54,890 nucleotides of DNA from Pseudomonadota bacterium (lineage in GTDB: Bacteria; Bdellovibrionota_C; UBA2361; OMIW01): contig OMIW01000142.1 in the NCBI GenBank assembly GCA_900299205.1, forward strand, positions 1 through 54,890. Reading direction: 5' to 3'. Below, piece after piece: positions 1 through 54,890 of this stretch. The position numbers and the translations under genes are program-made. The notes under the pieces are model-generated. The model saw nothing but the letters and a program-made list of their open reading frames with translations. It was not told where the DNA came from and searched no databases. How positions within the stretch are numbered: the stretch's first letter is position 1; every line of letters begins with the position of its first letter.

Positions 1-860
1 ACCCTGGATTCAACTATACGCACCGGATTACCTCAGCACGTTCGGGACTTTCACCCGTGAGACTCGCGCCCTACCGGGCGCACAATGAAGAGGAGCTCTG
101 CTTTTTGAAAGCATGGCTCGATGACAACGAAAGATACGCCGAACGGCATCCTTTCAACGAGCTGTATCCTATCGTCGAGCGCGCTGTCGCCGATGGTGTG
201 ATCACTGACGAGGAGTGGTCTGATATATCGTGGCTTTGCAATCGCCTTCTTTCGACGGAATACTTTGATGCCACGACTGCAGATATGCAAAAACTCCATG
301 CCATCCTTGCAGGCATTGGATCAGACGGCCAAATTCAGGTAGGTGAGCTCATGGGCCTGTCTACCTGGTTAAGCGACCATGAGCACTTAAAAAGGTGTTG
401 GACGTACGATGAAGTTGAGGGGCTGGTTTACCAAGTTCTGGCTGATAAGCGGATTGATCCCGATGAGCATAAGTTCCTGATGACGTTTTTTGATGGGTTC
501 GTCTCAATCTTTGATAATAAGACGATTATCAATCCGGTACTGATCAAAGAGGGAAATATCGTTGGAGTATGCTCGATCTGTCCCGAGATATCTTTTGCTG
601 ACTCCGTCTTTTGTCTTACTGGCGAATCGCATAAGTACACGAGAGCGCAATTTGAAGAGCAGATCGTGCGGCGTGGTGGTACGACAGTGAAAGGAGCATC
701 CTAAAAGGTGAACTATCTCATCGTCGGGGCAGACGGGAACCCCTGTTGGGCGTATGCGTGCTACGGCCGAAAAGTTGAGAAGGCTGTCGAGTTGCGAAAA
801 GCCGGCCACCCGCTCATGATCGTCCATGAAAATGATTTCCATGATGCGGTCGCTGATTAG
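1..860 (+). pseudogene. BRCT-domain protein with TerB-like/acidic helical N-terminal region; interrupted by an in-frame TAA at 702-704; frame open to left window edge
   Basis: ORF 57-704 ends in ...FCLTGESHKYTRAQFEEQIVRRGGTTVKGAS*; the same frame continues after TAA as KVNYLIVGADGNPCWAYACYGRKVEKAVELRKAGHPLMIVHENDFHDAVAD* (stop 858-860), the expected second half of a BRCT fold. No stop upstream of the GTG at 57 to position 1. Confidence 0.7.
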
Positions 861-913
861 GCGGCGTCTGCTCAGAGAAATTTGGATTCAAGTTGAGACA
901 GGGGCGATAGTTA

Positions 914-2104
914 CTACTGAAGTGAATCTCTCCTCTTCTTTTCAGCTTTTAAATCGTCGAAATACCCCTCAGATCCGAGCAGTTTCGCTAGTACTTTGAG
1001 ATTTCGAAGCTCCTCAGCCTCCAGCCGGGTATCCTCTAGTGCCATCTCTAGGGCCCTGTCGAGAAATGATTTGTTTAGTTCTCTCACCCTTTGCGCCGAT
1101 AGGCCAACCTCAATAGCAAGTTTTGCAAGATTCGCTGCCTCTTCTCTCTGGAGTTTTCGGTCCGCCAGGACATCTGTAAGCATATCCATGTAGGCTGCCT
1201 CACTTTGACTATCCAGTTGCAGGGAAGACATCGGAAGAAGCCGGATCACATTTGCCATGTATCCCTCAGTCCCTTTCAGGATTCTGGGTCGGCGAATTAG
1301 CAAACGAGGACGGTCTGTTTTGGCAGATTCCTGGACCAAAGGCATTTGCGGGACAGACAGACCACGCCTCCTCCGAAGATTCAAGAACAGTTTCGCCGTG
1401 GCGATAGCATCGGGCTCTGCTTCATGTGGTCCTGTCATGCCTATGCCGAGATAATCGCAGACCGTTCCTAGTTTGTGGTTTGGAATGTCTAGGCATATTC
1501 GGGCAAGGGAAAGAGTATCTACTGCGCAGAAGAGATTAAGGGGGAGACCAGCGCGCTGCGCTGCATGATAGAGAAATACCTCCTCAAATGGAGCATTATG
1601 ACTCACGACAAGTCTGCCACTCAGAAGGTGCAGTACATATGGCAGCACATCCTCCATTCCTGGGGCATCTTTCACATCTTCGTCTGAAATTCCATGATAA
1701 ACTGAGTTGGATATCGGAATGCCTGGTTTAATCAGTGAGGAAAATGTCTCCTCATGTTTGCCATCGGCGGAGAAGAGCACGACTGAAATCTCAACGATTT
1801 TATGTTTATGGAAAGGCTTAATACCTGTCGTTTCAAAATGAATTACTGCAAATGGGAGACTATTAACTGAAACGCTTCCCTCTTCACTCGCATAAAGAAA
1901 TACGTTTCTTTCGAAACCTCTCAACTGCCAGTCCTCGGGACCGCGATAGATCCCAAAGGGGCGGGTGGTTCGGTAGCGTCTTTGATTTGGAGAATTTTTT
2001 TCGGCCGGCTCCGATGCCAACGATGATTTCGAGAGTGATGCAGTAAAAATTTTCCAAAGCAAGACCAAAATAAAAATCCAGCCAGTAAGAAGCACTATTT
2101 CCAT
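914..2104 (-). CDS. DEDDh-type 3'-5' exonuclease (DNA pol III epsilon-like) with C-terminal TerB-like helical region
   Basis: FAVIHFETTGIKPFHKHKIVEISVVLF...VSHNAPFEEVFL...HEAEPDAIATAKLF: exonuclease motifs (HFETTG replaces the usual DxETTG); C-terminal YMDMLTDVLADRKLQREEAANLAKLA repeat. Confidence 0.75.
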   Translation of the reverse strand: MEIVLLTGWIFILVLLWKIFTASLSKSSLASEPAEKNSPNQRRYRTTRPFGIYRGPEDWQLRGFERNVFLYASEEGSVSVNSLPFAVIHFETTGIKPFHKHKIVEISVVLFSADGKHEETFSSLIKPGIPISNSVYHGISDEDVKDAPGMEDVLPYVLHLLSGRLVVSHNAPFEEVFLYHAAQRAGLPLNLFCAVDTLSLARICLDIPNHKLGTVCDYLGIGMTGPHEAEPDAIATAKLFLNLRRRRGLSVPQMPLVQESAKTDRPRLLIRRPRILKGTEGYMANVIRLLPMSSLQLDSQSEAAYMDMLTDVLADRKLQREEAANLAKLAIEVGLSAQRVRELNKSFLDRALEMALEDTRLEAEELRNLKVLAKLLGSEGYFDDLKAEKKRRDSLQ

Positions 2105-2551
2105 ACCGAATCCGTCCGTTTTTTGGAAAGGTCGACCGAAACATGTCAGACATTAGAGCCATAACCCGTTGTTGATGCTCGCTCAGACAAGCTTAGCTTC
2201 CCAATCTGGCGTTGGCGATTTTGAGAGAAAGGGGCATATATCGTTGATTTTAAATTGTCAAAAAACATGTAACAGAGGAATACGTCTCTGTTGGTGAGAA
2301 TGATCTGATTATGCTTTCCGGTCGAGAGGAGACGGGCGATCCTTCGAAAGCGCCGTTGCGTGACGAGAGCCCCCTGATTCAGCGGACTGCGGAATCTGCG
2401 CAGGTGGAGCTCATGACTAGGTTCGAGGGTCGTTTTCGTGAAGATCGAAGAGCCTCGGTGGTGAGCGACGGCCAGCCGTCTTTCGCGATTGCTCATAGGT
2501 TCGTAGGTCGTGGTCTACCCCACAGATACGATGACATCGGTTGAGATGAAA

Positions 2552-2579
2552 AGGCAGAATTGGGTCCCTTTTTCTGCCT
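2552..2579. terminator. Inverted repeat aggcagaa...ttctgcct, possible terminator
   Basis: 8-bp arms with a T-rich right side in an otherwise low-coding region. Confidence 0.4.
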
Positions 2580-3434
2580 CATTGTTGTCCCGATATCGCT
2601 CTAGGTAGCCTGATCGAGCTCGAGGCACTCTCTTTCCCCGCTACTCGGTCACGTTGTTTCGGCTCCTTCCTCCCCCAGCGATTCGTCATTTTCTGCCTCC
2701 GGATAATCGTACCATCCTCGTGCGGACCAGACATCCACCTTGAGAACGAAGATATCCAATTCGTTGATGACGCGGTGCTTACTGCTGAAGTCCGACTACT
2801 CTCCCTCGACATAAGTCAAGCAATTGAGCTGATACGCGTCTGGCTCAGCTTATATCCTGCAACCCTCTGCTCGCGGAACATCTCAAAGTTAGCCTTGGTC
2901 GTCGGCCCCCGCGATTAGAAACCCTCCCTCCCGTATCCACCAGAATTCGCCATGGCTTCTCAAGGTCATGGAGAAAAAATATGAGCAAGGCATTCGACAG
3001 CGAGAAGGGAAAGGGTCGCCGAAATGGCTCATAAAAGTGGTATAAGTCTCAGGCGTAATTCATGCCATCAGTGACATGATTGAGGTAACCCCGTTCCAAG
3101 TTTAGTGATTGTATATGGAGCCCCGCGCAGACTCAAAGAGTTGGCGGTTGTCGGCAAGGATCGCTCGACAGGCACCCCGATGGGGTTCATCTACGAAATC
3201 GATGAGTCCATCAATTCCAATATAGTCGAGGGTGAGCGAGAAGCTTCGCATAAAAATCATTTTCTTTGGGGTCTGGGTACCATTTACTAAGGAAAAATTG
3301 AAGCACAGAGGAGGAACGCCATCCCTCCAGATTAAGCAATCCGGCCTCTAAGATGCGAAAAAGCTATCTTTACCCATAATTGATATAAACAGAGGAAAGC
3401 GGTCTCGCTTTCACTTTGAAAATACAAGACCCAC

Positions 3435-4721
3435 ATGCCTATCCCCGTTCACCCACTTGCCACTACCTCTGCCCCGGTGACTAGTGATCCCCGATTACCA
3501 GGACAAGGTTCAGTTCCCGCTCAGCTTGCTCACGAACGCACCGCCTCAGCACTGACTTTGGAGGCTTTCAATGGTTCGTTAAATCGGCCTAGCCCTCTAG
3601 GTGGAACGGAAACTAAATTGCCTATACGGCTACACAATAACGATGGGACTGTCCTATCGCTTGCGCCCGGGGAAAATCAGCCTGATGTCGTTTCGTTATC
3701 TCTTTGGAATCTACGGACCCAAACTTTCGTCCACGGCGAGGTCAATACCAGGTCGGGCTTATTCAGGGGGGTTAGCGGTGCAGTGAGAGGGTTACCGATC
3801 GAGGCTGACAGCTCACTGGAATTCATCGTGTCAGCTTTACGGAGGAGCTCCCTTGTTCCCGAAAAGTCAGTTCCATTGCCCCGCTCTCTCCCCGACCCAA
3901 CACTCGCTCGCTATCCGGATCCGAACAGAGTAAACCCGGAGCATTACCTATACCAACAACCAATACCAGTTCCGAAAGAAAGCTGTCCAGAACGGTCGTG
4001 CGCGAGCGTGAGTCCGCATGAAGTGGCGCAGTCCCTCGCTCATAGGCCTGACTTTGATCCGCAGCGGGCGTTGAACGGTGAAACAAGAGAGCCCGATAAT
4101 TCGGACCTGGACAACCTCAGACTGGCAGGACGACTTTTGCAGCCTCCTACCGAGGCTCAAAAGATACTCACGCAACTCGAGTCTGCCGTCAGGGGTCCGA
4201 ATTTTAACCTTCTGATGGTAGATTCCCCCTATCCACACGCAGAATCGAGAGAGAACGGTTTTATCGTCCTCACGACCGGGTTCGCAAATCTCCTCGAAAG
4301 AAGATACCCCGATCCGGCAAAAAGGGTACAAGCGTGGGCCACTGTTCTTGCTCATGAAATGGCCCACGATCTCTCGGATCACGGGCTACGCCTGAGGGAT
4401 TTCCCTTCCTCATTAAAATCGGACCGTTCGGCATTTGTGGACCAGTTGGCAAAAGCCGCTCGTCAGAGGCAATTTGAGCTGGAGGCTGATCGAGTGGGCA
4501 ACGGTATTGCGATCAGCGCCGGTCTTAACCCCCTCGATCCCGTCGAATTGCGTGACCTCCTCGAAACGATGAGAGCTGCGGGAAAAAGTTTTCCTCCAGG
4601 TCTCGATCCAGTTTTTCTGCGGTATTCCGGAGCCGATCCACAATCCGTGGCGCGGGATTATTCAGCTTCGCACCCCCTCCCCGATACTCGAAGGAAAGCC
4701 CTTGAAACAGGTCGGAAATAG
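3435..4721 (+). CDS. M48-like metallopeptidase with uncharacterised N-terminal region
   Basis: VLAHEMAHDLSDHG (HExxH) and downstream FELEADRVGNGIAISAGLNP (ExxxD) typical of M48. Confidence 0.75.
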   Translation: MPIPVHPLATTSAPVTSDPRLPGQGSVPAQLAHERTASALTLEAFNGSLNRPSPLGGTETKLPIRLHNNDGTVLSLAPGENQPDVVSLSLWNLRTQTFVHGEVNTRSGLFRGVSGAVRGLPIEADSSLEFIVSALRRSSLVPEKSVPLPRSLPDPTLARYPDPNRVNPEHYLYQQPIPVPKESCPERSCASVSPHEVAQSLAHRPDFDPQRALNGETREPDNSDLDNLRLAGRLLQPPTEAQKILTQLESAVRGPNFNLLMVDSPYPHAESRENGFIVLTTGFANLLERRYPDPAKRVQAWATVLAHEMAHDLSDHGLRLRDFPSSLKSDRSAFVDQLAKAARQRQFELEADRVGNGIAISAGLNPLDPVELRDLLETMRAAGKSFPPGLDPVFLRYSGADPQSVARDYSASHPLPDTRRKALETGRK

Positions 4722-4807
4722 GCTGAGTCCTGAGTTTTTAGTCCTTAATGGTAAAAAGGCTCTCTAATAACCCAATAAAGCGCCAAAAGTTCTTATCTCG
4801 CCCACAA

Positions 4808-5545
4808 TCACCGCCTTTCTCCTTGTCGCCAATCAACAGCCTCTTCCACAAAAACCCTAAAAAGCTCTCGGAATCGAGGTTCGATGTCGCCGTACAGCGT
4901 TTCGGGATGGCACTGAACCCCCAAGACAAAGTGCCCTTCCGCCGTTCCCTCGACCCCTTCAATGAGACCGTCTGGTGCGAAGGCAACACTGCGTAGCCCC
5001 TCTCCCAGCACTTTGACCGCCTGATGATGGAGCGAATTTACTTTGATCGTTCCGACGGAGAGGATCTCACGAAGCCGCGCACCCTCAAGGATCGAGACCG
5101 GATGAACTAACTCGCACCAATCACCCTCATTGTGCACCATACCAGCCCCTCGCTGTGTCGAAAGATCCTGATAGAGCGTTCCCCCATAGGCGACATTAAG
5201 AAGCTGGGCACCTCGACACACACCGAGAATCGGCTTTTTGTCGCGACGGGCCCATTGAATGAGAGTGAGCTCAACCTCATCTTTTCCCGAATGATGAGCT
5301 CCACACTCCGCAAGACGCGCCTCGCCATACCGATTCGGGTCGATATCGTCGCCACCCGGCAGAAACACCCCATCGGCAAGTTCATAGTACCGGGCCAACT
5401 GTTCGTAATCTGGAACGGGAGGGACCGCAATCGGAACAGCCCCCGCTGCCATCATGCACGAGAGGTACGTTGAATGGTCACCCCATATCGGTGGACCATC
5501 AGGAGCGGGACGCTCTGCGAGAGTGACGGTAATCAGAGGTTTCAT
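4808..5545 (-). CDS. Class I glutamine amidotransferase-like, gamma-glutamyl-gamma-aminobutyrate hydrolase family (peptidase C26)
   Basis: PGGDDIDPNRYGE, PILGVCRGAQLLNVAYGGTLYQDL (nucleophile Cys), VLGVQCHPE. Confidence 0.88.
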   Translation of the reverse strand: MKPLITVTLAERPAPDGPPIWGDHSTYLSCMMAAGAVPIAVPPVPDYEQLARYYELADGVFLPGGDDIDPNRYGEARLAECGAHHSGKDEVELTLIQWARRDKKPILGVCRGAQLLNVAYGGTLYQDLSTQRGAGMVHNEGDWCELVHPVSILEGARLREILSVGTIKVNSLHHQAVKVLGEGLRSVAFAPDGLIEGVEGTAEGHFVLGVQCHPETLYGDIEPRFRELFRVFVEEAVDWRQGERR

Positions 5546-5640
5546 GAAGGTCCTTCCGACTTAATCAATCAAGCAGAGATGAATTTAAGCACCGCAACAC
5601 AGCAGAGCAATCAAATACTTCTACAATGCTTCTCAAATGG

Positions 5641-6108
5641 TCAGTCAGCGAGTACTACGTCTGGGATTCTCGGTAATTGTGACGTCGCAGTCAGTGATTG
5701 ATCTGATGGAAGGGTCGTCCCGATTCGGGTGAGTTTTTTGTCCCAAGCACTCTGCCGTTGGTCGAGAATACTGAATGGGCTTGAATGTTCGAATGTTAAC
5801 TCGCGCAATCGATGCAGCCCGGAAATGCTTGAAAAATCAATTTTAGGGAGAGAAACTCCTTCATCAAGAATTATTTTGACGTTGGGATTCGCTCCTTTGA
5901 GGGAGGTTCCATCCACGGAGCTACCGTCGTGCATAATTTTCCAGAGACCTGAAGTAATGTATCGTTCGAGTTTTCCAGAATCTGCATCCTCCGCCTGCTG
6001 ATTAATTATTTCCCTCAATAACTCTCTTCCTCTTGGTCCGTCCAGCGGACATGTCGTTGATAGATTCAATGTTAATAAGTTTTCTGCCGGATCATAAGTC
6101 GGTCTCAT
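5641..6108 (-). CDS. Hypothetical protein
   Basis: ORF 5641-6180; preferred start ATG at 6106-6108 preceded by AAGGAGAG. Confidence 0.45.
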   Translation of the reverse strand: MRPTYDPAENLLTLNLSTTCPLDGPRGRELLREIINQQAEDADSGKLERYITSGLWKIMHDGSSVDGTSLKGANPNVKIILDEGVSLPKIDFSSISGLHRLRELTFEHSSPFSILDQRQSAWDKKLTRIGTTLPSDQSLTATSQLPRIPDVVLAD

Positions 6109-6362
6109 AACACTCTCCTTTTCAAATAAGTATCCATTCGATCGAACTCGATGATTCGATCTCAGGATGAGCTTCACCACTACCAGATGATTCGGGGTAA
6201 TTACAAGTCTTGATTTGGAAGATTTAACTCATGAGCGTAGAGACTTAAGCTTCAGCTAGGTGACTTTAGACCCTCGCAGTGGCAGTTTAGTGTTTCACAC
6301 ACAACTTGGGTGCTGCATGCACGGACTAATCGCTGAACGCTCCTGAAGGGTCAGAATAATTT

Positions 6363-6394
6363 AATTGGTGCACGCGGACCTGGTCGCACCAATT
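6363..6394. terminator. Inverted repeat aattggtgc...gcaccaatt downstream of ung
   Basis: 9-bp perfect arms, 14-nt loop, 3' of the minus-strand ung gene. Confidence 0.45.
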
Positions 6395-6512
6395 TAGTTA
6401 TCAGACCCCAACAGACTCTGACCTATCCGGAGATACCAATGTGCAGTGAGAAGAGAGAAAGACTGAAAGCGACCTAAATCGACGGGGCCGAGCTTCGCGA
6501 AGAGTCGCGAGC

Positions 6513-7358
6513 TTAACCGTGTCCGCCCTCTCCAACAGCCCCCCAATCCACCCGTTCCCCGCCCTGCGCCACCAAAATCCGATTCGCCTGCGAAAAATGC
6601 CGACAGCCGAGGAACCCTCGGTGGGCCGACAACGGTGAGGGGTGAGGGGCGGTGAGGATGTGGTGTGTGTGGGTGGAAGTGGCAATGTGGGTTGCTTTCT
6701 TCTGCGCGTAGCTCCCCCACAGAAGAAAGACGACGCCAGTGCGATGAGTGACAACCGCCTCGATAACTTTGTCGGTAAAATGCTCCCAACCTTTGTTGGC
6801 GTGTGAACCTGGTTTTCCCTCTTCAACCGTCAGCACCGCATTGAGCAGCAACACTCCCTGATGAGCCCATGGGAGAAGACAGCCCGTTTGAGGCGTCGGA
6901 ACACCGACATCAGCTCTTAGCTCCTTAAAAATATTCTGAAGTGAGGGCGGAAAGGGCGTTCCAGGGCGCACCGAAAAACACAATCCGTGCGCCTGACCCG
7001 GACCGTGATACGGATCTTGTCCCAGAATAACCACCCGGACGGATGCGAGGGGGGTGTGGCGCAACGCCGAGAATACCTCAGAACACGGCGGATAAATGGG
7101 CTTTCCCGCTGATCGCTCAGTCGCAACAAATCGCTGAAGATTCTGGAAATACTCTTTCGAGCGTTCTTCATGAAGAACGTCACGCCAGGTGATGTCATGA
7201 CCGGAAATAACCTGTGATTCGAGCGGTGCTCCCATCGTTTCGTCGACGGATGATGCGGCTCCCCCGATTCCGTGTTCCATACCCGCCCCTGTTCGTAGTC
7301 TCGATCTGCCGCTACGAAGCGAAGCAATCCATCGCCCTCTCACTCCGAAGCTGCGCAA
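6513..7358 (-). CDS. ung: Uracil-DNA glycosylase, family 1
   Basis: [66 protein letters not shown]. Start uncertain (ORF overlaps the end of thrS; an internal ATG is likely). Confidence 0.93.
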
Positions 7359-9180
7359 GGTAATCGACGAAATCCCCCCGCTTCATAACCCGCTGATCAG
7401 CCACACAATACCGTCGTAAAGTTACCGTCTCGGCATCACGCTCCTGCTTGCCGATGATGAGCATATTTGGAATTTTATGTGTCACTGCTTCGCGTATCTT
7501 TTTGTTAAAAGAATTGGATGAACGATCAACCGATACCCTAAATAGCTTATCACGAAGTTCTCGCTCAATACTCTCCGCATACTCAACGCATTCTTCAGCA
7601 ACAGGAATGAGCCGAACCTGTTCTGGAGCAAGCCAGGTCGGGAACGCTCCACCAAAATGCTCAATCAAAAACGCGACGAATCGTTCGTGAGTGCTCAATG
7701 GCGCTCGGTGTACGACGTACACAGGGTGCTCTTTGCCGTCATCACCTATGTAACTGAGCCCGAAATTGATCGCCTGACCGAAATCGAGCTGGGTTGTACT
7801 GAGTGTCTCCTCACGTCCAAGAAGAGTTGTCGCCTGAAAATCTATCTTGGGACCATAAAATGCTGCCTCTCCCTCGCCGATGAAATATTCGAGGCCCACA
7901 TCCGAAATAACCTCTCGAGCGACCCCTTCAGAAAATGCCCACAACTCGGGGTTATCGATGAATTTTGCCGTATTCTTCGGGTCATGGGTCGAGAGACGAA
8001 CTTTTATCCTCCCAAACCGCAAATGGCTATAATACGACAGAGCCATCTCAAAGGTAGATTTGAGCTCGTTATGTAGCTGTTCTGGTGTGCAGTAAATGTG
8101 TGCATCATTCATACACATTCCCCGCACTCGAAGAAGCCCCGCAAGCGTGCCCGAGGCTTCATACCGATAGACATTTCCATATTCGGCCAGTCGGAGTGGT
8201 AATTCACGATAACTCCGGGGTCGGTGGCGGAAGATAAGGTGATGGTGCGGACAGTTCATCCCCCGCAAATAATAGGCAGCCTCTCCCTCAAGGTGCATCG
8301 GTGGATAAAGTGAATCCTTGTAGTAAGGAAGGTGGCCAGAAGTGTGATACAGCTCTTCCTTCGCCATGATGGGAGTGACCACCCGCTGATACCCTGCTCG
8401 ATGCTCAACCTCTCGGGCGAACTTCTCAAGCTCGTCTCGAATAACCGCCCCATTCGGCAACCACAACGGCAGTCCCGGCCCGACTTCATCTGCAAACATG
8501 AAAAGCTCGAGCTCTTTACCAAGTTTGCGGTGATCTCGCTCTTCGGCAAGTTTGCGCCGCGCCCGATAGTCGTCAAGCTGCTCCTTGGATTCAAAGGCAA
8601 GACAATAGAGCCTTGTTAATTGGGGGTTCTTTTCATCCCCCCTCCAATACGCTCCTGCAACACTATCGAGAGCAAAGCAATCCTCTGGAATCGCTCCGGT
8701 ATCAACGACATGAGGCCCGGCGCACATGTCCTCGAACGGTCCGTTAACGTAAAACCCGATCGTTGTTTCACCCCGCTCCTTCAATTCCTGGGCATATTCA
8801 GCCTTGTAGTTGGCTCCATTCTCTGAGAGATACGCTATCGCTTCATCAATCGGACGCTCTGAACCGGAAAATATCTGTTTTTCACGGATAATCCGACGCA
8901 TACGCTTTTCAATATCTTTGAAATCATCCGATGAAATTGGAGATTCAAGATCAAAGTCGTAATAGCACCCCGTACTGATGGGGGGACCAAACGCAAGTTT
9001 TGCTTTCGGACGAACCTGAAGCACCGCCTGAGCAAGAACATGGGCAAGCGAATGGCGGATTCGGTAAAGGCTATCGTGGCCCGAATTCGTATCAGACGAG
9101 TGGGCGCAGTCTGAGGAACATTGCGAGGAGTTCACTTGCGAGGAGTTCATAGGTGGTCCAATTCGGAGTGTATCGGTCAA
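7312..9180 (-). CDS. thrS: Threonyl-tRNA synthetase, apparently lacking the N-terminal TGS domain
   Basis: [35 protein letters not shown] (editing domain), [59 protein letters not shown]-terminal anticodon domain. Confidence 0.95.
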
Positions 9181-9298
9181 TAGATGCTAATTCATCGCCT
9201 TAAATCAAGTCGGGGGAGTAGTTACCGACGGCGCATCTTCCGAAAATAACCGATCCGTTACACCCGGTAAAGCATTCCTCAGGATTGCTCCTCCTTCA

Positions 9299-10291
9299 TC
9301 ACCGATATCGCTCAGCCCCCCGTATTTCCTCTTCGATGTGACGGAATGATTCATACCGCGATCCCAAAACATCCCCCCTCTTCAGGGCTTCGCGCACTTC
9401 ACACGATGGCTCGGCGAGGTGTCGACAATCACGGAACCCACAATGCTCCGCATATCGGTAAAGGTCTGGGAAGTAGGTGATCAGCCCCTCGCTCGGGAGA
9501 TGAGTCAAACCAAAATGCTGCAACCCCGGGGTATCAGTGATAATACGAACAACTCCATCCCCCGTCACGACCGGCACTCCCATCGCTGCTGATGTTGTCT
9601 GTTTCCCCTGACCCGTTTTGCGACTCACCTCACCGACAGCTCGAAGCGCATCAGGAACAAGCCGATTAAGGAGGGAACTCTTGCCCACCCCGGAAATGCC
9701 ACAGAAAACCGCGTGTCGGACAGAGCCCCCAAAGATTGCATCCTCGACTGCCGACATTCCCTCTCCGGAGCGACAGCTCGTAAACAATAACTCGACACCA
9801 ATACGAGCGTAGGTATCGCGCACCTCTTCAGGCACTGCGTGAGGATCAATATCAATTTTGTTGCAAACGAGTAAGACCGGTATTCCTTCAGCTTGTGCTG
9901 CGACAATCGCTCGGTCGATCATGTGCCTATTAAAGAGAGGCTCAATCGCGGCGACCACGAACAGCTTATCAACGTTCGCCGCTAGCTGCTTCGTGCGTCC
10001 CTCATAGCTCCGCCTGAGCAACGAACGTCGCTCCTCCACTGAGGCGATAACGAGCTCATTGCGCTCGGACCGGATGACCACCTCATCGCCCACGCACGGT
10101 TCAGTCGTTCTCCCAACCAATGGAGCGGGGACGATTGTTCCCTCGCTCGTCCAGACGATAGCGCGCCTGCGAGAGCTTTGAAGAACCGTTCCCCTACCCT
10201 CTCCTTTCCTCATCGAACTCGGCCGAGACATCTCTTCTTCTCGATAAAAAAGCCACATCAACTGTGGCAAATATCTTACAAATGGGCCCAA
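9299..10291 (-). CDS. rsgA: Ribosome small subunit-dependent GTPase A
   Basis: Circularly permuted GTPase: CNKID, CGISGVGKSSLLNRL, DTPGLQHFGL, zinc site HCGFRDCRHLAEPSCEV. Confidence 0.93.
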   Translation of the reverse strand: MGPFVRYLPQLMWLFYREEEMSRPSSMRKGEGRGTVLQSSRRRAIVWTSEGTIVPAPLVGRTTEPCVGDEVVIRSERNELVIASVEERRSLLRRSYEGRTKQLAANVDKLFVVAAIEPLFNRHMIDRAIVAAQAEGIPVLLVCNKIDIDPHAVPEEVRDTYARIGVELLFTSCRSGEGMSAVEDAIFGGSVRHAVFCGISGVGKSSLLNRLVPDALRAVGEVSRKTGQGKQTTSAAMGVPVVTGDGVVRIITDTPGLQHFGLTHLPSEGLITYFPDLYRYAEHCGFRDCRHLAEPSCEVREALKRGDVLGSRYESFRHIEEEIRGAERYR

Positions 10292-10440
10292 CCCCCCTCT
10301 CGATCGGCGAAAATGCCCGACGGAGTTCCGTAAGAGCGGTGTCAGGTGTATACTAAAGGGAGGTAAGGGTTTAATCCAGCGCCATCCCGCTTGATTCGGG
10401 TGCGCTTCCCGCCCGATGTTTATCGTTTTGTGAACTCAAG

Positions 10441-10806
10441 ATGAAAAAGCTCGAAGAAGAATCACCAAGCAGCAATGGGGCCACCCGAAGGGAGCAAATG
10501 CTCCTCAAGGTTGCGTCAGCTCTCGTTTTCGCTCCTGGTTTTTTCCTCATATTGTTGGGTTTTTCTCTTTTTACTCTGCCAGAGGCTGTCACGAGCGTCC
10601 TCTCTTTGTTCTTAGTCTCCACCGGCGTGCTCGTCGTGAGGGGTACCGCTATTCTTACCCGGCTATACAGAAAATTCGAGGAAAGCCTTCGGGGTTCTGA
10701 AGGGAGAATGTTGATTCAAGGGGTGATAGTTCGGGGCAACCAAACCGAACAAGACCCCGCTCCGATCCAGCCAGAAGGGGAAGGTAAGAAGGACTGGCTT
10801 CACTAG
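10441..10806 (+). CDS. Small membrane protein, hypothetical
   Basis: 121 aa with hydrophobic segments LLKVASALVFAPGFFLILLGFSLFTLPEAVTSVLSLFLVSTGVLVV. Confidence 0.6.
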   Translation: MKKLEEESPSSNGATRREQMLLKVASALVFAPGFFLILLGFSLFTLPEAVTSVLSLFLVSTGVLVVRGTAILTRLYRKFEESLRGSEGRMLIQGVIVRGNQTEQDPAPIQPEGEGKKDWLH

Positions 10807-10880
10807 TCGGCAGATAATACTTAGGGACAATCGTGACACGCGAGGGTCGTCTTAAGACGAGGGCCCGTTCATTGCCGTCA

Positions 10881-11918
10881 TTAAACAACAGCTTCGCCCT
10901 CCCCACCACTGCCGATCTGAATTTTCCCCTCGGCTTCGAGTTTCCGGAGGATGTCGATGATACCTTGTTGAGACTTTTCAACATCCTTCAGTTTGGTCGG
11001 TCCAAGAGCTGCTAGATCTTCCTGAATCATGCCGGCCGCCCGTTGAGACATATTCCTGAAGAGGAGATCTTTTAGATCAGTGCTCGCCGTTTTAAGGGAC
11101 AAAATCAGCTGATCTCGGGGAACGTCCTTCATCAATGTCTGGATTGAGCGGTCATCAAGCCGCTTGAGGTCTTCAAAAGTGAACATCAGGTTGCGGATTG
11201 CGTCAGCAGTATCCGGGAACATTTCATCGATTTCCGCGATAATCCGAGCCTCGTTATTCCGGTCTACAAAATTGAGTATATCCGCAGCCGCTTTTGGTCC
11301 TCCCACCTCTTCCTCGTCGGATACGCTCGTGCTTCGTAAGGTTGAGTTAAGTACCTCGCGGACTTCATCAACAACCTCCCCTTTCACAATATTGAGACTT
11401 GATATTCGGAGCAGGATGTCAGTTTGCTGCTCTTGGCGCATTCCCTGCAACACACGTGCTGCCTGCTCAGGGTTCATTTTAGTGAGTAAAAATGCGATAG
11501 TTTGAGGGTGCTCGGTGGCAAAAAAAGCTTTTAGCACCTTTTCGGGGACTTCAGAAAAAATCGAGCTGAGCTGCTCCTTTTTGGCACCAGTAATAAAATC
11601 GATAAGACGCTCACCACCCTCCTTTCCATAGGCCGTTGATATCATGTCTCGGGCGTACTCAGGTCCATCAATGAGCATCGTCTTTCCCGCCTTCAGCATC
11701 GTCCGAAATTGGGCAGCAATAGCCAGTTGGGTTTCGCGATCAACCTCGGACATCTGCATAAAGGTTTTACTGATCCGTTTAACCTCGGGCTCGCTGAGAT
11801 GTTGGAGCACTTCCGCGGCAAGGTCCTTGCCAAGAGCTAGCAGAGTAAGGGCCGCGCGTTGCGTATTATTGAGTTCTCGTGCCATGGAGTGGTAACGTGT
11901 CGATGCAACTATCCTCAA
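10881..11918 (-). CDS. fliG: Flagellar motor switch protein FliG
   Basis: HPQTIAFLLTKMNPEQAARVL, MFTFEDLKRLDDRSIQTLMKDVPRDQLILSLKTASTDLKDLLFRNMSQRAAGMIQEDL. Confidence 0.94.
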   Translation of the reverse strand: MRIVASTRYHSMARELNNTQRAALTLLALGKDLAAEVLQHLSEPEVKRISKTFMQMSEVDRETQLAIAAQFRTMLKAGKTMLIDGPEYARDMISTAYGKEGGERLIDFITGAKKEQLSSIFSEVPEKVLKAFFATEHPQTIAFLLTKMNPEQAARVLQGMRQEQQTDILLRISSLNIVKGEVVDEVREVLNSTLRSTSVSDEEEVGGPKAAADILNFVDRNNEARIIAEIDEMFPDTADAIRNLMFTFEDLKRLDDRSIQTLMKDVPRDQLILSLKTASTDLKDLLFRNMSQRAAGMIQEDLAALGPTKLKDVEKSQQGIIDILRKLEAEGKIQIGSGGEGEAVV

Positions 11919-12022
11919 GGGAGATGCTATGAACGGCCATTCCGTTTCGCCGTTCTGTAACCTCAGTGGCCCCCACTAAATAAACCCACGTTCTTCGCTC
12001 GAGAAGGTCAAGAAGGAGAGCC

Positions 12023-13069
12023 ATGGACTCTGGAGAGGCACGACTGCAACCAATCGCGGATAGCTTTTCCGCATTTGCGGGGACGCCGCCGACAAAAATC
12101 GAATCGGTCGAGGCGCATGCCTCGGGTCGCGTCATTGCGCGACTTAGTAGCGAGAACTTCGGAACGGTTATTGGTAGCCATGAACCAGACTGGGCAGAAG
12201 CGAGCGCATTTCTCTATTTAGCCCGACACTTCAAGTCACATAAGCTCCCTGTTCCTCAGATATTCTTCGTCGATCAATCCCAACAAATTGTTTTGATGGA
12301 GGACCTCGGAAGGGAAACCTTGTATGATGTTCTCTGCCATCAGAGGATCGAGGGGGCGGAGGTAACGGAATCCGTCGAAGACCTCTATCATCGTGCGCTG
12401 AACGATCTTCCCAAATTCCAGTATGAGGCGGGCCGACTCGTCGACTTCGCCAGATGTCATCCCGTACCTGAATTCTCCCCGACGGACATGCGGGCCGACT
12501 GCCAGCTCTTTTTAAATTCTTTCGTGGATGTGACCGGAATCAGGGGTAACCGCCCGGCCCTCGAAGGTGAGCTTGCTCTCCTTGTCGACCTCCTAACCAA
12601 AGATACGCAGTGGGATACCTTTATGTACCGCGACTTTCAGTCGAGGAATATCATGGTGAGGGACGGTACTCTCGGATACATTGATTTTCAGGGTGGACGC
12701 CGCGGTCCCCTCGCTTATGATGTTGCATCCCTGCTCTATCAATCGCGAGCGGGACTTTCCGCTGGAATGAGAGCAAGATTGCTTACCTCCTACTGTCAGG
12801 CGGCGGCGGCTATTCCCCAGTTCGATGAGGATCTCTTTCGGTCTGAATTCGACAAGTGGGTGATAATTCGGTTACTTCAAGCCGTGGGACGTGCCGGAGA
12901 GCTGGGCTTCAGGAAAAAAAAGGAGCTCTTCTGGTCGGGGTTGCCGAAAGGCCTCGCTCTACTCCAAACGGTCCTCCACTCTGAACGGCTATCTTTTCAG
13001 CCGATCGCTCTTCGGGACTATGTCGATGCCCTCATTGAGCTTCTCCCATCAGAGCCGCAGCGTAACTAA
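12023..13069 (+). CDS. Aminoglycoside phosphotransferase-fold sugar kinase, AmgK-like (anomeric MurNAc/GlcNAc kinase)
   Basis: FYRDFQSRNIMVRDGTLGYIDFQGGRRGPLAYDVASLLYQSR-type kinase motifs; upstream of a RapZ-C and a MurU-like gene. Confidence 0.8.
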   Translation: MDSGEARLQPIADSFSAFAGTPPTKIESVEAHASGRVIARLSSENFGTVIGSHEPDWAEASAFLYLARHFKSHKLPVPQIFFVDQSQQIVLMEDLGRETLYDVLCHQRIEGAEVTESVEDLYHRALNDLPKFQYEAGRLVDFARCHPVPEFSPTDMRADCQLFLNSFVDVTGIRGNRPALEGELALLVDLLTKDTQWDTFMYRDFQSRNIMVRDGTLGYIDFQGGRRGPLAYDVASLLYQSRAGLSAGMRARLLTSYCQAAAAIPQFDEDLFRSEFDKWVIIRLLQAVGRAGELGFRKKKELFWSGLPKGLALLQTVLHSERLSFQPIALRDYVDALIELLPSEPQRN

Positions 13070-13169
13070 ATTTCTTTCAGAGGATAGTGCGAAAGATACC
13101 CTGATTGCGCTCTGCAAGATTTCCAGATACTTACAATAGTTTCTTCCTGAATGTGATTAGTCACCCAAA

Positions 13170-13595
13170 ATGAATAACAGCTCATCCTCGCCTTCGAATC
13201 TTACCGTCGCTGTTCTCAGCTTCTCCTTTAAAAACCCGCCAAATTGGCGGGATTATCCTAATGGCGGAGGATTTGTTTTCGACTGTCGGGTAGTGCCAAA
13301 CCCGGGCCGAGAGGATAGGTATAAATCCCTGACAGGCCTTGACTTGGATGTGCAGGACTACCTCCGGGCACTGGATGAATTTGAGCATTTCTATCAAGCA
13401 ACGACCCTCCTCGTTGAACAGGCAGTTGCTCATCACCTGCGGAGAGGTTTTACTCAGCTTGTAGTTGCATACGGCTGCACGGGGGGTCAGCATCGGTCAG
13501 TTTTCTGTGCCTTACGACTGGCAGAACAGCTGCAAACTCGGGTTGCCATCTCTCTTGAACATCGTGAATCCCCTCACTGGCCGGCCAGAACATAA
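13170..13595 (+). CDS. Stand-alone RapZ C-terminal domain-like protein
   Basis: SFSFKNPPNWRDYPNGGGFVFDCRVVPNPG...YGCTGGQHRSVFCALRLAEQL matches the RapZ C-terminal signature (FDCRxLPNP, IGCTGGxHRSV). Confidence 0.85.
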   Translation: MNNSSSSPSNLTVAVLSFSFKNPPNWRDYPNGGGFVFDCRVVPNPGREDRYKSLTGLDLDVQDYLRALDEFEHFYQATTLLVEQAVAHHLRRGFTQLVVAYGCTGGQHRSVFCALRLAEQLQTRVAISLEHRESPHWPART

Positions 13596-13604
13596 GGATA
13601 TTCT

Positions 13605-14336
13605 GTGAAAGCAATGATTCTCGCAGCAGGTTATGGGAGCCGCTTGGGCCACATATCCCAGCGAACCCCAAAGTGTCTTGTCTCGGTTGGTGGCAAAACG
13701 ATGCTCGAAATTGTCATTGGCCGATTGGTTAAGGCAGGGGTGACTGAGGTGGTGATAAACCTCCACCATCTCGCAAATATCGTCGAGGAGTATATTCGCT
13801 CCCAAAATAACTTCGGTATCACCGTTCACCTCTCCCACGAGACCTCCCTCCTTGGAACTGGGGGAGGTATCAAGAATGCCCGACATCTCCTCGACGGCAC
13901 TGAATCTTTTTTCGTGCACAATGCTGATGTCTACAGCGAAATCGATCTTATGGCTTTGCGCCATCGCCACGAGTTATCGCAGGCTCTCGTTACTCTCGCG
14001 GTAATAGATCGACAAAATTCACGCCCACTCCTCTTTACTCAAAGCGGGCTTCTGTGTGGTCATGAAAATCAAAGAGCCGGCACAAGTGTCGTATTTGGTT
14101 CAGATCCCCATCCCACTCCTCGGGCTTTCACCGGTATCCAGATTATATCTCCGCGCTTTTTCCGGTTTCTCGACCATCACGAAGGTGAGTTCTCCTCAAT
14201 AACCCCCTTTCTTGAGGCCGCCGAGCAGGGTGAACAGGTCCTTTCTTTTGACGTTTCGGGTTCATTCTGGGCCGGAGTTGACACACCGGAACGACTTGAG
14301 GAACTTCGCGCCCTCCTTGAGCGGAACCATCATTAG
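13605..14336 (+). CDS. Sugar-1-phosphate nucleotidyltransferase, MurU-like
   Basis: MKAMILAAGYGSRLGHISQRTPKCLVSVGGKTMLE; TGGGIKNARHLL; FFVHNADVYSEID. Confidence 0.85.
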   Translation: MKAMILAAGYGSRLGHISQRTPKCLVSVGGKTMLEIVIGRLVKAGVTEVVINLHHLANIVEEYIRSQNNFGITVHLSHETSLLGTGGGIKNARHLLDGTESFFVHNADVYSEIDLMALRHRHELSQALVTLAVIDRQNSRPLLFTQSGLLCGHENQRAGTSVVFGSDPHPTPRAFTGIQIISPRFFRFLDHHEGEFSSITPFLEAAEQGEQVLSFDVSGSFWAGVDTPERLEELRALLERNHH

Positions 14337-14491
14337 TCATAAGCGGTGAGGCTTGGGGTACTCAAAGTATCCCTTCGCGGATTTATCGCCATTTGACCCG
14401 ACGCAACACTTCCTGAACAATACGTCAATAATCTGCGAGATGAGCGGTACCCCAATTACTTCGCAGCACCTTATGTTGACGCCTCCCGACC

Positions 14492-16324
14492 ATGACGCAC
14501 CACGAGTCCTCTGACGAAGCTTCCCCAGCGCATTCCTCCGTGCATTCGCGACGCGACGGCGCCCGCGCTCTCGCGCGACTGTGCCTTTCCGAGAAGAGGC
14601 TCTTGCTCGGGGGCGGAATCGCCCTCTTTGTAGGAGTCGAATCAAATTTACTTGTTCCAGAGCTCGCTCGTCGAGCGCTCTCGCCCGTGAGCTCTCTCTC
14701 TATCTTTGCCTATCCCTATCGGATTATCCTGGCGGCTATCATTCTGTTTTTTATTCAAGGTATCGCCTATTACCTCCGAACTTACCTCCTCGGCATCCTC
14801 GCGCATCGGGTCGTCAAAAATTTGCGATTCAATCTCTTTTCATCGTTAATCAAGAATCGCATCTCATTTTTTGATACGCACAAGACGAGCGATCTCGTAT
14901 CTCGGGTCACAGCAGATACTTTGATGATCCAGGAGGCTATCGGCGTTCGGGCATCTGTCATTTTGCGCTACCTGTTGCAAATTGTGCAGGGTATCGTCCT
15001 CATGATCTGGTTATCACCGACTCTTACTTGCATCCTCCTTTCGATCATCCCTGTTCTGATATCCGTCTCAGTAGTACTCGGCAAGCGATTAAGAAAACTC
15101 TCACACACTCATCAGGCTATGCTCGCTGAGGCGAGCGGAGTATGCGAACAATCATTCTCAATGATCCGTACTGTCAAGGCGTGTCGGGCGGAGCAACTTG
15201 AGATACGAGCCTTCAACAAAGCCACTACAGCCGTGTTCGAGACAATTACTAAGCGAACCGCCGTGAGCGCATTCTTTCAATCATCCGTCACATTTTTGAT
15301 GAATACGAGTCTCGTTCTCGTCGGATTGTATGGACTCCAGCTTGCCAACTCAGGCGGAATGTCGTGGGGTAATCTGGTCGCATTCGGCATGTATGGAGCC
15401 ACCGTTGCGATGTCAGCGGCCTTTGTGGCTGGCGGCTTTTCCGACTTCATGCAATCACTTGCCGCCGTCGAGCGAGTACTCGAATTTTCTTCCTCGTTTG
15501 AGCACGAGCAATCAGGAGATAAATCTCTGTCCCCCTGCCTCACCATACCCTCAACCAATTGCGGCACGATTTCGCAAGCGACCTCTGATTATCCTGTAAC
15601 TTTTGATCGGGTGTCTTTCTCTTACCCGACGCGTCCCGAAGTGCCGGTTCTAACCGATATCTCTTTCACCATTCCTGCGGGGAAATTCGTGGCTCTTGTC
15701 GGTCCATCAGGATCAGGAAAGAGCACCATTACTCAACTCATTTTAGGTTTTTATCCACCGACTCTCGGTGAAATCATGATAGAGGGGCACCCGATATCGC
15801 AGGTGAGCTTATCTTCCTTGCGGAGGCAAGTAGCAATCGTCCCGCAAGACCCCGTACTCTTCTCAGGAAGTATTAGGGACAACCTCCTCATCGGTCTTCC
15901 TGATGCGACGGACTACCAACTCGTTGAGGTTTGCCGAGCTGTTAATATGATTGCGTTCATCGACTCACTGCCTGCCGGATTTGATACGTCAGTGGGCGAG
16001 CGGGGTTTGCAACTCAGCGGAGGTCAACGACAACGACTTGCTATTGCACGGGCGCTGCTTTCAGCTCCTCACCTCCTCATTCTGGACGAAGCAACCTCCT
16101 CACTTGATGCTCACAATGAGGGACTACTTCAGGAGACACTAAGCACGATCATAGGCCGAACCTCCCTCCTTGTGATTGCGCATCGCCTTGCCACGGTACA
16201 AAAAGCCGATGAACTCCTCGTAATGTCTAGTGGCTCAATTCTAGAAAGGGGGACACATGAATCTCTCTTGTCCCAGAATGGGTTGTACGCGGATTTTGTC
16301 CGTCAGCAAATTATCCGAGGTTAG
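14492..16324 (+). CDS. ABC transporter, fused permease/ATPase (MsbA/multidrug-type exporter)
   Basis: Walker A GPSGSGKST, signature LQLSGGQRQRLAIARALL, Walker B LLILDEATSSLD, TM segments at N-terminus. Confidence 0.93.
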   Translation: MTHHESSDEASPAHSSVHSRRDGARALARLCLSEKRLLLGGGIALFVGVESNLLVPELARRALSPVSSLSIFAYPYRIILAAIILFFIQGIAYYLRTYLLGILAHRVVKNLRFNLFSSLIKNRISFFDTHKTSDLVSRVTADTLMIQEAIGVRASVILRYLLQIVQGIVLMIWLSPTLTCILLSIIPVLISVSVVLGKRLRKLSHTHQAMLAEASGVCEQSFSMIRTVKACRAEQLEIRAFNKATTAVFETITKRTAVSAFFQSSVTFLMNTSLVLVGLYGLQLANSGGMSWGNLVAFGMYGATVAMSAAFVAGGFSDFMQSLAAVERVLEFSSSFEHEQSGDKSLSPCLTIPSTNCGTISQATSDYPVTFDRVSFSYPTRPEVPVLTDISFTIPAGKFVALVGPSGSGKSTITQLILGFYPPTLGEIMIEGHPISQVSLSSLRRQVAIVPQDPVLFSGSIRDNLLIGLPDATDYQLVEVCRAVNMIAFIDSLPAGFDTSVGERGLQLSGGQRQRLAIARALLSAPHLLILDEATSSLDAHNEGLLQETLSTIIGRTSLLVIAHRLATVQKADELLVMSSGSILERGTHESLLSQNGLYADFVRQQIIRG

Positions 16325-16412
16325 TGCATCGAGGTAAAAGCCTGCTCTCCCTGACTGTTTTAGCCTGCCTCTCTTGAGAGGCGCTCGTGAGCTACTGAAA
16401 ACCGCCAATAAA

Positions 16413-16454
16413 AAAGTGGGAGGGGGCCTCCCCTCAGAGTCCCCCTCCCACTTT
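16413..16454 (-). terminator. Strong intrinsic terminator, 14-bp perfect stem
   Basis: aaagtgggaggggg ... ccccctcccacttt, followed on the minus strand by a T-run (ctttttTATT); 3' of the RRM-S18 gene. Confidence 0.8.
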
Positions 16455-16483
16455 CAAGAACGAGCCGGTAAAGTTCTGCTGGC

Positions 16484-17047
16484 TTATACCGCCGAAAACG
16501 GCAACAACCCAAGGTTCTGAGCTCGCTTGATAGCCTTCGATACCTTACGTTGATTATAAGCATTGAGGCCCGTTAGTCTTCGCGAAAGAATTCGCCCTCG
16601 CTCACTCAAAAAGCGGGAGAGGGTAGCAACATCGCGGTAATCAATCACAGCCTTAGGATCTTCGAGGAAGGGGTCAACCTTTCGCCGACGCTTGAACAGC
16701 TGCATTCGCTGAATTGGTGGAAGCGGCTCGTAACGACGCCCTTCCCCCTCACCACTCGGGGCCCCCTGCGCCGACCCTGGCGCTCCCGGTGCTCCCGCTC
16801 CCTTACCTCGATCCTCTACGACCTTCATCGGCCGTCCGTTCACCACCTTCCCATTTAACGCCTGAATCGCGGCTTTTGCGGCGTCCTCGCTCTCCATCTC
16901 GACAAAAGCAAACCCCTTCGAGCGCTTTGTTTCGCGATCTGTCGCAATGACGACACTGAGAGTAGGTGCCGCTGCGGCGAACAGCTCCCGAAGTTCATCG
17001 TTGGTGATGTCAAAATCAAGGTTACTGATAAATAATTTTTTCCGCAT
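16484..17047 (-). CDS. Fusion protein: N-terminal RRM domain + C-terminal ribosomal protein bS18
   Basis: RNP2 LFISNL and RNP1 KGFAFVEM; linker GKGAGAPGAPGSAQGAPSGEGEG; C-terminal IDYRDVATLSRFLSERGRILSRRLTGLNAYNQRKVSKAIKRAQNLGLLPF (S18 core). Confidence 0.9.
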   Translation of the reverse strand: MRKKLFISNLDFDITNDELRELFAAAAPTLSVVIATDRETKRSKGFAFVEMESEDAAKAAIQALNGKVVNGRPMKVVEDRGKGAGAPGAPGSAQGAPSGEGEGRRYEPLPPIQRMQLFKRRRKVDPFLEDPKAVIDYRDVATLSRFLSERGRILSRRLTGLNAYNQRKVSKAIKRAQNLGLLPFSAV

Positions 17048-17756
17048 AGTTATTTGCTCTGAAAATCCGTCCTAGCCCTGCAGATGCTCCCGCACCCCCC
17101 GTTTTCTATGCATCGTGCAGTTTACCCTGCAGCTCCCGCAGTTCCAAACAGGTACCACCGAACCCCTCACCGCCGGCCCTAATCCGAAGCGACAGTCGTC
17201 AGCCGGGCCTGTATTATCCCGACACAGACCCAAAAGTCAACTACCCTTCCGCTACCACATCCAAACAACTTTTGCCACACAAAGACAACCTGTGAAAAAA
17301 TCGAAGAAAATTGACGAAAACGGCCCGAAACTTTATTGCTCCCCCCTCATCTTATGCTATGGTTCGGCTATCAGGCGATAGCGATGCGGTAACATTGGAT
17401 GAGTATTCAGAAAACACTCTGGTACAAAAATATTACAATTCTTACCAACGCAAATCGCTTCGGAACGCTTGACGGGTTTAGTTTAAATCACTAAAAGTAA
17501 GTCTGTAGTCGACGATTCTTGGTTGTATGTATCGGTTAGTTGATTTGGTTAGTTGTACTTCTTCGTGCGGTAAAAGCAGAGCCCAAGAGATCGAAGAGCC
17601 CCTAAGGGTAATTTTCGTCCCTCGAAATGCTTTGCTGGTGGTCTGAGAGAGTGATGCAGCAGTAACTGCAACGATGGCGGCGGATCTGAAATTGAGAGCT
17701 CTCAACGGTGAGGCTCTCACGCTGAGAGGATCTGGGCGGTTGTCGGAGGTCACCTT

Positions 17757-17794
17757 CTCATTGCGGTATTGCAGTCTCATTGCGGTATTGCAGT
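17757..17794. repeat. Perfect 19-bp tandem duplication (ctcattgcggtattgcagt)x2
   Basis: Read directly from sequence. Confidence 0.9.
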
Positions 17795-17917
17795 GATTGG
17801 TCGAGGCACTCCTCTTGGAAGCCTTTGGATGTTGTTCTCACCCAACCCGAACCCGAGTGATTCGCACGTGATGAAACGCTGCGAAACTCTGGGCACACAA
17901 GCACAGGGAAGCAGCAT

Positions 17918-18244
17918 ATGAGCAATTCATCAGCCGTTGGAAAGTTCACCTCAGAGCGGGATGACGACGTTGAGACCCAGTCCCCCGTCAAATCAGAGCG
18001 CAATCTCCTCGCAGCCGTCTTGTCGAGAGCCATTTGCGACGCTTTTGGGACTGCCCAATGTGAGCGTCACATCGTCAGAAGCGCCCGTCAGTGGTTGTTT
18101 GGAACCCTCATGCCGAAACAGCCCTTCAGCTTCTCCTGGGTGGCGAGCCACCTTGATCTTGACCCTCTGGCGCTCCAGGATTTCCTCCGAAACTATGAAG
18201 GGGATCCGAACGGTCTACAGGAGCGTTTAGCACTGCTGAGGTAA
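17918..18244 (+). CDS. Small conserved-type hypothetical protein (AVLSRAICDA...ARQWLF...PFSFSWVASHLDLDPLALQDFL)
   Basis: ATG at 17918; resembles small proteins carrying a 'PFSFxxVCxxLGLDPxxLR' motif found scattered in bacteria and phages. Confidence 0.6.
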   Translation: MSNSSAVGKFTSERDDDVETQSPVKSERNLLAAVLSRAICDAFGTAQCERHIVRSARQWLFGTLMPKQPFSFSWVASHLDLDPLALQDFLRNYEGDPNGLQERLALLR

Positions 18245-18434
18245 TTCTGATCGAAAACCGGTTGCTCTGGCTCAGACTTTATATCCGTGAGATAGGACAT
18301 ACGGAAATGATTTGTTCTCGCGGTCACTGATCCAGAGCTCTGTTCCTGAAGTTTTGAATTCGAATAAGAGACCGGTGCTCGGTCTTGAAGTCAGGGCGGT
18401 AATCCGCTCCGATCTGAAGTACGATTTACTAATG

Positions 18435-18641
18435 AAGATGTCTTTTCGGCGGTTTCTTAACCAACGCTACGTCCTTCCAACCTTCGCTCTCCTCCTCGTA
18501 ATCTTTGCGCGGCTGATCGTCGCATCGTTTGAATTCGGTAATATGAAGGGATTTGTTATCTCGATGATCCATGCCTTGGTCGTCGCAGTCGGCACCCTTT
18601 GGTGCCTCCATGATCATCCGGATACAATCACGAGCGGGTAA
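18435..18641 (+). CDS. Small membrane protein, hypothetical
   Basis: MSFRRFLNQRYVLPTFALLLVIFARLIVASFEFGNMKGFVISMIHALVVAVGTLWCL; start uncertain. Confidence 0.4.
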   Translation, partial: KMSFRRFLNQRYVLPTFALLLVIFARLIVASFEFGNMKGFVISMIHALVVAVGTLWCLHDHPDTITSG

Positions 18642-18849
18642 GTGGATAAGCCCCCCTTGTTAGCCACCCCATAGTCCGAGATATCCTGGGGTCCTCCTGC
18701 TCTCCTCTCCGGGTAATTGAGGCACACCGGCTCGCACTCCCCTTACTTGTAATTCCGCAGTCTTCCATCTTATTTTTGGTCATCCGGATTTGATGAAGGG
18801 CTGTTTTCGCGCTATCATCCTCGTCAAACGTATTTTTATTTTGCGCACC

Positions 18850-20058
18850 ATGTACCCCCACCCATTACAACAAGTCATCCAGTCGCGTTCGAATTTTGAT
18901 GCTGAGGGTTTGCTGGAACTGCTCCGTGAGGTAGTTTCGATTCAGAGTGGAACAACCAACACGGAAGGTATTCGGAAAGTTCAGCATATCGGGCAACGGG
19001 AATTGGAGTCTCTCGGATTTCACGTTCAGCTGATAGAGGTTGATAACTTTGGGCCTCACCTTCTCGCTGAGCGACTTCGCCCAGGAAGGCCAAACATCCT
19101 CCTTGATGGTCATGTTGATACTGTATTCCCACCTGATTCCAATCCCAACTTCCGAATCGAGGGCTCAACCTGCTTTGGTCAGGGGGTAATCGACATGAAG
19201 GGCGGCAATATCTGCATGTTGGGGGCTTTGCGTCAGCTTCATCGAAGCGGAGCACTCGACCGTCTGAGTGTCCGTGTGCTCCTTGTTTCGGATGAGGAAG
19301 TCGGCAGCCCCTCCTCCCGATTCTTGATCGAAAAATTTGCCCCTCAGGTCGATATTGTGCTCGTTTTCGAGGAGGCGGGAGCGTGCGGAGAGGTAGTAGT
19401 TGGTCGCTCTGGCATTCAAGTCGCCGAGGTTCGGACATCGGGCGTTGCGGGTCATGCAGGAAACGTCAAAGGGATCCGTCGGAATGCCATTGAAGAACTT
19501 TCATACAAGATTTGTGCGCTCAGAGAAGCTGCATACAGCCTAGCCGACGAAGGTATACTCTTCTCGGTTGGCACAATTACAGGGGGAATCGCTCACAATG
19601 TGATCGCTGATTCGGCGGCGTGTGCAATTAATATCCGGTTTCCTGACGGTATCGTTTTTGACCGTCTGAGGAGAATGTTTGAATCAATAACTTCAATACC
19701 TCATGTTCCAGGAACACGCACATCCTTATCGTGGCATCCGGCTGGCTCTCCGGCTATGCCGGTAACGGAACGGGCCCTTACTATTGCCAACCTGTGTACT
19801 GAGATAGGTCTCGAGGCTGGGATTTCGGTCGGTTCGGAGACTCGAGGAGGTTCGTCTAACGCGAACTTGTGGGCTCACCATGGCGCACTGGTTCTCGATG
19901 GTTTAGGACCGATCGGAGGCGATGATCACTCTGAGAGGGAATGGATGTCCATCCCCACACTTATTTCGCGTGTAGATCTGGTCTCTCGCCTACTCGCTAA
20001 ACTTTCAATCCGGGAGGATATGTTCGGTCGTCGCCTACCTACCTCCGAGGAGCTGTAG
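18850..20058 (+). CDS. M20-family metallopeptidase (glutamate carboxypeptidase/ArgE-DapE type)
   Basis: LLDGHVDTVFP, GQGVIDMKGGNICMLGALRQL, VSDEEVGSPSSR, TRGGSSNAN. Start chosen at ATG 18850 within ORF 18790-20058. Confidence 0.88.
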   Translation: MYPHPLQQVIQSRSNFDAEGLLELLREVVSIQSGTTNTEGIRKVQHIGQRELESLGFHVQLIEVDNFGPHLLAERLRPGRPNILLDGHVDTVFPPDSNPNFRIEGSTCFGQGVIDMKGGNICMLGALRQLHRSGALDRLSVRVLLVSDEEVGSPSSRFLIEKFAPQVDIVLVFEEAGACGEVVVGRSGIQVAEVRTSGVAGHAGNVKGIRRNAIEELSYKICALREAAYSLADEGILFSVGTITGGIAHNVIADSAACAINIRFPDGIVFDRLRRMFESITSIPHVPGTRTSLSWHPAGSPAMPVTERALTIANLCTEIGLEAGISVGSETRGGSSNANLWAHHGALVLDGLGPIGGDDHSEREWMSIPTLISRVDLVSRLLAKLSIREDMFGRRLPTSEEL

Positions 20059-20904
20059 TGCGAGCTGGGGTTGCTGATTGGCCTGACCCAACATCGCCGT
20101 CGCAGCCTGTTGAAGAATGTTGACCCGCGACAATTCAGCCGCTTCAGAAGCAACGTCAACATCCCGGATGCGGCTTTCCGTTGCTATAAAGTTCTCCCTG
20201 GCGGCTCTCAGATTGTTGATAACGAAAGCGAGTCGAGATTCTGCCACCCCCAGAGTTCCCCGATTCCTTGACAGAGAGGATATGGCGGCATTGACGGCAT
20301 CCAGGGCTCGCTGAGCGGCAGATATCGATTCAATCGGTCCCTGAGTATCGAGGATGGAGTAGATTTGGACGGAAGACCCAGAATTCGCGAGTCCAAGAGC
20401 TTGCAGCGTTGCTGCGACCCCAGAGTAACTCACTGTTGAAAGCGACGTTCCATCGAATCCGACCTGAAAAGCGATCCCAGCTCCCCCACTCAACAACCGT
20501 AAACCATTGAACTCGGTCGTTAGTGCCACCCTCTCTATTTCGCTACTCAGAGCACTGAATTCGGCTGCAAGAGCAGAGCGTTGGTCATTGCTATAGATGC
20601 CATTCGCCGACTGTTGTGCGAGCTCGGCTAATCGTCCGAGCACATTCGATATCTCGCCAACTGTTTGATCCGCTATCGTTATTACCGATATCCCGTCACT
20701 CGCATTTCTTATACCCGTTGCGGCTACGCGAGAATCTGCCTTTAGAGTTTCTGCGATTGAAAGGCCTGCAGCATCATCAGCAGCAGAATTAATACGGAGT
20801 CCAGATGACAGTCTCGCGTAAGAAGTCGCCAATCGGTCGGATACCGAGGCTAGGTTTCTTTGGGCCCTAAGAGATGAAACGTTGGTCGCTATATTGATGG
20901 ACAT
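20035..20904 (-). CDS. Flagellin (short form, mainly D0/D1 domains)
   Basis: MSINIATNVSSLRAQRNLASVSDRLATSYARLSSGLRINSAADDAAGLSIAETLKAD ... ESRIRDVDVASEAAELSRVNILQQAATAMLGQANQQPQLALQLLG. Confidence 0.96.
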   Translation of the reverse strand: MSINIATNVSSLRAQRNLASVSDRLATSYARLSSGLRINSAADDAAGLSIAETLKADSRVAATGIRNASDGISVITIADQTVGEISNVLGRLAELAQQSANGIYSNDQRSALAAEFSALSSEIERVALTTEFNGLRLLSGGAGIAFQVGFDGTSLSTVSYSGVAATLQALGLANSGSSVQIYSILDTQGPIESISAAQRALDAVNAAISSLSRNRGTLGVAESRLAFVINNLRAARENFIATESRIRDVDVASEAAELSRVNILQQAATAMLGQANQQPQLALQLLGGR

Positions 20905-21030
20905 GGTCTCCTATCCGTGTAAGACTGCGAGAGTCGCGTTTTTTTTAAAGGCCACACATCATGTGTGTACAACGATCCCGGGGCATCCGTTCAGGGACAG
21001 GCGGTAATCCATTCCCGCCACAGCCGACAA

Positions 21031-21046
21031 TGCAAAGGGCCTGCCA
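21031..21046 (-). promoter_or_regulatory. Sigma54-like -24/-12 promoter for flagellin
   Basis: Minus strand TGGCAGGCCCTTTGCA vs consensus TGGCAC-N5-TTGCA (one mismatch), in the gap upstream of the flagellin start (20904). Confidence 0.55.
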
Positions 21047-21077
21047 ACCTGATTTTTCCTGGCCGCTGAGGACGCTA

Positions 21078-22124
21078 TCACCGCGAGAGAGACTGGGAAC
21101 TGTCCTGTCCGTACCAAGCTGAGAATTCCTCCTCTCGCCGAAGCACCCTTTCCACGTATTGCTTCGTCGAGCGAGGGAGGAAATCACTAATATCTGAATA
21201 ATTTCCGGCCTCTCGGCCTAACTCCTTCGCTCTCATCTGGGCCCGAACTACTCTTCCCTCACCCGCATTAAACGCCGCTAACACAATCCGCTTCCGTGAG
21301 TCCCCTGATATGCCCGGGATTGTGGAAAGTCCCCGATCGAGCTGCGTCGGCTGGGAGAATATTTCGTTAAGGTGGGTCAGATAGCGAATCCCAAGGTTTA
21401 CGTTTTGACCGGGATCAAGGGGCGCATATCCTTCGGTGTCAGAGAACCGGGTAAGAATTTCCTTCCCCGTGGAATCAAGAAACTGAAAAAGACCTTTTGT
21501 CTCATGACCATCTTGGCTAATACTGCCGCTTTTGAAGGAGGACTCTGTTGAAACGACAGCTAAAGCTAAAGGGACAGGTACGTCAGCCTTTTGCTCCTCC
21601 TTGGCGGCAACTATAAGCCTCTTTACCTCAGCTATCCGTTCGGGATGCGAAAGTTTATCGAATTGATAGGACGAGTCGTACCGTTTTATTGACACGATTG
21701 AGGGTGTCGGAATGGCCGGAATCGATTCTTTGACGCTACCCGGAAGAATAGGTTGCAAACTGACATCTGAAAGGTTTGGGGTAGGAGGAGTTAAATGTAA
21801 AAGATTAACGGAAAGTCTTCCCATCATCTCATCGGGAGATGTTTCAGAGGCGGTCAATGAATGCTGACTCGATTCGGTTCGCGAGCCTATCTCCTCCGAG
21901 GGATAGGTAGACCTTTTTTCATCTTTGATCTGTTGGGGAATCGATTCAATGAGATCAGCATGTTGGGTTCGTTTTCCGGAATCTGTTAAGGAGCTGCGCT
22001 CACCCAGAATTCGAGCGAAAGAGGGCGGTTTAGTAGATGAAGTATCTTCGGTATCTTCAGTAAGCGGCTCATACTGAAGGCCCTTCTGAATACTTCGGAA
22101 GCTTCCGAGGAAATCAATTCTCAT
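21078..22124 (-). CDS. Lytic transglycosylase (SLT-type domain at C-terminus) with long low-complexity N-terminal region
   Basis: ALAVVSTESSFKSGSISQDGHETKGLFQFLDSTGKEIL...NVNLGIRYLTHL...VLAAFNAGEGRV. Start chosen at ATG 22122-22124, avoiding repA overlap. Confidence 0.75.
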   Translation of the reverse strand: MRIDFLGSFRSIQKGLQYEPLTEDTEDTSSTKPPSFARILGERSSLTDSGKRTQHADLIESIPQQIKDEKRSTYPSEEIGSRTESSQHSLTASETSPDEMMGRLSVNLLHLTPPTPNLSDVSLQPILPGSVKESIPAIPTPSIVSIKRYDSSYQFDKLSHPERIAEVKRLIVAAKEEQKADVPVPLALAVVSTESSFKSGSISQDGHETKGLFQFLDSTGKEILTRFSDTEGYAPLDPGQNVNLGIRYLTHLNEIFSQPTQLDRGLSTIPGISGDSRKRIVLAAFNAGEGRVVRAQMRAKELGREAGNYSDISDFLPRSTKQYVERVLRREEEFSAWYGQDSSQSLSR

Positions 22125-22206
22125 TCGTTCTGCGCACGAAAAGCTGGGAAACCAGAATCCACTCGATTCAGTTCCTCGGCAAATCTCATGCCAAAAGGAT
22201 GTGAGA

Positions 22207-23520
22207 CTAGGAAATACCCTCTTTCTGCATACGCTCAAGTACGGCGTGCTCGAGAACTTTTTGATAGTTATGTTCTGAGAGATGTGGCCTGATCTTGGCA
22301 AGGGATGCAGTAACCTCACGCTCAATATCCAGCCTCGTCCTGCGTGATATTGGTGCCGCAGAAACGAGCTTCGGCATGCGCTTTGGAATCGAGAATGTTT
22401 GATAATTCTCAACAGCTCTGTATAAGAAACCAACTGGACTTCGATTCACCAAATGGCTGCCAGAAGATACGAGAGCATCGTAGTAAGCGATAATTTGTTC
22501 AATTCGGGAGACAGAATCCGGAGATTTGCCCTCCAGTAATTTGATGGCTTGGCGCTCCTTTAAACCACGAGCAACCAGGGACATCACAACCTTTTTTGTA
22601 TCAATTTTTTTGGCTTCCAGCACCCTTGATCGCGTGAGCTTTAGATTCTCAGAGAGCTGAGGCTCCTTTCTGGGCGCTTCCTGAGAAATTACACGGGTGC
22701 CTCGCTTTGCAATCACCGTCAACCGTGTGTCAGCTCCCCTACCCGAATAGGAAAATTGCTCGATGAATCCTTGTTCGCACAGCTCGGTCAAGGCTGGATC
22801 AAGTTGTTGTCGTAATGAGCTGGCAAATCGATAATTTCGAGATATACCCAGCTTTTCATGTGATAAGGTGAAAAGGTTAATTTCAAGACACGTTCGGTAC
22901 CAGAAGTGTTTATCCAGGAATCGATATAGACGCTTCGAAACAGCGGAGCGTAGGGAGAGGTAGAAGTCGAGGTCCAGTTTTTTGATAAACCCGACCTGGA
23001 AAGATTTGAAAATTGTTTCACTCCAGGTGAAGTAGCTCGATTTTAGATCGGCATCGCGAGAGGTATTTATCTCATATGCGTCTATCAGTCCGAAGACCTT
23101 AGTGCTGTGACATTTCGCATCATTGTCAAAAAAAGCATTGGTAGCTTTGATCCTAAGACCCGCCAATCGGTCGAGCGCTTTCTGAAGACGGCTATAGCTT
23201 CGTCCCTCCGTACTCCACCGAAGAGTTCGTAGAAGCTCATACCTCGTAAAGTGCACTTTACGAGTTTGAATTCCATCATCGACGGTCAGTTTGAGAAGAC
23301 CGAGCAAAACTTCGTCGTCCGAGGATGTTGGGAGTCCAAATTTGTCTGCACCCGTGATGAGCCATTTCCGTTCGATGAGATCTCCGTTCTTTGTTCTTAT
23401 GGAATCGTTGAATTCGAGAGTCTTCAGGTTTGGGTTAGCTCGTGTTGAGAGAACCGTAAGCGGAAACTCAGCGAGATTCATTTCATCTCGGGATACGATC
23501 CGGCGCGGTAGTTCGTCCAT
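22207..23520 (-). CDS. Plasmid-type replication initiator protein A (RepA/RPA family)
   Basis: LPRRIVSRDEMNLAEFPLTVLSTRANPNLKTLEFND...HFTRYELLRTLRWSTEGRSYSRLQKALDRLAGLRIKATNAF...SETIFKSFQVGFIKKLDLDFYLSLRSAVSKRLYRFLDKHFWYR: winged-helix initiator pattern; tandem 22-bp repeats immediately upstream. Confidence 0.85.
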   Translation of the reverse strand: MDELPRRIVSRDEMNLAEFPLTVLSTRANPNLKTLEFNDSIRTKNGDLIERKWLITGADKFGLPTSSDDEVLLGLLKLTVDDGIQTRKVHFTRYELLRTLRWSTEGRSYSRLQKALDRLAGLRIKATNAFFDNDAKCHSTKVFGLIDAYEINTSRDADLKSSYFTWSETIFKSFQVGFIKKLDLDFYLSLRSAVSKRLYRFLDKHFWYRTCLEINLFTLSHEKLGISRNYRFASSLRQQLDPALTELCEQGFIEQFSYSGRGADTRLTVIAKRGTRVISQEAPRKEPQLSENLKLTRSRVLEAKKIDTKKVVMSLVARGLKERQAIKLLEGKSPDSVSRIEQIIAYYDALVSSGSHLVNRSPVGFLYRAVENYQTFSIPKRMPKLVSAAPISRRTRLDIEREVTASLAKIRPHLSEHNYQKVLEHAVLERMQKEGIS

Positions 23521-23681
23521 GGTGATTCAGAAGAAGAATAACCCAAATAATCGGGGAGGGACTTCCCTTGCAGAGTACTGACTTTTAGTAAGTTAAACAA
23601 TCAAGATTTTTCTTTACTAATTATGTTGTGAGCGGATAAATAGATTAAGGAATACAGGTAGTTAGGTGAGTATATTTACTT

Positions 23682-23814
23682 GAGATCACGAGAAAAAATC
23701 TTTCAATTCACGAGGGTCTTTACGGAGGTGCACGATAGGATTTTTTTCGATTCACGAAGGTTCTTTTTCCGATACCCGAGATGATTTTTTTCGAATTCAC
23801 GACCCTTAGCTGAA
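23682..23814. repeat. Six tandem ~22-bp iterons (candidate replication origin)
   Basis: Units at 23682, 23704, 23726, 23748, 23770, 23793: gagatcacga.., caattcacga.., aggtgcacga.., cgattcacga.., cgatacccga.., gaattcacga..; each core followed by a 12-13-nt spacer, T-rich in most units. Confidence 0.85.
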
Positions 23815-23930
23815 AGGCTCGTGTAAGGAAATAATTCGTTTGGGACATAGAAACCGCCATTTGGGGACAGGATTTATAGGGAAGCACGATATTCAACGTG
23901 TACTGACATAAGAAAGGGGAAGGAAGGGTA

Positions 23931-24094
23931 TCGTGAATTGATAAAAAGTCGTATAAGAAGCCGCTCGAACAAATTGTTGATGGGCCGTGCTCACGAACAT
24001 TCATTCTCTGAAGTTTTATTCGTGATTGAGTTTCTGTGAGCTAAGGAAAGAAGCAGCGGTGTTTAGGTAGTCTCATTATTATATCAATTCACGG
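23931..24094. promoter_or_regulatory. Dispersed iteron-core copies upstream of parA (two inverted, one direct)
   Basis: tcgtgaattg 23931-23940 (inverse of caattcacga), tcgtgattga 24020-24029, caattcacgg 24085-24094 just before the parA ATG at 24102. Confidence 0.55.
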
Positions 24095-24101
24095 TAGGTG
24101 T

Positions 24102-24896
24102 ATGGCGCTCATACTGGGGGTAGTTAATCAGAAGGGAGGGGTCGGAAAGACCACCACGAGTGTTAACTTGGGTGCAGCTTTGGCTGCGCAGCGAAAGAGA
24201 GTTCTTCTCGTTGATATCGATGCACAGGCAAATGCCTCGACTCACTTGGGGATTGCAACGGGGGATGAGGAAGAGACGGCCGAGAGTGGCTTAGAGAGGC
24301 AAGTTCCAGATTTTACGAGCTATGACCTTCTTAAGGGAACAAAAAATGTTCATGAAGTAGCAATAAAAAGGTCTGAAAATCTGGAAATTGTCCCCTCGAG
24401 TCTTCTTCTGAGCGCTGCGGACCTGGAGTTGGGAGGGGTGGTTGGCAGGGAACTTCTTCTAAAGAGGGCGCTGAGCAAGGTTACGGGTGATTATGATGTG
24501 ATCATAATCGACTGTCCACCCGCATTGGGGTTGCTCTCTCTCAATGCCCTAGCTGCTGTTCAGAAAGTTATAGTCCCCGTTCAGAGCGAGTATTTGGCTC
24601 TGCACGGGGTGCGTCAGCTTCTTGATACTATCGATCAAGTTCGTGCGATTTATAATCCAGATCTTGTCGTTGGAGGAGTTCTCATCTGTCTTCATGATTC
24701 GCGGAGAAGACTCGCCCGAGCGGTTGCGGAAACAATCCATTCTTACTTCGGGGATCTTGTTTTCAAGACGGTTATTCGTACTAACGTGGCCCTCGCAGAG
24801 GCACCTGCGCACGGAAAAACTATCTTTGAGTATGCGGAGAAATCCTCGGGAGCCGAAGATTACGCGTCACTGGCGATGGAGGTGATGAATGAGTAA
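24102..24896 (+). CDS. parA: Chromosome partitioning ATPase ParA/Soj
   Basis: VNQKGGVGKTTTSVNLGAALA, VLLVDIDAQANASTHLG, IIDCPPALGLLSLNAL; no N-terminal HTH (chromosomal-type). Confidence 0.95.
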   Translation: MALILGVVNQKGGVGKTTTSVNLGAALAAQRKRVLLVDIDAQANASTHLGIATGDEEETAESGLERQVPDFTSYDLLKGTKNVHEVAIKRSENLEIVPSSLLLSAADLELGGVVGRELLLKRALSKVTGDYDVIIIDCPPALGLLSLNALAAVQKVIVPVQSEYLALHGVRQLLDTIDQVRAIYNPDLVVGGVLICLHDSRRRLARAVAETIHSYFGDLVFKTVIRTNVALAEAPAHGKTIFEYAEKSSGAEDYASLAMEVMNE

Positions 24897-25803
24897 GCGA
24901 AAATTGATATTGGCAAATAACCCACTTCTGAGTGGTCCGGCGCTTCGAGACAGGCACGATTCAAATGCGGCTCCTCAGTTGACGCCATCTCAGCAGGGAC
25001 CCTTTCGAGAAATTCCGATTGAATTGATCGATCCCGATCCCGAACAGCCTCGAAGTGTTTTCGATGAGGATCAATTGGAGGAGTTGACGCAGTCAATTCA
25101 ACGCTATGGCGTTTTGAGTCCTCTCCTTGTCCGTCCGAGTAGAATTGCTGGTCGATACCTTGTTGTCGCTGGAGAACGCCGACTTCGGGCTTCGACACAA
25201 GCGGGACTCGCTAGTGTACCGGCGATTATTGACAGGAGTTTAGATGGTGATAAAGAGCGGACACTCGCCATTCAGCTTGTTGAGAATCTGCAAAGAGCCG
25301 ATCTTTCCCCCTTGGAGCGAGCCCAGGCGATGGGGATGCTGAGAGATTCATTCGGACTGTCGATTCGAGATATTGCGGAGCGGCTGGGAGTCTCGAAAAG
25401 CCTGGTCCATCGAAGTCTCGATCTTTTAGCGCTCCCCCCTGACTTAATCGTTGCGCTGCAAAATGGGGCATCTGAGTCGAAGATTCTTCTGCTGTCAAAG
25501 ATTGATGACGAGGATTTACGGGCGACGTACCTTCGGGAGATCGAGGAGATTACTCGAAGTGACATTGAGGCTCACCTAAAAGGCCGGTCGGCGCGAACTA
25601 CGACACCGGAGACTCGAGACTCGAAGGATGAGGTAATTGACCCGGAAGATCGTCGAATAGCCGATGAGATCCAACGGGCGGTTGGAGTACGAGTTCGACT
25701 TCAGAGAGAAGGTCGAAATAGCAATCGGGGGCGCCTCGTCCTTGAGTTCTATTCGGAGGACGATCTTCAGGAGATATTCCGGAAGTTAGTGAATGACAAC
25801 TAA
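24889..25803 (+). CDS. parB: ParB/Spo0J partition protein
   Basis: REIPIELIDPDPEQPRSVFDEDQLEELTQSIQRYGVLSPLLV, VVAGERRLRAS, HTH DIAERLGVSKSLVHRSLDLLALP. Overlaps parA by 8 bp. Confidence 0.95.
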   Translation: MSKRKLILANNPLLSGPALRDRHDSNAAPQLTPSQQGPFREIPIELIDPDPEQPRSVFDEDQLEELTQSIQRYGVLSPLLVRPSRIAGRYLVVAGERRLRASTQAGLASVPAIIDRSLDGDKERTLAIQLVENLQRADLSPLERAQAMGMLRDSFGLSIRDIAERLGVSKSLVHRSLDLLALPPDLIVALQNGASESKILLLSKIDDEDLRATYLREIEEITRSDIEAHLKGRSARTTTPETRDSKDEVIDPEDRRIADEIQRAVGVRVRLQREGRNSNRGRLVLEFYSEDDLQEIFRKLVNDN

Positions 25804-25813
25804 GAGGGTTGGC

Positions 25814-25850
25814 GACCTCGAAGTGTCCCACGGTGGGACGCTTCGAGGTC
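25814..25850. promoter_or_regulatory. Composite palindrome: 10-bp outer arms around GTCCCAC-G-GTGGGAC (parS-like candidate and/or parB terminator stem)
   Basis: gacctcgaag t gtcccacggtgggac g cttcgaggtc, directly after the parB stop. Confidence 0.6.
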
Positions 25851-25917
25851 TTAAGTTAAGATCTCATTCTCACACGAAAGGTGATCGTGAGATGATATAA
25901 GCAGCTCGGGAAATACC

Positions 25918-25932
25918 GTCCCACGGTGGGAC
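25918..25932. promoter_or_regulatory. Second identical palindrome GTCCCACGGTGGGAC (parS-like candidate)
   Basis: Exact copy of the 15-bp core at 25825-25839, 93 bp away. Confidence 0.5.
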
Positions 25933-26255
25933 AATATAAGAATTTTAGGCCCGAGGGGGCCTCTCGGGGAGAAACTTTTGCCTGAGAGGTAGTGAGGGTG
26001 CGAGATGAACGTGTTTTGATAGAAGCCGAAAAAAGGAAACTCCCAATAAAGGCTCTGTCGGGAAACGAAAGAATAGTCGAGGGCTGGGAGTGAATGGCGC
26101 CCTCCTCGAGGGTCAAGTTAGGACCCGAGGATTGCCAATGATTCGAAAGGGTGCGATCAATCACCGGTCAAATTTCAGAGGCTTGTCCGATTATCTCCGG
26201 GTAGGCAACGGGTTCTCCGTTAATCGGTTGTAGTGGGCTAAAAAAGGATTTCGGT

Positions 26256-27056
26256 ATGATAGGAGCCGTCAGTTCAAGGGTTCAATTTGATAATTGGTTT
26301 AAGGGGGTTTTCGAGCAGCGTTGGGGGTCTAGTGTGTTGGGGGATGTGGTTGGTTACGCCTTATTTCCGGGCGGGAAAAGACTTCGCGCTCTTCTTTCTG
26401 TTGCGGTTTGCGAAGATCTGGGCGGGGATTCTGGAGATGCGATGTGGGGTGCTGCGGCGATTGAGTGTCTCCATATCGCCTCATTGATTCATGATGATCT
26501 TCCATGTCTGGATAATGATGTGCTGAGGAGAGGCCAGCCCACGTGTCATGTGCAGTTTAGTGAGTCGGCCGCTTTACTCGCAGGGGACGCTCTCATAAGT
26601 TGGGCCTTTGAGCTGGGACTGGCGAGCCCGACGGGGTCTGAAGCTATCTGTCGGATTCTGTCTGTCGCGTTCTCGGCCCTTTGTCGTGGACAATACCTTG
26701 AAGTTGCCCAAGACAAGTTGAGGGAACTCGACTCCACCAGGGCGGTATCGAGCGACGAGGTCGCAAAATTGAAGACGGGAGCGTTATTTGCCGGCTCGTT
26801 ACAAGTTGGGGCAATTGCATCAGGAATAGACGAGGGGGCTTTGTTGGCAATGCTCGGCAATCTTGGGGAAGGGTTTGGAGTTCTTTTTCAAGCAAAGGAT
26901 GACCGTGACGATGGAGACAGACTCCTTGTGTCGGAAGTTTGCCGTTCGAGCCCTCGAAACGAACTAGACGGGCTATTTACGTCAGCTCACGACATCTCAG
27001 TTCGGAACTTCAAAAGTACCTATCGGGTAATGATGAAAGCACTGGATTTGAGCTGA
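26256..27056 (+). CDS. Polyprenyl synthetase (geranyl/farnesyl diphosphate synthase family)
   Basis: FPGGKRLRALLSVA, SLIHDDLPCLDNDVLRRGQPTCH (first Asp-rich motif), GVLFQAKDDRDD (second). Confidence 0.88.
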   Translation: MIGAVSSRVQFDNWFKGVFEQRWGSSVLGDVVGYALFPGGKRLRALLSVAVCEDLGGDSGDAMWGAAAIECLHIASLIHDDLPCLDNDVLRRGQPTCHVQFSESAALLAGDALISWAFELGLASPTGSEAICRILSVAFSALCRGQYLEVAQDKLRELDSTRAVSSDEVAKLKTGALFAGSLQVGAIASGIDEGALLAMLGNLGEGFGVLFQAKDDRDDGDRLLVSEVCRSSPRNELDGLFTSAHDISVRNFKSTYRVMMKALDLS

Positions 27057-27157
27057 TTGACGAATTTGTCGTGCAATCGGGTAAGTGTGAGGAAGAAGTG
27101 CGAGAGAAGGTCGATTTTGAGGGGGCAATTACCTCGAGATCTCGCGAGCTAGCCATT

Positions 27158-27988
27158 ATGAAGGAGCAGCCGATGGATGTGGGCAAAATAAAAGGGACTC
27201 TGAGCGAGGAGGATGTACTCTATGTTCATGAATTGTTGGAGACGACAGGACGTGAACTATTGAAGTGGAGAGCCCGTTTATCGTCGAGCGGATCCATCGA
27301 GCGCTCTGGTTTGGAGGTTTCGGAAAAAGATGATGGTTCTCTGATTTCTGCGGCTGACTTTGCAGCACAAAAGATGATTTTCGAAGCAATACGGGCGAGA
27401 TTTCCCGGACAGGGCATACTCTCAGAGGAGGGGGTACTTGGTGTACGGGGGCTGGGGGAGCAAAGCTGGATTCTCGACCCTCTTGATGGAACGAGGGAAT
27501 TTCTCTCGGGAACTCCCGATTTTGCAATCCAGCTCGCACATTGTACTGCGGCGGGTGTATCTGCTGGTTGGGTTTACTTTCCAGCCCTCAGAAAGATGAT
27601 TTCCGCAACAGAAGGTGTTCAATCAAAGATTAATGATCGGTTCTGTCAGGTTGTGAATCAAGATAGTCTTGAACCTGATAGAGTTCTCGTTCGGGGGATT
27701 GAGTATCGAGATCCTCGGGCGAAGCATCCCATAATTGACACACAGGTGGCCCTTCGGCGACTCCTCGTCGGAGAGCTGGATGTCGTCATCATACGCCTCG
27801 GACGCCTCGGAGTCTGGGATGTGGCCGGTTGGAGCATCATTATTGAGAATGCGGGCGGAGTTGTGTGCGGAGTTTCGGGAACTATCGTCAGGTTGGACGC
27901 GAACACTCCTCCGGGAACCACGATTGTGTTTGCCGTCCCCGGATTGCGAGATGAAGCGCTTAAAATCGCCAACTCATTGGGCGACTAG
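27158..27988 (+). CDS. Inositol monophosphatase-fold phosphatase, CysQ-like 3'(2'),5'-bisphosphate nucleotidase
   Basis: LISAADFAAQKMI, ILSEEGV, WILDPLDGTREFLSGTPDFAIQL, WDVAGWSIIIENAGG. Start taken at ATG 27158 within ORF 26939-27988. Confidence 0.8.
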   Translation: MKEQPMDVGKIKGTLSEEDVLYVHELLETTGRELLKWRARLSSSGSIERSGLEVSEKDDGSLISAADFAAQKMIFEAIRARFPGQGILSEEGVLGVRGLGEQSWILDPLDGTREFLSGTPDFAIQLAHCTAAGVSAGWVYFPALRKMISATEGVQSKINDRFCQVVNQDSLEPDRVLVRGIEYRDPRAKHPIIDTQVALRRLLVGELDVVIIRLGRLGVWDVAGWSIIIENAGGVVCGVSGTIVRLDANTPPGTTIVFAVPGLRDEALKIANSLGD

Positions 27989-28171
27989 ATGTAAGTGTCT
28001 GTTTATATTGATTAATATGGCGTTTGGCGTAAAGTTTTCTTCCTACTCTGAATACCGAGATTAAATGAAGGTGATTTAATGATAACCTTCAGGTGTTGGC
28101 GTTGTTGGTAAAAACCGTGAACAAGGCGGCCCAGAGATGTGTCGTTAGTTGTTTGCCTCAGGAAAGACATA

Positions 28172-28852
28172 ATGAACGGCATGTTCGGACCTCCGTGTTG
28201 TTCTCGCCCCTTCCGTTTATCTCGGAGGTTATTCGCTCAAGCGTTATTTGGGGTGATTTCCGTTTTCTTTGGACAAGCGCCGAGTTCCGCAGGACCGATT
28301 TATGTGTTTCGAGAGCCTGATGGAAGCATTAAATTCACCGATCGAAAGCCACCCGTTGGAGTGAAAGCGAGAATTTTCGAGCAATCCAAGCCGCATTTCA
28401 GTCTCTATCACTTTACTCGTCCCATCGTCTCCTCTCGAGTCACATTTAAAAAAGCCCAGAGATACGGTCCGTTTATTGACAAGCTGGCCCGGGAGTTTTC
28501 AGTTGATGCTAATCTCGTTAAGGCGGTAATTCACGCAGAATCGGGGTTCAATCATCTTGCAGTTTCGCCCAAAGGTGCCCGGGGCCTTATGCAGCTCATG
28601 CCGGATACGGCGCGGTTAGTGGGCGTCCGTAATGTGTTTGTGGCGGAGGATAACTTGAAGGGAGGAGTCCGTTACCTCGCGATGTTGGTCAACAAGTACT
28701 CCAATATTCAACACGCTCTCGCGGCTTATAATGCTGGTCCGGGAGCAGTTGACCAATATGGTGGTGTGCCGCCTTATGCCGAGACAAAAACTTACATTTC
28801 GCGCGTACTTGCCTTGCGCGATCGTTATCGACAAGGAGCGGATAAGGGATAG
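28172..28852 (+). CDS. Lytic transglycosylase (SLT domain) with N-terminal DUF4124-like segment
   Basis: GPIYVFREPDGSIKFTDRKPPVG; LVKAVIHAESGFNHLAVSPKGARGLMQLMPDTARLVGV; ALAAYNAGPGAVDQYGGVPPYAETKTYI. Confidence 0.92.
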   Translation: MNGMFGPPCCSRPFRLSRRLFAQALFGVISVFFGQAPSSAGPIYVFREPDGSIKFTDRKPPVGVKARIFEQSKPHFSLYHFTRPIVSSRVTFKKAQRYGPFIDKLAREFSVDANLVKAVIHAESGFNHLAVSPKGARGLMQLMPDTARLVGVRNVFVAEDNLKGGVRYLAMLVNKYSNIQHALAAYNAGPGAVDQYGGVPPYAETKTYISRVLALRDRYRQGADKG

Positions 28853-29040
28853 TGGTTTGTCCTGTGCCGTGGACTTATTGTGTGATGCGAAGTAGTCTAT
28901 GAGTGAGCCGAACGCCAACCCGTAAGAGTTGCTAGGGGGCTACAGAGAGAATAGACAAGGATTGTCCAACGGTAAAAAGTCGGGCTGAATTCTCGTGAAT
29001 AAATTGAACTCCGTAATGTTAGCTCTTGGTTGACTTCTAT

Positions 29041-29685
29041 ATGGATTCCCCGCGGGTGCACGGCGTTCTTGCAAACTTACCGAACTGGCTAACCGTAGCT
29101 CGATTGCTCGCTACTCCCCTCCTTGTCTTCCTGTTGCATGATCCATCTCCGTGGATGGTCTTAGCATCGGTTGTCATTTTCATCGCTGCGGCGGTTACCG
29201 ACCTTCTTGATGGTTACATTGCTCGTCGGTGGCGAGTGGTATCTGACTTTGGATCTCTCATTGATCCCCTCGCCGACAAGTTGCTGGTGATGACAGCACT
29301 CATCATGCTCGTTGCCCTTCGGGACGATGTGACGGGTGGGAGCTGGGCTCCCGCATGGATGGTGGTGGTGATTCTGGCGCGAGAAATTTGGGTAACAGGC
29401 CTACGAGGGATCGCAGCGGCGGATGGAATTATTCTGGCTGCCGATACCCTCGGCAAATGGAAGAGTTTGCTCCAGATGATCGCAATACCCCTTCTCCTCC
29501 TTCATGACCTTACTGTGACCATGAAGGAATTGGTAATCACGGGGAGGTTCTTGGGAATTTTACTCCTGGCGCTTTCTCTTGTGCTCTCCCTTTGGTCGGG
29601 CATTGCATATTCTGTGGAGGTATTTGCCCGACGGGGATCCCGGCGTGTGGGTCCTGGCCATAAGGGCAGCCTTGGCGACGGGTGA
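29041..29685 (+). CDS. pgsA: CDP-alcohol phosphatidyltransferase, PgsA-like
   Basis: LPNWLTVARLLATPLLVFLL; DLLDGYIARRWRVVSDFGSLIDPLADKLL (D-x2-DG-x2-AR-x8-G-x3-D-x3-D). Confidence 0.9.
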   Translation: MDSPRVHGVLANLPNWLTVARLLATPLLVFLLHDPSPWMVLASVVIFIAAAVTDLLDGYIARRWRVVSDFGSLIDPLADKLLVMTALIMLVALRDDVTGGSWAPAWMVVVILAREIWVTGLRGIAAADGIILAADTLGKWKSLLQMIAIPLLLLHDLTVTMKELVITGRFLGILLLALSLVLSLWSGIAYSVEVFARRGSRRVGPGHKGSLGDG

Positions 29686-29913
29686 CATCTTCGCCATATG
29701 ACGGATAGGCATCGACACTCAGAGTTGCGGTGAACCGAGGTTGTTGCCATTTGTGACTTCTGTGTGGTGGCCAACTAGGTTATTCTGTGGAGGTTGCCTC
29801 TTGATGAATGATGAAAATCAAAAACCCCTTTTAGTGCAATTGGTTGCTGACCACCGCCGTCCTCTTTAGACTCTGTGCTCCTTGTTTTCCCATTTTTTTG
29901 AAGTTGAATAACT

Positions 29914-32900
29914 ATGAAGGTAGCTCGCCTCGAAGTATTTGGATTCAAGTCATTCATGGAGCGTCTCGTGCTCCCTCTCGAATCGGGTTTCACTGGGGTG
30001 GTTGGTCCTAATGGTTGCGGTAAATCTAACGTCGTGGATGCGCTTCGGTGGGTTTTAGGTGAGACGAGAGCGAGTCAGCTTCGCGGTGGGACCCTTGAAG
30101 ATGTTATCTTCAACGGAACTGATTCTCTCCGACCACTGGGTCTCGCTGAGGTAACAATCACCCTACGAGCCGATGGAGCAGCAATTCTTGATGATATCAT
30201 TTCACCGCGGGCAGAAGCTGAGCTTGTAGCCAGTGGTGAGCTGGAAGATGAGATTGGGCGTCCTCATTTAAGAGTTATTCAAGGGGGAGTCTCGGGCGGT
30301 GAACGGCTTGAAGCTGAGCCGGTCAGGAATGAGGAGAAAAGTGCAACTGATGACAGTTGTGAGGAGGTTTCGGGTGCGGGGGAGCGGGAGGTCGAATCCG
30401 GGGAAGAAGAGGGTACTGATGAAACGGACGAGTATCAATCCAATAAAGAAAGTGGCAGCTCAGTCCCGCAGCGTCGATCAGTGTCCCTCATATCCCGATT
30501 TCAGTGGCTGTCATCGGTAAGTGAGGTTCAGGTAACGCGTCGACTCTATCGGAGTGGTGAGTCTGAATTTTTCATCAATAAGGTCGCGTGTCGTCTCAAA
30601 GATCTTAAAGATTTTTTTCGAGCTATCGGTTTAGGTGCTCGGGCTTACACGATAGTCGCTCAGGGTGAGGTTGGCCGAATTGTTACTGCCAAGCCGACCG
30701 ACCGTCGCCAGATACTTGAGGAGGCGGCGGGAGTAGTTGGTTTTCGGGACAAGATCGCAGAAGCGACTCGTCGACTTGCCGATACGAGCCAGAATATCCT
30801 TAGATTACAAGATGTCATCGGGGAATTGGAGCGACAGGTGGCCGTACTGAAGCGGCAAGCCGCTCGTGCAAGAGCAAGGCAAGAGATCAAGGAAGAGCTG
30901 ACGGCTGGTGAGCGAACACTTTTTCTTGACTCGTTCGTTGCCCTTCAAGAGCGTGAAGGAGAAATAGTGAGAGCTCATGAGCTCGGCCGGGAAGCTGAAC
31001 AGGTCGTTGGGGAGCGCTTTGCAGAGATCGCAGCAGCCGAAGGGGCAGCGCGCGCAGAAATTGAGGAGATTGAGGTAAGGATTGATGAGGTACGAGGGCG
31101 TCTCGAGCGACTGAGGGAAGAATCTCGTCGAAGGGAGCGAACATTAACCGAGCGAAGGGCGAAACAGGAGGAGCTTCGAAAGTTAATTCAATCCACCAGT
31201 AATGAGATTCTCAGGCTTCGTGAGCGGATAGATGTTCTACAAGAGCGAAGAAAAAAATCATCAACCCAGATCGAGGAATTACAGCGGCAGGATCAGGAAT
31301 TGGGAGAGCAGGCACACGATGGTGATGATGGGGGAGCCAGTGACATCGATGATTTGGCTGGTGAACTTGAAGTCGCAAGAGAGGGGCTGGTTATTATTGA
31401 ATCGAGTTTGCGTGAAGTAAGGGACGCATTCATTGCGAAAGAGAGTAGCCTGGCAGCGATGCGAGAACAGATAGTCGCAGCCTCTCCCTCGAATCAACTT
31501 TCGAGTGTATTCGGGGCGGAGCTGGCTGCTCAATCAGCTGATGCCGTTCGGTTGCTTGTGGACGAGATGCATATCCCAGAGCGTCTTGCAAAAGCAGCGC
31601 AAGCAATTATCGCCGAGAGAGCGCGGTATTTGTTGGTTTCAGACCCATGGTTAGTCGCGCGGAAATTTTCCGATCGGCTCCGCACCGATCCCGGAGAGGT
31701 GGCCGGGATACTTGGCGTTTACAGGGCTGGCTTTGAACCTCGCTCCACTAGTTCTGTTGGCAATTATGAAATTCCGTTTCCCGCGCTTATCACTCTTCTG
31801 TCGGTATCTCAGGCCGCAGAGGGAATCGTTAGCGAGTTGTTGCGAGACGTGGTGGTTGCCGATTCGCTGGAAGCAGCGCTCGATTTTTTTCAAGCGAACC
31901 AAATAAATGATTCTACCGTTGATTGTACGGTGGTGACCCTCGATGGCGAAATAGTCACGAAACAGAGCTTCGTCAGTTCTCGGGGTAATAGTGGGCTGAT
32001 TGAGCTGCGCGGGCGTGAATTATCTCTCTCGAATGAGACCTCAAATCTTGCTAGTGCACAGGATAATTTGATTAATGAGCGTATTTCTCAGCTGAAACGC
32101 ATTAGTGCTTTGGAGGTACGACACGCTGAATGCTTGCGAATTGCGAGAGAGCGTCAACGGATACTACGAGAGTTAGGGCTACAGCAGGGAAACATCAGGG
32201 GATTACTTCAGGCTGAGCGGGCAATTTGCGAGCAAATTGGCCAAGATTTTGCGCGAGCACAGGAACAGGTCGAGGAACTCCAGTCGCATTTGGATGATCT
32301 CCGTTATGAAGCTGCAACCGTTGAGGAGGATGTAGAGGCTCTCGAGGTGCTTGTGGCAGATTCGGATGACTCTGATGGTGAGGAACTAGTGGGAGAATTG
32401 GCGATTGCGGAGCGCAGTCGGAGAGAGCGTCGCGAATATCTTCAGAATTTGTCGGAGGAGCTCCTCACGGTTCGCGCAGAGCTCGATAGGACGAGGGCGG
32501 CAAATGTCCGTTTTGAACTCGAAGCGCAGAAAATCATGGTTGAGCTTCAGAGTCTTAGTGAGAGATTCGTCGCAGATCAGGGGAGTGAAGTATTTCATGA
32601 ACTGGTCGCTTCAGATGTATCGATTCAGCGGCTTGAAGTCGAGGAAAAGAATCTTCTTCAGCAACGGGTTAACCAACTCCGGAACCGTTTGGTTCGTGAG
32701 GGGGAAGTTGATCCAGGCTCTATTGAGCAGTACGAGAGCGAGCGGGACCGACTTGCTGGATTTATTCAGCAGCGGGACGATCTGGAGCGTGCGGCCACAA
32801 CTCTTCGAGAGAGTGTCCAGCGGTTGACAGTGACCTCCGAAGAGCGATTCCTGTCGACATTCCATGCTGTTCGGAAGAATTTCGGTCGACTAGTGCCGTC

Positions 32901-33312
32901 GCTTTTTGGTGGTGGGGCTGCTGACCTTTCACTCTCTGATCCCTCTCGCCCTCTTGATAGTGGGGTTGAGATAGCGGTGCGACCTCCCGGAAAAAAATTG
33001 AAGAGTATCGACCTCATGTCAGGGGGCGAAAAGGCTCTTTGTGCGACGGCCCTGATTTTCGCGATGTTTCTCGAGCGCCCAAGCCCTTTGTGTGTTCTCG
33101 ATGAGGTAGATGCTCCTCTCGATGAAGCGAATCTTCAGCGGTTTTTGAGGGTAATTAGAGAAATGAGCGCGAGCACTCAATTTCTTATGATTACTCACAA
33201 TAAAGCCTCTATGGCAGCGGCAGATACTCTCGTTGGAGTGACGATGCCTACTCCAGGGGCTTCTAAAATGATAACGGTTTCTCTCCAGGAGGCGGTAGCC
33301 CATGGTGATTGA
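29914..33312 (+). CDS. smc: Chromosome segregation protein SMC with ~100-aa acidic insertion in N-terminal head
   Basis: FTGVVGPNGCGKSNVVDALRWVLGE; VTRRLYRSGESEFFINKVACRLKDLKDFF; LMSGGEKALCATALIFAMFLERPSPLCVLDEVDAPLDEAN. Confidence 0.96.
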   Translation: MKVARLEVFGFKSFMERLVLPLESGFTGVVGPNGCGKSNVVDALRWVLGETRASQLRGGTLEDVIFNGTDSLRPLGLAEVTITLRADGAAILDDIISPRAEAELVASGELEDEIGRPHLRVIQGGVSGGERLEAEPVRNEEKSATDDSCEEVSGAGEREVESGEEEGTDETDEYQSNKESGSSVPQRRSVSLISRFQWLSSVSEVQVTRRLYRSGESEFFINKVACRLKDLKDFFRAIGLGARAYTIVAQGEVGRIVTAKPTDRRQILEEAAGVVGFRDKIAEATRRLADTSQNILRLQDVIGELERQVAVLKRQAARARARQEIKEELTAGERTLFLDSFVALQEREGEIVRAHELGREAEQVVGERFAEIAAAEGAARAEIEEIEVRIDEVRGRLERLREESRRRERTLTERRAKQEELRKLIQSTSNEILRLRERIDVLQERRKKSSTQIEELQRQDQELGEQAHDGDDGGASDIDDLAGELEVAREGLVIIESSLREVRDAFIAKESSLAAMREQIVAASPSNQLSSVFGAELAAQSADAVRLLVDEMHIPERLAKAAQAIIAERARYLLVSDPWLVARKFSDRLRTDPGEVAGILGVYRAGFEPRSTSSVGNYEIPFPALITLLSVSQAAEGIVSELLRDVVVADSLEAALDFFQANQINDSTVDCTVVTLDGEIVTKQSFVSSRGNSGLIELRGRELSLSNETSNLASAQDNLINERISQLKRISALEVRHAECLRIARERQRILRELGLQQGNIRGLLQAERAICEQIGQDFARAQEQVEELQSHLDDLRYEAATVEEDVEALEVLVADSDDSDGEELVGELAIAERSRRERREYLQNLSEELLTVRAELDRTRAANVRFELEAQKIMVELQSLSERFVADQGSEVFHELVASDVSIQRLEVEEKNLLQQRVNQLRNRLVREGEVDPGSIEQYESERDRLAGFIQQRDDLERAATTLRESVQRLTVTSEERFLSTFHAVRKNFGRLVPSLFGGGAADLSLSDPSRPLDSGVEIAVRPPGKKLKSIDLMSGGEKALCATALIFAMFLERPSPLCVLDEVDAPLDEANLQRFLRVIREMSASTQFLMITHNKASMAAADTLVGVTMPTPGASKMITVSLQEAVAHGD

Positions 33313-34759
33313 CGAGGGATTTCTGCCGAGCTTAATCAACGGAGCGGTCGTTTATGAAGGGGCATCGCTCGCACAGCCGCTCATGACTCCGCATATTTTG
33401 GGGCTCAGTCGAGAGAATCTCGCGGTGATTGTCGCCGTTTTTTCAGTTGTAGGAGTCATATTATTCGTGATGTCTCTTTTCCGAGGTGCTGCAACCGCAG
33501 ATGTTGTCGGACAACGAGGGGACGACATTGATGATCCGATCGAACGGCTCGGTCTACTTGAACGGAAGGTTCAACGGCTGAGTGAACGCGTCGATGCAAT
33601 TGATGAGCGGGTTAAGAAAGTTGGCTCCTCAGAAAACCTTTCGGTAGCGTCGCCCTCATCGAGCAGGCTCTCAGAGGGAAACCGTACCAAGCCCGAAGCC
33701 CCTCCTCAAAGCTCGGCCTCGAAAGATACCCCCTCTCAAAATGAGACGAAACACCGTGGTACGAGGTTGGACCTTGCCAGATTTGCGGAGAAGATTGTAT
33801 CCGGTGCTCAGGGATCTGTTCTCGATCAGCGCTTTGGACCCTCCCGACAATCCATCCTTAGCAAAATCAAATCGGTATTGCGTTCCTCGGAGACGATTGA
33901 TGCCGATATGCTTGAGGAAATAGAGGTACTACTGGTGACCAGCGATCTGGGCCTCAAAATGGCGCAAGCACTTTCCCGGGACCTAAAGGAGGTGCTTCGT
34001 TCAGGTGGGCTCGTGTCAAGAGAAAGGCTCTTTGCTCACCTTCATAAACAGCTTCTTGCCCTTCTCTCTGAGCCTCGGTTAATGGCTCCAGAATTTAATC
34101 CATCGAAGACTTCACCAGGTTGCCCCAAGGTGGTGGTCGTGGTGGGTGTCAATGGAGTAGGAAAGACGACGACGGTAGCGAAGCTGGCGCAACTTTGGTC
34201 TTCGAGGGGGGCTAAAGTCGTTTTGGGGGCAGCTGATACGTTTCGCGCGGCTGCCGATGAGCAGCTCCGTGAGTGGGGAAATCGAATCGGCGTGGAGGTT
34301 ATCGCAGGGGTTCCTGAAGATAAACCATCGACAGTTGCCCATGCGGCTGTTGAGGCGGGAAGGAATCAGGGGGCAGATGTTGTGATCATTGATACAGCGG
34401 GACGCCTGCACAACAGGGGTAGTTTAATGCAGGAGCTTGAGGGAATGTTGCGTGCGGTAAAGAAAGCTCAACCCCAATCGCCCGAGGAGATTTGGTTGGT
34501 ACTTGATGGTACGACAGGGCAGAATGCGTTAGCTCAGGCTCGGGAATTTCAATCCTCCGTCTCACTGACTGGAGTTATTGTAACGAAGCTCGATGGCACT
34601 GCGAAGGGAGGTGTCGCAGTAGGGATTTCTCACGAGTTAGGTATCCCGGTCCGTTTTATCGGTATAGGGGAATCCTGGCAGGATCTTCGTCCTTTTAATC
34701 CAAAGGAATTTGTCACCGCATTGCTCGGAGACGGTTCGGTACAGAGCAATTCGGTCTAG
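33302..34759 (+). CDS. ftsY: Signal recognition particle receptor FtsY with N-terminal TM segment
   Basis: VVVVGVNGVGKTTTVAKLA, LGAADTFRAAADEQL, VIIDTAGRLHNRGSLMQEL, VTKLDGTAKGGVAVGI; hydrophobic LAVIVAVFSVVGVILFVMSLF near N-terminus. Confidence 0.95.
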   Translation: MVIDEGFLPSLINGAVVYEGASLAQPLMTPHILGLSRENLAVIVAVFSVVGVILFVMSLFRGAATADVVGQRGDDIDDPIERLGLLERKVQRLSERVDAIDERVKKVGSSENLSVASPSSSRLSEGNRTKPEAPPQSSASKDTPSQNETKHRGTRLDLARFAEKIVSGAQGSVLDQRFGPSRQSILSKIKSVLRSSETIDADMLEEIEVLLVTSDLGLKMAQALSRDLKEVLRSGGLVSRERLFAHLHKQLLALLSEPRLMAPEFNPSKTSPGCPKVVVVVGVNGVGKTTTVAKLAQLWSSRGAKVVLGAADTFRAAADEQLREWGNRIGVEVIAGVPEDKPSTVAHAAVEAGRNQGADVVIIDTAGRLHNRGSLMQELEGMLRAVKKAQPQSPEEIWLVLDGTTGQNALAQAREFQSSVSLTGVIVTKLDGTAKGGVAVGISHELGIPVRFIGIGESWQDLRPFNPKEFVTALLGDGSVQSNSV

Positions 34760-34960
34760 TCGGTCGGGAAGCTCTCTTATCGAGGGTCTCAGACTGAGTG
34801 TTGAGATTGAGAGCTTTGCCACGGGTATTTTCCTCTTTGAACCTCACAATTCTTTTCGGTCATGAGCTTAGAGCTCTCCAAAAATTTTTATAAAAAGGTC
34901 GGTCGAGCTGCTTCGCGAATGGGCACCTTTATTTTCTGCTCTATAGCTTGGGACGGAGAT

Positions 34961-37393
34961 TTAGTGGGCGCGCCCAGTATCGGGGCCGATAATCCCTCGG
35001 AGCAGGAGAGCTCCCAGTTTCCTGTGAATTGACTCCAACGGTTCGTCAGACGCATTTACATAGTCCTCATTGAGGAACTCCGGGTGATACCGAAGAAGGT
35101 GTTCAAGCACAAGACGATCTCGGGAGGACTTCGCTATCATTCGCCATATGTGATATCCAATATCAGCGAGATCATCGTGCCCCCACTCGATTAGCTTAAT
35201 GATGTACCGAGCTGTCGTGAGAAGCTCTTCAGGTGCGGGAGGACGGTCAAACCGAAAGCTGTCGGCTGAGGTTCGCATAATATCAGCAAGATTAACGAGA
35301 TTGGTAATGAGTCGAGGGATGCAATCACGAGAGAGAATTTTCCTCTCGAGGGTCGAGTCGAGATACGTCATGGTCAAGGGAACAATTCTCCTCATTAACG
35401 CATCGTTCAGCTCTCGCTCGTAATTTTTTGTGAATATCAGGAAGAGATTGTCGAGATTGCAATCGACCGGTGGCCCCGATTGGAGCCAGATTCTTCCGTC
35501 TTGAATGGGACCGAGAAAGAAAGTATCGATGTGAGCATCAACTTTATCAATCTCATCTATGAGAAGCAGCACCGGTTGGCTCTGAGAGCGAAGAAATGCC
35601 TGGGCAAGCACTCCTAGTTCAATGATGTCACTTTTTCGAATTCGAACACCGGCAGACGCTCGGGCAATCGCAACCTCATTTCTCATTTCGATGAGGTATC
35701 GCGTATCCATTCCGGTGTAACACTGGAGGGTCATGAACTCCGCGCCAGCCACTCGAGCGAGCATTTTTCCCAGGAAACTTTTTCCGCAACCTGGTGGCCC
35801 CTCAAGGAGTAAGCTTCTGACCATATCTCTTCTTACCGCGCATATGAGAGCTATCTGCTTCGCAAGATATGGCAAACACTCGTAGCCAACGCGCGCTAAT
35901 TTCTCGGTAACCTTTTCCGGACCCCCCAAATGTTGCCAGCCAATTTTTTCGACCTGAAAAGCTTTCTTTCTGCGCAATCTATCAGGATCTTCCACCACTC
36001 CCTTAAGAATGATTCGACCCAGCTTCGAGTACAGTTGCTTGAGAGATGCTTTGCGTGGATCCGAGATAAGAGAGTCAGCGAATTCCGGGTGGAACCTCAT
36101 GACCTGTTCAAAGATAACTCGATCTCGCTCGGATTTTGCCATGAGAGGCCAAACAGTTCGACCGACAACTTCAAAGTCGGTTATTCCCCACTCGATAAGC
36201 ATCCCGAGGTATCGCCCACACCGCTGCAACTCCTCGGGGGCAGGGGGCCGCTCGAATTGATAGTGACCCTGGCACCCACGCATAAAATCAACAAGATAGG
36301 AGAGATTTGACGAAATTTGAGGCAGGGCAGCTGCTTTCAGAACCCGTTTCTCTGCAGTGCTATCAAGATAGGTCATGGTGACAGGAGTTACCCGTCGCAT
36401 GAGTGCATCATCAATCTCTCGATTGAAGTTCTTGGTAAACATCACGAGTAAGTTATCAAGCTCTGCCTCGATTGGTGGTCGAGACTCGAGATGAATAACG
36501 CCATCGTTGAGAGGACCGAGAAAAAATGTATCAACCGCAGTGTCTACCTTATCCAACTCATCGACGAGAAGAATAACGGGACGGGTCTGGGAGGTGAGAA
36601 AGGCGCGAGAAAGAATGCCGAGATTGACCAGATCTTCATCGTTGATCGAACCACCGGCCATGGCACGGGCAAGGCCAACGGGAGACGGTTGCTCGATAAG
36701 GTGCTGGGTATTCATCCCGGGATAGCATGTCAATACCATCAACTCAGCACCCGTGAGTTTCGCGAGGCACTTGGCAAGGAAAGATTTGCCGCATCCTGGT
36801 GGGCCCTCAAGGAGAAATGAGCGCACGATAGCGGAGGGGGTAAGGAACATGAGTGAGAGCTGAATGGCGATGAAGGGTCCTGCATGATAGCCGACCTTTT
36901 CCAGCTTGGTCACCATTTCTGCGGGATTGCCGAGTGCACGGAACCCGAGATTTCTGGGCATATATTCGACGCTGACTTTTCCAAGGCTTCCAGCGTCTCC
37001 CGTATCATCCTCCTGTTCAGGGGGTAGTAGCTCATACGGGATTATCGTGAATACGTCATCTTGCTGAGACTTTATATACTCATCGATTGATACGGATTCT
37101 CCCTTGGGCCTAAAGAGACTGACCAGTTGTTTGGAAAATCCAGCTAGTCGAAGATTTGGCTCTTGAGGGAGTTCGCTTTCAGAGGTCGATTTGCTCGATT
37201 GACTGAAATCGGATGAGCCAACGAGGTCTTGGAGGATAAATCGGTCTTCTGCGAGACCCTCACTAACGGCATAGGCAGACTCCTGAGGTTCCGGGGAGTG
37301 GCCCGTCTTACGGAGGAATTTCTCAGTCGATGCTTGAAGGGAATCGCTCCGATTTCCAGGGATACGGCCCCCTTCAGATGGAGGTTTTTTCAT
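34961..37393 (-). CDS. Tandem-duplicated MoxR-like AAA+ ATPase (two complete modules)
   Basis: Two copies each of LLEGPPGCGKSFL (Walker A), ILLVDELDK / LLLIDEIDK (Walker B), M/IFTKN (sensor 1), DALMRRV/I and a C-terminal HPEF...LGRI/LGALL..G region. Confidence 0.88.
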   Translation of the reverse strand: MKKPPSEGGRIPGNRSDSLQASTEKFLRKTGHSPEPQESAYAVSEGLAEDRFILQDLVGSSDFSQSSKSTSESELPQEPNLRLAGFSKQLVSLFRPKGESVSIDEYIKSQQDDVFTIIPYELLPPEQEDDTGDAGSLGKVSVEYMPRNLGFRALGNPAEMVTKLEKVGYHAGPFIAIQLSLMFLTPSAIVRSFLLEGPPGCGKSFLAKCLAKLTGAELMVLTCYPGMNTQHLIEQPSPVGLARAMAGGSINDEDLVNLGILSRAFLTSQTRPVILLVDELDKVDTAVDTFFLGPLNDGVIHLESRPPIEAELDNLLVMFTKNFNREIDDALMRRVTPVTMTYLDSTAEKRVLKAAALPQISSNLSYLVDFMRGCQGHYQFERPPAPEELQRCGRYLGMLIEWGITDFEVVGRTVWPLMAKSERDRVIFEQVMRFHPEFADSLISDPRKASLKQLYSKLGRIILKGVVEDPDRLRRKKAFQVEKIGWQHLGGPEKVTEKLARVGYECLPYLAKQIALICAVRRDMVRSLLLEGPPGCGKSFLGKMLARVAGAEFMTLQCYTGMDTRYLIEMRNEVAIARASAGVRIRKSDIIELGVLAQAFLRSQSQPVLLLIDEIDKVDAHIDTFFLGPIQDGRIWLQSGPPVDCNLDNLFLIFTKNYERELNDALMRRIVPLTMTYLDSTLERKILSRDCIPRLITNLVNLADIMRTSADSFRFDRPPAPEELLTTARYIIKLIEWGHDDLADIGYHIWRMIAKSSRDRLVLEHLLRYHPEFLNEDYVNASDEPLESIHRKLGALLLRGIIGPDTGRAH

Positions 37394-39225
37394 GATAACC
37401 CCCTTCTCTGTTGGTTGGTGTAGATACGCTCACATACATTCACCAGAACATCCCGAGCCTTACCCGCAAGTCCCTCCTTGAACGCGGCGAGGTTGAGGGG
37501 GACAAGAATATTCTCTGAGATGGATTCCTCGGTTAGGCGACCTATGCGGACCGTATTTATCGTAGCCAAAGTATAAAAGCATAGGACGATCCAAAGTTCG
37601 ATGGCGAGAGGTTCGAACGATAGCTGCATTACGCGCTCAGAGAGGGGTTGAACGGTCGCTGCGAGCTTCTCCATCTGATCAACCAAATCAAGTTTATTGA
37701 TCGGCGCGTCGGGATCAATTTCGTAGCGAGAGGCTGCTTTCACTGCGGCTAAAAAGGCATCGGAAATTTCTCGTTCTTCCTGCCAATCAGAGCGTGGCTG
37801 GTACAACCCCAGGAGGGCGACATTGACCAGTGCTTCACGAACTTCATAAGGCTCGACGGCGGTTTCATGATTTCCGTCAAAGTGAGCGATGGGCTCCCGA
37901 ATAATTGCAACGATATTCTCCATCGTCCGTTCAATTCCGCTTTGAAAGGATTTGAGGATAGTTGCGGCTTGTTCAGTTGAGGGTGATTTAAGAGTTTGAT
38001 TGAGCACTGGCTCAACAAGCTTGCTCAGCTGATTTCTGAGCTGTCTTCCTGCAATCCCGTAAGCGGGATCAATTGCCCAAAACGTCGTCGGTAGCCAAGC
38101 TTGAATTGAAGAGGCATATCGGGGGAAGGGTTCGCCGAGATTTCTGAGTAAATAGGGGATATAATCCACCGTTTGCGATAGGCGAATAAATGGATGTTCG
38201 AAGGGTACCCAGGTTGAGCGAGATTTTTCTAAAGGCCTCTCCTCGAGCTTGGTGATCAGGCGGTATTCAAGGTAGGGGATTGATGATGGCGATAACTCTC
38301 GGGCTGACAGTTCAGCTCGCAACTCGGCTAGTCCTACATATCGGGGGCCTGGTTGGATTGGTTGATGAAAAAGAAGGGAAGGGCAAACAAGAAGGTTGTC
38401 CTTTGTGCGAATATCACAAACAAATCGCCATATTGATCCGTAAATGTCGGTGGTCTGATTCGGCTCTATGTATCGGTTCAAGACGGCATGAGGAATGAGA
38501 GTATCCCGAACGTAGGCGCGAATCATGTCCTCGTGATACCAATACTGCGATTCCTCTCGATACATATCGTGTAGCTTGGCGAATATTTGCTCGATGAGGG
38601 GGTATACGGTTTCATCGGGGTAAGTTTTGCCGTCTCGAGCAGCTTCTATGAACCTTTGTGATTGCATCCAGAGTTCGCGAAAAAATGGCGCAACCTCGTC
38701 ATTTCGGGTAAAACAGCAAAAAACTCGGTGAGCGATAAGTTCCCCAAGCAGATTTTCAAGACATTGAACAACAGGTCGTCCGAGGGCCATGTTGTCGTTA
38801 CACCGCTGAAGCGAGACATCAAGATCCTTGTGAACTCGGTTGAGGGCAGCTTCATGGACCCTATTTATCCGTTGTACGAGCGTACGTAGTGCCCTCCGGT
38901 CGGTAATGAGCGCCGGATCGTCAGTGAACTCATCGAGAAATAATTCAAGTGCTGAGGCTCGTGTCGAGGTAATCGGGTCGAATGAGTTGCAAAACCCGAG
39001 AACGACAGTGCGTTGTTCGAACTCTCTCGTGGTGGGAGCGTTTGGGCCGGCCTCTGAGCAGAGCTTCTCAATAAAACCCCTCACAGAGGTGAGCTGATCT
39101 GAATCGACTAACCAATCTGCGAGCATCATCGGATCCGAGGGTATCGGTATACCGTGGCGCGAGAGGGTCCGTGAGAGAGCCTCTTGTTGACTTAATGAAA
39201 GTTGCAGGGAAGAAGAGCTTCGCAT
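37390..39225 (-). CDS. Uncharacterised 611-aa helical protein, translationally coupled to the AAA+ ATPase
   Basis: Long ORF overlapping the AAA+ start by 4 bp (ATGA); no recognisable family motif. Confidence 0.8.
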   Translation of the reverse strand: MRSSSSLQLSLSQQEALSRTLSRHGIPIPSDPMMLADWLVDSDQLTSVRGFIEKLCSEAGPNAPTTREFEQRTVVLGFCNSFDPITSTRASALELFLDEFTDDPALITDRRALRTLVQRINRVHEAALNRVHKDLDVSLQRCNDNMALGRPVVQCLENLLGELIAHRVFCCFTRNDEVAPFFRELWMQSQRFIEAARDGKTYPDETVYPLIEQIFAKLHDMYREESQYWYHEDMIRAYVRDTLIPHAVLNRYIEPNQTTDIYGSIWRFVCDIRTKDNLLVCPSLLFHQPIQPGPRYVGLAELRAELSARELSPSSIPYLEYRLITKLEERPLEKSRSTWVPFEHPFIRLSQTVDYIPYLLRNLGEPFPRYASSIQAWLPTTFWAIDPAYGIAGRQLRNQLSKLVEPVLNQTLKSPSTEQAATILKSFQSGIERTMENIVAIIREPIAHFDGNHETAVEPYEVREALVNVALLGLYQPRSDWQEEREISDAFLAAVKAASRYEIDPDAPINKLDLVDQMEKLAATVQPLSERVMQLSFEPLAIELWIVLCFYTLATINTVRIGRLTEESISENILVPLNLAAFKEGLAGKARDVLVNVCERIYTNQQRRGLS

Positions 39226-39345
39226 TGAGCGCTCACATGGGGTACCCCAAAAAACGCACCATTGGTGACATCGAGGTGATTCGACAGGACGATAGTCGTT
39301 TGATCGGCTTTGTGCTTAGTTTGCTTAAGCCCTGATCTGATGAGG

Positions 39346-39381
39346 CCCTTTCAGCGAGCGATGTTTTGCCCGCTGAAAGGG
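39346..39381 (-). terminator. Perfect 11-bp inverted repeat ccctttcagcg...cgctgaaaggg just 3' of the giant glucan synthase gene
   Basis: Read directly; no strong T-run on the minus strand. Confidence 0.5.
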
Positions 39382-39384
39382 ATA

Positions 39385-42300
39385 CTAAAGCCCCTTTTTG
39401 TCAGATTTTTGGGTTGATCGTCGCTTTTTAGCGCCGAGAACGGCAACAACGGCGATATCTCCCGAAAAATCACCGAGTCGAATGGTGTTTCCAGTCATCT
39501 GGGTTCCGTTGACCGAAATTGAGCCAATACCCGACTCAACCCCGGAGGGATTCTCAAATCTGATTTGGATCTTGCGTGGTGAATGAAGCTCTACGCTCCA
39601 CTCTCGCCACACCGCCGGAACACATGGATTGATGACGAGGGTATCACGTTGGAGAGAAATGCCAAGGAGGTGATGTATGGCTGCTTGATAAAGCCAACCA
39701 GCAGAGCCGGTATACCAACTCCAACCTGCTCGTCCTTTGTGGGGCTCAACACCGTAGACATCGCCACATAGGACGTACGGTTCGCCCTGGTAAACGTGGA
39801 CTCCTTCGGAGGTCGCTCCATGGGTGATAGGATTGAGCATTTGGAAGAGCTCGAATGCACGGCTACCATTCCCCGCCAGTGCTTGGGCGATGACAACCCA
39901 AGTGGCAGCATGAGTGTATTGCCCACCATTTTCCCGAATCCCACGGAGATACCCCTTGATAAAGCCAGGCTCAGATCTTCCGGAGAAAAAGGGCGGAGTA
40001 AGAAGCTTAATTATCCGTGCTGAAGTATCGACAAGATGCTCATCGACACTTGCCATCGCCATCATCGCCCGCTTTGTATCTCCCGTTCCAACGATAACGC
40101 TCCATGTCTGAGCCAGAGAATCTATCTGGCATTCGTCATTTTCGGCGCTTCCGAGAGGAATTCCTTCATCATCGTAGGCACGCCGATACCACTGACCATC
40201 CCAAGAAGTGTTCTCGATAGAAGAAACTAACTCAGATGCTCGTCGAGAAAATTCTTCCGATCTCTCGTCGCCGCGAGCTTCCGCGATCGGTGAAAAGATC
40301 GAGAAGGTATGGGCAAGAAACCATCCGAGCCACACACTTTCGCCCCGACCCTTACTGCCGACCTCGTTCATTCCATCGTTCCAGTCTCCGGCTCCCATCA
40401 GGGGCAATCCACGAGAACCCAGCCGATATGCGCGCTCTAACGCACGGATGCAGTGTTCGTAAAGAGTTCCTCGTTCTGCTGAGACCGAGGGAATAAGGTA
40501 GCTCTCATCCGAATCGCCAAGCGGCGGCGCTTCGAGGAACTGGATCACTTCATCAAGTATCGCGGTGTCACCAGTTACTTCGAGATATCGGGCAACTGCG
40601 TAAGGTAGCCATACGAGGTCATCGGTTATTTTTGTGCGAACTCCACGACCCGTCGGAGGATGCCACCAATGCTGAACATCTCCCTCAATAAACTGTCTCC
40701 CTGCATGAAGGAGAATCTGTGCCCGGACCATTTCGGGACGAACAAGAAGTAGAGCCAGTGAATCCTGAAGTTGATCCCGAAAGCCGAAAGCTCCACCACT
40801 CTGATAAAATCCCGTACGGGCAAAGAGTCGGCACCCAATAGTTTGATAGAGCAGCCAACCGTTTACAAGAATATCAAAGCTTCGTTCAGGAGTTTTAACC
40901 TGGATCGCCGATAGTGTGCTGTCCCACCAATGGTTCGCCACTTCGCGATCATGACTATACGTTTCATGTTGTCGGTAGTGTGGAGCCGTGGAGCGAAGCC
41001 CTTCGATAGAATCACATTCGCCGAGGAAGAAAAGAGCTGTTCGTTCTTCACCTGGCTCGAGATTGAGGTGCACCTTAATAACTCCGCACGGGACAAAACC
41101 TGATCCGACTCGTTGCGATAACTGGACGAGGTTTCGCCGATTGGTTCGCTGACTTGAAGAACGCTGGGACCCAGCCGATTCAAGACTTAATGGATTGCTG
41201 ACATCTCGGTCCCGACCAATAAACTCAAGCTTGTCGGTTGTGAATGAAATGATGCTGAGGTTTGAACCTAGAAAGACCACTTTGCCGGCAAACTCATTGT
41301 TGTAACGGTTTACCGCAGTAAGAACCTGTGCACCTGGCTCGTATGCCGTGGAGAGATGTCTTTGAGCTTCTTCGGGTGCTATTCCAAGGACCCAATCAAC
41401 GTATAGATATAACTCAAGTCGTCGCTGAACCACATCCTCATTCCTCAATCTCAGCGACCACCATTTGACTGGCGAATCGGAAGCAACCCGGATGGTAAGT
41501 TCTGAAGAGATGGCTATGTGATTTGCCTGAAATAGGCTTTCTCCGAATCGATGAGTTACGATTGTCTTCGAATCACGGGACACAGGACCGGGCGTCGGAC
41601 ACCATACATGACCACTTTCGGTATCGCGAATATACAGTACCTCGCCCGCCGGGTCGCTCACTGGATCGTTCGACCACGGGGAAAGACGATTCTCCCGGCT
41701 GTTCTGCGCCCAGGTGTAACCGCCTCCCGACTCAGTCACTAAGGTTCCGAATCTCCTGTTTGCGAGAACATTACTCCACGGCAGAGGAGGCGTAGATGAT
41801 TGGGAGACGATCAGCTGATATCCTCGCCCCTCTTCGACGAAGGAGCCGTAACCGTTTTCGAACTCACCACTCTTCGGCTGCAAGGTGACCCGCGGATATT
41901 CCATCTGTCGACTGAGATCGAGCATCCCGGGAGCGAGAGGAGGAGTAATTGCAAAGAGCTGATCGAGCTTAAGCTGCTCTTCAAGCGATCCATCAGCTCC
42001 GGAGAAGACAGCACGGGAAACGGCTTCCAGAAGAGTCAGTTCTTCATTCGAGAGTTGCGATGCGGCACGAAGGAAAATGCCACCATTTTTATCGAGCATA
42101 CCAGAGCTCGGGGTCGATCGGATGATGTGTTGCACCTCCTCCTGAAGCTCCTGAAAGTAGCCCCCCGGATACTCGTTAACAATGACGAGATCCGAAGAAA
42201 TACCCCTCGCTCTGAGGTACGCATGGCCGAGGATAATTTCCCGAGCCAGTTTAAGGTGGCCTCCGTCGTAAATTTTAAGAAGGAGTATCGGTAGATCCCC

Positions 42301-45300
42301 GGAAATCCCAAATCTCCAAAGTGCTGATTGTTGAAGATGATTGCGAGTAATCAGCTCCGCCGAACCTCTCAAATGCTCAACAGGAAAGAGAATGGCGGTA
42401 CCGAGCGCTTGGAAGAGGTGGGTCTGGCGAGCAGTGTATTGCTCATTGCGAAGCTCAATACGGCTCTGACTCCACGCCAGTTCAAAGGCACGGGTAATGC
42501 TGTGGAAATCGCGGTATTTGCTGGTGAGATGCTGGAGGACCTCAGGAGAACGCGCTACTCCCGTGATAAAAGATAATGCATGAGATTCAGTGGGATCGAG
42601 CTCGACCCGCGCGCGAAGACTGAAGCAAGGGTCCAGCACACTTCCCACGGTATTTGATAGCTTCCGCTCGCCCATCGCAAAGGGATCGTGAATAGTTCGG
42701 CCTCGTCCGATAAAGGTGGGTCGTGATGTCTCGTACTGGAGCCTGTCCCATACCGTTCTCATAACAACTGAATGGAAGAGAAGAAGCGGGGCTTCGTGTC
42801 GTGACCGAGGCCGACGTGATAGGATTAAGGCATCATGCTCCTCGTCGAAAACTGATTCGACAAATAGTCGTTGAAAGGCCGGATGGGCCCGATCCGCGCG
42901 TGCGCCAACCAGAGCGACCTCTCCGAAGCTCGTAATCTCGAGATTCCGCTTTCTATCGGAAAGGTTGGTGAGGGTTAGTCGTCGAACCTCAACATTATCT
43001 TCCTGCGCGACAGTGATTTCCAGAAGGCTCAGTATTTGATTATCCCTTCGGCAGAACTCGGCTTTATCGCCCTTAAATACCACGGAATAAAGTTCGGGTT
43101 CAGCTCTGGATGGATTGTAAGTGGCTGACCAAACTTCACCTGAATCGAGGTCGCGAATGAAAAGGACTGAGCCCCACAGATTTGCAGTAAGGTCCTCTCG
43201 CCAACGGGTGATGGCGATGTCACGTTCGAAGGAAATAAATCCGCTTCCCGAATTGTCCACCATCGTGGTGAGGGTTCCGTTCGAGAGCAGATGTGTTGAT
43301 GGATATTGGGTAAAAGGCGTCGAAAAGATCCTCTCTTTTCGACTTCCCTCTCGTTCAGACTCCTTCGTCGCAAATGCGAGGGGAGATTGGCGGGGCTCAG
43401 AATGCGGTATCCGGGAGGGAAACTTCTCATGCAGCAAAACCTCGACCGCTTTGATGATTGGATCTTGATGAAATCGCTCCTGGAAAACCCCATCACAAAG
43501 GACATTCGCTATCGTCGGCAGGCTCATCCCTTGATGGTGGGCGAAAAAGGAACGCACAACGTGGAATGTCTCATCTTCCGTAAGCCGATCTTCGGTAAAA
43601 TCTATCGCCTCGTAAAATCCGTATTCTCCACGAAATCCATCTCTCTCTAGTCGACGCAGATTTTGGACGGCAGCGATTGGTCGAATGGGTAGTGCGAGAA
43701 CCGTTGAATAAGGTGAGACGACGAGGTCATTTTCTAAACCGCGCTTAAGGCCGAGGCCAGGGACTCCGAACGCGCGATACTGGTACGTCGCATTCAGATC
43801 GACGCCACTATGAGCTGACTCAGAGATGCCCCATGGAACACCACGCCGGGTTGCGTACTCCCGCTGTGTATCGATGACTCTCCGATAGGTTTGACCGAGA
43901 AGAGTTTCTGCGTAATCGCGTTGAACAACGAGAGGCATCAGGTATTCGAACATGGTGCCACTCCACGATGCGAGCGCAGCGCCCCCCGGAGTATCGACGA
44001 GTGTGCGACCGAGCGAAAACCAATGCTTCATCGGAGCATCTCCCTTGGCAATCGCTATCATACTGAGCAGTCGCGATTCCGAGGCAAGAAGGTCATAGAA
44101 GCTCCGATCTTTTCGGGCCATCTCGACGTTGAGACCGATAACAAATAAATTCTTTGATCCGTCAAAAAGAAATGAAAAATCGAGTTCCTCAAAGATATCA
44201 GTACAGGCTTGCTTAGTTTTATCGACGACGATTTTTAGATCACCAAGTATGGTGGCTGAACGTCGCGCTGCGCTTAGCCACGGCTCATGACCGAGGTCAC
44301 CTTGGCTAGAATCCTTGGGTAGGGCAGTTGCTGCTCCGAGGGAAAGGGCCATCGCAAGAATTGAAGAAGGTGACGCCTCAGTTAACGCCAGGCTTGCAAC
44401 AAGCTTTCCTTCGTCGGGAGAAATCTCAGCCTGAGAGCCTCGTTCAACAAAAGGGGCAACCCATGCCACGAGCTCTCGCTGCTCGAGAAGCTGTCCGAGC
44501 TCCGCGATTTCTGCAAATATCTCTTTTAGCGCATTCCGCCTGCCTGAATCCGACTCATCAGGACCATCCGAGCTACATACCCCAGAAATCGCTGAGATAA
44601 TCTCAACAAAAAGCTGCACGGTAAGTCGATCATAATTCGTGTAATTGGCAAGGACCGCCTGAATGGGCTCAATTGTATCGCTAAGGTGAGATTTCTCTTG
44701 CAGAAGAGCTGTCAGACGGGCAATCAGGTGGTGGATAAATGAGGGTTTGATGATGGGGCCTCGCCATAGAGCATCGAGAGAAGTTCGTATCGCAAGGAGG
44801 TGACCGGCAAAATTGCCGCTATCAACGGAGGAGACGTAACGAGGGTGGAGCGGAGCCAGGGTCCTGATATCGTACCAGTTGAGTAAATGACCATTGTACC
44901 GCTCAAGTTTGGGCAAGGTTTCGAAAATCTTCGATAGAAGGACGAGTACTGTCCTACTATCCTCGTAACCGAGCTCATAGGCGGACACCGCGCTCATCAT
45001 CGAGAGGCTAATGTTAGTTGGGGAGGTGCGCTCTGCCACAACTCGCTGAGGTGTTTGCTGCAGATTATCTGGGATGAGGTAATGATATGCAGGACGAAGG
45101 TGGTCTTTGAAATATCTCCACGTTTGATACCCCACTGAGAGCAGATAGCCACGATCCTCGGGAGAGAGACCAGATGTCGGGGGCTGGGGGCGGGCTGCAA
45201 GGAGGGTTGCTGCTACCGGAGATAGAAACCAGATCGCGATAAGTGGCAGGGCGGCCGAGAGTCGGTCAGGAGCGGATACTGAGACGAGTATCGCTGTGAA

Positions 45301-48240
45301 AGCGGAGATTCGGAGAGCTGGAGCAAGAGAACGCACAAAGCTCCCAAATGAAGAACCGAGTCGTCGCTCAGATGCTGCTGCCGTCTCCCATTCAAGAAGC
45401 TTTGTTCTCGGGCCATATATACGGTATAGGGTTACGCTTACCGCATGAACCATCAGATAGGCTTGGTGGGGTAAAAATATGAGAAACAGCACTGCCTGTG
45501 CGCCGTGTTGTATGAGGTCTCGCCCCACTCCCCGAAGGTAATCCCCAAGCGATATCCCTACCGGGGGTGAGAGAACAACTCCAGCGACGCTCGTATACAT
45601 CGGAAACATGAAGACGGGCAGCATGACGAGAGCCCAAGCGAGAGTGCTTCCGGGAAGTATCGTCCACGAGGCCACGAGGAAGAGAAATAGCATGGGAGCA
45701 ACGAGACTTCTCCTTAGATTGTCGAATATTTTCCACCTACCTAATCCGGGAAGGGAGGATGGAACCTTCGTATGGGTCGCATCTGGCACGAGTGAACCGA
45801 GCCAGGGGAGAAGCTGCCAATCACCACGGACCCAACGATGCTGCCGTCGCGCATGCACGTGGTAGCGAGATGGGACCTCGTCGTAAACCTCAATATCGGT
45901 GGCTAGCCCGGTTCGAGCAAATATGCCCTCGAAGAGGTCATGACTGAGGATCGCGTTCTCCGGTACTCGCCCTTCGAGTACTTCCGAAAAGACGGAGACA
46001 TCGTAAATCCCCTTGCCGAGGAACGACGCATTCCCAAACACATCCTGATAGAAGTCAGATATTGTCTGCGTATATGGATCAAGCCCGAGATCCCACGAAT
46101 AAATTCTCGAAAAGCGAGAGGCGAAACCACTGGGAAGTGAATAGCTCACTCGTGGTTGAATAATCCCATAACCGCGCTTGACCATCCGAGAGACGGGATC
46201 TATCACAGCCCTATTGAGCGGATGGGAGATGGTGCCAATCAGTCTTCGTGCACCGTGTGGCGAGAGATGAGAGTCTCCATCGAGGGTAATAACATACTGG
46301 ATGGACCGTAAAAGGGCGCGCTCACGGTCACTCAACACAAATGAGGTTGGACCTTTCCCCCCGATCTCCCGATTTAGCTCCTCGATTTTACCGCGCTTTC
46401 GTTCCCATCCCATATAGCACCGTTCCCGATCGTTCCACCGCCTTTCGCGGAAGAAGATAAAGAAGCGAGGTGCCTCCGGGCTGAATCCGTGTCGAGAATT
46501 AAGAGCAGCGATAGCCGCACGACCAGCTGCAATTATGTCGCGGTCTTGAGACTCATCGGGTGTTTTCCGATCGGGAAGATCGGCGGTGATCGCCAAGAAT
46601 ATGTTATCATCTTCGTTGGCATGCCACCGTACTTCAAGGCTATCGATGCACGATGAGAGTGAGTCGTGATTATCAAATATCCCGTGCACTATCATTAATG
46701 TGCGGCTCGTCTCAGGTATGCCATTTTCAAGGTGCAGCTTCGGTAATGCGGATGGGCGAACGCACTGGTGGATGCACCATTGAATAAGACTCATCGCAAC
46801 ATCTGATGCGGGTATACATGCAACCAGAATGAGAATTGTTGCAGGAAACCAGCCGCTGCCGAGGGACAGAGCCCACATCCCGAGGAGTGTCGAGAGGGTG
46901 AGTGCGGAGATGCCGATGCCTCCCGCATAGAGAGGAAGCGCATGTCGGCGCAGCATCCTCGCTCCGACCATCGGAATGGAGGGGTGGTACCCGATCATGT
47001 GCTCAAATAGGGATCGGCCCTCATCGACGAGGTAGTATCCGATGTGGCGTCGTGCTTCGGCCCGATGTTCCTCGATAGGATCGCTTGTTTTGGGTGGATT
47101 TTGAGTCAGTGTGACGAGCCGTTCGGCGATCTCGTGCTCGGCCAGCCGGGAGCGTTTTGCGAGAATTTCGAGATGATGTCGATAAAGGTCTCTCGTCTCA
47201 AAGTCGCATTGGGCATATACCCCGCTCGGATCACGGAGAAATTCTTGATGAACGAGGCTCATTGACTCAAACCATTCGCGCCAATTAATGCTGCTCATCT
47301 CGCGCATGGAGGTTATTGAATTCGCGATTGATATCTGGTCAAACGCCTGACGTTGATGATCCGCACGAATGAGCTCCTCAGGGTCGGCCCCCTGTTCCCT
47401 AATCCGCTCTTCAAACCATTTAAGGGCTAGTGGGGCGCGTCCTCCCCGCAATCGGAGTTGACGAAGTACGTGAACAGCGCCTCTTCCCCCGAGTGACGGA
47501 CGCCCTTTAATCTCCTTCGCGAGCTCGATAAGAGTGTCGGTACCAGCATGGGTCGTGCTTGCCTCAGTCGAGGTTGTCACCCGTTGAAGGAATCCATCGA
47601 CGTAAAGCAGCTCCTCTCGCTCCTCAACAATTCGTTGAATGAGCCGCCGCAGATTTTCAACAAGTGCAAACTTCAGCATCAATGGAACCGCCCACAACTC
47701 TCCGGTAGTGAGCGGTTTCCGGGACTGAAAGCCCGTAATAAACGCACTTAGGATCTCCGGCTCGACGACGGAATCGGAGTGGATAATTACTTCGAGGGTC
47801 AGCGCATAAACTCGAGGGTAGCCAGCGGACTCTCCCTCGGCGACCTTGGGGAGGGTCTTGTCATATTTTTTGGGGAAAAATCGCCGCACCTCGGAGATAT
47901 GCTGCAGGACGATATGGTGATTATCGAGTAACCATTCCGCCCCCGGAGAGAGGCTTTCTCCCTGCTTCGCTGCATCAGCGAGGGTCCGGTAGGCTGCATC
48001 CAGAAAGGCCACGTTACTGAGGAACCGACTTCGGAGTGCGCTACTGCTTCGTCCGTCTCGATAGGAGGTGTCGCTGTCGGCGAGAGTGGCTGCCCGGTCA
48101 TGAAGGGCCTCATTGGCGAGGATGGTGGCTCGGAGGGGGTCGATGGGCTCGGTCGGTGCCCGGGAGGTTGAACGAGGGGTGCGAAGGGTGGCGAGAAGAT
48201 TGGCAAGGGGCGAGGACAGGGACGGGCGCAGGTGCTTCAT
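39385..48240 (-). CDS. Giant cyclic beta-1,2-glucan synthase-like protein (NdvB/ChvB type: GT84 + GH94 glycoside phosphorylase modules)
   Basis: 2951 aa; LFEHMIGYHPSIPMVGARMLRRHALPLYAG, ILSHDLFEGIFARTGLATDIEVYDEVPSRYHVHARRQHRWVRGDWQLLPWL, PWSNVLANRRFGTLVTESGGGYTWAQNSRENRLSPWSNDPVSDP, WWHPPTGRGVRTKITDDLVWLPYAVARYLEVTGD, LMGAGDWNDGMNEVG. Confidence 0.93.
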   Translation of the reverse strand: MKHLRPSLSSPLANLLATLRTPRSTSRAPTEPIDPLRATILANEALHDRAATLADSDTSYRDGRSSSALRSRFLSNVAFLDAAYRTLADAAKQGESLSPGAEWLLDNHHIVLQHISEVRRFFPKKYDKTLPKVAEGESAGYPRVYALTLEVIIHSDSVVEPEILSAFITGFQSRKPLTTGELWAVPLMLKFALVENLRRLIQRIVEEREELLYVDGFLQRVTTSTEASTTHAGTDTLIELAKEIKGRPSLGGRGAVHVLRQLRLRGGRAPLALKWFEERIREQGADPEELIRADHQRQAFDQISIANSITSMREMSSINWREWFESMSLVHQEFLRDPSGVYAQCDFETRDLYRHHLEILAKRSRLAEHEIAERLVTLTQNPPKTSDPIEEHRAEARRHIGYYLVDEGRSLFEHMIGYHPSIPMVGARMLRRHALPLYAGGIGISALTLSTLLGMWALSLGSGWFPATILILVACIPASDVAMSLIQWCIHQCVRPSALPKLHLENGIPETSRTLMIVHGIFDNHDSLSSCIDSLEVRWHANEDDNIFLAITADLPDRKTPDESQDRDIIAAGRAAIAALNSRHGFSPEAPRFFIFFRERRWNDRERCYMGWERKRGKIEELNREIGGKGPTSFVLSDRERALLRSIQYVITLDGDSHLSPHGARRLIGTISHPLNRAVIDPVSRMVKRGYGIIQPRVSYSLPSGFASRFSRIYSWDLGLDPYTQTISDFYQDVFGNASFLGKGIYDVSVFSEVLEGRVPENAILSHDLFEGIFARTGLATDIEVYDEVPSRYHVHARRQHRWVRGDWQLLPWLGSLVPDATHTKVPSSLPGLGRWKIFDNLRRSLVAPMLFLFLVASWTILPGSTLAWALVMLPVFMFPMYTSVAGVVLSPPVGISLGDYLRGVGRDLIQHGAQAVLFLIFLPHQAYLMVHAVSVTLYRIYGPRTKLLEWETAAASERRLGSSFGSFVRSLAPALRISAFTAILVSVSAPDRLSAALPLIAIWFLSPVAATLLAARPQPPTSGLSPEDRGYLLSVGYQTWRYFKDHLRPAYHYLIPDNLQQTPQRVVAERTSPTNISLSMMSAVSAYELGYEDSRTVLVLLSKIFETLPKLERYNGHLLNWYDIRTLAPLHPRYVSSVDSGNFAGHLLAIRTSLDALWRGPIIKPSFIHHLIARLTALLQEKSHLSDTIEPIQAVLANYTNYDRLTVQLFVEIISAISGVCSSDGPDESDSGRRNALKEIFAEIAELGQLLEQRELVAWVAPFVERGSQAEISPDEGKLVASLALTEASPSSILAMALSLGAATALPKDSSQGDLGHEPWLSAARRSATILGDLKIVVDKTKQACTDIFEELDFSFLFDGSKNLFVIGLNVEMARKDRSFYDLLASESRLLSMIAIAKGDAPMKHWFSLGRTLVDTPGGAALASWSGTMFEYLMPLVVQRDYAETLLGQTYRRVIDTQREYATRRGVPWGISESAHSGVDLNATYQYRAFGVPGLGLKRGLENDLVVSPYSTVLALPIRPIAAVQNLRRLERDGFRGEYGFYEAIDFTEDRLTEDETFHVVRSFFAHHQGMSLPTIANVLCDGVFQERFHQDPIIKAVEVLLHEKFPSRIPHSEPRQSPLAFATKESEREGSRKERIFSTPFTQYPSTHLLSNGTLTTMVDNSGSGFISFERDIAITRWREDLTANLWGSVLFIRDLDSGEVWSATYNPSRAEPELYSVVFKGDKAEFCRRDNQILSLLEITVAQEDNVEVRRLTLTNLSDRKRNLEITSFGEVALVGARADRAHPAFQRLFVESVFDEEHDALILSRRPRSRHEAPLLLFHSVVMRTVWDRLQYETSRPTFIGRGRTIHDPFAMGERKLSNTVGSVLDPCFSLRARVELDPTESHALSFITGVARSPEVLQHLTSKYRDFHSITRAFELAWSQSRIELRNEQYTARQTHLFQALGTAILFPVEHLRGSAELITRNHLQQSALWRFGISGDLPILLLKIYDGGHLKLAREIILGHAYLRARGISSDLVIVNEYPGGYFQELQEEVQHIIRSTPSSGMLDKNGGIFLRAASQLSNEELTLLEAVSRAVFSGADGSLEEQLKLDQLFAITPPLAPGMLDLSRQMEYPRVTLQPKSGEFENGYGSFVEEGRGYQLIVSQSSTPPLPWSNVLANRRFGTLVTESGGGYTWAQNSRENRLSPWSNDPVSDPAGEVLYIRDTESGHVWCPTPGPVSRDSKTIVTHRFGESLFQANHIAISSELTIRVASDSPVKWWSLRLRNEDVVQRRLELYLYVDWVLGIAPEEAQRHLSTAYEPGAQVLTAVNRYNNEFAGKVVFLGSNLSIISFTTDKLEFIGRDRDVSNPLSLESAGSQRSSSQRTNRRNLVQLSQRVGSGFVPCGVIKVHLNLEPGEERTALFFLGECDSIEGLRSTAPHYRQHETYSHDREVANHWWDSTLSAIQVKTPERSFDILVNGWLLYQTIGCRLFARTGFYQSGGAFGFRDQLQDSLALLLVRPEMVRAQILLHAGRQFIEGDVQHWWHPPTGRGVRTKITDDLVWLPYAVARYLEVTGDTAILDEVIQFLEAPPLGDSDESYLIPSVSAERGTLYEHCIRALERAYRLGSRGLPLMGAGDWNDGMNEVGSKGRGESVWLGWFLAHTFSIFSPIAEARGDERSEEFSRRASELVSSIENTSWDGQWYRRAYDDEGIPLGSAENDECQIDSLAQTWSVIVGTGDTKRAMMAMASVDEHLVDTSARIIKLLTPPFFSGRSEPGFIKGYLRGIRENGGQYTHAATWVVIAQALAGNGSRAFELFQMLNPITHGATSEGVHVYQGEPYVLCGDVYGVEPHKGRAGWSWYTGSAGWLYQAAIHHLLGISLQRDTLVINPCVPAVWREWSVELHSPRKIQIRFENPSGVESGIGSISVNGTQMTGNTIRLGDFSGDIAVVAVLGAKKRRSTQKSDKKGL

Positions 48241-48542
48241 TGGAGGCCGTATTGTTTGGGGGATACCTAGAGGTTAGCTCGCGTGAAGGTTGTTGTAATG
48301 ATTACTGTATGATGGTTGGGGATTAATCGCCAGATGGGGTAGAGGTGGAGAATTTTCTTGGAGTATGAATATTATGGGGAGGGTATGAGGTATACGAGCG
48401 ACTGTGTCTCGGGTAGAGAATGTGCTGCCGATTTGGAAGCGACGAATCGGTTGCCACGTTATGCCTCATTAGAAAAGGACATTGAAGAGGCACCGTTCTA
48501 GGGGGTGCCTCGGGGTGCTTTTGGGTAGCCAGGTAGGTTCTT

Positions 48543-48629
48543 CCCTCAGGGGAGCTATCCTCAGGGGGCGTGCGTTGGGTCCCTCAAAGACCCCTTGAGC
48601 ACGCCCCCTGAGGATAGCTCCCCTGAGGG
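48543..48629. repeat. 31-bp perfect inverted repeat (large hairpin) inside the IS, 3' of the transposase
   Basis: ccctcaggggagctatcctcagggggcgtgc (48543-48573) / gcacgccccctgaggatagctcccctgaggg (48599-48629), 25-nt loop with a smaller gggtc..gaccc stem. Confidence 0.92.
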
Positions 48630-48633
48630 CCAC

Positions 48634-48653
48634 CGACCACCGGTTAGTGGTCG
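48634..48653 (-). terminator. Small hairpin immediately after the transposase stop (cgaccac-cggtta-gtggtcg)
   Basis: 7-bp perfect stem, 6-nt loop. Confidence 0.5.
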
Positions 48654-48656
48654 AGC

Positions 48657-49853
48657 CTACTGACTCTCCTGGGCCGCTAGCCAGTCATCGAACGTGGTGC
48701 TTGCTAATGCTTTTACCCGTTTCAGTTTCTGCTCGATCCGCTCACGTAGGGCGAACGGGTCGAGACTCTCATACCTTATCGTCAGTTTTTCTTTGACTGC
48801 TTCCGAAATCTCAGGACTCTCGAGCACTCTTTGATACGGGGGCTTCGGTTTTTCGTATTTGCGAACGATCCGTGACCCTACCCGAATCTTTTCCTTGAGT
48901 TTCATGTTCGGGCAGAAGAAGTTCTTCCAGTCCGACCACTCGTTGGCATAGATGTCGTTGATAAGGGGCACAAGCTCGGGGTTTTCAAGACGCACATACC
49001 CAAGGAGTGCTCGCGCCGTGGTCCAGTTTTTCTGCTCTACATGCGCGTTATCATTCTTCTTGTAGGGGCGGCTCCGAGTAAGACCAATCTTTTTTCCCTG
49101 AAAATACCTGACCAGATGATCGTTGAGGAACTCTGACCCATTGTCGCAATCAAATCCCAAAATCGGAAACGGCAGCACCGCCTCAATGTCTCGAATCGCC
49201 TCAACCACGTTGGCGGCAACCTTGGTCCATACCGCTCGATTCTCAGTCCATTGCGTCGCAATATCAGTAATCGTCAGAGTAGAAACAAACGGTCCCTTCG
49301 ATGATGATCCAGAATGAGCCACGGTATCTGCTTCTACGAAACCTGGAATGGTAATGTTCCAAGTCTCAGTTGATATGGGTATCTGAGAGCGCAACAGGCT
49401 ACCCGGCTTGGTCAAGTTCCTCCCGCGCCGATACTTGGCCTTATACGGCGCTAGGACTCGATCTATCGAGGCTGCACTAATCGCCAGCAGCAACGATTTG
49501 ACCTCCTCACTGACCTCCTTTTGATGTCTCTTCTCAAGGTGCGGGAGCACAAGAGGAATCGCCGACTTTAGGAGCTTGCCACACGCCCAATCGGAGCAGA
49601 ACCAGATCTGTTTTAGCCCTTTTATGAACTCAGGCGACTGGTACCGGGATGCCCGCCCGGGCTTCTTGCGAGCCCGCTTGTGCCCCTTGTTCATCACTCG
49701 TATCGCATAACATCTTGATAATTCGAAGGTTTCACACAGCTCATCAAGAATCAATCCCCTCTTCTTCTTGTCACTATTGTGGTACCTTCGCGCTATCTTG
49801 CTAATATACTTCCGCTTATCCTTCATCGTCATCTTGTCATGGTCCTTTTTCAT
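48657..49853 (-). CDS. DDE integrase-core (rve) transposase
   Basis: GFVEADTVAHSGSSSKGPFVSTLTITDIATQWTENRAVW; ILGFDCDNGSEFLNDHLVRYF; RPYKKNDNAHVEQKNW (D, D, E triad). Confidence 0.88.
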   Translation of the reverse strand: MKKDHDKMTMKDKRKYISKIARRYHNSDKKKRGLILDELCETFELSRCYAIRVMNKGHKRARKKPGRASRYQSPEFIKGLKQIWFCSDWACGKLLKSAIPLVLPHLEKRHQKEVSEEVKSLLLAISAASIDRVLAPYKAKYRRGRNLTKPGSLLRSQIPISTETWNITIPGFVEADTVAHSGSSSKGPFVSTLTITDIATQWTENRAVWTKVAANVVEAIRDIEAVLPFPILGFDCDNGSEFLNDHLVRYFQGKKIGLTRSRPYKKNDNAHVEQKNWTTARALLGYVRLENPELVPLINDIYANEWSDWKNFFCPNMKLKEKIRVGSRIVRKYEKPKPPYQRVLESPEISEAVKEKLTIRYESLDPFALRERIEQKLKRVKALASTTFDDWLAAQESQ

Positions 49854-50093
49854 GACCAGTTCGATGAGGCAACGACCTCCTCAGTCTCCTCAAACACCGA
49901 CTCTTCAATGGCTTTTAATTTGAGGCAACTCGGTTATCCCATTCCGAAGAATCGGAAGTCACGTTCAAAGAAAAGGTGATCATAACCCTTGACGTTCGGG
50001 AAATGAGAAGATCCAGACGGGACGGGGAAGAGAATGGTTATTTGAGAGAAGGCAGAGGTGTAGTGCGCTGGGTGGCGGCGCCAATCGAAGGCG

Positions 50094-51095
50094 GTGACAA
50101 CCGGGAAATGGGACGGACGGGAGCAAATGGGCAAAATAATTGATTGGTTTGTCGGATTTACAAACAAAAATTGGAGACACGGTGGTTGCGTTTTACGCGA
50201 TCTGCGTCGGGCCAGAGACCAGGGGATACTCTTTATTGAGGCCGCTTTCCTTCTTCCCGTTGCCGTGGTGTTCCTCCTCGGGGTCGTGGAGGTGGGCAAT
50301 TGGTATTATCAGGGGCTGCGTTTAGGTAACCTCGCTCAAAACCTGGCTACAGGCGTCCAGCAAGACCCGTCCATATCGCCTCACAACCTGTATCGACTGA
50401 CGGTTTCAACAAGTTCCCTCCCAGAGGTGAATAGGACGGGGGGAGCAGTACCGGTAAATTGCCCACCGGAAACGTGCGAGATTCAAGGATTATCGAGGAC
50501 ATTGGTAGCCTCAACGACCCCGCTCAGCCAAGGCTCGGTACAAAGCGCTTCATCGTCAGACTGGTCGAACCCGTGGGAAAACGACTCTGACCCGTCGAAC
50601 GACCGTCAACCGTACTATGTTGGTGTGGCAGTGAGCTATCCTCGCACGAGCTTATTTTCAAGACTGTTTTCCACGACATCGCGGACGAGCCGTTGGTCGT
50701 CAGTTGTGGTCAACCCCGCGATTCAGCCTCGGGTGACCACTGAGGTTCGGTTTTTCAGGTTTAAAACCTGGGACAATGACGAACTTGAAAGGTACGGGGG
50801 ATACAGGCGAGTTCAAATCGGGACTACCTCAGTCAATGAATCAGTTCCGGCGGAATCGTTAATGAATGGGCCAACTCCATTTGTAACGGATGAGGTAGCG
50901 GCCCAACACGGATCCAGCGACTGGGGGCTCAGGTGTCGACAAGAAAACGGATGGGTACCAATAACGTGTAGTCTCCAAGCGAAAAGTGGGGACCGAGATC
51001 TGAGGGCAAAGAACAATGGATGTTTCTCAGATGAGGGGGAGGAGAATGGAAAAGGTCGGATTTACCTCGGGTGTATGAAATCGATAGTGGATTAG
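50094..51095 (+). CDS. TadE/TadG-like protein (pilus-assembly/pseudopilin-like N-terminus)
   Basis: RDQGILFIEAAFLLPVAVVFLLGVVEVGNWYYQGLRLGNLAQNLATGVQQD. Start uncertain. Confidence 0.7.
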   Translation: MTTGKWDGREQMGKIIDWFVGFTNKNWRHGGCVLRDLRRARDQGILFIEAAFLLPVAVVFLLGVVEVGNWYYQGLRLGNLAQNLATGVQQDPSISPHNLYRLTVSTSSLPEVNRTGGAVPVNCPPETCEIQGLSRTLVASTTPLSQGSVQSASSSDWSNPWENDSDPSNDRQPYYVGVAVSYPRTSLFSRLFSTTSRTSRWSSVVVNPAIQPRVTTEVRFFRFKTWDNDELERYGGYRRVQIGTTSVNESVPAESLMNGPTPFVTDEVAAQHGSSDWGLRCRQENGWVPITCSLQAKSGDRDLRAKNNGCFSDEGEENGKGRIYLGCMKSIVD

Positions 51096-51324
51096 GGGTC
51101 AATAAGGGAAGTAAGCCCCTTCCCTCTCCTCGCGTCCACCGACGGGTCTCGGCTGGACCCTATCGCCCCTTTTGAGTCGCTCATTGATTCCTTGGCTAAA
51201 GCCCCTGGATGGGGGGGCTTGACAGGTATCGTAGAGCCCCATGAAAGAAGAAAGGTCAACGCGGTTCAGGGTCCCGAGGCACAACGAGACCGTCAGGATA
51301 CAAAGAGATTTGGTGATCACAATC

Positions 51325-51675
51325 TTAGGTGGCGCGGAGGCAGCTGAGCGAGTACGCGGTTGAGATCAATCTGTTTGGAGCACCCCCTTGTGAGCTTATG
51401 AGCTCTCCCCCAGAACTGAGGACTGCTATCTGTTTTCCCGCTGGACTCTCCATTGAAACTTGAATCCCGGCACTGACCCGCTGGATCGCGATCTGCCTCC
51501 CCGCCACGTCCCCAAGAGGCAGCGGGCCATCCCTCCCTTCGAGGACTCGGTGAAACTGCCCCACCTGCGGATAAATCCTCTGGTCCGCAAATGTCGCCCT
51601 GTCCGGCAGTTGTGATGGAGATTCCGGCCCTGCTGAACTAACACCAACCACGCCCTGCGTATCCCCAATCTTCAT
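51325..51675 (-). CDS. Hypothetical protein
   Basis: ORF 51325-51696; ATG at 51673-51675 preceded by AGGAGGA spacing typical of a strong RBS. Confidence 0.55.
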   Translation of the reverse strand: MKIGDTQGVVGVSSAGPESPSQLPDRATFADQRIYPQVGQFHRVLEGRDGPLPLGDVAGRQIAIQRVSAGIQVSMESPAGKQIAVLSSGGELISSQGGAPNRLISTAYSLSCLRAT

Positions 51676-52271
51676 ACTACATCCTCCTGCACCCACGACC
51701 TACACCCAATCGCTTCTCACAAGCCCCTTTTCATTCTCACGATTTCTGAAAGCCTCATGTAGCTACCACGAAGACTGTCCCGGGACTCTGAGACACCGTA
51801 TCGTACACGATCTTTCGGCTTCAGCGTTAGCATCTTCCCTCAAAAAATAATGTCTTAAAGAAAACCAAATAAGCCCTCATAACCCAAGAATTACCCTTAT
51901 TGTCGATAGGTTATCATTGGGAACCTCCCTCTATCTCCGGGCGTGGTGAATAATTTTTTTTCTTTCTCCCGGGCGACTACAGATCCCCCCGCTTTTAAAA
52001 ACCTAAGCTCCCATCACTTAAACCTCTCGACCAGGAGTCGTCAATCCTCACCAAAAACTTGAGAAGATAGTGGTGAAACATCAGACTTACCATTATTTAA
52101 ACGGCTAAGTACCCTCCTCCCGCTTGTACTCACGGCGTGAGCCTCGAATCGGGCCCCTGCAAAACGCTGCTCTCCCTCTCCCCCTTCAATCAGCTATACT
52201 CTCCCTCAACGCAACTATCGCTCCTCTCCGATCCTCCTCGCTTGCCCTCTGTTTCTCTTTTTGTGTTCTCT

Positions 52272-54326
52272 ATGCGTCCCCGTCTCACTGTTATTCTTAC
52301 CATTCTCTCTTTTATCAGCTATCTCATCACTCATCTTCTTTTTCTTCAGGATTTTCCTATCTATTTTTTCTGTGATGAGGCGTACATCGGTAACAAGATT
52401 CACGAGCTGATTGCTCATAATTTTTCGGATGCATCTGGGCGGTTTCTTCCGCTCTACTACGAAAAAGCCCCTCAGCGGTGGGTTCCGCAGATCTCTTTGT
52501 ACCTTTACCTTCCCTTCGTGATGTTGTTTGGTGGTGGTATCGCAGCATTACGCGCAGGAACCGTCATCCTTTCGATTCCGGGGCTTATTGCGCTGTATCG
52601 ATTGGCCAAGGATGCTCTCCGATTGAAGGAGCCGTGGCTTGTTGTCGCAATCTTGGGCTCGCTGCCGGTGTGGTTCCTCCATGTCCGCACCGTTTTTGAG
52701 ACCGCTCTCATTATTCCCTTCCTTGCGATCTACCTCTGGCAGCTGACCCGGTGGCTCAATGGCGATAGACGGGCGGTCTTCGGCGCACCGATCACCGGTG
52801 CACTTCTTTTCTATTCCCATTTTTCTGGTTCGATCGCTTTTGTAGCGACCTCTCTTTCAGTTCTCCTTCTCAATCTGATTTCCATCGGACGACAGTGGCG
52901 TCGCGCTCTGATTTCAGGCGGGATTCTTCTCGTCCTTATGATTCCCTTTCTGATATTCTCTCAGCGAAGTCCAGGAGCGATGGCTGAACAGCTCTTCGTC
53001 GTCAATTCGCACTGGTATGTTCCCGGACTGAGTACCTCCGAGCGAGCCCAGCTCGCCATGACGTCTTACCTGAACTCATTTTCACTATCATATTGGTTTT
53101 CTCCGGATGGAGGGAGGCAGTACGATGCGGTTCGCCACCTGTGGGGAGGGCGGGGGTATCTGGGGTATTGGATTTTCCCGCTCGTCTTGGGAGGGGTAGG
53201 TATTTCGGTGTGGCGGTGGCGGGACCGGAACTATCGAATCGTGCTCGGCTGTCTCGTGGCATCAACAGCGGCTTCTCTTATCGTCCCCATCATGATTATG
53301 CGGGTGTTCGCGGTGCTCGTGCCGGTTTCGCTGCTCGCCGCGATCTCGATTGACTTCGCGGTAAACCTTGTCTCCTCTACCGCAGCACGCACCACCATGG
53401 TATCAATTCTCGGAGTTGGTTTCGCTTTGTTTCAGGGAAATCTACTTCGGGAAGCCATCACGAGAGGGCCAACCTGGTTCAGCGATTATGGCCTCTACGG
53501 GATGGCATGGGGAACAAAGGAGCTCTACGAATCATTTTTACCCGCCCTCGCCTCCCGTCATCCCGATGCATCTCTTCTTCTGACGAGTTCTTGGGCAAAT
53601 GGCGCTGATAGCTTTAACGAATTTTTTGTTCGGGACGCAACCAGTCCGCTCCACGGGCGGATATCGCTCGTCAACGTCGAGGACTTCAACGCAACCCTTC
53701 GTTCAGGGATTTCCGAGCGGGTGATCATCGTTTTAACCGAAGAGGAGTGGAAGAGGTTTCGGATAAATCCCAAGTTTTCGCTTTCGGAACCTATCGAGAT
53801 TCTGAACCTTCCCGACGGAAGGCCCGGTTTTTTCGCCGCGCATTTTAGCTATTCATCTGAAGCTCGAGAGATCTTCGAGCGGGAGCTCTCGGAGCGGCGC
53901 AAACCGATCACCAGCCGTACTGAACTTGGTTCTCTTGGCGGAGCCATTATCACCCACTCCCAATTCGATATCGGCTCCATCACCGATCTCTTCGATGACA
54001 GCGATTTCTCCCTTGTCCGAACCCCCGCCAATGTCAATCCTCTGATCCTTCAGATAATCCTCGATAGCCCGTCACCGCTCGCCCGAATAAAGGCCCGTCT
54101 CTGGCCGATGACGGTCGATTGGGAGGTTACTCTGACCGATTCGGGTGGCGTGGAGTGTTTTCACCAGAGGGGAAGAGAAAAGAATACCGGTGAAGATGCG
54201 ACGATTGATGTAGATATACCAACCTGCCCAACGGCAAAGGTGATTACCATCAGCTTTGGTGAAGCGGGGTATCACTCGGAGTCGCGGGTTCATGTGAAGA
54301 GGATAACCCTTGAGCAAGGGTCATGA
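52272..54326 (+). CDS. GT-C membrane glycosyltransferase, ArnT/PMT (GT39)-like
   Basis: CDEAYIGNKI (catalytic acidic pair in first loop), multiple TM helices, C-terminal soluble region. ATG at 52272 within ORF 52137-54326. Confidence 0.75.
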   Translation: MRPRLTVILTILSFISYLITHLLFLQDFPIYFFCDEAYIGNKIHELIAHNFSDASGRFLPLYYEKAPQRWVPQISLYLYLPFVMLFGGGIAALRAGTVILSIPGLIALYRLAKDALRLKEPWLVVAILGSLPVWFLHVRTVFETALIIPFLAIYLWQLTRWLNGDRRAVFGAPITGALLFYSHFSGSIAFVATSLSVLLLNLISIGRQWRRALISGGILLVLMIPFLIFSQRSPGAMAEQLFVVNSHWYVPGLSTSERAQLAMTSYLNSFSLSYWFSPDGGRQYDAVRHLWGGRGYLGYWIFPLVLGGVGISVWRWRDRNYRIVLGCLVASTAASLIVPIMIMRVFAVLVPVSLLAAISIDFAVNLVSSTAARTTMVSILGVGFALFQGNLLREAITRGPTWFSDYGLYGMAWGTKELYESFLPALASRHPDASLLLTSSWANGADSFNEFFVRDATSPLHGRISLVNVEDFNATLRSGISERVIIVLTEEEWKRFRINPKFSLSEPIEILNLPDGRPGFFAAHFSYSSEAREIFERELSERRKPITSRTELGSLGGAIITHSQFDIGSITDLFDDSDFSLVRTPANVNPLILQIILDSPSPLARIKARLWPMTVDWEVTLTDSGGVECFHQRGREKNTGEDATIDVDIPTCPTAKVITISFGEAGYHSESRVHVKRITLEQGS

Positions 54327-54458
54327 AATGACGGATTTGGTCGTTGAGCTGCTCGAGGACCGGCAGAGGGACGAGATAAATTGCCCGTTAAACTGAGAAC
54401 AACACCGCCAAATCGCAAGCTCGGCCGAGGTGAGATGCGGCCGAGCCACGAAAGACCC

Positions 54459-54890
54459 CTACTGCGCCTCGCCGGTTCGACTGACAAGCGGATTAATCCG
54501 ATAGCACACCCCGCCACTCATGCGGAGGTAAACGAAACCGTCGCGGGTCTTCGCGTTTATGCCGCGCGCCCGAGCACCATTCGCGATCTCACGATTCGTG
54601 CATCTCGGTACTCCACCCGCCGCACAGTATGCCCGCGGACGACGGGTCACATTCCATACTCCGTAATAGCCAAGACGAGCGGCCACTGCTCCATCTGAGT
54701 ACAAAAGCGTTGCGGGAAACGGAGGACACTCACGATTACAGATGAGGGTCGGACCCGCAGCGCGGGGATCGAACCGATTTATGTGGTCGGAGATTTGAGT
54801 CTTGTACAAAAACGCCTTTCCTACCTCGGTCTTCACGGTGCTGCACATCTTCCTGAATGTCCTACTTGTGGGAAGACTCTGCCCCTGAGC
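54459..54890 (-). CDS. Hypothetical protein, Cys-containing; frame open to right window edge
   Basis: ORF 54459-54848 continues upstream without a stop (AQGQSLPTSRTFRK before MCSTVKTEV). Confidence 0.4.
   Translation of the reverse strand, partial: AQGQSLPTSRTFRKMCSTVKTEVGKAFLYKTQISDHINRFDPRAAGPTLICNRECPPFPATLLYSDGAVAARLGYYGVWNVTRRPRAYCAAGGVPRCTNREIANGARARGINAKTRDGFVYLRMSGGVCYRINPLVSRTGEAQ

Follow-up and report, generated by a model that had tools for sequence, protein, structure and literature searches.

Does an array of iterons beside a plasmid-type repA gene mark the origin of a plasmid, or that of a second chromosome? The question is raised by contig OMIW01000142.1 of genome G000, a stretch of 54,890 nt with a GC content of 51.5% (the window). 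It belongs to an uncultured class known from MAGs alone. Those of its MAGs that have names carry labels such as Deltaproteobacteria, Oligoflexia and Bdellovibrionales; one of those used below, UBA2409 (G002), is placed by NCBI under unclassified Deltaproteobacteria. Our class sample comprised 47 genomes, all of them fragmented MAGs, and we found no closed genome among these 47. Twenty-one are called good here, with a completeness of at least 90% and a contamination of at most 5%. In the open-access literature we found no mention of UBA2409 and no paper describing a second origin or chromosome in this class.

RepA-type sites between repA and parA

The proposed replication origin is the intergenic region between repA and parA (23521..24101), which contains 11 RepA-type sites and has an equivalent iteron gap in 23 relatives. 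The original prediction described six repeat units in this gap, beginning at 23682, 23704, 23726, 23748, 23770 and 23793 with spacings of 22, 22, 22, 22 and 23 bp, and all six cores are indeed found there. We trained a position weight matrix on the corresponding gaps of the 23 relatives, leaving the window out. Scanning the window with it recovered exactly these six units, with CACGA/CCCGA cores at 23687, 23709, 23731, 23753, 23775 and 23798 and scores of 12.9-20.0 bits. Tandem Repeats Finder also picked up the array (23731-23802, period 22), which we delimit at 23682..23802 on the forward strand. The anatomy of the unit had to be redrawn: in place of a conserved half with a T-rich spacer, a bipartite unit made up of a TTA/TC half and a CACGA half describes it better. 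This bipartite unit has the consensus TTAtnTC-AAtt-CACGA-TA and the core pattern TTAt.TC....CACGA.

RepA-type sites are spread across the whole gap, beyond the six-unit array, a feature that the original prediction had missed. Three of the five sites added by the matrix are inverted, at 23816..23840 (core 23819, 13.7 bits), 23893..23917 (core 23896, 18.3 bits) and 23928..23952 (TCGTGAATTGATAAAAA, core 23931, 17.5 bits), and the last of these forms inverted pairs of 17-20 nt with units of the array. The two others are direct, at 23868..23892 (core 23885, 11.3 bits) and 24073..24097 (core 24090, 14.3 bits), the latter 7 bp ahead of the parA start. At a threshold of at least 11 bits, the gap holds at least 11 sites (8 direct, 3 inverted). 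When the same gap was shuffled 1000 times with its dinucleotides preserved, the mean count was 0.05 and no shuffle gave more than 1. As a genomic control, we scanned 20 dnaA loci of the class, 372 kb in total, and counted 14 sites of this strength. In 19 of 24 genomes, the start of parA has a RepA-type site no more than 60 bp away, which suggests that RepA probably also acts on the expression of parAB.

An AT-rich stretch at 23580-23680, predicted to separate the array from repA, is present, with 27.7% GC as against 51.5% for the window, and contains the lowest-GC 100-mers of the entire 54.9 kb. With limits set at 23579..23681 (27-28% GC), it is a candidate DNA unwinding element. An alignment of 24 gaps revealed a conserved element, ACTTTTAGTAAGTTAAACAATC, at 23578..23606, which reads TTTTAGTTAGTTAAACAATC in most or much of the order and could act as an operator of repA or belong to the unwinding element. 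A DnaA box is common in iteron origins, though not universal. None was detected within 1 mismatch of TTATCCACA in the window gap or in 18 of the 23 others (19 of 24 gaps in total), which suggests that DnaA may not take part directly.

One could argue that these repeats are only operator sites for RepA or ParA, involved in autoregulation or incompatibility, and that replication starts elsewhere near repA. Such a role would fit the sites found at the parA start and those located further downstream, around 25885, 26988 and 27069, as well as the GC skew minimum of the window, which is broad (about 18-22 kb). Against it, a phased six-unit array next to the most AT-rich 100 bp of the window is the standard layout of an origin, and the gap is conserved in its entirety. 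We therefore consider a purely regulatory role highly improbable. An iteron origin beside the RepA gene, as originally predicted, is the best reading of the locus, given a RepA of the PF10134 family, an array that is conserved in relatives and a skew switch at the same place.

The RepA initiator and its conservation in the class

The repA gene (22207..23520, reverse strand) is transcribed away from the origin and encodes a protein of 437 aa that matches Replication initiator protein A (RPA, PF10134; 75.1 bits, E 8e-21), besides weak matches to Rep3_N and TrfA. A PDB search by sequence profile returned nothing relevant. The AlphaFold model of RepA (mean pLDDT 81), compared with solved structures, retrieved as its first match (5ubf, E 3.6e-8) domains 2-3 of RctB, the protein that initiates replication of Vibrio cholerae chromosome 2, followed by RepE54 on DNA. 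By its PF10134 domain and by a model matching both RctB and RepE54, RepA groups with the tandem winged-helix Rep proteins.

The RepA proteins of the 23 relatives are 44-58% identical to that of the window over the aligned proteins. The prediction had made conservation of the repeat phasing in relatives a point to check. In all relatives examined, the array is found at the equivalent position and with the 22-bp phase; spacings of 22 or 23 bp between direct sites account for 102 of 196 intervals in the 24 gaps and are the commonest. Gene order recurs as well, as SLT-repA-ori-parA-parB-FPPS. RepA is present in 42 of the 47 genomes of the class, mostly as one copy, and in all 21 good genomes. The five genomes without it are three from the same order (60-87% complete) and both members of family f14 (80% and 85%). 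Family f14 (G030 and G032) consists of small genomes without RepA whose DnaA_C matches are weak or atypical; they may be incomplete, or represent a branch that has lost the second origin.

Trees of RepA and DnaA for 16 genomes have an order-level split and families f4 and f11 in common. They agree in only 4 of 13 splits, against a permutation mean of 0.17, which favours vertical descent; as far as these trees tell, the RepA replicon appears to have been inherited vertically within the class. Outside the class, the nearest RepA proteins are those of Planctomycete plasmids (31-37% identity) and of MAGs of Verrucomicrobia and Planctomycetes. A viral origin of RepA was considered and rejected, since no relative was found among viral contigs.

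Second RepA homologues, 38-41% identical to the RepA of the window, were noticed in four genomes (G014:C78, two on G006:C429, G036:C15 and G045:C245). They probably lie on plasmids and could be ancestors or competitors of ori2.

Gene content, skew and partition of the replicon

The window contig carries the only copy of thrS in its genome (7312..9180, reverse strand), which marks the replicon as essential, and thrS is likewise a single-copy gene on the repA contig in G009 and G033 (three genomes with G000). The genome's only copy of ftsY is also located in the window (33302..34759, forward strand); the other main match, on G000:C183, falls under the ftsY cut-off and is probably ffh. The ftsY gene is preceded by smc (29914..33312, forward strand; SMC_N 1.2e-57 and SMC hinge), which encodes the chromosome condensation ATPase, and the contig further carries rsgA, fliG and a gene for S18. 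A probable ffh was noted in G006. The repA contig of G002 lacks thrS, smc and ftsY. The gene content may thus vary or move, the layout may be more complex, or the contigs may simply be incomplete.

In the window, as in most relatives, the sign of the GC skew turns from minus to plus no more than a few kb from repA. On the 412-kb repA contig of G002 (C2), the skew minimum lies about 9 kb from repA and the skew is mostly positive over some 370 kb to its right, a masked stretch aside; only about 33 kb are available to the left, where bidirectionality is weakly supported. The repA and dnaA contigs of G002 have nearly the same composition (39.8% and 39.0% GC), as in chromids. The replicon moreover combines a plasmid-type repA and a parAB2/parS2 system with core genes found nowhere else in the genome (thrS and ftsY), both among the features by which chromids are recognised.

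Members of PF10134 drive plasmids, and among named proteins those closest to this RepA, at 31-37% identity, are encoded by plasmids of Planctomycetes. The locus could thus be the origin of a dispensable large plasmid or megaplasmid, with core genes that are recent captures or result from mis-assembly. This explanation is difficult to reconcile with the occurrence of RepA in every good genome in a conserved gene order, with skew that runs over hundreds of kb, and with single-copy thrS on three repA contigs and a probable ffh in G006, and we regard it as very unlikely. A conventional plasmid was rejected separately, as the gap had no DNA match in PLSDB and protein matches remained below 40% identity.

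In RepA-bearing genomes, dnaA is located on other contigs. The skew minimum of the 490-kb dnaA contig of G002 lies 5 kb from dnaA; in other genomes too dnaA sits at a separate skew switch, and in several it is surrounded by DnaA boxes. The RepA and dnaA origins never occur on one contig, the contigs of 412 and 490 kb included. The presence of essential genes on the replicon, together with a second, dnaA-type origin, turns what would otherwise be a plasmid-type origin into the probable origin of a secondary chromosome. We consider it likely that the window contains the RepA/iteron origin of an ancient secondary chromosome that is present throughout the class beside a dnaA chromosome 1.

Each origin is accompanied by its own partition system. 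On the RepA side, parA (24102..24896, forward strand; AAA_31 5.6e-55) encodes the partition ATPase ParA2, which is 70-75% identical to its counterparts in relatives of the same order and 48-65% identical in other orders. It is followed by parB (24889..25803, forward strand; ParB_N 5.8e-27, TIGR00180 8e-45), which encodes the centromere-binding protein ParB2. Two perfect palindromes GTCCCACGGTGGGAC downstream of parB, at 25825..25839 and 25918..25932, are parS2 candidates. Their pattern, GTCCCACNGTGGGAC, is confined to the repA/ParB2 contig in 14 of 19 genomes, and the parS2 site of the repA side can be written GTCCCACSGTGGGAC. A separate ParB1 is encoded on G000:C91; such a further ParB was found in 15 of the 16 genomes examined, and in G002 and G024 it is encoded on the contig that carries dnaA. 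Its site, parS1, reads GTTCCACGTGGAAC in 13 of 19 genomes, in none of them on the repA contig, and has the canonical form TGTTTCACGTGAAACA in three genomes. ParB1/parS1 and ParB2/parS2 were never found on one contig.

A genome with two initiators, two skew origins and two distinct centromere systems bears the hallmarks of a split genome, and we infer that the two origins reside on separate molecules. A single chromosome with two working origins, one of the dnaA type and one of the RepA type, could alternatively go back to the ancient fusion or integration of a chromid and have been kept class-wide. Natural chromosome fusions in Vibrio cholerae show that both origins can be active on one molecule (PMC6284228), repA has essential genes as neighbours, the two origins are not seen apart in any closed genome and a second dif was not found. 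Yet these Vibrio fusions are rare exceptions and not class-wide, two non-overlapping ParB/parS systems, present in nearly every genome, would be needless on one molecule, and no contig bears both origins even at 412 and 490 kb. We thus regard such a chromosome as unlikely; that it would combine two origins of different ancestry, both in use and kept across the class, each with its own partition system, seems no more probable. As for dif, a search with the pattern ATAANNTANATTATGT, allowing 1 mismatch, gave about as many matches as the reversed control, and palindrome scans of G002 showed no clear site.

Downstream of parB, RepA-type sites are present at 25882-25906 (15.0 bits, reverse strand, between the two parS2 candidates), 26971-26995 (18.0 bits) and 27066-27090 (14.2 bits); the first is the sole occurrence of the exact sequence CTTATNTCNNNNCACGA in the whole genome. 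Three similar sites are found on G002:C2 at 30189-30593. They could be handcuffing or regulatory sites. Short tandem repeats of GTGGAAC (GTGGAACGCCGTGGAACGGTGTGGAAC...) occur inside the gap of G024:C109 (L038) and also in that of G025 (L005). As GTGGAAC corresponds to a half-site of parS1 (GTTCCAC), some cross-talk between chromosome 1 partition and ori2 is possible.

RepA-type sites of at least 15 bits are few away from the locus (on C2, C3 and C12 of G002 and parts of the rest), and only three exact iteron matches were found off-locus in 22 genomes. One site of 15.7 bits (G002:C3:139620, L071) lies about 270 bp upstream of dnaA and is the sole site of at least 15 bits in 490 kb. At 19 other dnaA loci, no site of at least 15 bits was found within 700 bp upstream, so that one was observed overall and 0.5 expected, and the site in G002 is treated as chance. 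We rejected crtS-like RepA sites elsewhere in the genome, since off-locus matches in the sequence scanned are few and scattered and none is conserved at dnaA.

A possible mechanism and its relation to known systems

At the origin of the window, we infer RepA binding, DNA unwinding, initiation and autoregulation. The region would be an iteron-type theta origin (ori2), at which RepA monomers could bind the phased 22-bp direct repeats via two winged-helix domains, melt the neighbouring AT-rich DNA (23579-23681) and load the replisome of the host, presumably bidirectionally. RepA may limit its own activity through the sites that are inverted or scattered and through the one at the parA start, and the same sites may couple initiation to partition by ParAB2/parS2. 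The resulting secondary chromosome, with its unique essential genes, would coexist with a chromosome 1 driven by dnaA and equipped with ParAB1/parS1.

The origin type itself is already known; what is new is its taxonomic depth, encompassing a whole class, and its location. The closest layout is that of chromosomes 2 and 3 of Burkholderia cenocepacia, which likewise combine a RepA-family gene, short direct repeats (iterons) and nearby parAB and parS, and coexist with a DnaA chromosome equipped with a separate Par system (PMC4948915). The Burkholderia repeats measure 19-21 bp (PMC4948915), whereas those described here measure 22 bp and differ in sequence. The two systems also belong to unrelated lineages and differ in the conservation across an entire class and the parS2 site found here; experimental proof exists for Burkholderia only.

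Similar to ori2/RctB of Vibrio cholerae chromosome 2, the locus combines an initiator of the secondary-chromosome type with iterons, an AT-rich element and a separate parS2 (PMC6090056). In contrast, the Vibrio ori2 uses 11/12-mers instead of 22-bp units and contains a DnaA box (PMC6090056), which the window gap lacks within 1 mismatch. The RepA model aligns best to RctB domains 2-3, with only 13% identity in the structural alignment. The likeness is structural only, and the locus is not an RctB-type ori2 with 12-mer/39-mer sites and a crtS on chromosome 1. With iteron plasmids of the Rep_3/RPA/TrfA type (F RepE, RK2 TrfA and the plasmids of Isosphaeraceae), it has in common PF10134, the weak Rep3_N and TrfA matches and the resemblance to RepE54. 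Unlike these plasmids, the replicon carries single-copy essential genes and has apparently been inherited vertically with the class.

Iteron chromids have been described in beta- and gammaproteobacteria (PMC6090056), and chromids were detected in eight phyla when 36,322 complete genomes were surveyed (PMC12456017). As that survey used complete genomes, a class known only from MAGs could not be included, and for the same reason a class-wide split genome would stay hidden. If our reading is correct, this chromid would rank with the oldest stable split genomes known. It would also provide, besides Vibrio, a second deep natural experiment on the coordination of replication and segregation between two chromosomes, in more than 40 species. 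In that case, MAG-based work on the class can also mistake a portion of its core genome for plasmid sequence, or lose it during binning.

Two other genes of the window deserve mention. The product of an ORF at 39385-48240 (reverse strand), 2951 aa long, resembles a cyclic beta-glucan synthase and contains GH94, glucoamylase and glycosyltransferase domains. The gene at 16484-17047 (reverse strand) encodes a protein of 187 aa in which an N-terminal RRM is fused to ribosomal protein S18 (RRM_1 1.7e-23, S18 1.1e-22). An RNA-recognition domain on bS18 is unusual, and copies of this fusion with 55-67% identity lie near repA in four further genomes (G024, G016, G026 and G009).

Follow-up and report, generated by a model that had tools for sequence, protein, structure and literature searches.

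MoxR ATPases are almost always regarded as partners of vWA proteins. Several AAA modules within one chain are known from Midasin (Rea1) and dynein. MoxR ATPases are described as remodelling protein complexes, mostly together with vWA proteins (PMC9976466, PMC13036017). CoxD, a member of this group, has ATPase activity and occurs as a dimer and as a hexamer; a trimer of dimers served as the basis of its model (PMC3471820). The locus described here was real and mildly unusual: its tandem CoxD-like ATPase, from a conserved family that has no adjoining vWA partner, was coupled to an orphan protein. The window analysed was the whole of one contig (C142; 54,890 nucleotides) from a 2.45-Mb draft genome of 206 contigs, and the pair, its parts and the upstream glucan synthase gene with its hairpin all lay on the minus strand.

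The ORF list placed P0001, an 810-aa ATPase with tandem AAA+ modules that belongs to the CoxD-type MoxR group, at 34961..37393, and Pfam matched it with AAA_5 in two stretches (4e-23). Alignment A1 delimited AAA+ module 1 with its C-terminal helical region at residues ~145-475 (35969..36961) and module 2 with the same region at residues ~480-810 (34964..35956). A motif scan located Walker A GPPGCGKS at residue 197 (36782..36805) and Walker B LLVDELDK at residue 275 (36548..36571) of module 1, and Walker A GPPGCGKS at residue 532 (35777..35800) and Walker B LLIDEIDK at residue 610 (35543..35566) of module 2. The sensor-1 FTKN followed at residues 318 and 653, and DALMRR, with the RR pair of the arginine finger, at residues 329 and 664. 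Both modules thus carried Walker A/B, sensor 1 and the arginine finger in the MoxR order of the AAA_5 type, which bore out the initial annotation of two complete AAA+ modules and added the arginine finger to its list. Internal duplication with both sites kept, as had also been proposed, agreed with the 49% identity of the modules over 320 residues and with their intact motifs. The “~100-aa tail ending HPEF” of the same annotation was only partly right: a C-terminal region exists, but it is the lid-like helical part of the AAA+ module itself and can be aligned with CoxD-type ATPases. The N-terminal ~140 residues (36965..37393) had no counterpart in relatives and a low-confidence model, and were probably disordered, as judged from family comparison and AF2. 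When AlphaFold was run with 34 CoxD relatives, module 2 was predicted well (pLDDT mostly 75-95), and the packing of the modules was unreliable (pTM 0.48; Foldseek TM ~0.2). The Walker A/B, sensor-1 and RR residues were conserved in nearly all of 40 family modules. The exception came from G012, whose tandem ATPase had lost the Walker B and sensor-1 residues of module 1 (L054:6014-6937, minus strand) and is thereby a natural one-site tandem.

The ATPase family was searched for in 46 genomes of the phylum, all of one class, and was present in 27 of them. It came in single-module and tandem forms that were ~50-57% identical. The single-module form was found in most families, and the source genome itself held a second, single-module copy (C4:6945-7916). 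The tandem form, which at least four of the phylum's genera have, was found in the source genome, in G009, in three genomes of one genus of family f4 and in a genus of family f11; G005 was not counted because its contig covers only the end of one module. In a tree of the modules, the first modules of families f10, f4 and f11 formed one clade (support 98/91), which points to one old duplication in those families. The modules of the source genome were long-branched, and a shared and a separate duplication were both compatible with the data (AU p 0.15-0.21). The tandem ATPase is a conserved family, confined to one small phylum in the searches made. Its nearest relatives outside the phylum were single-module CoxD-type MoxR ATPases at 22-35% identity (25-35% across the matched stretch), for example from Pseudonocardia and Alcanivorax, and the best of them had a vWA CoxE gene downstream. 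No match to vWA_CoxE (PF05762) was found on any contig carrying the ATPase family of the phylum, the source contig included, though some of the draft contigs are short and may hide a few neighbours. The vWA_CoxE matches elsewhere in the phylum lay on other contigs.

On the minus strand, the gene of a 611-aa orphan protein (P0002; ORF list, 37390..39225) came upstream, reading from 39225 to 37390, and was followed by the ATPase gene, reading from 37393 to 34961. Beyond the ATPase gene lay a convergent FtsY gene. The coordinates of the two ORFs confirmed the 4-bp ATGA overlap noticed earlier. A Shine-Dalgarno-like GAAGGGGG (37399..37406) was located within the 611-aa gene, 5 nt ahead of the ATG of the ATPase, and together with the overlap it makes translational coupling of the two proteins likely. 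A 4-bp overlap with a ribosome site inside the preceding gene is usually a sign of co-translated, functionally linked proteins. Codon use and base composition by codon position of both genes agreed with those of the remaining genes of the contig. The chance of a stop-free stretch of 611 codons was ~2e-13, and this, with the coding-like codon positions, argues that the 611-aa ORF is a real gene.

The 611-aa protein had no transmembrane-like stretch and no internal repeat. It gave no match in Pfam (above cut-off), NCBIfam, PADLOC, PHROGs or PDB sequences, and none among phages, plasmids and viral contigs; none turned up either when 84,980 species genomes were scanned by pattern, an approach that reaches close relatives only. 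The DxSxS/DxTxS MIDAS motif was absent, which, with the lack of a vWA_CoxE match on the contig, upheld the view that this is not the usual MoxR-vWA pair. The protein likewise stayed outside the known MoxR-partner families (vWA, CoxE and ViaA type) in the profile searches, remote homology being possible given that there were no relatives from which to build a profile. Conservation of the pair beyond the source genome, which had been named in advance as a test, was not found: the other 45 phylum genomes gave no relative of the 611-aa protein at E 0.001, and they included no second genome of its family, so that its orphan state may be a sampling effect. Weak matches in these genomes were dismissed as being under 15 bits or crossing stop codons. 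The tandem ATPase was thus conserved and not peculiar to this genome, but the pair of ATPase and 611-aa protein, as it stands here, was not a conserved two-gene system. The AlphaFold model suggested for the 611-aa protein was run from the single sequence and had a pLDDT of 38.7, too poor a fold for use; the protein is probably helical, and nothing beyond that can be said from it. Since no relative was found, it is the gene coupling that argues for the proposed role of the protein.

The neighbourhood survey, which the initial annotation had also proposed, found no locus with a relative of the 611-aa protein, but it did reveal another large protein beside the tandem ATPase. In f11, the gene of a ~1055-aa protein followed the tandem ATPase at a distance of -25 to +87 bp in each of the nine loci whose contig includes the following gene. 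Pfam Annexin was matched by 7 of the 16 members of this family (best 7.8e-6), and its profile matched annexin structures at 1e-6, while its best-sampled member was anonymous by Pfam scan. Loci of this annexin-repeat family (~1000-1060 aa) included L049:10765-13932, L165:8437-11583, L168:9227-12253 and relatives. Open frames of great length, up to 4440 aa, in G014:C28, G004:C147, G015:C247 and G019:C23 also contained annexin matches, some of these matches being under the Pfam cut-off. The annexin-repeat gene directly adjoined the tandem ATPase in one genus-level group only; it was ~7 kb off in G017 and on other contigs in G009. A literature search returned nothing relevant on MoxR with annexin, MoxR with Wzc, or MadB. 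The 611-aa protein could itself be a strongly diverged annexin-repeat protein and the counterpart of the ~1055-aa partner, so that the system would be a tandem MoxR with an annexin-like membrane scaffold throughout. The operon neighbourhood is shared, the 611-aa protein is large and probably helical, and sequence divergence is far quicker in the annexin family than in the ATPase: between G018 and G017, the annexin-repeat proteins share 24.6% identity and the ATPases 58.3%. The source genome had no detectable annexin-repeat protein, and by genus the family co-occurred with the tandem ATPase (3 of 4 tandem-bearing genera against 2 of 27 others; Fisher p 0.008, kinship ignored). However, left-out annexins of other families were recovered by the profile at 128-387 bits, whereas P0002 was not among the best matches of the annexin-family A3 profile, all of which were shuffled copies, and hhalign of P0002 against A2 gave a probability of 0.2. 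The gene order also differs, with the orphan before the ATPase and the annexin after it, and we consider this origin unlikely.

Two further explanations were weighed against the pairing of the ATPase with a dedicated partner. It is quite improbable that the locus is a defence-like conflict system of the MoxR ternary kind, in which the fast-evolving 611-aa protein would be the sensor or effector upstream of MoxR, as VMAP is in VMAP-MoxR-vWA. The locus does resemble the VMAP ternary systems (PMC7159879) in that the third component is encoded ahead of the MoxR gene and in that this component is variable and all-helical. Unlike those systems, the source locus had no adjoining vWA gene, FtsY being convergent after the ATPase, its MoxR was tandem, and no VMAP domain was recognised; Pfam, NCBIfam and PADLOC gave no match to VMAP-C in the 611-aa protein, and these libraries may contain no VMAP-C model. 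The absence of any PADLOC match for this protein also speaks against a conflict system, as does the distribution of the ATPase, which was not patchy but extended to almost all well-sampled members of the order; no mobile context was seen. The PADLOC matches of the ATPase (PDC-M37B and IetA) were short AAA-core stretches and were not taken as evidence of defence. Somewhat unlikely, but to be taken more seriously, is that the coupling arose by chance, the 611-aa gene being specific to the lineage and unrelated to the ATPase, which would act alone or with a partner encoded elsewhere. The 611-aa protein was missing from all relatives searched, and the other homologues of the ATPase, single-module and tandem alike, do without it; the 4-bp overlap and the ribosome site of the ATPase inside the 611-aa gene are what a chance coupling would leave to be explained.

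The giant cyclic glucan synthase gene reported upstream on the same strand was indeed there, 159 bp from the 611-aa gene. It encodes a protein of 2951 aa with GT, glucoamylase and GH94 domain matches (39385..48240), a neighbour whose membership in the unit is putative. A strong 13-bp hairpin without a T run (39347..39380) lay directly past its stop codon (z -3.5 for the 165-nt stretch) and occurred once in the genome, and no promoter was found in a search between the glucan synthase and the pair. The only link between the pair and the glucan synthase is that their genes adjoin in a single genome. Wza/Wzc-like exopolysaccharide export genes preceded single-module orthologues at five loci in four families (L038, L042, L043, L048 and L050), other single-module copies adjoined sigma-54 regulator or biotin genes, and a divergent flagellin gene lay on the opposite side of the tandem ATPase locus of f11 where contigs extended that far. 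The Wza/Wzc neighbours and the glucan synthase beside the pair hint at the envelope, but weakly, because the neighbourhoods (Wza/Wzc, flagellin, biotin genes, glucan synthase) differ among lineages. Elsewhere in the window, Replication initiator protein A was matched by a 437-aa protein (22207-23520, minus strand) whose gene stood close to a ParA-like gene (24102-24896). The G+C dropped locally there and the GC skew turned nearby (22-24 kb), and this region is possibly related to replication or partition.

The reading that we tentatively favour, and rate as somewhat short of probable, is that the pair forms an ATP-driven remodelling machine of the CoxD/MoxR kind, in which the usual vWA co-chaperone was lost, the motor was doubled and the 611-aa protein serves as a dedicated partner. 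The two fused modules would amount to a covalent dimer, and by analogy with CoxD, which forms dimers and hexamers, a single ring of six modules could be built from three tandem chains; two stacked rings as in p97 would be an equally possible outcome of the fusion. The 611-aa protein, made together with the ATPase, may bind it as a dedicated adaptor or may itself be the remodelled client. The partner slot, which in a related family is taken by the ~1055-aa annexin-repeat protein, would change fast. The client may be a component of the envelope or of the exopolysaccharide, which is a weak step of this scheme. A wider proposal, which we regard as doubtful, is that of a phylum-restricted class of tandem MoxR proteins that dropped the vWA co-chaperone and uses large helical scaffolds of membrane-binding type, annexin-repeat proteins in most tandem genera and, in the source genome, a 611-aa protein of wholly new fold; the ring would be closed by three chains of the fused dimer. 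A conserved, phylum-wide MoxR family without an adjoining vWA gene, found repeatedly in two-module form and linked in some lineages with annexin-repeat proteins, would show that the vWA co-chaperone is replaceable, and bacterial annexin-like proteins, whose role is obscure, would gain an ATP-driven partner open to testing. The coupling to the ATPase also provides a binding hypothesis for the 611-aa protein, which belongs to no recognisable family.

Among named families, the best match of the ATPase was the MadB family AAA-type ATPase of NCBIfam (NF047784; 133 bits in four stretches), and membership was rejected since this score was far under the cut-off of 475 bits. Among solved structures, the module profile matched Midasin (Rea1) best (E 4.5e-16), but Midasin and dynein are eukaryotic and have six modules per chain together with other domains. 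The annexin repeats in the tandem-ATPase partner of the relatives resembled bacterial annexins (PMC3894181), whereas the 611-aa protein had no annexin similarity. CoxD of Oligotropha carboxidovorans and the CoxD-type MoxR ATPases differed from the source ATPase, which had two modules per chain, an identity of 22-35% to them and no adjoining CoxE vWA gene; nevertheless, the AAA_5 fold, Walker A/B, sensor 1, the RR finger and the C-terminal helical region could be aligned with theirs across the entire module.
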